41,234 bases of DNA from a bacterium (GCA_026417415.1 JAOADG010000023.1:1-41234), one strand, 5' to 3'; numbered from the stretch's first letter, positions 1 to 41,234 are shown. Notes: generated by a model from the sequence alone, not told the origin. Numbers and translations are program-made.

Positions 1-1
1 T

Positions 2-1189
2 TACATCTTAGAAGCCAAGCGCACGCCGATTGGGAAATTGTTTGGGGTGCTCAAGTCGGTACGACCGGATGATTTATCGGCACTCATTTTGAACGAATTG
101 CAAAAAATAGTCGGTTTTGATCCGAAACAAGTGGATGAAGTGATTTGGGGTTGTGCCAATCAAGCGGGGGAAGATAATCGGAATGTGGCGCGGATGGCTC
201 TACTGCTTGCGGGTTGGGATTATGAAGTACCTGCAGTAACGGTCAACCGCTTGTGTGCCAGTTCGCTGACCGCGGTGAATATGGGTGTTCAAGCCATCTG
301 GTCGGGTACAGCGAATCTGGTAATTGCCGGTGGTGTTGAAAGTATGACCCGAGCACCGTGGGCGATGCCCAAACCGATTGATGGACAACCGCGAGGCAAT
401 GTCACCATCTACGACACAGCATTAGGATGGCGTTTTACTAACCCACGCCTTGAGAAGCGATTCCCAGCAGAACAGATGGGCGAAACAGCGGAAAACATCG
501 CAGATCGTTATCCTCATCTCACCCGTGAAAAACAAGATGAATTTGCAATGCGTAGCCATTTGTGTGCAGTCGCAGCACGTCACCGCTTTGAAGCAGAAAT
601 TGTCCCTGTACCTATCCCGCAAAAAAAGGGGGAACCCGTTTGGGTAGAAGTGGATGAACAGCCCCGTTCGGATGTTTCGTTGGAAGGGTTAGCCGCTTTG
701 CAGCCCGTTTTTCGCAAAGGAGGGACCGTCACCGCTGGCAATAGTTCCAGTTTGAACGATGGTGCCAGTGGGGTAGTCCTCGCCTCAGAAACCATGGTAA
801 AACAACTTAACCTTAAACCACGCGCTCGCATTCTCGGAATGGGAAATGCGGGGGTTGATCCGCGGGTGATGGGACTGGGTCCAATGGTTGCTGTAAAAAA
901 AGCGCTTCAAATGGCCAATCTAAAACTGGAAGACATTCAGTTGTGGGAAATCAACGAAGCGTTTGCTATCCAAACCTTAGCCGTAATGGATGAGCTAAAA
1001 CTGAACCCCGATCTTGTAAACGTCAACGGAGGGGCTATCGCTTTGGGACACCCATTGGGTTGCAGTGGTGCACGTATTTTGACCACACTCTTGTACGAAA
1101 TGGAACGCCGAAAACTGCAATACGGTGTTGCTACCTTGTGTGTGGGCGTGGGACAAGGGGTGGCAACCGTCATTGAAAGAATAGAATAG
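2..1189 (+). CDS. Thiolase (acetyl-CoA acyltransferase), 5' end outside the window
   Basis: Catalyses thiolytic cleavage of 3-ketoacyl-CoA or the reverse Claisen condensation in the cytoplasm. The frame is open from base 2, reading [15 protein letters not shown], the usual N-terminal thiolase signature, so the TTG at 38 is internal and only a few residues are missing. Visible landmarks are the acyl-accepting cysteine in [11 protein letters not shown], the [11 protein letters not shown] segment, the HEAF-like loop as NEAFAIQ, the [17 protein letters not shown] histidine loop and the C-terminal cysteine in CVGVGQG. All catalytic residues are present and the visible 395 residues equal a full family length. 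Whether it acts in beta-oxidation (FadA type) or as an acetoacetyl-CoA thiolase cannot be settled from sequence. The next gene is 147 bases downstream and looks unrelated. Confidence 0.93.
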
Positions 1190-1274
1190 AACGTTTTAAA
1201 TGGTTAAAAAAAGTCGGATGGTAACGACACGCCGCTATTTTTACTATAAACATTTTGTACAAACGTATTTTCTA

Positions 1275-1304
1275 TTGCATCATTCGTCACCGCTATTATA
1301 CAAT
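1275..1304 (+). promoter_or_regulatory. Possible sigma-70-type promoter for the HD-domain gene
   Basis: TTGCAT at 1275-1280 is followed after 18 bases by TACAAT at 1299-1304, about 30 bases before the ATG at 1337. It lies in the 147-base gap after the thiolase. The -35 match is only partial, so this is a weak prediction. Confidence 0.33.
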
Positions 1305-1336
1305 AGAAGTTATTTGTTGCTTTAGAAGCAGATTGT

Positions 1337-2587
1337 ATGATTACTCAATTACCTCGCAAAGAGTTGATCACCTTAGATCAGCATTTTCAATTGACGCATG
1401 CTATTACCCATGCCTATCATCTTAAATTTGAAGATGAAACGCAGCGTCACAAACGGCTGATTGCCATTACTTTGAATATACGCGAAGAACGCGTGGATAT
1501 GCGTTTGGTGGAACTTTTGTCCATCTTAATGAAAGGTTATGGCAATGAGTTACGACGTTCCGGAACACCCAAAGTGTTGCATCCGTTGCGTGTGATGAGC
1601 ATCGTCACGATGGCACGCCATCAATTGGATGAAAACGATTTGTGGTTGGATCAAATAGGTGCGTTGATACACGATTTTAATGAAGATTTCAATATTCCAA
1701 AAATTGAGTACGATAGTTTTCCTCAAGGCGATCAACGTGCCCAAGAATTAGAACGTATATACCGAATCTTTAGACAAAAATTATTGGACCAAAATCAACA
1801 ATGGGTGATTGGTGAACGCAGAGAGAACTACACCCACCGTCCATTTGATGACAAAACCTTGAGTGGATATTGTAGGTACTTGTGGGACATTTTGAAACAT
1901 TCTCATCCTTCTAAAGATTCCAATTTAGAAGATTTGATAAGGGTAAAGTTAGCAGATCGCATTGATAACACACTGGATCATCGCCCCTTTTATACCTCCG
2001 GTACCGAATACAATTTCTATCGCACCATCTTTGATGTTTTATTTGTACCGGACTTTAAGGGTCCACAATTGGAAACGTTTGTCGCACCGTTAGAAGTGGA
2101 AAGCGGTGCAGATACATTGATGCAATTGTTTAAGAGCATGATCTTCCTCTCTTTGATTCGAAAATTTGATATAGAACGTCCCGAAAAAATTGATTATCAT
2201 CCTGCGACCATTCGTTTGTTTAAAGGGCTTGCGGTTGCTGGGATACGGGTTGCTCAGTTAGCACTCTTAGAACTACTGGCAACTGCAGAAAATGTAAAGC
2301 AAGTGAAAGAAGTTCTTACTCAATCCCAATGTAAAGGTACCATAGACGATATCGTTTCTATCAAAAAAGAAAACGATAATAACTCCATCAGCATTGATGG
2401 ATTGATGGTAGAAGTGTTTGAAAAAGCGGCTACTGGAAAAAAGAAAGAACTGCTTGCTTCTTTGTTCCAACAGAAAGAGAAATTGGCACTCATCTTGGTG
2501 AAATTGATTGCAACGTTTTCTAAGTTTCTGAACGATCGTCAATTCTACATTCGCGGTATTGAAAGCGATGGCATCAGGCCTGAATAA
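1337..2587 (+). CDS. Stand-alone HD-domain protein resembling the RelA/SpoT hydrolase domain
   Basis: A 416-residue protein with the spaced metal-binding pattern of RelA/SpoT-type HD phosphohydrolases. It has a histidine at 82 in LHPLRV, the HD pair at 112-113 in ALIHDFNED with acidic residues at 116-117, and an aspartate at 207 in VKLADRIDN. In SpoT the corresponding motifs bind Mn2+ and hydrolyse (p)ppGpp. No synthetase, TGS or ACT domain follows, and residues from about 230 to the end are not recognisable. It could be a small alarmone hydrolase or an HD enzyme acting on another nucleotide; the substrate is not predictable. No signal peptide or membrane segment is seen, so it is probably cytoplasmic. 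Confidence 0.72.
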   Translation: MITQLPRKELITLDQHFQLTHAITHAYHLKFEDETQRHKRLIAITLNIREERVDMRLVELLSILMKGYGNELRRSGTPKVLHPLRVMSIVTMARHQLDENDLWLDQIGALIHDFNEDFNIPKIEYDSFPQGDQRAQELERIYRIFRQKLLDQNQQWVIGERRENYTHRPFDDKTLSGYCRYLWDILKHSHPSKDSNLEDLIRVKLADRIDNTLDHRPFYTSGTEYNFYRTIFDVLFVPDFKGPQLETFVAPLEVESGADTLMQLFKSMIFLSLIRKFDIERPEKIDYHPATIRLFKGLAVAGIRVAQLALLELLATAENVKQVKEVLTQSQCKGTIDDIVSIKKENDNNSISIDGLMVEVFEKAATGKKKELLASLFQQKEKLALILVKLIATFSKFLNDRQFYIRGIESDGIRPE

Positions 2588-2645
2588 CACCTTTGCAACC
2601 ATTTGCATTCCAAAGATCTCTAACTAAAAAAAACAAGAGGTTTCA

Positions 2646-3413
2646 ATGAAAAAATCTTTCTTTGTATTCTTTCTAACATTCTCTCTTTCAATAGGTCCTT
2701 TGCTTTCTACTCTAACTTTTGCAGCAGATGATGAATACGATGATACACGCTCGTCGCGCAAAAAACAAAGGCGATACTCCTCTTCCGTGGTTTATTTTGG
2801 TCCATCATCCTTGTATCTGAAAGAAGCGGAACCATCTATCCCTAAAGATGCTCAGTTCAAAGGGTTTGGCATTTCTTTGAGTGATATCAATTGGAATAAA
2901 CCGGTGTTTACCAGTTTCATATTAACCTATCGTTCCGCTTCTGCTACCAACTATTACGATATGATGGTGGATACCAGTTCCGGTTTCTCAAGATATCAAT
3001 ATCGTGAACAGGGAAGTGTGGAAACGTCTATCATTATGCCGGAAGTGTCGTGGACGTTAGAGACCAATCTCTTGGCGCTGTCGGCGTTTAAAAATTCTTT
3101 GCCTCAATTTGAAAACATAGATTTTTTATTAGGTGCAGGGTTTAGCATCAACTATGCACCTTTTTTGATGGATATGCGGTATAACGTGGATAGTCGCACG
3201 ACTGTGTCTAGTACCCCACCTTATCCAAACAAATATACCAAAAACGAGTGGTACTGGCATCACATCACTTGGAGTTACCACTTTATTGGTGGAATAATGA
3301 TGGATGAATCATTGGGCGGAACGGCAGGAATCTACTTTTCTGAACCCTTTTCTGGAAAAAAACCTCGCTTTGGAGTACATGAAATTCGGTTTGGAGTGTG
3401 TTATAGTTTTTAA
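2646..3413 (+). CDS. Exported protein of unknown function, probably outer-membrane
   Basis: 255 residues beginning with a clear signal peptide: two lysines, a hydrophobic stretch and an Ala-rich end near TLTFAADDE. A charged linker rich in D, R and K follows (residues about 28-45). The rest alternates polar and aromatic residues and ends in VCYSF, with a C-terminal phenylalanine of the kind recognised by the outer-membrane assembly machinery. I recognise no family. AGAGG lies about six bases before the ATG. It is followed 35 bases later by another exported protein of similar character, so the two may be co-transcribed. Function unknown. Confidence 0.7.
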   Translation: MKKSFFVFFLTFSLSIGPLLSTLTFAADDEYDDTRSSRKKQRRYSSSVVYFGPSSLYLKEAEPSIPKDAQFKGFGISLSDINWNKPVFTSFILTYRSASATNYYDMMVDTSSGFSRYQYREQGSVETSIIMPEVSWTLETNLLALSAFKNSLPQFENIDFLLGAGFSINYAPFLMDMRYNVDSRTTVSSTPPYPNKYTKNEWYWHHITWSYHFIGGIMMDESLGGTAGIYFSEPFSGKKPRFGVHEIRFGVCYSF

Positions 3414-3457
3414 GTCCGATTTCTTTTCTTCATAGCCAACCGTCGGGTTTGAGAAGG

Positions 3458-4285
3458 ATGTTCCATTTTCGTGGAAAGATCGTTTTTTACGGGTTCCTAA
3501 GCACCATTTGCTTTTCGTCTCTATGTTGGGCTGTTGCTCCGAGGTATGATGTAAACGGTCGGATGTGGATTTCAGCACATACCCCTGCATTGGATACTGC
3601 CTTTATGAATACGGGGGTATCCCTTACCTTCTATTTTCATCCAACCGCCCAATTCAGTGTATTAGGGAATTATCAACAGCATTCCGATGCCGGCTACTTA
3701 CCCAAAGAGCGTCGTTATGGACCCGGTGGACCGTTGGATTTTATCCATCAGATTTGGGAACAAGCGTTTGGAATCGGGTATCGCGGTAAAATCCCAATCT
3801 ATTTCTATTTTCACCGTATCTGTTTTCATTTGTTGGACGACCGTGGTTTAGAAGCACCGATTTGGACCTCTTTTCCTTTAGGGATAGGCACCTTCGCACC
3901 CTATACTAACCCAGTCCTTGGTGATCCATCCCAACCCGCTTTTCAACAACAATGGTACTTCGGCTACGGTCCTACGTTACGAAGCGGCGATGCAACCCTA
4001 TGGCAGAACAACAGCCGCGTATTGGGAGAAGGGTGGATACGCTATGCTGCAGCGCAGAAGTTACCCATTGCCAATGTACAAGTGTTTGGCTATACTGAGT
4101 TTTACCTTCAGCGATGTTTATCGCATCTAAAATATCGTCACCAGTTTCGCACCGAAGCAGGGCTTGCTCATTCGCTAAAAAATGGTGAGTGGCGGTTGTT
4201 AATAGGTCAACTATGGAAAGATAATACCTACCAATTTCCGATGGGAAAAAAATTTTACTACCGTTTGGAGTTTCTATTAGAGTAA
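3458..4285 (+). CDS. Exported protein of unknown function, possible beta-barrel
   Basis: About 275 residues with an N-terminal signal-like sequence (hydrophobic run ending near CWAVAPRYD). The body is rich in Tyr, Phe, Trp and Gly with alternating polar positions, as in small outer-membrane barrels. The start is uncertain: a TTG at 3449 in the same frame adds three residues, and neither start has a well-placed ribosome-binding site. The ATG at 3458 is chosen as the commoner codon. It lies just downstream of another exported protein and is convergent with mutS2, with 14 bases between the stop codons. No family recognised. Confidence 0.6.
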   Translation: MFHFRGKIVFYGFLSTICFSSLCWAVAPRYDVNGRMWISAHTPALDTAFMNTGVSLTFYFHPTAQFSVLGNYQQHSDAGYLPKERRYGPGGPLDFIHQIWEQAFGIGYRGKIPIYFYFHRICFHLLDDRGLEAPIWTSFPLGIGTFAPYTNPVLGDPSQPAFQQQWYFGYGPTLRSGDATLWQNNSRVLGEGWIRYAAAQKLPIANVQVFGYTEFYLQRCLSHLKYRHQFRTEAGLAHSLKNGEWRLLIGQLWKDNTYQFPMGKKFYYRLEFLLE

Positions 4286-4299
4286 TTGTTTTCTTCGGT

Positions 4300-6711
4300 T
4301 TACTTTAACACGACAATGGTCGCACCGCCGCTTCCTTCACCAATCAGACCGAGTCGCCACTCTTTCACCAAAGGACTACGTTTGAGAACCTCTGCTGTGG
4401 CTTCCCGTAAGACACCCATCCCTTTACCATGAATGATTTCCACGGTGCTCCAACCATCAGCTACCGCATCGGCTAAAAAACGCTCAATTTCTTCTATGGC
4501 TTCTTCTCGATTTAATCCACGAATGTCCAACTGAAAACTTTGGGTAGTACTTCCAATCAGACGGTGCTGTGTGCGTGGTTGCGGTTGAGTGGATTTTTTT
4601 TGATTGGATAGCAAGATGAGTTGATCATACGAAACACGCATCGTCACATTTCCAACACTTACTTGAACATAATCGTCTGCTAATCCAACAATTTCGCCTA
4701 CGGTATCACTATCACGAAACATCACCTGACTACCCATTTTCCACTGTGAAGCATCCTCAGACGCTTCATTGTTTTCAAGTGAATTTTGAGAATGTGAGAT
4801 TGCTATGGTTTTGGATGCCTTTTTTATCGGTTTATCAATGATGGAACGTAGTTCAGCACGTAGCGTATGAATGGCTTGATGGGCTTCGCGTATGGATTCT
4901 TTGCTGGCTTGCTTTTCGCGCAGTTGTTGGATTTCTCGTTCAATGCGTTTACTTGCATCGGCAAGAAACTCTTCCGTCATTTTCGCCGCTTGACGTTTGG
5001 ATTGTTCAAATAAAGTTTGTGCTTGATGACGCAAGCTCTCTGCTTGTTGACGATACTGTTCGGCTTGCGCACGTTGGTTTTCAATATCACGCAAGTGCTG
5101 CTCAATTTGCTCTTTCTTTTGCGTAATGCTTTCTAACAAATGTTCAATTTGCAGCGTACGTTCACCTAAAAATTCTGATGCTCGTTCACGTATTGCTGAT
5201 GGAATTTTTACTTGCTTAGCAATCTCTAAAGCATAACTAGAGCCGGGTACATTCATCCGAAAGCGAAAAGTGGGCTTGAGTTGCGTTTTATCAAATTCCA
5301 TTGAACCATTGACTATCCCTTGAGTTTCGTAGGCAAAGAGTTTGAGTGCTGATTGATGTGTGGTAGTCACAACAAAACACTTGTCTTCTAACCATCGCAA
5401 CATCATCGCTTTTGCTAATGCTGCACCTTCCGTTGGATCAGTACCGCTACAAATTTCATCTACCAAAATCAGTTTGCTACTTGTGCGGGTGTGAAAGGTT
5501 TTTTCTAAGGCATAAAGATGTGCTGAAAAGGTAGATAAATCTTGTTCTAACGATTGTTCATCTCCAATAATTGCATAGATCTCATCTACAAACGGAATTT
5601 CGGCATAGTCCGCAATCACAGGAAGCCCAAGTTTGGTCATCGCTACCGCAAGCCCGATGGTTTTGAGCGCCACGGTTTTACCGCCTGCATTGGGACCGGA
5701 GATAAGTAAAATTTTTCCAATATCTTCGGTTAGCTCCATATCCAACGGTACAGTAGCATTGCGGCCCAGACGTTGTTGTAAAAGGGGATGTCGTGCATTT
5801 TTTAAACGCAGTACTTGTTGAGTAGAAAGTATGGGTAACGAACCTTTCATGGCTTTCCCATACTCTACACGTGCACAATAATCGGCTAACAGCACTACCG
5901 TTTCCAAGGACACAGAAAGAACAGACACCAGTGGATGTATGGCGTTTGCTAACTCGCGCAGAATACGTAACACTTCTTCAATCTCTGCATTTTTCAAGGT
6001 GATTTGACGATTGGTGACTTCAATAGCCTCGTAAGGTTCAATGTAAACCGTATTTCCACTGTTACTTACGTCTTGAATGACACCTGCGACTTTGTTGCGA
6101 TATTGTGAAAGTATTGGAATGGTGAAATGTCCATTGCGAAGTGCAATGATGGGCTCTGGTACATATCCACTTTGACTCCATTGACGTAAATAGCGTTGCA
6201 TGACATCTTGTAGTTTGCTTTCCATTTGTTGGAGTTCACGGCGAAGCCGTTTTAATTCCGAGGATGCATCATCATACACATTGCCATTGGGATCAATGAT
6301 GTTTTGAATCCATTCCTCAATTTGGGGTTGCGGACGAATGTGATGGACCAGATTCATTACCTCAGCAGCACGTTCGGCACGATCGTTAAACCAACGGTAA
6401 ACCTTGCGAAAACAAATGAGCATCCGTAGCAATTCTAAAAAGTCCTCTGGCGAAAGTTTTGCATCCAGCGACTGCAGTTGGGTTAAAAGATGTGTAGGGT
6501 TACCCAATTCAGAAAATGGAGGCGTACCTTCTTCCAACAGATACCAAAGGCACTCTAACTTTTGAAAATCATCTTCCAGAAACGTGAGTACAGTCCGTGG
6601 ACGCAATTTCAAAATTCGCTGCTTAACCAATTCGGAAGCGGCATACTGAGCGATGGAAGAAAGTACTTTTTCTAACTCTAACGAGGTAGAAAAATCATTC
6701 CCTTTCATCAT
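4300..6711 (-). CDS. mutS2: MutS2 family ATPase with C-terminal Smr domain
   Basis: 803 residues with the MutS2 layout: N-terminal helical and clamp region, an ABC-type ATPase with Walker A GPNAGGKT at about 339-346 and Walker B LILVDE near 415-419 followed by CSGTDPTEG, a long Gln/Glu-rich coiled coil at about 520-625, and a C-terminal Smr nuclease domain with LDIRG (about 728) and HGKG (about 761). MutS2 proteins lack the mismatch-recognition domain; roles reported for the family are suppression of recombination and rescue of collided ribosomes. The start is set at 6711 because that ATG forms an ATGA overlap with the stop of the upstream cvpA-like gene. A further in-frame start exists upstream at 6756 inside that gene. 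All key residues are present. Confidence 0.95.
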   Translation of the reverse strand: MMKGNDFSTSLELEKVLSSIAQYAASELVKQRILKLRPRTVLTFLEDDFQKLECLWYLLEEGTPPFSELGNPTHLLTQLQSLDAKLSPEDFLELLRMLICFRKVYRWFNDRAERAAEVMNLVHHIRPQPQIEEWIQNIIDPNGNVYDDASSELKRLRRELQQMESKLQDVMQRYLRQWSQSGYVPEPIIALRNGHFTIPILSQYRNKVAGVIQDVSNSGNTVYIEPYEAIEVTNRQITLKNAEIEEVLRILRELANAIHPLVSVLSVSLETVVLLADYCARVEYGKAMKGSLPILSTQQVLRLKNARHPLLQQRLGRNATVPLDMELTEDIGKILLISGPNAGGKTVALKTIGLAVAMTKLGLPVIADYAEIPFVDEIYAIIGDEQSLEQDLSTFSAHLYALEKTFHTRTSSKLILVDEICSGTDPTEGAALAKAMMLRWLEDKCFVVTTTHQSALKLFAYETQGIVNGSMEFDKTQLKPTFRFRMNVPGSSYALEIAKQVKIPSAIRERASEFLGERTLQIEHLLESITQKKEQIEQHLRDIENQRAQAEQYRQQAESLRHQAQTLFEQSKRQAAKMTEEFLADASKRIEREIQQLREKQASKESIREAHQAIHTLRAELRSIIDKPIKKASKTIAISHSQNSLENNEASEDASQWKMGSQVMFRDSDTVGEIVGLADDYVQVSVGNVTMRVSYDQLILLSNQKKSTQPQPRTQHRLIGSTTQSFQLDIRGLNREEAIEEIERFLADAVADGWSTVEIIHGKGMGVLREATAEVLKRSPLVKEWRLGLIGEGSGGATIVVLK

Positions 6712-7466
6712 TTGTTTTCGGTAGGTTTGGGCTGAACGGATAGAATTATCTCCCACAATCGTTTTGCTTTTTCTTGAACTGTCAGCGTATCGTTAGACGT
6801 TACTGCATACATCCGTGTGTAAAGATCGGAGCGTGGTTGAGTGCGTTGTTGCGGTGGAATTTTATCTTTTCCTTGTGCGATCATCTCTTTCATTAATTTA
6901 GGATCTTCATTGATTTTTTCTATAAAGGATGCTGGAACGCCCCATTGATAAAGTTTCATTAAAAATTCATTCACTACTTGCTGGCTGAGTTCTTTGGTTT
7001 TTTGGGCAAGAGGTCCTGAAATGCTCGCAAGATGAGGTGCGATTTTCCCTTGTTTTGTCCATCGTACAAAATTTTCAGATTTTGGACTCACCGTACCAAC
7101 AATAAAAATCACCAATGCAAATGCAAACCCTAACACAATTCCAAATACAGCTCCAAAGATGCGATCAATTCCTCCAAACATGGTTAACTCAGCGCCTTTA
7201 CGTAAAGCTGCACCGGTCCAACGCATCAGAATGTACACAATTACAAAAATCAAAATGGCAGCAACAACATTTCGTGTTTCGCTAGAAATTCCCGGAATAT
7301 ATACCAACGAAGCAAGTGGGCTATAGAAAAAATAACCTGCTGCTACCGCAACGATTCCGGCAAACATATCAAACAGCGATTTCATAAAACCGTTAATCGC
7401 TCCCCGAATCATATAGAATGCGACAATCGCTAAAATGGTGTAATCTGCAGAACTAAGTTGGGTCAT
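6708..7466 (-). CDS. CvpA family inner-membrane protein
   Basis: 252 residues. The first 130 contain four hydrophobic segments with the CvpA-family pattern: N-terminal DYTILAIVAFYMIRGAINGF, then ILIFVIVYILMRW and GGIDRIFGAVFGIVLGFAFA. The remainder is a soluble, charged tail. CvpA was named for colicin V production; members are inner-membrane proteins linked to envelope stress tolerance, and the exact role here is unknown. AAGGAAAA precedes the ATG. It overlaps mutS2 by four bases, and cvpA-mutS2 adjacency is seen in many bacteria, supporting co-transcription. Confidence 0.88.
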   Translation of the reverse strand: MTQLSSADYTILAIVAFYMIRGAINGFMKSLFDMFAGIVAVAAGYFFYSPLASLVYIPGISSETRNVVAAILIFVIVYILMRWTGAALRKGAELTMFGGIDRIFGAVFGIVLGFAFALVIFIVGTVSPKSENFVRWTKQGKIAPHLASISGPLAQKTKELSQQVVNEFLMKLYQWGVPASFIEKINEDPKLMKEMIAQGKDKIPPQQRTQPRSDLYTRMYAVTSNDTLTVQEKAKRLWEIILSVQPKPTENK

Positions 7467-7653
7467 TCTATTTTCCTTAATTTGAATTGAATAACTTGAA
7501 TTTGTTTATTCAAAAATAATATTTGGATTTTAGAAGTGAATATATTAAATTTTAATTAAGGATTTATTAAAAAATTGTAAATTTTATGTTTATCCCATAC
7601 ACAGATTCAAATCATCCTTGTTCTTAATATAGATAAATTCACTTGGAGGTGCT

Positions 7654-7860
7654 ATGAATTGCTTGCTCAAATGTATTTTTGCAACCATTTCACTTTCCTT
7701 TTTTACAAATGATGCACTCGCTTATTTAGATCCCGGTACAGGTAGTTACGTATTGCAGCTTGTGATTGGTGCCATTTTAGGAATGGGCATCGCATTCAAG
7801 ATGTACTGGACAAAAGTGATGAATCTATTTCGTAAAAAAGGAAGTAAAAAAGATGCCTGA
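7654..7860 (+). CDS. Small YLDPGTG membrane protein
   Basis: 68 residues. It has a signal-peptide-like start ending near NDALA, directly followed by the motif AYLDPGTGSYVLQ, one transmembrane segment (about 30-48) containing FKMYW, and a very basic tail with RKKGSKK. Small proteins with this YLDPGTGS motif recur next to methyltransferase and alkaline-phosphatase-fold envelope genes in my knowledge of bacterial genomes, but I know of no assigned function. The mature form would be a short exported N-terminus, a single span and a cytoplasmic basic end. A strong ribosome-binding site (TTGGAGGTG) precedes the ATG, and its stop overlaps the start of the next gene by eight bases. Confidence 0.82.
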   Translation: MNCLLKCIFATISLSFFTNDALAYLDPGTGSYVLQLVIGAILGMGIAFKMYWTKVMNLFRKKGSKKDA

Positions 7861-9241
7861 ACCATCACAAGTCGAGGCGGAACCATCCTCTTTTCGTGAT
7901 CCCTCCGGATACATTGTACAGTATCGCAATCATCTGTATAGAAAAGTACGCAAGTGTTATCAACCACATTATGATCATTTGATGTCATCAGGACTTTACA
8001 ACCGTTTGGTTCAAGAAAATTTGTTAATTTCGCATGAAGAGGTGGAGTTAGCGGAATTGTATGAACCAGAGGATTACAAGATTTTGCAACCATTCCGCGT
8101 TCCTTTCATTACGTATCCATACGGTTGGTGTTTCAGCCAATATAAAGATGCAGCACTTACCACGCTTAAAATCCAAGAATTGGCGATTGAATATGGGATG
8201 TCCCTGAAAGATGCCAGCGCTTACAACATTCAATTTTATTTAGGAAAACCAATCTTTATTGATACACTATCGTTTGAATTGTTTCAGGTAGAAAAACCGT
8301 GGGTTGCCTATCGTCAATTTTGTCAACACTTTTTAAGCCCTTTGCTATTAATTAGTAAAGTGGATCTGCGGTTAGGTGGGTTAAATCGTTTGTTCATTGA
8401 TGGTATCCCGATTGATTTGGCACAAAAGTTACTTCCATTTTCTACAAAATTGAGACCATCTGTATATCTACACATTCAGATGCATGCGAAATATCAAAAC
8501 AAATATGCAGATGCAACAGATATTCAACGTGCCAAACAAATTCGTTTGACGAAAAATTCTCACTTAGGATTAGTATCAAATTTACGCAATGTAATTTCCC
8601 ATTTGAGATTGCCTAAGGAATTTACAGAATGGGGCGATTACTATCATCATACCAATTATACGGATCGTGCCATTCAGTTTAAATACAACTACCTTGAGCG
8701 CTTTTCTCAACAATCCATTGTAGAAAGCGTGTGTGATTTTGGTGCAAACAATGGCTACTTTAGTAGAATTTTTTCCAAGCGGGGCATCCTTACTATTGCG
8801 TTAGATATTGATCCACTGGCAATTGAATCGTGTTATCTCTCTTCTAAAGATTCAAAAGAAAATCTTTATCCAATGATCATTGATTTAACCAATCCCGATC
8901 CTAGTATCGGATGGCATTGTGAAGAACGTCAATCCATTTTTGAACGTTTGCATATGGATTTAGGATTGGCATTGGCGTTGATTCACCATCTTACTATCAG
9001 CAACAACATCCCTTTTGAAAAAACTGCTAAAATGTTTTCTGATGCTTGTAAACAACTTATCATTGAGTTTGTACCGAAATCCGATTCGAAGGTAAAAAAA
9101 CTTTTAGCAACACGCGAAGATATTTTTCCACACTACGATCAAAATCACTTTGAACAAGTTTATTCAAATCACTTTGAGATTTTGGAAAAGACAGCAATTC
9201 CTGAATCAGAGCGGTTTCTGTATTGGATGAGGAAAAAATAA
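7853..9241 (+). CDS. Class I SAM-dependent methyltransferase
   Basis: 462 residues. A Rossmann-type SAM-binding motif sits at about residues 292-303 (VCDFGANNGYFS), followed by an acidic strand end in ALDIDPLAIE that would bind the SAM ribose. The N-terminal 250 residues, including PFRVPFITYPYGWCFSQ and YLGKPIFIDTLSFE, resemble the large methyltransferases sometimes annotated as NoeA-like; that assignment is from memory. No signal peptide. Its ATG lies inside the end of the YLDPGTG gene, and its stop overlaps the next start as TAATG, so the three genes are translationally coupled. A role in modifying a surface glycan or its lipid-linked precursor is inferred from the neighbours only. Confidence 0.82.
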   Translation: MPEPSQVEAEPSSFRDPSGYIVQYRNHLYRKVRKCYQPHYDHLMSSGLYNRLVQENLLISHEEVELAELYEPEDYKILQPFRVPFITYPYGWCFSQYKDAALTTLKIQELAIEYGMSLKDASAYNIQFYLGKPIFIDTLSFELFQVEKPWVAYRQFCQHFLSPLLLISKVDLRLGGLNRLFIDGIPIDLAQKLLPFSTKLRPSVYLHIQMHAKYQNKYADATDIQRAKQIRLTKNSHLGLVSNLRNVISHLRLPKEFTEWGDYYHHTNYTDRAIQFKYNYLERFSQQSIVESVCDFGANNGYFSRIFSKRGILTIALDIDPLAIESCYLSSKDSKENLYPMIIDLTNPDPSIGWHCEERQSIFERLHMDLGLALALIHHLTISNNIPFEKTAKMFSDACKQLIIEFVPKSDSKVKKLLATREDIFPHYDQNHFEQVYSNHFEILEKTAIPESERFLYWMRKK

Positions 9242-10755
9242 TGCTTTCTAAAATTCCGTTTTATCCATTTCTATTTGTTACACACTGGGTATTTTTTCTA
9301 TTTGTATATAACGCTCATGAATCGATTCCATTTCAGCATATTTTACTCCCTTGGGCTATCGTTTTGAGTAGCACAGGGTTATTTTTTCTTATTCTTTCTA
9401 TCTTTCGTAAAAAATTGGGTTGGGCAAAGATAGGATTACTTACTTTTCTTTTTGCAATTGTACTCTTTATCAAGCCACATCTCTATACATTAGTAGAACT
9501 AAAGATTCCGATATGGGATAAAATTCCTGATCGCATCCTCATTGTTTGCGTGTATTTGTTGCTTTTTCTGTTGGGAATTATCATCCTTTTCAAACACGTT
9601 TCTGAAAATACTACAAGATTTTTTAATCTGTTTTCTGTTGCGTTACTTATCCTACTCTATTTCCAATACCTTGAAAAAAAGAATGGAAATACAAGTTCAA
9701 TAGGATTCAATCTCACAACTACCAAACGGTTTGAGAAGGTTACGATACCTCAAAAGCCCAATCTCTACTATTTGATTTTAGATTCTTACCCGAGAGAAGA
9801 CATTCTTCGTGACTTGTATCAATATGATAACTCAGATTTTATTCATTTTTTGCAGGATAAAAAATTTTTTGTTGCCGATTCTGCAAAATCCAACTATATG
9901 CTAACCTATCTTTCCTTGTCTTCTTCGCTTAATCAAATGTATTTAGACACGGTTGTGGTGAATTTAGGAGTAAACAGTATTGAACGAGCACCCATCTATG
10001 ACATCGGTACCAACAATCTGACCGTTTTAACCCTGAAAAAGCAGGGCTATCAATACTATCACTGTTCTTCTGGTTGGGGTTATACCAACTCCAATCCACA
10101 TGCAGACAAACAATTCTATTCTTCTTTTATGAATGAATTCAATGAATTGTTTTACAAAAATACCATCTTTAGTCATTTGGAAAGCAAGATTAATCTAAGT
10201 CGTGTATCTTCACAGCACCGTTTCAATCGTAACATCGATTCGATCATCGCCAATGTTCAACAAAACAAAAGCCCATTGTTTGTATTTGCCCATTTCTTTC
10301 CACCACATCCACCTTACATATTTGATGAAAATGGAAATTTACCTAAGTTCACAACCTCCCTATTGGCTTCAAAAGGTCATTCCAACCGTCGTTTATTTGT
10401 TCAGCAATTGAAATACGTTAATCGCAAGATCAAAGAACTCATTGAGAATATTTGCAAATATGATCCTCAAGCCATTATTCTCTTACAAGCCGATCACGGA
10501 ATGAACTCAACTAAACAAATGGATGATGAAAAGGTGATCTCGGATAGTTTAATGTTTGAAAGGTCTGCAATTTTATTGGCGTTTAGAATTCCCCATCTCA
10601 AAGATTCAACGGTGTTACGACATCATCTTACACCTGTCAATCTATTTCGTATTGTGTTCAATGAATTGGGATTTCCAAAACAAGAACTGCTTCCCGATGT
10701 ATCGTATTTCTCAACCTATGATAAACCGTACCGTTTTCGTATAGTAGAATTTTAA
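9241..10755 (+). CDS. Membrane-anchored sulfatase/phosphoethanolamine-transferase-like protein
   Basis: 504 residues. The first 145 contain about four or five hydrophobic segments; the rest is an extracytoplasmic alkaline-phosphatase-fold domain. Metal-site features are visible: LYYLILDSYPRED with aspartate at about 181, a Ser/Thr-rich nucleophile region YMLTYLSLSSSLN, the FAHFFPPHPPYIFD stretch and the metal-binding DHGM at about 418-421. The layout is that of EptA/LTA-synthase-type transferases and membrane sulfatases, which move or remove phospho- or sulfo-groups at the cell surface. The substrate cannot be named. The ATG at 9241 is chosen because it overlaps the previous stop (TAATG); a TTG at 9223 is in frame but inferior. 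Confidence 0.85.
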   Translation: MLSKIPFYPFLFVTHWVFFLFVYNAHESIPFQHILLPWAIVLSSTGLFFLILSIFRKKLGWAKIGLLTFLFAIVLFIKPHLYTLVELKIPIWDKIPDRILIVCVYLLLFLLGIIILFKHVSENTTRFFNLFSVALLILLYFQYLEKKNGNTSSIGFNLTTTKRFEKVTIPQKPNLYYLILDSYPREDILRDLYQYDNSDFIHFLQDKKFFVADSAKSNYMLTYLSLSSSLNQMYLDTVVVNLGVNSIERAPIYDIGTNNLTVLTLKKQGYQYYHCSSGWGYTNSNPHADKQFYSSFMNEFNELFYKNTIFSHLESKINLSRVSSQHRFNRNIDSIIANVQQNKSPLFVFAHFFPPHPPYIFDENGNLPKFTTSLLASKGHSNRRLFVQQLKYVNRKIKELIENICKYDPQAIILLQADHGMNSTKQMDDEKVISDSLMFERSAILLAFRIPHLKDSTVLRHHLTPVNLFRIVFNELGFPKQELLPDVSYFSTYDKPYRFRIVEF

Positions 10756-10818
10756 TTCTTTTTTTTGGATATTTACTTTCATCCACGGTACACCACAAAC
10801 AAAGAGAAGCGGAAAAGA

Positions 10819-11193
10819 ATGAAACGAAGGTGGCAGTTATCTGTCCGTATTGTTGCTTGGTGTCCGCGCATATTGGCTTTTGGATTTGCAATCTTCCTTT
10901 TGCTTTTTTCATTGGATGCATTTTCGGAAAACCATTCGTTCAGCGAGCAATTGCTATCTTTTACTCTCCATAACCTTCCTACAGTTTTCGTATTGTTGAT
11001 TCTTTTGTTGAGTTGGAAACGAGAGTGGATGGGTGGAATCGTGTTTCCCTTACTCGGTTTGCTTTACATCGTATTTACTTCTGGGAAGATGAATGGATGG
11101 ACTTATGGGCTAATCACGGGTTCACAATGCTTCATTGGGATATTGTATTGGATGAGTTGGATCACCCGAAAAAAGCACCATATCATTTCTTGA
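10819..11193 (+). CDS. Small integral membrane protein of unknown function
   Basis: 124 residues from the ATG at 10819, which has a purine-rich AAGAGAAGCGGA stretch upstream; a TTG at 10765 is in frame but lacks such a site. Four hydrophobic segments are visible, including ILAFGFAIFLLLFSLDAF, NLPTVFVLLILLLSW and IVFPLLGLLYIVF. The pattern of a basic amphipathic start, LDAF and then a short HNLPT helix recalls a small DUF family of four-helix membrane proteins, but I cannot name it with certainty. It lies 63 bases after the sulfatase-like gene in the same direction. Confidence 0.6.
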   Translation: MKRRWQLSVRIVAWCPRILAFGFAIFLLLFSLDAFSENHSFSEQLLSFTLHNLPTVFVLLILLLSWKREWMGGIVFPLLGLLYIVFTSGKMNGWTYGLITGSQCFIGILYWMSWITRKKHHIIS

Positions 11194-11195
11194 AC

Positions 11196-11224
11196 TTGCA
11201 AAAGTTGTATAAACGTAGCATATT
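11196..11224 (+). promoter_or_regulatory. Possible promoter for the TPR/beta-barrel and deacetylase operon
   Basis: TTGCAA at 11196-11201, a 17-base spacer and CATATT at 11219-11224 lie about 60 bases before the ATG at 11284, immediately after the stop of the preceding gene. Spacing is ideal; box matches are moderate. Confidence 0.33.
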
Positions 11225-11283
11225 CTAATTTTTAAGATTATATAAAAACGAAATCCAAAATCATCTTTTTCTTGCGAGGCACT

Positions 11284-14200
11284 ATGCAAAAAAAATTGCT
11301 TCTTGTTTGCATAACTCTTTTCTTTTGTACTTCCATCTATGCTCAATCGCCGGAAAGCATATTGGCACGCGCTCGCGACTATCGTGACAACAACGTGCTC
11401 ATTGAAGCAGCAACCATTTATGAAGAATATTTGAAATTGCAACCGAATGACCATGAAGTGCGGATTGAATACGCCAAAGTGTTGTTAGCCATCCGCAAGC
11501 GGGATGCAGTGTTTGAGCAAGTTCGTATTCTACGCAATGCATTGCCTAAAGATCCAAGGGTCTGGGAACTCCAAAACCAAGCAGAAAATCTTCAACCACT
11601 GGCAACAGAAAAGCGGCGTCAAGAAGAGCAAGCACAATGGCGACCACCAGTGGTAAGCGAGCAAAATTTGAAATCCAATGCTACCAAAAGTGGTGCAGCG
11701 CCAGAAGATATCCTCAAATATGCTCGTTACTTACAAAGCAAGCGACGGGTAGATGAATGTGTGGTTCAATATCGTAGATACTTACAACTCAGACCCACGG
11801 ATAAGGCAGTGCATCTAGAACTGGCGAAAGTATTCGGTTGGTTTCAACGGTACCCAGAATCAGAAAAAGAATTAAATGCATTGATTGCTAAAGAGCCACA
11901 ATATGCCGATGCTTATCTATTTTATGGGGATATCCTGTATTGGCAAGGCAAAGAAGAGCAAGCGTTAGAAACCTATAAAAAAGTATTGAATTTTTCACCT
12001 AACCACAAAGTCGCCAACGAAAAAATTCAAAAGTTGGAAAACAGCCCATCGTTTCGTGAAAGCCAACTATTGGCTCAGTTGAAAAAAAATCCCAATGGAC
12101 CAGCAGCAGATCAATTGGTGAAGTTGTATTTTGAAGTCGGTCGCTATTTTGAAGCCGATTCCTTGAATCGTTTGCGATTGGTTGCTAACCCACGCGATTC
12201 GGTGCTCTTAGCCATGCAAGCCAAGATACGTGAAAAAAGTAATGAACAACTAAACAAAGAGTACGAAGAGCATCGCAAACGATATCTACACAATCCGAAC
12301 GATATGGTGGCTTTTGATTGGATGCTCAAAAAACATTTGGATCGTTTTGAATATGAACCGGCTTTGCAACTGTTGGATAAACACTTGATGCGAAATCCCA
12401 ACGATTTGGAACGACGTCTAAAACGTGCGCAATTGTTGAATTGGATGAAACGATCCGAAGAAGCCGTGGGCGAATTCCGATGGTTACAATCCCATGGCTA
12501 TGAAACACGTGAGGTGCTTATCGGCTTAGGTAACGCCTTACGCTTTACCAATACATCTTTGGATGAAGCAGAACAAATTTTTCAAAATGATCTGGTCAGT
12601 TACCCCGATGATCTGAATACCAAGATCGCATTGGCTGACATCATGCGCCGTGAAGGGAAGTTAGAAGAAGCGCAAGCATTGCTCAAAGAGGTATTGGCTG
12701 TAGATTACAAAAATTTTGATGCTACTGAAACTCTAATGTTGGTAGAATCACAGTTGGGACCACCCATTCGTCGCTTGGAACGACGTATAAACCGCAACCC
12801 GCAGGATTGGGAGGCACGAAAAGAGTTGGTGGACTACTATCTGGATATGGAACTGTATTATACCGCCAAAGAGGTTTTAGAGCCAGTAGCGGCACAGTTT
12901 CCAAAAGATACGGCAGTCACACGCAAGATGAATCTGATTAACCAACAAATAGCCAAATTGCGGGAAGAAGAGATCCGTCAAGCGCGATTTCGGATTGAAG
13001 ACAACCCAATGGACATCCAAGCCCGCATTCGTTATGGGCAACTTTTATCATCGGTAGGGAAATACAAAGAAGCCGTCGCACAATATCGTGATGCATTACG
13101 TTTGCAGCCCAACGAACCTGAAGTGATGTACTATTTGGCTGAAGCGTTGGTCGCTAGTAACCAGTACAAAGAGGCGCAAGAGTATTATCGCCAGCTGGCT
13201 GACCGCTATCCTGCGAATTTTCAGTATCGTTTTCGCTATGCTCAATTGCTGTCGTGGTCTGGTGATTACGATCAAGCGTTGCGCGAATATGAACGTGCAA
13301 ATCGCATCAATCCAAATTCTGCAGAAGTGGAACTTGGAATTGCAAACATCTTGCGCTGGCGAGGTCAACGCACCGCTGCAATACAACGCTATCAGCGGGT
13401 TCTGGCGATCCGACCCTTGGATACTGAAGCCATCACCGCACTACGTGGGATTAGCAAGGTCATGGTGGGTGGTGCCAGTGGGAATACCCGTTTTGTGATG
13501 GATAGCGAAGATTTTCAATTGATGGATTATGGTGGGCTTGGATATATCCAATTGTCCCCCTATGCACAAATGCGAGCTGGAGGCGGCACCATTGAAATGT
13601 CCCAACATACTGCCAAAGAGAAAGGGTGGTATCTGGGTGGAGGGATGGATTTGGAGCTGGATGACTACACTGCTTTTGATTTTTCGGGGAGGTGGTATCA
13701 ATTTGAAAAACGTGATAGTTGGGAAGCAAGAGCCGTTCTTACCCATCGTTTTGATAAAGTTCCCTCTTTGTATGGATTAGAAACATCCATTTATGCGGAC
13801 TTTCGTGCTGCCCCCTTTGAAATTTTAGCCACCGATTACTTAGAGACCTGGACCAAAAAACTACGTACCGAACGGTATGGGATTTATGCGACCTATTTGT
13901 ACCAAAATCGTTATCGCATTGAAGGGGAAGCATCCAATTTGATGGTTTCGGATGGGAATCAAATCCATTCTTATTCCGCAGAGCCGTCTCTTTTAATCAC
14001 CCCGAAGTTTGCGGTGGGAGCGCGGATTGAGTATTTGGATGCGACCAAAATGAAAACCGAATATTGGACACCTAACGATTACGGATCTGCTGGGCTATGG
14101 TTTAGTACGCTGTTCGGGAGCAACCGCTTCAATACACGCATTCGGTTAGGGAGTGGTAGGATTTTCAAATTCAACCACCTGATAAACAGCGGATCGGCAG

Positions 14201-14325
14201 AACTTAATTGGGTGATTAGCAATCGTTTTACTTTGAATTTGTCTTATAGTGCATCCAAAACCAGACGCGAAGATGGCGGTTACTCTTACCATGGCGGAAA
14301 TGGTGCGTTGTATCTCAATTTTTAA
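11284..14325 (+). CDS. TPR protein with C-terminal outer-membrane beta-barrel, probable polysaccharide exporter
   Basis: 1013 residues: a signal peptide (KLLLVCITLFFCTSIYAQ), then tandem tetratricopeptide repeats over about residues 20-710 (for example YGDILYWQGKEEQALETYKKV and YGQLLSSVGKYKEAVAQYRD), then about 290 residues of alternating aromatic and polar strands ending in ALYLNF with a terminal Phe. This periplasmic-TPR plus barrel design is that of the exopolysaccharide exporters BcsC, PgaA and PelB. The size fits that group, but I cannot assign one family. The ATG at 11284 is chosen over TTG 11272 because GCGAGG is well placed upstream. The three secreted deacetylase-like genes that follow support a role in export or processing of an amino-sugar polymer; no synthase is encoded nearby. 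Confidence 0.82.
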   Translation: MQKKLLLVCITLFFCTSIYAQSPESILARARDYRDNNVLIEAATIYEEYLKLQPNDHEVRIEYAKVLLAIRKRDAVFEQVRILRNALPKDPRVWELQNQAENLQPLATEKRRQEEQAQWRPPVVSEQNLKSNATKSGAAPEDILKYARYLQSKRRVDECVVQYRRYLQLRPTDKAVHLELAKVFGWFQRYPESEKELNALIAKEPQYADAYLFYGDILYWQGKEEQALETYKKVLNFSPNHKVANEKIQKLENSPSFRESQLLAQLKKNPNGPAADQLVKLYFEVGRYFEADSLNRLRLVANPRDSVLLAMQAKIREKSNEQLNKEYEEHRKRYLHNPNDMVAFDWMLKKHLDRFEYEPALQLLDKHLMRNPNDLERRLKRAQLLNWMKRSEEAVGEFRWLQSHGYETREVLIGLGNALRFTNTSLDEAEQIFQNDLVSYPDDLNTKIALADIMRREGKLEEAQALLKEVLAVDYKNFDATETLMLVESQLGPPIRRLERRINRNPQDWEARKELVDYYLDMELYYTAKEVLEPVAAQFPKDTAVTRKMNLINQQIAKLREEEIRQARFRIEDNPMDIQARIRYGQLLSSVGKYKEAVAQYRDALRLQPNEPEVMYYLAEALVASNQYKEAQEYYRQLADRYPANFQYRFRYAQLLSWSGDYDQALREYERANRINPNSAEVELGIANILRWRGQRTAAIQRYQRVLAIRPLDTEAITALRGISKVMVGGASGNTRFVMDSEDFQLMDYGGLGYIQLSPYAQMRAGGGTIEMSQHTAKEKGWYLGGGMDLELDDYTAFDFSGRWYQFEKRDSWEARAVLTHRFDKVPSLYGLETSIYADFRAAPFEILATDYLETWTKKLRTERYGIYATYLYQNRYRIEGEASNLMVSDGNQIHSYSAEPSLLITPKFAVGARIEYLDATKMKTEYWTPNDYGSAGLWFSTLFGSNRFNTRIRLGSGRIFKFNHLINSGSAELNWVISNRFTLNLSYSASKTRREDGGYSYHGGNGALYLNF

Positions 14326-14337
14326 TCTGATGTTTAG

Positions 14338-16149
14338 ATGATACTGCGACTACTGATCACATTGTTACTTGGGAGTTGGATGGGAGTGACGTGGGCAAAT
14401 ACTCCCCTTCAGGTATTGTATGTACGACCTGCTAATTCTGCAAAACTGATAGGCGAACAAATCGGTGAAAAACATCGGTTTTACCAAACAAAGAGCATTA
14501 TCCGCGATGTATTGCTAAAAGGCGAATCGTTTCAAGTGGTGATCAAATCGGATAAAGAGATTCCTAAGGACTTAGTAAAGTATGACATCATCATTTTACC
14601 AGAAATCATCTGTTTAAGCGATCAAGATTTGGATCACTTGTACCAGTATGTTCAAAACGGTGGTGGTCTCTTTATGAGTGGGGGTATTGGAAGTTACACC
14701 CCTTCTGGTGAGTGGCGGGGCTATTCGTTTTTCTACAATCTAATGGGGACTGAACCTGTTGCAGTGACCAACCACTTAAACGAAATAGAAGCGTTGCATT
14801 TTCGTTACGGTTATCCGGGCACCTTAGCAATTCCGCCGGCTTGTTTTTTACCCATCACACCCTACACGGCCCCCTTGACCCTGAAACATTCTGATGCTGT
14901 GGATATTTTGGCCTATTGGTCCGAAGGCATCATCGGGAATAAAGATCCGAAAGATATCCCTCGTGAAGTTGGGTTTGTGGTTCGCGAGATCCCCGATGGA
15001 GGGCGTATTGCATGGGTAGGTGCTGATGTAGAGGGGTTAGATATTAGCCCCGAACGAAAACCTTACTACTTACCGTTTTTTCATCAGTTGTGGAACTGGC
15101 TTGCGGGAAAAGCAATCGTTGGGTTGGAACCATGGCCGATGGCGAAAAAGAATGCCATCTTAATTCATGGGGATATAGAAACCAATTTTCATTTGGTAGA
15201 AAATATTCTTGAACCCTTGCGAAAGTACCGCGTGAAAAGCACTTTTAATCTACTTTTATCTGAAGCGGAAAAAGTTCCGAAGCAACTGATCGAGGATTTG
15301 CGGAACACAGGGGGAGAGTTGGGTTCGCATGCTTACGAGCACAATCATTTTTGGGGTCAACCCTTTCGTATCCAGTTGGAAAGATTGCAACGATTTCAGA
15401 ATGCCAGTCAGAAATACAATTTTACAGCTAAAGGTCTAAGACCTCCTTATTTAGCACACGACGACAGTACCTTAGAAGCCGTGCGACAGATGGGGATGCT
15501 TTATATTACCGCGGATAAAGAAACCTATGCCAATTATCCCCGCGTGGTTTATGGAAAAGGGGAATATGCGAAAAAAGGGGTCGTGCTGTATCCTAAAGGG
15601 GAACTTGATGATTATGATATTTTTTATGTACTTCAAACCAAAGACCAACGTGAAGTCAGTAGAATGTTTCTTACGGATTATTTTAGGTTGCGCGACTGTC
15701 GTGGTTTGTATCAATTCAATTATCACAGCCAATTTTTAAATACACCCCAATTGACTGTGGTCTTAGATTCCCTATTGGAGATCGCCACGCAAGACCAGTC
15801 GGTTTGGATTGCGACCGCAGAAGAAATATCCAGTTGGATATTGGAGCGTGATCAATTGCATTTAACGTCTTCCTATCAGAATCAATGTCTGCGGGTAGTG
15901 GTCAAAAACCATGGTAACGATACTCAATGGTCAAGTTATCTGAAAATTGTGAACCCGCTTCCAAAAGGGAATGCAACGAAACCAACGGCTACTAAAAAAG
16001 AGACCAAAACGGAAACCCTACAATACCGTCAAGATATTGTTCCGAATGAAGAGGGGTTGGTGGCGATACCCCCCTTAAAAAATGGCGAAACATTTGCATT
16101 TGAAATCGTTTTTAACCAAAGTGCATCTAGTACTATGGGGAGCCGATGA
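14338..16149 (+). CDS. Secreted GATase-like/polysaccharide-deacetylase protein, copy 1
   Basis: 603 residues with a signal peptide ending near VTWANTP. Residues about 20-260 form a glutamine-amidotransferase-like fold of the beta-galactosidase trimerisation type (DIIILPEIICLSDQD, then QNGGGLFMSGG). Residues about 275-500 are a NodB-like CE4 domain: AILIHGDIETNF, the metal-binding pair in GSHAYEH, LRPPYLAHD and a late FNYHSQF histidine. The C-terminus is beta-rich with a Lys/Thr-rich insert. CE4 enzymes remove N-acetyl groups from polysaccharides; PelA and PgaB are analogues in export systems. It follows the TPR/barrel gene by 12 bases, and its end overlaps copy 2 by four bases. Confidence 0.82.
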   Translation: MILRLLITLLLGSWMGVTWANTPLQVLYVRPANSAKLIGEQIGEKHRFYQTKSIIRDVLLKGESFQVVIKSDKEIPKDLVKYDIIILPEIICLSDQDLDHLYQYVQNGGGLFMSGGIGSYTPSGEWRGYSFFYNLMGTEPVAVTNHLNEIEALHFRYGYPGTLAIPPACFLPITPYTAPLTLKHSDAVDILAYWSEGIIGNKDPKDIPREVGFVVREIPDGGRIAWVGADVEGLDISPERKPYYLPFFHQLWNWLAGKAIVGLEPWPMAKKNAILIHGDIETNFHLVENILEPLRKYRVKSTFNLLLSEAEKVPKQLIEDLRNTGGELGSHAYEHNHFWGQPFRIQLERLQRFQNASQKYNFTAKGLRPPYLAHDDSTLEAVRQMGMLYITADKETYANYPRVVYGKGEYAKKGVVLYPKGELDDYDIFYVLQTKDQREVSRMFLTDYFRLRDCRGLYQFNYHSQFLNTPQLTVVLDSLLEIATQDQSVWIATAEEISSWILERDQLHLTSSYQNQCLRVVVKNHGNDTQWSSYLKIVNPLPKGNATKPTATKKETKTETLQYRQDIVPNEEGLVAIPPLKNGETFAFEIVFNQSASSTMGSR

Positions 16150-17900
16150 AGAAAAATTCTATTCTTACATTTCTTTTACTGCTCTTGTTTTGGGTTGCGA
16201 TAGGTACTTCTAAGGTAGATAGTAAGATCTTGTTTGTCAGACAAGCAGCGTCTGCACAAAAGTTGGAACGTGAGCACAAGGTGGATTATCGCTATTATTC
16301 TTCGCAAAGCATCTACACCAATCTATTGTTAAGAGAATTTCCTTATGATATGGTGTCTGACCTTGCTATTCCACAAAACTTTTCTACCTATACGTTAATC
16401 ATTTTACCGGATATTGTTTGTTTGAACCGTTCTGATTACGAACGGATTGAAAAATTTGTGGTTCAAGATGGGGGTGGATTGCTGGTCACGGGAGCAACTG
16501 CAATCTGCGACGGAAAAGGGAATTTTCAAGGGTACGACTTTTTACGAAGGTTGTTAGGGGCTTCACCTCAGGTGGTACGAGCAGAACACGAAGAAATTGC
16601 TGCACTTCATCTAAGATATGGCTATGCGGGCTCAATGGCGGCTCCACCCGGCTATTTCTTAAAACTTTATCCGGTGGCAAAGCCGTTGTACTTACCAAAA
16701 GAACATTCTGCTGATGTGGTGGGTTATTGGTCCGAAGTGTTCATTGGGAATAAAGATCCGCGTCTGCTGTCACGTACGGTAGGGTTTGTGGTGAAAGAGT
16801 TCCCTAAAGGGGGTAGAGTTGCGTGGATTGGTGCCGATTTGGAGGACTTGCAGAATACCAACGAAACGCGCTTCTATGTTGCCGCGATATTTCGTCAGTT
16901 ATTCCAATGGTTAATGGGTGATCCCATCGTAGCCCTTGAACCTTGGCCTAATCAAAAACAGTATGCGGTCCTTTTTCATGGGGATATTGAAACCGATTTT
17001 GATGAGGTGGTGAATATTCTTGAACCCATCAAAAAGTACCAAGCCAAAACAACGTTCAATTTACTGATGAATCAAGCAGAAGAATATCCTGAAGTGGTAG
17101 AGCAAGTGCGTCGCACCAAAGGGGAACTAAGTATCCACGGATATGAACATGACCACTTTTGGGGTCAACCGTTAGATGTTCAGAAAGAACGATTGGAACG
17201 TGCAGTAGCATCCAGTAAACGGTTTCAATTTAGACCGTTGGGACTCAGACCCCCTTATCTTTCGCATGATGAAAATACCATTGAAGCCATTAGACAGATG
17301 AAAATGCTTTACATCACGGCTGATCGCAAAAGTTATTCCAATTATCCACGCGTGGTTTACTCCCAGCACGATACTGCCAAAACTAATGGGGTTGTGTTGT
17401 TCCCTAAAGGCGAGTTGGATGATTATGACTTTTTTGATGTGTTAGAGTTAAAGGGGTCAGATGCGGTTTCTCAGGTTATTCTTTTGGACTATCAACGTCT
17501 TAAAGATGTACGTGGGTTGTATCAGTTCAATTACCATAGTCAGTACTTAAAACGGAAAGAATTGATTGTTGGGGTGGATAGATTACTTAAAGAGGTCACT
17601 ACAGATAAAACTGCATGGTTAGCCACCTCAGCAGAAATTGCGGATTGGATTTTACAACGTGAAGGTCTTAATGTGGAATATCAGTACGATCAAGGAATGC
17701 TCAAAGTGACGGTCACCAATCAAGGTTTGGATTTGTTAGCATTTCCCTATCTTAGAATCGTATCACCTAAAGGGGGTAAACTCAAATGGGTCCAGCTAAA
17801 CGAGAATGTGGACAATAGTGCTGTACTAAACACAGGATACCTCAAAATTCCCAAACTAAAAAAAGGTGAGACCTTTTCAATCGCAATGAAAGTCCAATAA
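16146..17900 (+). CDS. Secreted GATase-like/polysaccharide-deacetylase protein, copy 2
   Basis: 584 residues, paralogous to the genes on both sides along its whole length. It has a signal peptide, a GATase-like part (LIILPDIVCLNRSDYE, DGGGLLVTGA), then the CE4 region with VLFHGDIETDF, SIHGYEHDHF, LRPPYLSHDE, KGELDDYDFF and QFNYHSQYL. The HxxxH metal pair is kept although the preceding Ser-Ala of the other copies is Ile-His-Gly here. The ATG overlaps the stop of copy 1 (ATGA) and has GGGGAGCC upstream, so the two are translationally coupled. The C-terminal tail lacks the Lys/Thr insert of copy 1. Confidence 0.82.
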   Translation: MKKNSILTFLLLLLFWVAIGTSKVDSKILFVRQAASAQKLEREHKVDYRYYSSQSIYTNLLLREFPYDMVSDLAIPQNFSTYTLIILPDIVCLNRSDYERIEKFVVQDGGGLLVTGATAICDGKGNFQGYDFLRRLLGASPQVVRAEHEEIAALHLRYGYAGSMAAPPGYFLKLYPVAKPLYLPKEHSADVVGYWSEVFIGNKDPRLLSRTVGFVVKEFPKGGRVAWIGADLEDLQNTNETRFYVAAIFRQLFQWLMGDPIVALEPWPNQKQYAVLFHGDIETDFDEVVNILEPIKKYQAKTTFNLLMNQAEEYPEVVEQVRRTKGELSIHGYEHDHFWGQPLDVQKERLERAVASSKRFQFRPLGLRPPYLSHDENTIEAIRQMKMLYITADRKSYSNYPRVVYSQHDTAKTNGVVLFPKGELDDYDFFDVLELKGSDAVSQVILLDYQRLKDVRGLYQFNYHSQYLKRKELIVGVDRLLKEVTTDKTAWLATSAEIADWILQREGLNVEYQYDQGMLKVTVTNQGLDLLAFPYLRIVSPKGGKLKWVQLNENVDNSAVLNTGYLKIPKLKKGETFSIAMKVQ

Positions 17901-17925
17901 AGAGTTCATTTTCATAGGAATGCAT

Positions 17926-19713
17926 ATGAATAGAGTTTTTCGATCTAAGTTCAAATTCCAGTCCTTATTCTTCTATCTTTTGCTTTGGGGAATAATTGCT
18001 TCGTCAGCAACTGCCCAAAACTCGGTGCTGTATGTTAGGCCTGCGAATTCAGCGGACTATTTCGAAAAAACGTACCAATTGCAACGCTATTATACCCCCA
18101 AAAATGTCTATTTAGATGATTTGTTATCCAATACTAGATATATTGCACAATTTGCGTCTGATAAAAATTTTCCAACTACACTTGAAGGATACAGTTTTGT
18201 AATCTTACCGGATATCGTTTGTTTGAGCCGCTCCCATTTTCATAAAATTACCGATTATGTAAAAAAAGGGGGTGGCTTGTTTATCACTGGTGGATTGGGT
18301 TCAAGGACCGAATCGGGCGAATTTCAAGGATATGGTTTGTTGCGTGAATTGTTGTCGGTTGAACCCCGCGAAGCCAGTGGTAAGTTAGAAGATCTAAATG
18401 CATTGCAGTTGCGATACGGTTATGCGGGCTCGTTAGCGGCACCACCGGGTTATTACCTATTGGTCGCTCCATCGTTTCAACCGTTGTGTGTTCCTGCCTC
18501 TGCGAATTTGGAAGTGGTGGGATATTGGTCAGAAGCCGATTACGACGAGGTGGATCCTGCGACCATTAAACGAGAAGCGGGGTTGGTGATACGGGAGTTT
18601 CCCTCGGGCGGACGAATAGTATGGGTTGGAACAGATTTGGAAGATTTGGTACGAAACAGTTCTACCCGTCCTTTTTATCGCCCGATAGTACGACAGCTGT
18701 TTGAATGGGTGGCCGGAGAAGCAGTCGCTGGCATTGAACCTTGGCCCGAGCGTTATCGGAATGCAGTTCTAATTCACGGGGATATTGAGACCAACTTTGA
18801 AAAAGTAGTCAATGTGATTGATCCGTTTACCAAGTACAAAGTAAAAACAACGTTTAATTTACTGATGAATCAGGCGGAACGGTACCCGGATATTCTAAAG
18901 CGTTTGGGTGCTACCGGGGGCGAGTTAAGTTCGCATGCTTACGAGCATGATCATTTTCTTTATCAACCGTACGATGTTCAGTATAATCGTATTCAGCGTT
19001 TTCTGGAAGTGAGTAAAAAGTACGGTTTTAAGCCCATGGGTCTAAGACCCCCGTATCTATCGTTTGATGAAAATACTATTGAAGCCGCCATCCAGAACAA
19101 TTTGTTGTATATTACCTCCGATCGTTATCCCATCTCTGCTTATCCCAGAGTGGTGCATTCTAAAAACGATAGTACTAAAAAGTTGGTCTTATTCTCAAAA
19201 AACGAACTTGACGATTACGATTTATTTGAAAAATTGGCAGTAAAAAACCCAAACGACATTCGTAGAATGGTGTTAGAAGATTATCAACGGGTTTCCGATA
19301 TGCGGGGTTTATATTCGTTTAACTACCATAGCCAATTTTTGGCACATCCGGAACTGGTGGTTGCTGCGGAAGCGTTGCTTTCCACAGTAACCCCTCAAAA
19401 AGAGGTCTGGATTGCTACTGCCTCTCAAATTGCAGAATGGATATTGCAACGAGATGCATTGCAGGTGGATATTGCTTCCAACTACGGGCGTTTGACCGTT
19501 TCTATTGTCAATACGGGAATCCCCATGACTTCGCAGGCCTATGTCCGTGTGATCCCCCCTGCCTACAAAATGCGAGCAGGTTATACTGGGAGTGCGATGC
19601 GTGGGAATGTAATGGTGGAAAATGGCTTGGTAAAAGTACCCAAATTGAAAACCGGTGAACGGTTTTCCATTGAGATAGCCCCTTCGCAGTTTACCACCAG
19701 TTCATTGCGCTAA
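17926..19713 (+). CDS. Secreted GATase-like/polysaccharide-deacetylase protein, copy 3
   Basis: 595 residues from the ATG at 17926, chosen over ATG 17920 because the AGGA before it is then at normal spacing. Signal peptide ends near SSATAQN. The same two modules as copies 1 and 2 are visible: VILPDIVCLSRS and KGGGLFITGG, then AVLIHGDIETNF, SSHAYEHDHF, LRPPYLSFDE, KNELDDYDLF and SFNYHSQFL. Three linked copies with intact motifs suggest duplication followed by some specialisation rather than decay. The stop is two bases before the upp start, so upp may be read from the same transcript. Confidence 0.82.
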   Translation: MNRVFRSKFKFQSLFFYLLLWGIIASSATAQNSVLYVRPANSADYFEKTYQLQRYYTPKNVYLDDLLSNTRYIAQFASDKNFPTTLEGYSFVILPDIVCLSRSHFHKITDYVKKGGGLFITGGLGSRTESGEFQGYGLLRELLSVEPREASGKLEDLNALQLRYGYAGSLAAPPGYYLLVAPSFQPLCVPASANLEVVGYWSEADYDEVDPATIKREAGLVIREFPSGGRIVWVGTDLEDLVRNSSTRPFYRPIVRQLFEWVAGEAVAGIEPWPERYRNAVLIHGDIETNFEKVVNVIDPFTKYKVKTTFNLLMNQAERYPDILKRLGATGGELSSHAYEHDHFLYQPYDVQYNRIQRFLEVSKKYGFKPMGLRPPYLSFDENTIEAAIQNNLLYITSDRYPISAYPRVVHSKNDSTKKLVLFSKNELDDYDLFEKLAVKNPNDIRRMVLEDYQRVSDMRGLYSFNYHSQFLAHPELVVAAEALLSTVTPQKEVWIATASQIAEWILQRDALQVDIASNYGRLTVSIVNTGIPMTSQAYVRVIPPAYKMRAGYTGSAMRGNVMVENGLVKVPKLKTGERFSIEIAPSQFTTSSLR

Positions 19714-19715
19714 AT

Positions 19716-20348
19716 ATGACCTTGATGGAACCGAATAAAAAAGATTTGGCGATTGAGCGCTATCTAACCATCTTAAGAGATCAACACACACCTACTGCAC
19801 AATTTCGGTGGGCAGCAGACAACTTAGCACGTTTGTTGTGTAGTGAAGCCATTGCCAAGTTGCCGCATCGTGAGGTGAATCTGCAAACCCCTGTCGGTGC
19901 CAGTAAAGGGGTTGTGTTGGACACGGAGGTGATGTGTGTGCCGATTTATCGCGCGGGACAGGCGTTGGTACACGCTTTTTTAGAAGTGATCCCTGAGGCA
20001 AAAGTCGGCTCATTGCTCATTCAAAGGGATGAGAGTACTGCCAGACCCAAAATGGTGTATCATAAGTTTCCGCGTCAACTTCCTAAGCACGCCATTATCT
20101 TAGACCCAATGCTGGCAACAGCAGGATCGGCATTAATGGCAGTCACTTATCTGCTTGAGTTAGGGTATTCCCCTTCCCATTTGTATTTTGTGGGAGTGAT
20201 CGCATCCCAAGAGGGGTATCACCGTTTATCCCAGATCATTACAGAAGATCACATCACTATTGGAGTGATTGACCCAGGTTTAACTCCTCAAATGTATATT
20301 GATCCCGGCTTAGGCGATTTTGGTGATCGCTACTTCGGGACAGTTTAA
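19716..20348 (+). CDS. upp: Uracil phosphoribosyltransferase
   Basis: 210 residues, the usual length. Converts uracil and PRPP to UMP in pyrimidine salvage. The PRPP-binding motif is ILDPMLATAGSA (about 127-138), and the family C-terminus is present as IDPGLGDFGDRYFGT, which forms the uracil-binding site. The middle VPIYRAGQALVHAF is also characteristic. The start at 19716 directly follows copy 3 of the deacetylases without a clear ribosome-binding site; ATG 19725 is an alternative. The arsM-like gene follows 31 bases later. Confidence 0.95.
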   Translation: MTLMEPNKKDLAIERYLTILRDQHTPTAQFRWAADNLARLLCSEAIAKLPHREVNLQTPVGASKGVVLDTEVMCVPIYRAGQALVHAFLEVIPEAKVGSLLIQRDESTARPKMVYHKFPRQLPKHAIILDPMLATAGSALMAVTYLLELGYSPSHLYFVGVIASQEGYHRLSQIITEDHITIGVIDPGLTPQMYIDPGLGDFGDRYFGTV

Positions 20349-20379
20349 TCCAATGTTTCATAAGCAAGAAAGTTACCCT

Positions 20380-21186
20380 ATGGATAGTCACGAGATCAAA
20401 AAAAATGTACGCAAACGTTATGGAAAAGTTGCCAGAAAGGCATTTCAAAAAGGTTGTGGTTGTAAAACCAAATTCGTTGCCTGTTGTGATAGCGATTCCA
20501 TCACTGAAGAAGCCATCACTAAACTTAGCCAACAGATTGGTGTAAGTCATGTGATGTCTGAACCTTATAGTGAGGAGGAACGTGCCGCAATTCCTGAGGG
20601 AGCAGATTTGGGTTTGGGTTGTGGAGTTCCTACAAGATACGCCCATTTTAAGCCAGGTGAGACCGTGTTGGATTTAGGTTGTGGTGCGGGAGTGGATAGT
20701 TTTATTGCAGCACGTGCAGTGGGACCATCGGGAAAAGTGATAGGCGTGGACATGACTCCCGAAATGGTTGCACAGGCAAGACGCAATAAAATCCAATTAG
20801 GGGTAGAAAATGTTGAGTTCCTTTTGGGCGAAATTGAGCAATTGCCGATAGAATCTTCGGTGGTAGATATCGTGATTTCCAATTGTGTGATCAATTTGGT
20901 ACCCGACAAGGTAAAAGCATTTTCAGAAATCTACCGCGTTCTCAAGACGGGTGGTAGAATGGTGGTATCCGATTTAATGATTTATGGCGATTTACCCGAA
21001 TCGGTTCGTTCAGATATTGAAGCGTGGGCAGCGTGCATTGCTGGGGCACCAAAGGTAGAAGAGTATCTAAATTTCATTCGCAGTGCAGGCCTACAAAATG
21101 TGAAAATTCTTAAAGAATCCCATTACGATTGGGGTGTCGGGGAAAATTATCGCATCGTCAGCTGCGTGGTTGAATCTTGGAAGTGA
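20380..21186 (+). CDS. arsM: Arsenite S-adenosylmethionine methyltransferase
   Basis: 268 residues from the ATG at 20380; an upstream ATG at 20320 would overlap upp and adds a non-family extension. ArsM transfers methyl groups from SAM to As(III), giving less harmful or volatile products. The three arsenite-binding cysteines typical of ArsM are visible in GLGCGVPT (about C81), ISNCVINLVPDK (about C169) and AACIAGAP (about C219). The SAM motif is VLDLGCGAGVDSF. The N-terminus carries extra cysteines (KGCGCKTKFVACC, about 26-36), seen in many bacterial ArsM proteins. No arsR, arsB or arsC gene is adjacent, so it is either an isolated detoxification gene or acts on another thiophilic substrate. 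Confidence 0.9.
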   Translation: MDSHEIKKNVRKRYGKVARKAFQKGCGCKTKFVACCDSDSITEEAITKLSQQIGVSHVMSEPYSEEERAAIPEGADLGLGCGVPTRYAHFKPGETVLDLGCGAGVDSFIAARAVGPSGKVIGVDMTPEMVAQARRNKIQLGVENVEFLLGEIEQLPIESSVVDIVISNCVINLVPDKVKAFSEIYRVLKTGGRMVVSDLMIYGDLPESVRSDIEAWAACIAGAPKVEEYLNFIRSAGLQNVKILKESHYDWGVGENYRIVSCVVESWK

Positions 21187-21291
21187 CGACCAACTTGGGT
21201 TAGGGAACAAATACCCACTTATTCAATACGGTCACTTTTGCTTCACGTGATCGTAGGGATAGCAATAAAAAAAATGATAGTGAAACGCCCT

Positions 21292-22263
21292 TCAATAACC
21301 ACGGTTAACCGCGAATTCCACAAACATCAGTAGGTGCTGAGAGGCCTCGTTGGGTGGGAACGACTGCAAGAGATTGCGGGCGCGCTGGGCATACTCATTG
21401 GCTTTTTCTTGTGCCAATTCAACCCCTTGATATTGATGGACAAATTCAACAATCTGCTTGATGTCGTGTTTTTTGACCCCGTTGCGAATTTTAGATAGCA
21501 CGCTGTTTTTTTCAGTTTCGCTGGCTTTTTTGAACGCCAAAAGGAGTGGGAGTGTAATCTTATGATCTTTAAGATCTCCACCAACTGGTTTTCCCAAGTG
21601 GGATGAAGAAGCGGTATAGTCCAAAATATCATCGCGAATTTGGAAGGCAATCCCTAAATGTTCTCCGAATGCTTTCCACGCATCTAAGGAAGCATCGCCT
21701 TTATCGGTGCTAAGTACTCCTAACCGAACCGCTCCTGAAAAGAGGGCAGCCGTTTTGTCCGAAATCATTTCAAAATACTTTTCTTCATCGGTATCCAAAT
21801 CAAGGGAAATCGCGGCTTCTTGAAGTTCCCCTTTTGCCATCCGTTTCGCAATCTCAGAAAGCACTTCCAATGCCTCTTGCCGTTTCAGTTCAATGGTGGC
21901 ACTAAGCGCACGTGCCAATAAAAAATCGCCAAACAACACACTGATTTTATTTCCCCACACCGCTTTAAGCGACGCCAACCCCCGTCGCGTATCGCTATTG
22001 TCCACCACATCATCGTGTACCAATGTTGCTGTATGCAATAGTTCCATCACCAAAGCCGCTTGGATGGTGGCTTGGTTGGTTTCCCCATACACTTTTGCAC
22101 ACAGAAACGAAAGCAGTGGTCTTAGCCCCTTACCCCGCTGATCGGTAATGTAATTAATCATTTTGTCAATCAAGGGGATTTTACTAGAAAGTGCTTGTTT
22201 CCATGCTTGATCAAACAGTTCAAACTCTCGTGAGCACAACTTACGAAAAGCGGATAGATCCAT
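21292..22263 (-). CDS. Long-chain all-trans polyprenyl diphosphate synthase
   Basis: 323 residues. Condenses isopentenyl diphosphate with allylic diphosphates to build the side chain of menaquinone or ubiquinone. First aspartate-rich motif LVHDDVVDNSDTRRG and second FQIRDDILDY are both intact; GKGLRPLL and the early KMINYI are also family features. Small residues four and five positions before the first motif (HTATLVHDD) suggest a long product, possibly hepta- or octaprenyl. The start is set at ATG 22263, which has GGGGAT upstream; a GTG at 22293 overlapping the smpB stop (GTGA) is an alternative. The gene follows smpB and is convergent with the arsM-like gene. Confidence 0.92.
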   Translation of the reverse strand: MDLSAFRKLCSREFELFDQAWKQALSSKIPLIDKMINYITDQRGKGLRPLLSFLCAKVYGETNQATIQAALVMELLHTATLVHDDVVDNSDTRRGLASLKAVWGNKISVLFGDFLLARALSATIELKRQEALEVLSEIAKRMAKGELQEAAISLDLDTDEEKYFEMISDKTAALFSGAVRLGVLSTDKGDASLDAWKAFGEHLGIAFQIRDDILDYTASSSHLGKPVGGDLKDHKITLPLLLAFKKASETEKNSVLSKIRNGVKKHDIKQIVEFVHQYQGVELAQEKANEYAQRARNLLQSFPPNEASQHLLMFVEFAVNRGY

Positions 22264-22289
22264 GGGAGTATCCCCGATATGATTCCTAT

Positions 22290-22766
22290 TCACGTAGTTT
22301 TTCCGGTACGTATTTGTTTTAAGGTTCGTTCCAATTCACGTTTATTTTCCCGCTCTTGAATGCTAACGCGTTTATCTGCCTTCTTTTTTCCTAGGGCTAA
22401 TCCCAATTCTACTTTTACCCGATTATTTTTTAAGTAGATTGAAAGTGGAACCAAAGTAGCCCCCTTTTCCTCTACTTGGCGTTGCATTTTACGGAGTTCA
22501 GCACGATGCAAAAGCAGTTTACGCGGTCGAGTGGGATTGTGGTTGGCATAAGCCCCATGATCATAAGGTGAAATGTGAACCCCTACCAACCACAATTCAT
22601 TTCGGAGAAAGCGAGCATAGGCGTCGCGCAACTGAACGCGACCGGCTCGCACCGATTTTACTTCCGAACCCAACAATGCGATACCCGCTTCCCAACGTTG
22701 GGTGATATGAAAATCGTGGAACGCCTTTTTATTTTGTGCAAAAATCTTACTAATTTCTTCGGTCAT
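22290..22766 (-). CDS. smpB: SsrA-binding protein SmpB
   Basis: 158 residues, normal length. Binds tmRNA and delivers it to stalled ribosomes for trans-translation. Family features in order: QNKKAFHDFHI, AGIALLGSEVKSVRAGRVQLRDAYA, HISPYDHGAYANHNPTRPRKLLLH, the GATLVPLSIYLKNNRVKVELGLA strand pair, and the basic tail GKKKADKR followed by a Lys/Arg-rich helix that enters the mRNA channel. No tmRNA gene is visible in this window. Confidence 0.97.
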   Translation of the reverse strand: MTEEISKIFAQNKKAFHDFHITQRWEAGIALLGSEVKSVRAGRVQLRDAYARFLRNELWLVGVHISPYDHGAYANHNPTRPRKLLLHRAELRKMQRQVEEKGATLVPLSIYLKNNRVKVELGLALGKKKADKRVSIQERENKRELERTLKQIRTGKTT

Positions 22767-22794
22767 TCTTTTTACAATAAATCTTTAAAAAAAT

Positions 22795-22823
22795 ATAATA
22801 CGTATTGGAAAAGAAAAATGCAA
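22795..22823 (-). promoter_or_regulatory. Possible promoter for smpB and the prenyl synthase gene
   Basis: On the minus strand TTGCAT (22823-22818) is followed after 17 bases by TATTAT (22800-22795), about 29 bases before the smpB ATG. It lies in the 118-base gap after the cupin gene. The same TTGCAT box occurs at 1275. Confidence 0.38.
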
Positions 22824-22884
22824 ATACCCTTTTCAAACAAGTTACTCGGCTTGGTGTTCGTCATCCAAAGGTGGACTATTGAAA

Positions 22885-23205
22885 CTACTCTTCAATAACT
22901 TGGGTAACAATGTATAGATAATGTAAAGGCACCTCTCCCCGATTGCGAACCCAATGCGTCGTATGTGGTGGAACATAGGCAATCTGCAAAGCGGACAATT
23001 CTATCGTAGAGTGTTCAAGGCACAGTTCACCTAAACCTTGAAGCACCACAATCATCTCTTCGTAAGTTTCTGTGGAATGGCGATCCCCTGCTTGACTTGG
23101 AGCAAGCGTCACGTAACCGCTATGGAGTTTTTGACTAACAGGAGGTCTTAAAATGGGTAGATACCCAACTTCCTCCTTAGGTAAGGATAGAATTTGTATG
23201 TTCAT
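22885..23205 (-). CDS. Small single-domain cupin protein
   Basis: 106 residues forming one cupin barrel. Metal-binding motif 1 is seen around DRHSTETYEEMIVVLQGLGEL and motif 2 as VPPHTTHWVRN, giving a histidine-glutamate-histidine set typical of conserved-barrel proteins. Such small cupins bind a metal or a small ligand; no specific reaction can be assigned. It lies 68 bases after the sulfur operon in the same direction and could be its last gene, or stand alone before smpB. Confidence 0.78.
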   Translation of the reverse strand: MNIQILSLPKEEVGYLPILRPPVSQKLHSGYVTLAPSQAGDRHSTETYEEMIVVLQGLGELCLEHSTIELSALQIAYVPPHTTHWVRNRGEVPLHYLYIVTQVIEE

Positions 23206-23224
23206 TGATGGTTAACCCTTTCAG

Positions 23225-23259
23225 TTTAGTGTAGCGACTTTTTAATCTAAGTCACTAAA
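23225..23259. other. Imperfect hairpin between the YedE-rhodanese and cupin genes
   Basis: Outer arms TTTAGT (23225-23230) and ACTAAA (23254-23259) and inner arms GACTT (23236-23240) and AAGTC (23249-23253) can pair, with a five-base bulge on one side. No U-run follows on the minus strand, so this is at best a weak or processing-type structure. Confidence 0.25.
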
Positions 23260-23273
23260 TTTGTATATGGTGT

Positions 23274-24479
23274 TTAACAACCCCCTTTGATCTTTTTAAC
23301 CGCCCGAGGTTTTTTCTGACCTTTCGTTTTTTCTTCTGCAATCATTTGTTTTAAGGTCTCGCTTGCCATTTTCCTAAATTGAAGCGTTATAGGGTCAAGC
23401 CCTGTGTCCCATTGAGCGGGCTTAACCTCATTAGGTTGCAAATGAAACAGTTGAGCAAAAGTATGGATATCGGTTTCTAAAGGGTACACATTCTTTGCAC
23501 CCAAATGCATTAAGATGCGTGCGATGGTTTCTGCCTGTTTAAGATCTTTCGCAATCACAACTTTTTTTAGAAATTCGTTGCGGATCAGTTCATTCCCACT
23601 TTTTCCTAACACATCCCTTTCGGTAAGCCGCACACTGTTCGGTAAAGCAAACTGCTGAAATTCATCCTCACTACGAAAATCAAAAATTTGCAGGCGAGGA
23701 TCCCGATCTACCAAGCGGAACGCCAATTCGTCCACAGGCATCAGCGCAACTGGGTTTTGTAAAATGTAATCGGTTTTGGATACCATTTGTTCAAGATATT
23801 GTTTGCGGTCAGGCATCCATAGAAACCACAATGCTAAGAGAAAAGTTGCTGCAGTAGCAAGTCGTAACGAAAATGTTGGAAAACTAAGCGAGGGAGCGTT
23901 GTCAGGGTTCACTTTTTTCTCAATTTTTGAAGTCAAAATAAAAGCCATTAGTGCGACCGCGATAAGGATGAATGCAAACACACCTTGTGGGATTCCCAGT
24001 GAATCAAATACATAAATGGGTCCCAAAGCAGATGAATTGACAAAGGATTGGATTGATGGATAAATTTCAGCATACAAAAAAGTGCCCACCATCCCACCTA
24101 TCACAAAGAACAATGCGTCCACTTTTCCTATTGCTAAAGCACAAATGCTGGTCCCGGGACAATATCCACCCAAAATAAAACCAATCCCCATAATTACTCC
24201 CCCTACAATGGCAGGATATAGCCAAGTTGGGTTTATAAAGATAGCGTCCACATCCAGATAGCCCCAATGACCCAAAAGCAATACACCACTCATTGCAGTT
24301 ACCGCTGCAGTAAAAAAGACACGCAGTACAGTGAAATCATAACCATAGAACACCCCTGCCAATCGTCGGGATGAAGAAAACCCCGCTTGTTCCAGGATAA
24401 AGCCAAAGGCGATCCCAATTAAAAAAGCAAGGATTAAATTGAATGGTTCAGAAATCAATTCCGGTACAAATGGTCCCAT
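23274..24479 (-). CDS. YeeE/YedE membrane protein fused to a rhodanese-like domain
   Basis: 401 residues from ATG 24479, which has AGGAGG at ideal spacing; longer in-frame starts overlap the upstream gene. Residues about 1-240 hold roughly six or seven membrane spans of the YeeE/YedE (TsuA-like) family, including GGYCPGTSICA with the pore cysteine that contacts thiosulfate in characterised members. Residues about 265-350 look like a rhodanese fold (LQIFDFRSEDEFQQF, then VVIAKDLKQAETIARIL), but no cysteine is present where the catalytic loop should be. A Lys-rich tail ends in KKIKGGC. The protein has only three cysteines. Likely imports or relays reduced sulfur alongside the octahaem cytochrome genes upstream; the direction of transfer is unknown. 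Confidence 0.85.
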   Translation of the reverse strand: MGPFVPELISEPFNLILAFLIGIAFGFILEQAGFSSSRRLAGVFYGYDFTVLRVFFTAAVTAMSGVLLLGHWGYLDVDAIFINPTWLYPAIVGGVIMGIGFILGGYCPGTSICALAIGKVDALFFVIGGMVGTFLYAEIYPSIQSFVNSSALGPIYVFDSLGIPQGVFAFILIAVALMAFILTSKIEKKVNPDNAPSLSFPTFSLRLATAATFLLALWFLWMPDRKQYLEQMVSKTDYILQNPVALMPVDELAFRLVDRDPRLQIFDFRSEDEFQQFALPNSVRLTERDVLGKSGNELIRNEFLKKVVIAKDLKQAETIARILMHLGAKNVYPLETDIHTFAQLFHLQPNEVKPAQWDTGLDPITLQFRKMASETLKQMIAEEKTKGQKKPRAVKKIKGGC

Positions 24480-24492
24480 GGTTAACCTCCTA

Positions 24493-25005
24493 TTATTTCC
24501 ATAAACGGCGAGCAAAAAAAGCCGCCATATAGCCGGTACCAAATATCGCCATCATAGTAACAAATCCCGCTGTGGACAATACCGCCATCCCACTTAGTGC
24601 AGCACCGCTGGTGCACCCGCGTGCCATTTGGGCGCCAGCAATAAACAACATCCCTCCTAACGCCGCAAAAAACCAGCGCCATTGTGGTTTTAGGTGAGGA
24701 CCGCTTTCTGTGGTCCATTTCAAGCGATTGGACAGTAAACCAGAAAGAAAGGCACCAAAAAGTACTCCCAATACCTCAAATACCAACCATGCTTTTAAGG
24801 GTGGTTCTTTATCTTTACCCACATAATCTTGGTAAAATGGATTCTGGGCGGCGTGATTAGGTGCGGTGGTAATTACTCCCGCAATAATTACATTTTTAAA
24901 TGCTCCACTTGCTCCCAATCCTCGGCCTGTAATGAAAATGGTGGCGAGTAGCAATAAACCTAACAAAAATCCTGCTAAATAAGGGTTCATATACTTGGTG
25001 TTCAT
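24493..25005 (-). CDS. Small YeeE/YedE family membrane protein
   Basis: 170 residues with four hydrophobic segments. It carries the second-type YeeE/YedE signature: ITGRGLGASGAF near the start and AQMARGCTSGAALSG with the conserved cysteine. Together with the larger fusion protein it resembles the two halves of a full-length YeeE transporter, so the two may assemble. The ATG overlaps the stop of the cytochrome b gene (ATGA), and the next start is 13 bases beyond its stop, indicating one operon. Confidence 0.87.
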   Translation of the reverse strand: MNTKYMNPYLAGFLLGLLLLATIFITGRGLGASGAFKNVIIAGVITTAPNHAAQNPFYQDYVGKDKEPPLKAWLVFEVLGVLFGAFLSGLLSNRLKWTTESGPHLKPQWRWFFAALGGMLFIAGAQMARGCTSGAALSGMAVLSTAGFVTMMAIFGTGYMAAFFARRLWK

Positions 25006-25649
25006 ATTACCACCTCCTCTTGTTTTTGGGAATCAGAAGTCGGATGATGATCGGTCACCTCTTCGTATCCAGTAATCATTGCTTTTAGGTTTGAAAAAAT
25101 GGTCGTGCCGGTAGTTATCAGATACAAATGAGCGATCAAAAATGCCACCAAAACAAACGCACCGGCAGTATGCCAATAAGCAATACTTTTTATCCCCACA
25201 AAACCAAAAGGGAGCGTTTCGTATTGCTGTGGGTAACGATAGAAAAGATAGAGAATCCCAGAAAGTCCCATCACGGGGATGACCAATACCTTGAATCCAA
25301 AATAGACAATTCTTTGTAAAGGGTTGAGTTTGCTAAGAGCGGTTTTTCGTGTTGGGTGAGGTGCATTGCGAAATATGCCGAACAAATAATAATCCAACTG
25401 TGCACGAATGTTTTGCAAAGTGGGAAGGTATTGTCTCCACTCCCCCGTAACCAAATGCCAAAAAATGGCAAAAACCACCAAAATTAAGTAAGCAATGGCG
25501 AAGATCTGGTGGTAATGGACTGCATTTTCATATCCAAAAAACGTATAGGAACCGTGAACTTCAAACCCCGTGAGCATCAAAAGCATCACCAACAGGGCTT
25601 GCATCCAGTGCCAAAATCGCTCAAAACGGCGGTATATGTAGATTCGCAT
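25002..25649 (-). CDS. Dihaem cytochrome b membrane subunit
   Basis: 215 residues of the prokaryotic cytochrome b561 / hydrogenase-type cytochrome b family. Four or five membrane spans are seen. Candidate haem-ligand histidines are in RRFERFWHWMQ (H14), AVHYHQIF (H45/H47), FWHLVTGEW (H65) and the last spans YWHTAGAFV and FLIAHLYL. Such subunits pass quinol electrons to periplasmic multihaem partners. It starts within a TAATG overlap with the octahaem cytochrome stop, so the two are probably a quinol-linked pair. Confidence 0.9.
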   Translation of the reverse strand: MRIYIYRRFERFWHWMQALLVMLLMLTGFEVHGSYTFFGYENAVHYHQIFAIAYLILVVFAIFWHLVTGEWRQYLPTLQNIRAQLDYYLFGIFRNAPHPTRKTALSKLNPLQRIVYFGFKVLVIPVMGLSGILYLFYRYPQQYETLPFGFVGIKSIAYWHTAGAFVLVAFLIAHLYLITTGTTIFSNLKAMITGYEEVTDHHPTSDSQKQEEVVI

Positions 25650-27223
25650 TAAACATCCCTCCTGGCTTGATTTTTGGTGGAGTGATAAATTCGTAAAAGA
25701 GTATGGAGAATAACCGCTATGATAGTGAAGATGATAAGCCCTTTCCCGATATGATCAATCCAATAATTGCGGTCTCGGGCAGGCAAATAGAAATCGGTGA
25801 GAGCAGCTAAGCGGCTATTTTCTCGGGAATGACATTCCACACAGGACAGTGCTTGGGATTTGGGAGCAACCATATGGTTGATGGGCCAGGTCATTTCGGT
25901 TTTCACAAAACCGTAATCACCACTATAGGGCAATCCCAAATGCTGCATTCCAGCTTGAATGGCTTTTTGCCAATCAAAATCGTTCCAAAACCCACTATCC
26001 CCTTTGGTGACTGAATAGGTTTTGGGTTGTACCAAGTAGTTATATTTTTTATCATAGGGTTGTACGGCACGATGAATTTTCACGGGAATGATTTTTGCCT
26101 CGGGATCGCGATAACTCCCAAACAGTTCATTGATTTTTACCACTTGTGTGGGGTTTATCGGTTCGCCCAACAATACATGGGTAGCAGTCCCATTGAACCA
26201 TAGGTATTCAGGTTTCACGTTACGAGCCCAAGTAAACGTTCCTTTTAAGGAGGTATAGGCAACCATTCCCAAAGAGTCCTTTTCTTCGTAAGGTTCACCA
26301 TTTTTTAAGTTTCCGGCAGTGGACCAATCCCACTCCATTTTGGTGGGATTGACCTTTGCATAGGTCGGAATATGGCAGGTTTGACAAGCAACTTTGATCC
26401 CGTGGCGGTTCAAAATGGTTTGCTGGTGGGGTTTATCAGTATGGCATTGTTCGCATTGAACGCGATCGCGATTCATGGATGAGAGGGAGTACACTTTCCC
26501 TAACATTTGGTGATTTTTAGCGGTATGGCAATCCACACACGATAGATCCACTCCATCCGTCCCCATATGAACATCAATCTCGCGCTCTGTATCAAACAGT
26601 GCCATTTCCAAATCCCCGTGCTTAACGTTGTTTCCGCCACCCCCGAAAAAGTGGCAAGTGCCACAATTGTTCCGTGTCGGTCTTCCCACGCTTTGAGCCA
26701 CAATATTGAGGTTTACGGAGGGATCGGGCATACCCGCACCACCGCTGGCTTTGAGGTACGTATTGGATAAGTCATGACACGATAAACAATCTACGTTCAA
26801 CGGATTCTGAAAGTCAAAACTGGCATCCTTAAACCCAAACCCGATGTGACATTTGTTGCAAGCCGCTTCGTTGCTTGCAATCCCGATACAAAAGTTATTG
26901 AGGATATTCTTTTTTCCAATAGCACGAATCCCTTTGCCAGTCACATATTCCAAACGTTCCCAATTCCAATGGCTAGATTTCATCACTTCTATGTGACGTT
27001 GGTTATGGCAAGAGATGCACGCTTCGGTCACTTCTTGAGGGCGGGTAAAAGGTTTTTGGAGTGGTAAAAATTTTGAATGGTCCGCACTTTTACTCGCTTT
27101 TTTGTGATATTTTTCGCGAAGTTGGGAAAGAAGAGGGGGTCGATAAGGTTCTTTGAAGAGCGACGGGATCAATATCGCTGCAAAGATACCCAACAGCAAC
27201 AACCCTAAAAAGATGCGTTTCAT
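25649..27223 (-). CDS. Octahaem c-type cytochrome, tetrathionate-reductase family
   Basis: 524 residues with an N-terminal membrane segment or signal anchor and a C-terminal membrane span (GLIIFTIIAVILHTLL). Exactly eight CxxCH haem sites begin at C69, C122, C146, C187, C229, C257, C280 and C461; the long gap before the eighth and several extra histidines match the octahaem tetrathionate reductase (OTR) family. Characterised OTR reduces tetrathionate and also nitrite or hydroxylamine in vitro, so the true substrate here is open. Located on the outer face of the inner membrane, it would take electrons from the cytochrome b encoded next. The flanking YeeE/YedE genes favour a sulfur compound. 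Confidence 0.92.
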   Translation of the reverse strand: MKRIFLGLLLLGIFAAILIPSLFKEPYRPPLLSQLREKYHKKASKSADHSKFLPLQKPFTRPQEVTEACISCHNQRHIEVMKSSHWNWERLEYVTGKGIRAIGKKNILNNFCIGIASNEAACNKCHIGFGFKDASFDFQNPLNVDCLSCHDLSNTYLKASGGAGMPDPSVNLNIVAQSVGRPTRNNCGTCHFFGGGGNNVKHGDLEMALFDTEREIDVHMGTDGVDLSCVDCHTAKNHQMLGKVYSLSSMNRDRVQCEQCHTDKPHQQTILNRHGIKVACQTCHIPTYAKVNPTKMEWDWSTAGNLKNGEPYEEKDSLGMVAYTSLKGTFTWARNVKPEYLWFNGTATHVLLGEPINPTQVVKINELFGSYRDPEAKIIPVKIHRAVQPYDKKYNYLVQPKTYSVTKGDSGFWNDFDWQKAIQAGMQHLGLPYSGDYGFVKTEMTWPINHMVAPKSQALSCVECHSRENSRLAALTDFYLPARDRNYWIDHIGKGLIIFTIIAVILHTLLRIYHSTKNQARRDV

Positions 27224-27226
27224 AGT

Positions 27227-27730
27227 TTAATTCCTTTTTTGATTGTCGTTAGGTTTGTGATTTTTTTGAGATGATTTTGAATTTCTAATCATATTACGGA
27301 TACTATGACAATCTACAGAATTTTGATACACCTCACAGTTACGGCAATCCCTATCGGCACAAACGTTATCTTCATGCGCCACTGTCCAACAACCGGCTTG
27401 TGGATGGGTGTATGCAGGGCATCGCAGCCGTTCGGACATCGGGCAATGGATCGTTTCCCAACACGGAATCAATGAGTGGAGCGTCCTTATTCCTTCAATA
27501 GAGATCTTTTGGTCCACAATGGCTTTGCGAATACATTTGAGCCGATTGATGTCCGTTTCTGAGTACAGACGCTGCCCATTGGAATTTTTGTAAACCACGA
27601 TAAGTCCGCGGCGTTCGTACATACGCAAGGTCATCACAGAGATTCCGAGCATTCGTGCTACAGTTCCGATAGGATAAATGGGGTGATCTGTGTTTTTGTC
27701 TGATGAAATGGGTTTGGAGATCGAGTTCAT
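27227..27730 (-). CDS. MerR-family regulator with Cys-rich C-terminus
   Basis: 167 residues. Winged helix-turn-helix of MerR type at about 19-67 (YPIGTVARMLGISVMTLRMYERRG, then GQRLYSETDINRL). After the short dimerisation helix come eight cysteines in about 50 residues (C90, C96, C104, C114, C124, C129, C132, C141), which could bind a metal, an Fe-S cluster or a sulfur species. It is the first gene of the minus-strand operon, three bases before the octahaem cytochrome, and is therefore the likely regulator of that operon. Palindromes in its own upstream region are its probable operators. Confidence 0.9.
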   Translation of the reverse strand: MNSISKPISSDKNTDHPIYPIGTVARMLGISVMTLRMYERRGLIVVYKNSNGQRLYSETDINRLKCIRKAIVDQKISIEGIRTLHSLIPCWETIHCPMSERLRCPAYTHPQAGCWTVAHEDNVCADRDCRNCEVYQNSVDCHSIRNMIRNSKSSQKNHKPNDNQKRN

Positions 27731-27762
27731 ATGTGCCTATTCGCAGGAAAACCTATATCTGT

Positions 27763-27785
27763 AATTGTCAACTTATCTGACAATT
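27763..27785. promoter_or_regulatory. Palindromic operator candidate for the MerR regulator
   Basis: AATTGTCA (27763-27770), seven bases, then TGACAATT (27778-27785): a perfect 8-base inverted repeat of MerR-operator type, 33 bases upstream of the regulator's start codon and between the divergent genes. Confidence 0.6.
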
Positions 27786-27810
27786 CTAAATATAATGCAG
27801 AAAATTTCTT

Positions 27811-27829
27811 TTGTCAAATTTAAAGACAA
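27811..27829. promoter_or_regulatory. Second palindromic operator candidate
   Basis: TTGTC (27811-27815) and GACAA (27825-27829) form an inverted repeat around an AT-rich nine-base centre, repeating the TTGTCA/TGACAA element of the site at 27763. Another TTGACAAT follows at 27841. Confidence 0.45.
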
Positions 27830-27840
27830 TTTAAAATCAG

Positions 27841-27869
27841 TTGACAATCCATTCTATCAATTGTACATT
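27841..27869 (+). promoter_or_regulatory. Promoter candidate for the small exported protein
   Basis: A consensus TTGACA (27841-27846), 17 bases, and TACATT (27864-27869). The -35 box is part of a TTGACAAT element that repeats the operator half-site, so the same regulator could act here. A 7-base inverted repeat (AGCATTG-CAA-CAATGCT, 27875-27891) lies at the expected start of transcription. Confidence 0.5.
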
Positions 27870-27937
27870 GTTTTAGCATTGCAACAATGCTGAGGGTAAT
27901 TTAATTCATTGTATTCATCAGATATAGGAGAATTACT

Positions 27938-28360
27938 ATGCGCGCAATCATTGTCATTCTTTCAATTTTTTTGTGTACAACATTCGCTTTTGCTCAAGAT
28001 AACATTGCACAAGAATTAAAAAGTGATATTGTAACTATCCAAGGTAATCAAATGAATGCATCGGTTCATATTGTTGTAACAACTATTGAAGGGAATAAAC
28101 AGATTTCCTTAAATGGAAGAGCTCCTGTTGGACAAATTAGTCGGGATAATTTTGTTTTTCTTATGTCTATGTTTTTACTTGGTATTATAAAAGAGGCAGA
28201 AGATTTTGATATCGTTGAAGAAGTTATCGGTGAACCTGATTTAACAGCCAATTTAACATTTACTTCCCAAGGTATGCAGATTGCGATGACAGATCATAAT
28301 ACAGGTGAAATGGTTAAAGAAACCCAAACGTGGAAACAAATTTTTCGTGAATCACAATAA
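27938..28360 (+). CDS. Small exported protein of unknown function
   Basis: 140 residues with a standard signal peptide (RAIIVILSIFLCTTFAFAQ) and a mature part of about 120 residues, mostly predicted beta-strand with Thr/Ile/Val-rich segments such as VHIVVTTIEGNKQISL and LTANLTFTSQGMQIAM. No cysteine is left after cleavage, and no haem or metal motif is seen. ATAGGAG precedes the ATG. It is divergent from the MerR-cytochrome operon and shares its operator region, so it may be induced with it; this is inference. A strong hairpin follows the stop. Family not recognised. Confidence 0.72.
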   Translation: MRAIIVILSIFLCTTFAFAQDNIAQELKSDIVTIQGNQMNASVHIVVTTIEGNKQISLNGRAPVGQISRDNFVFLMSMFLLGIIKEAEDFDIVEEVIGEPDLTANLTFTSQGMQIAMTDHNTGEMVKETQTWKQIFRESQ

Positions 28361-28380
28361 TAGTAGTCCTAATCAAAACG

Positions 28381-28422
28381 CAATGCCCATCCCTATGGAT
28401 GGGCATTGGACCATCCATTTTT
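28381..28422 (+). terminator. Probable intrinsic terminator after the small exported protein
   Basis: A perfect 12-base stem (CAATGCCCATCC, 28381-28392, with GGATGGGCATTG, 28397-28408) around a CTAT loop. A five-T run follows only after nine further bases (28418-28422), so termination may be imperfect; preceding A-rich bases would extend activity on the other strand little. Confidence 0.6.
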
Positions 28423-28466
28423 GTTAATCTATCGTATCATATTCTTTTCTTAAGAAGGAAATTACT

Positions 28467-29489
28467 TTGAAGTACCATCCAATCACCATTATCGGCGCAG
28501 GGGTGGCAGGTCTGACTTGCGCCAAAATGCTCCAAGAGTATGGACTGGACACAATACTTTTGGATAAAGGGCGCAGCGTAGGTGGACGTTGTTCCACATG
28601 GCGTACAGACCAAGGCCACCGTTTGGATTATGGACCAACTTTTTTCCACGGTTCAAACCCCTTTTTCTTGCAAACGCTACAACAACTTGACGGTACAATT
28701 ATAGATGGATGGCCCTATCACATCCAGGGGAGCGGTACACCTTGCCAAGTGAATGCCTTGCAACCACATATGCGTCGCATCGCGATCAAAGAAGGCATTT
28801 CGGCTTTTCCCAAATATCTGGCACAAGGTTTAACCATTCATTCCCAGCAACGCATCACTCAACTGAGTGGGACCCTAGACGGTGTGTTGGTTACACTGGA
28901 ATCGGGCGATTTGTTCCAAACCCAACTTGTAGTTCTTGCACTTCCCAATGAACAAATGTGCGCTTTACTTGAGACCATTCCCTCACCCAGCGAAGATATC
29001 AAAGCCATTCGTTATCTACTTTCACAATTGGTTACTTTTCCTAGTTTAACGGTGTTAGCGACCTATCCAAAAGGGATTCCTATCCCCGAGTGGGACTTGC
29101 TACTCCCCTCAAAATCCCCTTTACAATTGATTGCGAATGAAAGCAGCAAACGTCCCGAAGTGGAAGGGTTAGCGTTGGTATTGCAAGCAAAACCTGCTTG
29201 GTCTGCTAAACATTTGGAAGAATCACCAGAACAGTGGCAAGCGCGTCTATTTGATGCAGCTGCACCTTTAATCGGAGAATGGGTCAAGCAACCGCAATGG
29301 TCACGAGCCCACCGTTGGAGATATGCGCGTACCGATTTAGCCAACGAATGGGGTTCCCCTATACTACTTACTTTAGGATCGGGAAAACTATTGTTAGCAG
29401 GAGAATCCTTTTCTCGTAGCATCGGTGTTGAAGGGGCTTTTCTTTCCGGCATTGCAAGCGCTGAACAGATAAGGAGAATGAAACAATGA
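28467..29489 (+). CDS. Renalase-like FAD-dependent oxidoreductase
   Basis: 340 residues starting at TTG 28467 with AAGGAAA upstream; no ATG fits the conserved N-terminus. FAD-binding dinucleotide fold ITIIGAGVAGLTCAKML (about 7-23), then LLDKGRSVGGRCSTWR and DYGPTFF, the pattern of renalase/amine-oxidase-like flavoproteins. A C-terminal flavin-contact segment is visible as LLLAGESFSRSIGVEGAFLSG. Bacterial renalase-type enzymes oxidise aberrant dihydro-NAD(P) isomers, but that activity is only a family-level suggestion. The stop overlaps the ribA start (ATGA). Confidence 0.85.
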   Translation: MKYHPITIIGAGVAGLTCAKMLQEYGLDTILLDKGRSVGGRCSTWRTDQGHRLDYGPTFFHGSNPFFLQTLQQLDGTIIDGWPYHIQGSGTPCQVNALQPHMRRIAIKEGISAFPKYLAQGLTIHSQQRITQLSGTLDGVLVTLESGDLFQTQLVVLALPNEQMCALLETIPSPSEDIKAIRYLLSQLVTFPSLTVLATYPKGIPIPEWDLLLPSKSPLQLIANESSKRPEVEGLALVLQAKPAWSAKHLEESPEQWQARLFDAAAPLIGEWVKQPQWSRAHRWRYARTDLANEWGSPILLTLGSGKLLLAGESFSRSIGVEGAFLSGIASAEQIRRMKQ

Positions 29490-30217
29490 ATGTGGTTAGA
29501 CAACGTTTAGATGAACTCATTCAACAAGATAAACATCATGAATGTGAAGGGATGGGAACAGAAAAAATTTGTGTGCGAATGGTAGCGGTAGCGAACCTAC
29601 CCACCCGTTTTGGTGAGTTTTTCATTGTTGGATTTTGGAATAATCGTGATTCCAAAGAGCATATTGCAATGGTTCACGGAGATGTAGTGGATCAAGAACA
29701 TGTACCTCTTAGAATGCATTCGGAATGTTTGACCGGCGATATCATGGGTTCATTGCGCTGCGACTGTCGGGATCAGTTGGAGGTGGCGCTGCGAACCGTT
29801 GCTCATCAACCGTGTGGAGTGGTGCTGTATTTGCGACAAGAAGGGAGAGGAATTGGTCTGCTCAACAAAATACGCGCTTACAATTTGCAGGAACAAGGGT
29901 TTGACACAGTGGAAGCCAATTTAGCGCTTGGTTTCAAAGATGATGAACGAGATTTTGCTGTCGCTGCCCATATGATCCACAGTTTGCGGATTCGGTCTGT
30001 TAAGCTAATGACCAATAACCCCCTTAAAGTGAACCAGTTGAATTCTTACGGAGTAAAAGTGGTGGAGCGAATCCCTTTAGTAATCCCACCCAATGATTAC
30101 AACCGCTTCTACTTAGAAACCAAAGCCCATCGCTCAGGCCATTGGATTGATTTGAACGGATATCCACACTTAGAAGAGCAAAGTGACCCCATTGTGGTGA
30201 AAGAAGAAAACAAGTAA
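29486..30217 (+). CDS. ribA: GTP cyclohydrolase II
   Basis: 243 residues. Catalyses the first step of riboflavin synthesis from GTP. Zinc ligands are visible in HSECLTGDIMGSLRCDC (C81, C92, C94), the catalytic region in LYLRQEGRGIGLLNKI, and the C-terminal MTNNPLKVNQL motif binds the base. It is a stand-alone RibA without a fused RibB domain, and has about 25 extra N-terminal residues. The four-base overlap with the flavoprotein gene upstream suggests the flavin supply and flavoenzyme genes are co-transcribed. Confidence 0.95.
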   Translation: MNVVRQRLDELIQQDKHHECEGMGTEKICVRMVAVANLPTRFGEFFIVGFWNNRDSKEHIAMVHGDVVDQEHVPLRMHSECLTGDIMGSLRCDCRDQLEVALRTVAHQPCGVVLYLRQEGRGIGLLNKIRAYNLQEQGFDTVEANLALGFKDDERDFAVAAHMIHSLRIRSVKLMTNNPLKVNQLNSYGVKVVERIPLVIPPNDYNRFYLETKAHRSGHWIDLNGYPHLEEQSDPIVVKEENK

Positions 30218-30227
30218 TTTGTAATAG

Positions 30228-30249
30228 GGAAAAGAATTGATTATTTTCC
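30228..30249. other. Weak hairpin between ribA and glf
   Basis: GGAAAA (30228-30233) and TTTTCC (30244-30249) pair around ten bases, extended by TA pairs with one bulge. It may end ribA transcription, but no U-run follows on the plus strand. Confidence 0.25.
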
Positions 30250-30285
30250 TATGAAATAAGTTATCGTGAATTCTAAGGAATATCA

Positions 30286-31410
30286 ATGAAAGTCAATTTT
30301 CTTATTGTAGGTTGTGGTTTTACTGGAGCCACATTTGCTGAACGGATAGCCACTCAGTTAAATAAAAAGGTGCTAGTTGTTGAAAAACGTAATCATATAG
30401 GAGGTAATGCTTACGATTGTTATAATGAACATGGGATTTTAATTCACAAGTATGGACCCCATATTTTTCGCACCAGTTCACCAAAGATTTCTAGTTATTT
30501 AACCTCATTTTGTTCTTGGCGTCCTTATTTTCATAAGGTCCTTGCATTGGTTGATGGGAGTTTAGTGCCCGTACCTTTCAATCTTAATTCTGTGAATCAA
30601 GTTTTTCCTAAAAACTACGCAGCTAAATTGGAAGATGAATTGATTGATAAAATTGGATTTAATAAAACGATAACTATTCATAAGTTATTTGAAAGTAAGT
30701 CGCCACTCTTACAAGAATTAGCCAATTACATCTTTGAAAAAGTGTATTTGCATTATACGAAAAAACAATGGGGCTTAAATCCTGATCAACTTTCACCATC
30801 TGTTATCGGTCGTGTCCCAGTTCGTGTAAACAGAGATGATCGGTATTTTGACGATTGGTTTCAAGCAATGCCCACACAGGGATATACAGTGTTATTTGAA
30901 AAAATGTTAAATCACCCTAATATCCATATATTATTAAATACTGATTATAAAGAAATTGTAAAAGAGAGCACCTATGACCAAATGATCTACACAGGCCCCA
31001 TTGATGAATTTTTTGATTTTTGTCATGGACCTTTACCTTATCGGAGTTTAGAATTTGAATATATGACCCTGGAAGAAGAATATGTTCAACCAGTTGCAGT
31101 GATTAACTATCCCAATAATTTTGAATATACCCGAGTAAGTGAGTTTAAACACATTTCTGGTCAGAAACATTCTAAAACAACTTTAGCGTATGAATACCCA
31201 AAGGAGTATGTGATAGGAAAGAACATCCCATATTATCCAGTACTTAATGATGAGACCAAAGAGCGTTTTAGAAAATACGAAAAAGAAGCAGAAAAAATCT
31301 CACAAAAAGTGATTTTTGCGGGACGGTTGGCGGATTACCAATACTATAATATGGCGCAAGCGGTTGGAAGAGCGCTCCGATTGTTTGAGACTAGGATTAT
31401 GAATGGATGA
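30286..31410 (+). CDS. glf: UDP-galactopyranose mutase
   Basis: 374 residues, family length. Flavoenzyme that converts UDP-galactopyranose to UDP-galactofuranose. FAD-binding fold FLIVGCGFTGATFAERIA, then VVEKRNHIGGNAYDCYNEHGI and the diagnostic HKYGPHIFRTSS. Later features are the NPDQLSPSVIGRVPVR region and the C-terminal FAGRLADYQYYNMAQAVGRAL. TAAGGA precedes the ATG. It overlaps the downstream glycosyltransferase by eight bases, so galactofuranose is probably made and used by this pair in a surface glycan. Confidence 0.96.
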   Translation: MKVNFLIVGCGFTGATFAERIATQLNKKVLVVEKRNHIGGNAYDCYNEHGILIHKYGPHIFRTSSPKISSYLTSFCSWRPYFHKVLALVDGSLVPVPFNLNSVNQVFPKNYAAKLEDELIDKIGFNKTITIHKLFESKSPLLQELANYIFEKVYLHYTKKQWGLNPDQLSPSVIGRVPVRVNRDDRYFDDWFQAMPTQGYTVLFEKMLNHPNIHILLNTDYKEIVKESTYDQMIYTGPIDEFFDFCHGPLPYRSLEFEYMTLEEEYVQPVAVINYPNNFEYTRVSEFKHISGQKHSKTTLAYEYPKEYVIGKNIPYYPVLNDETKERFRKYEKEAEKISQKVIFAGRLADYQYYNMAQAVGRALRLFETRIMNG

Positions 31411-32323
31411 AATTTCTAAAGTATGCTCGGTCGTTGTGACTTATCGCCGTAAAGAACTGCTACGTGAAGTTTTACTTGCCCATTTATCTCAAACACGGCC
31501 TTTTGATAAAATTCTTGTAGTTGACAATTACAGTAATGATGGTACTTTAGAAATGCTTGCCAGTGAGTTCCCAATGGTAGAAGTACTTGCTTTGCCTTCC
31601 AATGAAGGGGGAGCAAGTGGATTTCATCATGGCGTGAAATGGGCTTGTGAACACCATTTTGATTGGATCTGGTTGGGTGATGATGATGCTATTCCTCATT
31701 CTAATATGTTAGAAGAAATGTTAAAAATAGCGTCTTTTCAAAAGAAGCATGCAGTACTGGGCAGAGTAGTGAATCCCGATCTTACTCCACAACTGAGAGT
31801 TTTGCATTATATTCAAGAAAATGACTTCTTGTTTAAAAAACATTTTCATGGATTAGAACCACCTGAATTGATCTATGTTGCCAATTTGACGGGTTTTATG
31901 GTTCACTTTGAAAGAATACAAAAGGTTGGAAATATTCGTCTTGACTTTTTTTCGCAATGTGATGATCTTGAATGGTCATTAAGAATCTCAGGTGACGAAG
32001 GGATTGCTTATGCTCGTGAAGCTATTATTGTTCATAAGGATCATGTAGTTCAATTGGAAAGAAATATTTTAGGACGTAAAATTACTGCTGTTGATAGAAA
32101 TTCTTTGTGGAAGCAATATTACGGACTTAGAAATACGATCATCGTGTACAAGATGCACCATAAACCTTACCTGTGGCATGCATTTAAGGTAATTGCAAAA
32201 AATATAATTAAGCGTCCATTATTCGGCGATAACTTACTCAACTTTCGCATATTTTGGTTAGCATTTTGGGATGGTGTCCATAACCGCACAGGCAAGCTCA
32301 TCCCACCGGGGTGGGTAGGATAA
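31403..32323 (+). CDS. GT2 family glycosyltransferase, possibly galactofuranosyltransferase
   Basis: 306 residues. GT-A nucleotide-sugar-binding start (VCSVVVTYRRKELLREVL), the VVDNYSNDGT segment, SNEGGASGFHHGVKWA and the metal-binding DDD at about 93-95 in WLGDDDAIP. An ED/EW-type acceptor site is seen in QCDDLEWSLR. This pattern is that of GlfT/WbbL-like GT2 enzymes. Direct translational coupling to glf argues for galactofuranose transfer, which is inference. A short GC-rich repeat (CCCACCGGGGTGGG) closes the gene. Confidence 0.88.
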   Translation: MDEISKVCSVVVTYRRKELLREVLLAHLSQTRPFDKILVVDNYSNDGTLEMLASEFPMVEVLALPSNEGGASGFHHGVKWACEHHFDWIWLGDDDAIPHSNMLEEMLKIASFQKKHAVLGRVVNPDLTPQLRVLHYIQENDFLFKKHFHGLEPPELIYVANLTGFMVHFERIQKVGNIRLDFFSQCDDLEWSLRISGDEGIAYAREAIIVHKDHVVQLERNILGRKITAVDRNSLWKQYYGLRNTIIVYKMHHKPYLWHAFKVIAKNIIKRPLFGDNLLNFRIFWLAFWDGVHNRTGKLIPPGWVG

Positions 32324-32333
32324 ATAAAAAATC

Positions 32334-32362
32334 TTGACTTTAAGTACTAACTTCTATATATT
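32334..32362 (+). promoter_or_regulatory. Good sigma-70-type promoter before the papain-fold gene
   Basis: TTGACT (32334-32339), exactly 17 bases, TATATT (32357-32362), which places transcription start about 29 bases before the ATG at 32398. It sits directly after the glycosyltransferase stop, separating the next two genes from the glf unit. Confidence 0.55.
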
Positions 32363-32397
32363 AGCAGAAATTACTAGAATATCAGTTTGCCTATCTA

Positions 32398-33810
32398 ATG
32401 AAATTAGTTGGTTCCAAGGTTGGAAATTTTTCAGTTTATCATCTCGAGAATAAGGATGATGCGGAGGAGTTTTGTCGATTTTTATTGCTTCCCAATAGTA
32501 AATATACTGATTCTTTAACTCGTTTACTGTCTTCTTGTAAAGGTTTCACAGTAATCGTAGAAGAAAATTATTTCGATAAAGATTGGACAAGTATCTTCTC
32601 ACATCATTATTCTACAATTTATGGACGATATCCAAGATGTGTAACACGGTTGCACATTTTTCAAGGAACTCATCCTTTTGAAATACTTGAAGAAGCTTGT
32701 TCATTTCAATCCCATTATGTTGGCTACATCAATATTTACCCAACACGACCGAGGGTAATTGGTCGAACCCTATTGAGCCCAAAAATTTACTTTGAAAACC
32801 CTACAGTAATGTATTATGAAGAAATGGTACATATTGCAGGCAATGAGTTAAAAATTCGTGGGTTTCCGTTTACAGGTCAAGATGGCAAGGTCGTTAGTTG
32901 CGCACACGTTGCTTGTTGGGAAATAGTGCGGTATTTATCGGGTAAATATGGCTATTATGGAGAGTATTTTTTATCGGATATTGCAGTTCAAGCAGAAGAT
33001 TCAAGATTTGGGAGACCTATTCCGACTAAGGGACTCAACGGAGGTCAAATTTTATCGGCATTAAGGTCATTTAGATTAAGTCCGACCATTTATTGGATTA
33101 GCAATGACTTATGTAGAGAAAAAGCGATAGAATATGCTATTGGTTATTTGTTATCAGGTATTCCTATCATTTTATTAGGTGATATGCATGCAATTGTAGG
33201 AATTGGTTTAGCTTCAACTGACCCTAATGATAAAAGTATTATTGTAAATGATGATAATTATTTACCTTATGGTATAATGAAATTGGATACTACTCACAAT
33301 GTTCGTTTTCCACTCAACGTCTTAAATGGCTTCATTGCACCATTATACCACAAAATTATCGTTCCGTTTGAGACAGCATTAAACTTTTCAGAAAAGTTTG
33401 GTCGAATTGATCTTTTTGGATTGACAAAAAACGGATTGAATGGTAATTTAATGTCAAGAACATTTCTTACAAGCTCTAAATCGTATTTAAAATCACTAGC
33501 GTTGCGTCAAAACCAGAATGAATTTGAAAGAATCGTACGAACAAGACCACTCCCTAAATTTATTTGGATTACAGAGTTTTACCAAGAATCAAACCCATTT
33601 CAAATTCATGCTGAATATCTATTTGATGCTACAACATCTGAACACGACCCGTTTCCATTTTTATATCTAAACTATCCAAACCTTATTTGGGTTAATAAAA
33701 TATTTGATGAACCTTCTGATAGTGTTTGTTTTACAAGTCCTATTGAAAAAAAGGAATGTATCAAAAGTTGGGAAGCATTTCCTGGAAATTTATTTTGGAA
33801 AGAGAATTAA
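32398..33810 (+). CDS. Papain-fold cysteine-peptidase-like protein of unknown role
   Basis: 470 residues, no signal peptide. The N-terminal third (TVIVEENYFDKDW, RCVTRLHIFQ, YVGYINIYP, VIGRTLL) and the following FPFTGQDGKVVSCAHVACWE belong, to my recollection, to a scattered bacterial family of uncharacterised proteins. A papain-like active site is arguable: oxyanion Gln161, Cys168, His264 in GDMHAIVGIG, and Asp285 or Asp286 in IVNDDN. GLNGGQILSAL and LLSGIPIILL fit the C39-like fold. The last 150 residues are unassigned. AT content is higher than in neighbouring housekeeping genes, no ribosome-binding site is evident before the ATG, and the gene has its own promoter, suggesting an accessory unit with the small gene after it. 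Substrate unknown. Confidence 0.75.
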   Translation: MKLVGSKVGNFSVYHLENKDDAEEFCRFLLLPNSKYTDSLTRLLSSCKGFTVIVEENYFDKDWTSIFSHHYSTIYGRYPRCVTRLHIFQGTHPFEILEEACSFQSHYVGYINIYPTRPRVIGRTLLSPKIYFENPTVMYYEEMVHIAGNELKIRGFPFTGQDGKVVSCAHVACWEIVRYLSGKYGYYGEYFLSDIAVQAEDSRFGRPIPTKGLNGGQILSALRSFRLSPTIYWISNDLCREKAIEYAIGYLLSGIPIILLGDMHAIVGIGLASTDPNDKSIIVNDDNYLPYGIMKLDTTHNVRFPLNVLNGFIAPLYHKIIVPFETALNFSEKFGRIDLFGLTKNGLNGNLMSRTFLTSSKSYLKSLALRQNQNEFERIVRTRPLPKFIWITEFYQESNPFQIHAEYLFDATTSEHDPFPFLYLNYPNLIWVNKIFDEPSDSVCFTSPIEKKECIKSWEAFPGNLFWKEN

Positions 33811-33811
33811 T

Positions 33812-33985
33812 ATGATAAGTTGGAATACTGAAGATCCAAAACCCAGAGAATTAACTGATGATGAAATAAAGAAAATACTTGAAATTAAAGCCAATTTTGA
33901 AGCAGAATTAGTGCAGTTTGTTGAAGAACAGGAAAAAATTCGTCAAGCATCAGAGCTATCTGTAAGGCAGTTCACATTTAGGTAA
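33812..33985 (+). CDS. Small acidic helical protein paired with the papain-fold gene
   Basis: 57 residues from ATG 33812, one base after the preceding stop, with GGAAAGAG at good spacing inside the end of that gene. Longer in-frame starts would lie inside the papain-fold gene and encode unrelated residues. The sequence opens ISWNTEDPKPRELTDDEIKK and then is a single Glu/Lys-rich amphipathic helix (about 16-46). No signal or membrane segment. The tight coupling suggests it works with the larger protein, as an inhibitor, partner or substrate; nothing in the sequence decides which. Not a family I recognise. Confidence 0.62.
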   Translation: MISWNTEDPKPRELTDDEIKKILEIKANFEAELVQFVEEQEKIRQASELSVRQFTFR

Positions 33986-34093
33986 TTCTATAATCTAATA
34001 AAAATAAAATTTATGAGACAAGCAGGTGTTGTTTTGTAATCGAATTATTTGCAAATGTTCACGTTCCAACTTCCTTTCCTATAAGGGAAAACA

Positions 34094-34750
34094 ATGAAAA
34101 AACGCATCGGGATTCTGGGCTCGGGAATGGTGGGAAAAGCATTGGCGCTTGGTTTTGCAAAGCATGGCTATGCGGTGCAAGTGGGTACGGATAGTGAAGA
34201 AAAACAGACCCATTTACGGCAAGAACTACCCCCTTCCGTTCAGGTAAGCACATTTTCAGAGGCAGCTTCCTTTGGTGAGATTGTCGTGTTGGCAGTAAAA
34301 GGGGTTGCGGCAGAATCGTTGATAGGTAGGTTGTACCGCGAAGGGCATCTGCACCATAAAACCATACTGGATGCCACCAATCCAATCGCGATTGATCAGC
34401 CCATAGAAGAGGGAGTACTTCCTTATTTCACACGCTGTAACGAGTCGCTGATGGAGCGGTTGCAAAAAACTGCTCCCGAAGCCAATTTTGTTAAATGTTT
34501 CAGTTGTGTGGGGGCACATTTGATGGTCAATCCCCAATTTGAAACTAAACCCACGATGTTTATTTGTGGCAACCATGATCAAGCTAAAAATGATGCCATT
34601 CACATTTTAGAAGAATTCGGATGGGATTACGAAGATTGTGGGAGCGCTATTGCAGCACGTGCCATTGAACCATTGGCGATGCTTTGGTGCATTCCCGGAT
34701 TTCGTAAAAATCAATGGATGCACGCTTTCAAGTGGTTGAAAGAAAAATAG
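34094..34750 (+). CDS. F420-dependent NADP oxidoreductase-like protein
   Basis: 218 residues with an N-terminal Rossmann fold, RIGILGSGMVGKALALGF, and the DATNPIA motif typical of the NADP oxidoreductase, coenzyme F420-dependent family. VKCFSCVGAHLMVNP is also shared by this family. Members are found in many organisms without F420 and then may act on other electron carriers or carbonyls, so the name describes the family, not a proven reaction. AAGGGAAAA precedes the ATG. It stands alone, with a 108-base gap before and 419 bases after it. Confidence 0.83.
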   Translation: MKKRIGILGSGMVGKALALGFAKHGYAVQVGTDSEEKQTHLRQELPPSVQVSTFSEAASFGEIVVLAVKGVAAESLIGRLYREGHLHHKTILDATNPIAIDQPIEEGVLPYFTRCNESLMERLQKTAPEANFVKCFSCVGAHLMVNPQFETKPTMFICGNHDQAKNDAIHILEEFGWDYEDCGSAIAARAIEPLAMLWCIPGFRKNQWMHAFKWLKEK

Positions 34751-35169
34751 ATTTCAATAGTATTTTTAAGTAATCCAAAGTTTCTTTATAGGGAGTAATG
34801 GGTTTCAATTGAAAGATGATAATCTTCCATTTTGATGTGTTTATTGATCACTCCTGCAACCCCATTCAGTTACTTTATCAAAAATCCATCGTATAAACTC
34901 ACACTATCTTTTCATGATTTATGCAATCACAATAGTTTTTTATTCTAAACATAGTTACAATGTTTTGAATGTTGTTGATTTTATAATACCTTTATAGTGA
35001 AAAAAATTTCAACCAGTCCCTTCTCCTATTGACATCCTAAATGTTATTGTATTATTCTTTAATGCTTCAAAGGTATTGAGTACTTCGTGATATTCTTCTA
35101 AATTTGTAAATTCATCAAAGTAAGTGAATTAATCATCAAACACGTTTCACTTGTGGGAGTAAAATTCAT
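34751..35169. other. Long AT-rich non-coding region before cydA
   Basis: 419 bases with no credible gene on either strand. It holds a perfect 12-base palindrome TTTCAATTGAAA at 34803-34814, a promoter candidate at 35029 and the cydA ribosome-binding site (GGGAG). Its length suggests regulated control of the oxidase genes, but no clear FNR- or ArcA-type site is visible. Confidence 0.5.
35029..35055 (+). promoter_or_regulatory. Possible promoter of cydAB
   Basis: A perfect TTGACA (35029-35034) followed by TATTAT (35050-35055) after 15 bases; a poorer ATTATT or TTATTC hexamer would give 16 or 17. It would give a leader of about 110 bases before cydA. Confidence 0.35.
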
Positions 35170-36519
35170 ATGGATGCAGAACTTTTAGCACGAATACAAT
35201 TTGCAATCACAGCAGGTTTTCATTTTCTCTTTCCACCAATCAGTATTGGCTTAGGGCTTATGCTGGTGATTATGGAAGGGTTGTATTTGAAAACCAACGA
35301 TATTATCTACCACCAAATGACACACTTTTGGGTGAAAGTATTTGGTTTGGTGTTTGCCATTGGTGTAGCCAGTGGCATTGTTATGGAATTCCAATTCGGT
35401 ACCAATTGGTCCACCTACTCGCGATATGTTGGAGATGTTTTTGGTAGTGCTTTAGCCGCAGAAGGGATCTTTGCCTTTTTCTTGGAGTCAGGTTTTTTGG
35501 CTATTCTTCTGTTCGGATGGGATAAGGTAAGCCCACGAATGCACTTTTTTTCTACGGTGATGGTGATGTTAGGGTCGCATTTTAGTGCCATTTGGATTCT
35601 GGTTGCCAACTCGTGGATGCAAACCCCAGCAGGTTACCATATCGTAGAAACAGCACATGGGCTACGTGCTGAAATTACTGATTTCTGGGCATTGGTGTTT
35701 AACCCTACTACCATAGACCGCTTGTCTCATACCATTGCTGCCTCTTGGCAAACCGGGGCTTGGTTTGTGTTGAGTGTGGGTGCCTTTTACTTACTTAAAC
35801 AAAAGTACACCGACTTTGCTATGCGTAGTATTAAAATCGCATTGGTGGTATCGCTCATTGGCTCCTTTGGACAACTCATTAGTGGGCACAGCAGTGCGAA
35901 AACCTTAGCCAAATTCCAACCTGCAAAATTGGCAGCATTTGAAGGGCATTTTGAAGCACAAGCACCAGCCCCCTTGTATGTGGTCGGTTGGGTGGATGAG
36001 ACAAACCGCAGTGTGTCCGGCATCAAAATTCCAGGCATGCTAAGTTTCTTAGTACACGGTAATTTTCAAGCGCCAATGGTTGGGCTCACTGCATTTCCAG
36101 AAGATGAACGTCCACCTGTTAACATCGTATTCCAATCCTACCACTGGATGGTACTAATAGGACTGTTTTTGATTGGGTTAAGTTTGGCTACAGCCATAAG
36201 CATGTGGTTGAAAAAATTACCCAATTCACGCACTTTATTGTGGGCATTGGTGTTCTCGGTGCTTCTTCCTCATATCGCCAATATGTTGGGCTGGATGGCA
36301 GCAGAGATTGGAAGGCAACCCTGGATAGTTTATGGGTTATTACGAACCAAAGATGCCATTTCACCTATCGTGGAAGCTGAAAAAGTATTGGCTTCGCTGA
36401 TTATGTTTATACTCATTTATGCCCTATTGTTTGCTGTATTTATTTATCTTCTCAATGATAAAATACAAAAAGGACCGGAAATTGAAACAGAACCTACTGA
36501 AGGAAGGAGGCGTGCCTAA
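35170..36519 (+). CDS. cydA: Cytochrome bd-type quinol oxidase subunit I
   Basis: 449 residues, the short Q-loop form (E. coli CydA is about 520). Transfers electrons from quinol to oxygen at the inner membrane. Landmarks: haem b595 ligand His18 in [10 protein letters not shown], haem b558 ligand His187 in [14 protein letters not shown], a likely Met ligand in YHWMVL (about 327), quinol-loop [15 protein letters not shown], and the conserved [13 protein letters not shown]. About nine membrane spans. Its stop overlaps the cydB start as TAATG. No cydX or cydDC genes are seen nearby. High oxygen affinity of this enzyme class suggests life at low oxygen. Confidence 0.96.
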
Positions 36520-37544
36520 TGGAAGCACTTGATCTAAATGTTATTTGGTACATCCTTGTTGGTGTATTGCTAACTGGTTATGCCATTTTGGATGGCTTCG
36601 ATTTAGGGGTTGGAATGTTGCACCTGTTTATCAAAGGGGACAACAATCGCCGTATCTTTTTGAATTCCATTGGACCCATTTGGGATGGCAATGAAGTGTG
36701 GCTCATCACGGGTGGTGGTGCACTTTTTGCTGCATTTCCGGATGTATATGCAACGGCTTTTTCTGGATTCTATTTACCGTTTATGTTGTTGTTGTTCGCA
36801 CTCATTTTCCGTGCGGTCTCAATAGAATTTCGGAGTAAACGTGAAAGCCCAACGTGGCGTAAATACTGGGACATTGGTTTTGCTGTGGGAAGTTTTTTAG
36901 CCACCCTTTTAATCGGAGTAGCATTAGGGAATGTGGTTTGGGGACTGACGTTGGATTCTTCACGAAACATCACCACAGGTTTCTTTGAATTACTGCACCC
37001 CTATGCCTTATTGGTGGGAGTAACGGTTGTGGCACTGTTTGCGATGCATGGTGCCATCTATTTAGTTCTCAAAACCGAAGGGGAAATTCAAGCGACTGTA
37101 CGGGGTTGGGTCAACCCTTTAATTATATTCTTTATTATCTGCTATGCGACCATGACCATGGCAACTTTGGTCTATGTACCAAGAATGACCGAACATATTC
37201 GTGAAATTCCATGGCTGTTTGCTGTGGCGCTCATTAACATGCTGTCCATCGCCAACATCCCACGCGAGATTCATCACCAAAGAGAGTTTCGTGCCTTTCT
37301 CTCTTCTTGTGCAGCGATGGTATCGCTTATGGCGCTATTTGGCATCGGAATGTTTCCCAATTTTATTCCAGCAATCAACGATCCACAACTCAATATGACC
37401 ATTTACAATTCGGCTTCTTCGGAAAAAACACTAACCATAATGCTTATCATTGCATTAATTGGAATGCCACTGGTCATTGCCTATACGGTAAGTATTTATT
37501 GGATTTTCCGAGGGAAGGTGAAATTGGATAAAATGAGTTACTAA
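36519..37544 (+). CDS. cydB: Cytochrome bd-type quinol oxidase subunit II
   Basis: 341 residues with about eight membrane spans. The CydB start LLTGYAILDGFDLGVGMLH and the following GPIWDGNEVWLITGGGALFAAFP are diagnostic; VSIEFRSK and NPLIIFFIICYATM follow in family order. The GGAGG ribosome-binding site lies inside the end of cydA, nine bases from the ATG, giving coupled translation. A hairpin terminator follows about 50 bases after the stop. Confidence 0.96.
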   Translation: MEALDLNVIWYILVGVLLTGYAILDGFDLGVGMLHLFIKGDNNRRIFLNSIGPIWDGNEVWLITGGGALFAAFPDVYATAFSGFYLPFMLLLFALIFRAVSIEFRSKRESPTWRKYWDIGFAVGSFLATLLIGVALGNVVWGLTLDSSRNITTGFFELLHPYALLVGVTVVALFAMHGAIYLVLKTEGEIQATVRGWVNPLIIFFIICYATMTMATLVYVPRMTEHIREIPWLFAVALINMLSIANIPREIHHQREFRAFLSSCAAMVSLMALFGIGMFPNFIPAINDPQLNMTIYNSASSEKTLTIMLIIALIGMPLVIAYTVSIYWIFRGKVKLDKMSY

Positions 37545-37592
37545 GGAAGGGGAATACACCAACCATCGCCTCTGCGAGTATTCTAATCATTG

Positions 37593-37624
37593 AAATGGGA
37601 AATTCTATAGAGTTTCCCATTTTC
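37593..37624 (+). terminator. Terminator after cydAB
   Basis: A perfect 10-base stem AAATGGGAAA (37593-37602) and TTTCCCATTT (37613-37622), with a ten-base loop that itself can pair, ending in a T-run. The A-run on the other side would also allow function on the minus strand. Confidence 0.65.
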
Positions 37625-37642
37625 ATTTCAACAGCACTATTC

Positions 37643-37658
37643 TGTGATTTATATCACA
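37643..37658. promoter_or_regulatory. CRP-type binding site
   Basis: TGTGA-TTTATA-TCACA matches both half-sites of the CRP consensus perfectly. It lies between the cydAB terminator and a promoter candidate for the broken surface-protein gene, at about -70 from the expected start of transcription, a normal class I activation distance. The actual protein could be any CRP/FNR-family member. Confidence 0.55.
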
Positions 37659-37682
37659 TGTCGGTTTTTCTCATAAATTTTG

Positions 37683-37713
37683 ATGATTGACTTTAATTAT
37701 TCAATCATATAAG
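37683..37713 (+). promoter_or_regulatory. Promoter candidate overlapped by an inverted repeat
   Basis: TTGACT (37687-37692) and TATAAG (37708-37713) are 15 bases apart. The same bases hold an 8-base inverted repeat, ATGATTGA (37683-37690) and TCAATCAT (37701-37708), that could be an operator. About 117 bases upstream of the ATG at 37830. Confidence 0.38.
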
Positions 37714-37829
37714 TTTGTAACTGATTTTTTTGATTTTTTACCAAAACATTCAAAAAAATATGCTTTATTTCTGAATTGAAGTTCTTTTCTTTTTTTGATC
37801 TTTACAACCTTAACTTTGAAGGAGCGATT

Positions 37830-40800
37830 ATGAAAGACAACGTTATTCCAATCCTGCTTATTGCGCTCCTCCTATCGTTTCGTTCACCTTTTCCGCAATT
37901 AGTGCACCTACCTTTTACACCAAAGCGGAGATGCAATCCATTGCTCAAAAGATGTTACGTGGAGAACCTGTAACTGCAGAAGAAAAAGAAGCAGCGTATT
38001 TGATTTTTTAAGAACTCACCCGTACTCAACCCCCGCACACACCACCCAGTACCGATGCAGTTTGGGGTCCCGATGGTTATGGCTACCGTGCACGGGATAT
38101 TTATGACGGTGCTGTGTTCAATTGGACGGACATTTCAACCACGGGTACAGAAATTTGGGTTGGTCAAAATCAAGATGATGCCTTTAGTTCAGCGCTATCT
38201 ATTGGGTTCAATTTTCCGTTTTATGGTACCAATGAAACCCAATTTATGATTTCAGCCAACGGTTTCATCTGTTTAGGAACCGCACAAGCACCGTACTTTC
38301 AAGGATTTCCCAGATTTAACTACAAGATAGTAGCCCCTAACTTTGGCGATAACTACCACGTCGCCAACGTTTCGCGGTATTACTATCAGACCCTCACTTC
38401 TCCAAACCGTTTGGTCGTTCAATTCAACGATGTACGGTACTACTCTTCAAGTTATCGCAACAATGCTGCTTACGGAAAAACCTATCAAATCATTTTATAT
38501 GAAACAGGAGTTATTTAATTCAATTATCAGTCCGTCGGTACATTGCCTTCAGCGATGGCAGATGTTGGAATTGATGATGCTGGTGGGTTTGGAATAGATA
38601 TTACTGAATTGAACAACCCATTTTCAAGCAATATGACCAATTATGCAGTAGAGTTTTTTACACTGGGATCTGTTGACAATCCCAATCCCAGCAATGGCGC
38701 AGTCAATGTACCCACAAACGTTATTCCCAATTGGACAGCCGCACCCAGTGCTACGCATTACGATGTCTATTTGGGTACAGTGAATCCACCACCACTGTTC
38801 AATTCCAACCAGACAGTAACCTATATCGTCGGAATTCCCACTTTACCAGCCAATACACAACATTGGTGGCAAGTGGTAGCAAAGGCAGGTGCTCAAACCA
38901 ATGCGGGTCCGATTTGGTCCTTTACCACCGGATCAGGGGTTTCACCCAATGCGCCGAGCCAAGGTGTAGTCCTGAATTCACTGCATAATCAACTCCAAAT
39001 TGGTTGGCAAGACAATTCTAACAATGAAGATGGTTTTAACATTTACCGCTCAACGGATGGGATTGTTTTTTCGCTTATAGGAAATGTCGCAGCCAATACG
39101 ACATCCTATACGGATCTCAATCTCAATCCCAATACACGCTATTGGTATCGCATTTATTCATATGTCGGCTTAATTGAATAAAACACGTATGCTGCTTGCA
39201 ACGATTGGACCAAAGCCAACGTGCCGAATGCACCCACAGTGAATAGTAGCGGGATTTCTACCATCACGTTACAAGTGAACAACAACAGCACACTACCCAA
39301 TCCATCCAATACGGAATATGCAATTTACGAAGTGACTACGTCGCAGTATGTTCAAACGGATAACCGCTTGGGTACTGGAGGAGCAGTTTGGAAGACCCTT
39401 AGTGGATGGGGTACAGGTGGAGTCGTGGTCATATCGGGATTGTCTGCATCTACCAATTATCAATTCCAAACCAAAGCGCGCAACGCCAGCGGTTTTGAAA
39501 CCTCCTTTTCACCCGTGACAAATGCGGCTACACAAGGTGCTTATCCATTACCGTTTGTAGAAAACTTTACTTCCAGTACCTTTCCACCAGCGGAATGGAG
39601 TATCCTACAAAATCCAGTGGATACCTACACTTGGCAATGGCAGTCGCAGGGGATGGCAGATCCCGGAGCTGCTTTCATCCCCTTTTGGAACTATTGGTCA
39701 CCCACTTATGGTGAACAGGATCATTTAATTACACCACCAATTACCACCTTGGGTGTAACCAGTGGTCTATTGAGTTTTCATTGGAGTTACAATCCGAATT
39801 ATGGTTACAACGATGCGTTGGATGTTTGGTATTCTACCGATGGGTGTACTACCAAGACCATTTTCTGGAGCCGTAGTGGTGCGAATTTGGTAGCGGGAAA
39901 CAATGGACCCAGCGCAATCGCTACCTCCAATTGGGGTGTAGCCAACATTTCACTTCCTGCTGGGGCTTGTAATCAACCCACTGTCCTATTTGGTTTCAGA
40001 GGGACCAATGGCTACGGACCCAACTTGTATCTTGATAATATTACCATCCAACCGATGAATGAACCCTACATTAACTTTGCCCCTTTCCCGTTGACGTGGG
40101 GTAATCCACCCATCCTTGAGGGGCAGAATCGTAATGTACAAATTAACAACAATAGTGGTGCACCTTTGGTAATTACCAGTGTGACCCCTTCCAATCCCAA
40201 TGTGGTGACCTCTTGGAGTAGCCAAACCATTCCAGCAAACTCCAATACCACGATGACCGTCACTTGGACACCCACCAGTATTAGCGAACAACCCGGTTCT
40301 ATCCTCTTTCAGTCCAATGCTCAAAACGGTCCGCAAAATACTTTGACACTCACTGGAAATGGTGTGTTAGGGGAATTCCAAAATTTAACATTTAATCCAC
40401 CCCGAGGACCTGTAGGGAGTACCACTACCTTTAGCGGCCGTTATCATACCAATGCACCCGATGTGAACTTCACTTCCGGTACATTACAATTTGATGGTAC
40501 GAATTATCCCATGACTTTACAGGATGACCCATTTTCTCACGATATACTTTTCCAAGCATTGAATCTGCCTTTTAATCATTTAGGTCCACATTCTTTTGAT
40601 GTGTCTTTGTATTATACCTATCAAGGGAATTCAACCTACACTTCTCATACTGATCCGTTTGGATTTCCCGTAGGTGTACCTCCACAGCAAGGTGGACCAG
40701 ATGGTGGTGGCTACTACTATGCAACCAGTGATGTACCCAATGGACCCTCTCCTAACTTTGAAGATATCTCCAGTACTGGAAATTTGCTTCCTTTGAGTGG

Positions 40801-41234
40801 TGATGATGCAGTAGCCCAACGCCCATTGGGAAGTTTTGAATTTCCGTTTTATGGGAACACAGTGAACCAAAGTGTCGGTCTATGGGCAAGCACCAATGGT
40901 AACCTTCAGGTTGGGAGTAGTGCTTTCACTGCCTATACCAACACCAATTTACCTACCACATCCTTAAACTCAGGAGCGATAGCACCGTGGTGGGATGATC
41001 ATTGGGTTTACCCAAATGCAGGCCATGGCATTTATTATCAAAATATGGGGGATGGGAGGTACATTGTCCAATTCAATACGGATCGTTTAGGTAACTATGG
41101 GAGTGAAAAATATCAAGTTGTTTTGCACAACAACGGAAATATTGATTTTAAGTACGGACCACGTACCTCTACCAGTAGTTCCACTGCTACCATTGGAATA
41201 CAAGGGTCGCAAAGTGGAACACAATTCACGCAGT
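37830..41234 (+). pseudogene. Very large secreted multidomain surface protein gene, broken by one frameshift and three stops, 3' end outside the window
   Basis: ATG 37830 follows AAGGAG and starts a signal peptide (MKDNVIPILLIALLLS). The signal peptide's C-part continues only in another frame (FTFSAISAPTFYTKAEM), implying loss of one base near 37875. That frame then stays open to the window end except for TAA at 38009, 38516 and 39179, each followed by matching protein sequence. Modules in order: an FPFYG-type domain (about 38110-38660), Fn3- or Ig-like repeats (about 38680-39540), a jellyroll-like domain starting PFVENFTSSTFPP (about 39550-40070), an ASH/Ig-like domain (about 40070-40370), a further Ig-like part and a second FPFYG domain (about 40770 on). 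Internal ATGs lack ribosome-binding sites. Likely a cell-surface or secreted adhesin-like protein when intact. Confidence 0.8.

Follow-up and report, generated by a model that had tools for sequence, protein, structure and literature searches.

A small YLDPGTG membrane protein is encoded beside NoeA- and NoeB-type enzymes in many bacterial phyla and may serve as their adaptor

What does a compact trio of overlapping bacterial genes do when its first member encodes a protein of just 68 residues, and is the trio a conserved system? We analysed such a trio in a stretch of 41,234 nucleotides of bacterial DNA (GCA_026417415.1 JAOADG010000023.1:1-41234), which we refer to as the window. In our judgment, there is about an even chance that the trio is a NoeA/NoeB-type cassette for phospho-decoration of an envelope glycan, glycolipid, or other lipid, with the small protein as an adaptor.

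All three open reading frames are on the + strand. The first (7654..7860) encodes the small protein of the YLDPGTG family and is preceded by a Shine-Dalgarno-like GGAGG (7645..7649, +), which lies four bases before the first ATG. The second (7853..9241), for a predicted NoeA-type kinase-methyltransferase of 462 amino acids, overlaps the first by 8 bases (7853-7860). The third (9241..10755), for a NoeB-type membrane enzyme of 504 amino acids, has one base in common with the second, within a TAATG (9239-9243). A first-pass annotation, made from the sequence alone, had placed these reading frames and both junctions exactly, to the base. Because a divergent pair of CvpA-like and MutS2-like genes (identified by inspection) lies upstream on the opposite strand, the trio is probably the start of its own transcription unit; a promoter scan gave no signal above shuffled sequences. 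Downstream of the trio, the window encodes a TPR/outer-membrane-type protein and three proteins with polysaccharide-deacetylase domains, a single instance that fits a surface-glycan context. The genome has one copy each of the small and the middle gene. None of the three proteins belongs to a Pfam, NCBIfam, or PADLOC family at curated cut-offs; weak matches to DUF6524, Tet(38), and an “Effector” phospholipase were dismissed as noise from membrane segments, and a defence-system reading was dropped because PADLOC gave no match of any weight.

By sequence, the middle protein is a homologue of NoeA and a predicted kinase-methyltransferase. It is 32.9% identical to the product of noeA from Sinorhizobium meliloti over 99% of the query (tblastn, E = 3e-64), and a profile of the middle protein that was built without NoeA matches NoeA at E = 7e-111. 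The first-pass annotation had called it a SAM methyltransferase. This holds for the C-terminal class I domain (8660..9238, approximate boundaries), in which Asp295, Gly297, and Asn299 of an Asp-x-Gly-x-Asn motif are invariant in 58 sequences, but it missed the kinase-like N-terminal half, which is apparent from the residues and the layout. In that half (7889..8540, also approximate), Arg30, Asp120, Asn125, and Asp137 are invariant in 58 of 58 relatives, and Arg30 occupies the position of the kinase lysine in a kinase-like active site that further comprises a catalytic Asp, an Asn, and a metal-binding Asp. A structural model built from the 58-sequence alignment (pLDDT 93.8) has the order helix, catalytic loop, strand, strand, Asp. 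The top match of this model among solved structures is WbdD, mostly via the methyltransferase half (201 columns, TM about 0.3). The kinase half is predicted from the motif, the predicted secondary structure, and a published model of a homologue. The third protein, again judged by sequence, is a distant homologue of NoeB: a profile built without NoeB finds the S. meliloti protein at E = 1.6e-20.

To ask how widely the small protein occurs, we ran it as the sole query, in effect the peptide AYLDPGTGS, against 84,980 species genomes. The search matched 503 stretches, of which 486 encode relatives of the small protein, and we examined the loci of the best 80 of the 486. Every one of these 80 has a NoeA-type or a NoeB-type gene beside the small gene (both at 62 loci, only the NoeA-type at 11, and only the NoeB-type at 7). 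For 51 loci the contig extends at least 2 kb to the left and at least 3.3 kb to the right; 43 of these full-flank loci have both partners, 6 have only the NoeB-type gene, 2 have only the NoeA-type gene, and none has neither. Among the best 80, the order small-NoeA-NoeB is found at 43 loci, and the genes mostly overlap or are a few bases apart. The set recurs in more than 12 bacterial phyla. The sources include Calditrichaeota, KSB1, Krumholzibacteriia, Zixibacteria, Latescibacterota, Planctomycetes-type lineages, Verrucomicrobia, Bacteroidota, Chloroflexota, Clostridia, Actinomycetes, Armatimonadetes, Elusimicrobia, Aminicenantes, alpha-, gamma-, and deltaproteobacteria, candidate-phyla bacteria, and Pelagibacteraceae. 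Since Clostridia, Actinomycetes, and candidate-phyla bacteria are among them, the substrate is probably not lipopolysaccharide in every case. Beyond the trio, the neighbouring genes are diverse; some encode glycosyltransferases, epimerases, O-antigen ligases, or methyltransferases, but glycan genes are a minority. The trio is also present on one viral contig, probably as cargo or through misassignment; no phage record matched the methyltransferase.

We also used an independent set of 386 genomes and a small-protein profile built from seven sequences. This profile matched 22 of the 386 genomes and the middle-protein profile matched 18, with 17 genomes matching both (Fisher p 2.5e-24). We left out doubtful small-protein matches in three genomes: two lie within long unrelated-looking reading frames (G308 and G144) and one is interrupted by a stop (G043). 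The two genes are neighbours on one contig in 16 of the 17 genomes with both, and lie on separate contigs in the other (G042). The 18th genome with the middle protein (G270) has an adjacent small reading frame that falls just below the threshold and was recovered with a wider profile. Within the window's phylum the distribution is patchy, with the middle protein in 4 of 39 genomes and the small protein in the same four. The first-pass annotation had referred to similar small proteins beside such enzymes in distant bacteria as a sign of a conserved system, and had named a tabulation of neighbours across phyla as a way to check this. The association recurs beyond close relatives and is strong, with a partner at 80 of the 80 best loci and the small gene in 17 of the 18 genomes of the 386-genome set that have the middle protein, and the expectation of a conserved system holds.

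A search pattern that fixes the motif and the alanine at -1 will return conserved motifs, so independent conservation can be read only at the other positions. Among the 80 relatives, numbering from the predicted mature N-terminus, Gln is present at position 12 in 80, Ala or Gly at position 16 in 80, Gly at position 20 in 67, Lys or Arg at position 26 in 76, and Trp at position 29 in 74; Ala is at -3 of the predicted cleavage site in 67. Judged from these residues outside the search motif and from the gene order that recurs across phyla, the resemblance exceeds chance. In the window, the protein has a hydrophobic N-terminus that runs to ALA|Y, the YLDPGTGSY motif, a single hydrophobic span at about residues 29-51, and then a basic tail; sequence and hydropathy thus bear out the motif, the single span, and the basic tail of the 68-residue protein as first described. 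The predicted signal peptide (7654..7722) ends with ALA before Tyr24, and the YLDPGTGS motif (7723..7746) would be the exposed N-terminus of the mature protein. The predicted span (7738..7806) holds the conserved Gln35, Gly39, and Gly43, and is followed by Trp52. The window protein shares the features of the family: a start like a signal peptide, AxA before YLDPG, a span with Gln12 and Trp29 (mature numbering), a basic tail, and NoeA/NoeB-type neighbours. The small protein has no Pfam or NCBIfam model. Literature searches returned nothing for YLDPGTG or IDPGTGS, and a single, unrelated paper for DPGTG.

The loci that depart from the usual order bear on what the small protein does. At three loci (L158, L137, and L068), the small gene is accompanied by an alkaline-phosphatase-fold gene while a NoeA-type gene is missing, and a CDP-glycerol-type phosphotransferase (PF04464) takes the place of NoeA. 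One of these (L068) also carries genes for a PEP mutase/cytidylyltransferase and a phosphonopyruvate decarboxylase, as for phosphonate decoration. At four other loci that lack the NoeA-type gene (L085, L093, L153, and L164), no such replacement is present within the stretch examined. Furthermore, in two genomes of one genus (L192 and L193), a PF04464 phosphotransferase carries the small module as an N-terminal fusion. These fusions adjoin the same phosphonate genes, and among their neighbours are YidC-like proteins that match the NoeB-type profile in their C-terminal halves. In a third genome (L194), the fusion partner of the small module is a PF01663 phosphodiesterase, a member of the alkaline-phosphatase superfamily. 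In all, fusions were found in three genomes, two of them from one genus. The inner enzyme follows the span directly and the outer enzyme follows a further hydrophobic segment, and both geometries fit a predicted topology with the motif of the small peptide outside and its tail inside. We had considered that the small reading frame might be a leader peptide or act purely in translational coupling, and we dropped this because of the protein-level conservation across phyla and the occurrence as a fused module.

The same loci help to weigh the strongest alternative, which is that the small protein serves the NoeB-type enzyme only, as its dedicated stabiliser, chaperone, or activator in the manner of other small membrane subunits, and that its link to the NoeA-type protein reflects nothing more than operon membership. 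The membrane enzyme is indeed present at 49 of the 51 full-flank loci, 6 of which are without a NoeA-type gene; the span carries an [AG]xxxG pattern that suits helix packing; and one of the fusions is to an alkaline-phosphatase-superfamily enzyme. However, cytoplasmic phosphotransferases, too, are found fused to the small module or next to it (at L192, L193, L158, L137, and L068), and the NoeA-type gene is kept at 45 of the 51 full-flank loci. We consider a role with NoeB alone to be unlikely, at perhaps one chance in four.

The third protein raises the question of whether a group is transferred or removed. Its model (pLDDT 88.8) has five long N-terminal helices, which we take to be membrane helices, followed by an alkaline-phosphatase fold. 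In Foldseek, EptC, MCR-1, and EptA match best; sulfatases come shortly after them and fill much of the list. Across 42 relatives, Asp181, His351, His356, and Asp418 are invariant. The predicted nucleophile is Thr222 (codon at 9904..9906), at the start of a modelled helix (222-230); the residue is Thr in 41 of the 42 relatives and Ser in 1. Enzymes with this fold also comprise hydrolases, and the protein could instead be a phosphodiesterase, a phosphatase, or a sulfatase-like enzyme that trims or releases a group, in which case the cassette would remodel a glycan or a secreted lipid signal. The many sulfatases among the fold matches, the Pfam Sulfatase matches of 32 of the 42 relatives, and the fusion to a PF01663 phosphodiesterase are in keeping with this. 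Nevertheless, the CxPxR or SxPxR signature of sulfatases is absent at the nucleophile, and the string is found anywhere in only 3 of the 42 relatives; with Thr as the predicted nucleophile and no Cys/Ser-x-Pro-x-Arg formylglycine signature, we do not assign the protein to the type I sulfatases. Also, among the matches that extend over a membrane domain, phosphoethanolamine transferases rank best. We view hydrolysis as improbable, more so than a role of the small protein with NoeB alone.

Two further readings fare worse. The small protein might be the substrate, with its YLDPGTGS end or its tail modified by both enzymes and displayed at the surface. In favour of this, conservation of the motif is extraordinary, and its position coincides exactly with the predicted N-terminus of the mature protein. 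Yet the cytoplasmic tail has no conserved Ser, Thr, or Tyr for the kinase-methyltransferase to act on, and fusion to an enzyme would be unusual for a substrate. Because the fusion geometry is consistent with the motif outside and the tail inside, an adaptor is favoured, and we give the substrate reading very little credence. Least credible is that the trio encodes secreted effectors, as was considered for the Legionella homologues on the strength of an effector prediction for Lani_1193 to Lani_1195 (PMC9758233), given that the trio occurs in many phyla, including candidate-phyla bacteria and Pelagibacteraceae, and that the NoeB-type protein is modelled as an integral membrane enzyme.

This leaves the decoration cassette with its adaptor as our preferred reading, and it suggests the following scheme. 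In the cytoplasm, the NoeA-type protein would phosphorylate and then methylate a membrane-associated acceptor, in a chemistry like that of WbdD. The NoeB-type protein, with an outer domain like that of EptA and MCR, a Thr nucleophile, and metal ligands, would transfer or rearrange a phosphate group at the outer membrane face. The small protein would be exported, probably cut after ALA, and held in the membrane with YLDPGTGS as a free outer end and the basic tail inside; this mature peptide of about 45 residues would join the inner and outer enzymes. We infer both reactions and their order, the acceptor, the cleavage at ALA|Y, the physical contact, transfer over hydrolysis, and the phosphate chemistry itself. 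At the level of sequence, the scheme is supported by the conserved association, the homology, the catalytic residues, the predicted folds, the fusions, and the slot replacement. Against it stand the WbdD match, which is mainly to the methyltransferase half, the sulfatases among the matches of the NoeB-type protein, the minority share of glycan genes, and the small number of fusions. The first-pass annotation had proposed a scaffold or adaptor in the modification of a surface polymer; the evidence for this is indirect, namely the fusions to two kinds of phosphate enzyme, the slot replacement, the EptA/MCR-like and WbdD-like folds, and some glycan-related neighbours.

A broader proposal, which we put forward tentatively and rate below the cassette itself, is that a modular trans-membrane machine for phospho-decoration has the small protein as its universal core. 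The small protein would couple interchangeable cytoplasmic loaders (NoeA-type proteins or CDP-alcohol/phosphonate transferases) to EptA-like outer enzymes across bacteria, and it would be the unrecognised fourth gene of the nodL-noeA-noeB operon, required by both NoeA and NoeB. If the cassette reading is right, it gives a concrete chemical hypothesis, which is that an envelope glycan or lipid is decorated with a phosphate-based group, and a widespread small protein gains a candidate role.

Since 1995, noeA and noeB have been recognised as nodulation genes that affect host range. We know of no demonstrated reaction for either in the literature that we examined. The nodL-noeA-noeB operon of S. 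meliloti (nod box n5) has the same order as the window, small-noeA-noeB, with a small YLDPGTGS reading frame (L080, 4769-4984; L081) that precedes and overlaps noeA. In pSymA of Sinorhizobium strain ml47 and in Rhizobium sp. T136, the gene between nodL and noeA is annotated as a “hypothetical protein” and shares bases with noeA; it encodes ...PAHAYLDPGTGSMLVQ... and matches the seven-sequence small-protein profile at 3e-12. The literature examined gives this operon as nodL, noeA, and noeB, three genes without the small one, so the latter would seem to be a fourth gene that has gone unrecognised. The window proteins are homologous to NoeA and NoeB, which have the same catalytic motifs by inspection, although rhizobial NoeB is only distantly related to the window enzyme. 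The rhizobial operon is headed by nodL, for an O-acetyltransferase, whereas the window trio is without nodL. A role in host-specific nodulation or Nod factor modification is cited for the rhizobial operon only (PMC9048898, PMC4053727). The trio had at first been described as having no assigned function; in fact, two of its three proteins are homologues of NoeA and NoeB, which are named host-specific nodulation proteins, and the neighbourhood was published in 2022 (PMC9758233).

Three enzyme families offer further comparisons. WbdD, from the E. coli O9a O-antigen system, is likewise a bifunctional kinase and methyltransferase that acts on a glycan, and it is the best fold match of the middle protein. 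WbdD has the order methyltransferase, kinase, coiled coil, whereas the window protein has the reverse in its model, with the kinase-like domain N-terminal. A comparison to PDB sequences detected no sequence relation to WbdD; given this, the reversed order, and a fold match mainly to the methyltransferase, we do not place the protein in the WbdD family. EptA, EptC, and MCR-1 have five membrane helices, an outer alkaline-phosphatase-fold domain, a Thr nucleophile, and Asp/His metal ligands, as does the window enzyme in its model. Identity in the structural alignments is 11-14%, and phmmer against PDB sequences gave no match for the third protein at E <= 1. The model supports a likeness in how these enzymes may work, and we do not extend it to membership. 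The CDP-glycerol:poly(glycerophosphate) glycerophosphotransferases (PF04464), which fill the NoeA position at three loci and are fused to the small module in two genomes, are a family distinct from NoeA and are absent from the window trio.

The closest precedent is the 2022 survey of the Legionella pan-kinome (PMC9758233). The survey describes the Lani_1194 family as kinase plus methyltransferase, identifies NoeA and NoeB as homologues, and predicts that Lani_1195 and NoeB have an alkaline-phosphatase fold. Lani_1193 and Lani_1195 are neighbours in 65% and 38% of 816 neighbourhoods, respectively. The sequence of Lani_1193, which may be the small protein, is not described in the main text, which also does not mention the phosphotransferase replacement or the fusions. 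This kind of system has thus been known since that survey, and the window holds a further member. The apparent novelties are the near-constant presence of the small protein as a third part, the exchange in the NoeA slot (three loci), and the fusions (in two genomes plus one). From this perspective, noeA and noeB would be one rhizobial use of a cassette that is spread across many phyla, with a tiny third part and a phosphotransferase/phosphonate variant.

Directly 3' of the trio, the window continues with a small membrane protein gene (10819-11193) that matches DUF7670 (E = 5e-27). Also immediately 3' of the trio, at 11287-19713, come a gene for a TPR protein with a barrel-like C-terminal region and, after it, three tandem, mutually related genes whose products each contain a polysaccharide-deacetylase domain. 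The genes at 11287-19713 are possibly a set for polysaccharide export or modification. Further along, we noted by eye a UDP-galactopyranose-mutase-like gene and then a glycosyltransferase gene (30286-32323), and this pair suggests that galactofuranose is present in a surface glycan of the organism. Inspection by eye also picked out a group of genes on the reverse strand at 23274-27223: one for a multihaem cytochrome, one for a membrane protein resembling cytochrome b, and others for YeeE/YedE-like transporters that end in a rhodanese-like region.

In another genome, at L194 (1521-3683), a PF01663 phosphodiesterase domain is fused to the small-protein module (signal peptide, AYIDPGTS, and membrane span). 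Two further loci, L192 (2496-8066) and L193 (10236-15686), encode proteins roughly 900 residues long, in which a YidC-type (60KD_IMP) domain at the N-terminus is joined to a C-terminal half that resembles the NoeB-type enzyme; phosphonate synthesis genes adjoin them. The full trio is also found on a contig that is classed as viral (L195, 4899-8738), where it could be cargo, or the contig could be misassigned bacterial sequence.

In symbiotic plasmids of Sinorhizobium and Rhizobium, the small YLDPGTGS gene, which is annotated only as hypothetical or is left out of the annotation in some records, lies between nodL and noeA (4769-4984 in both L080 and L081).
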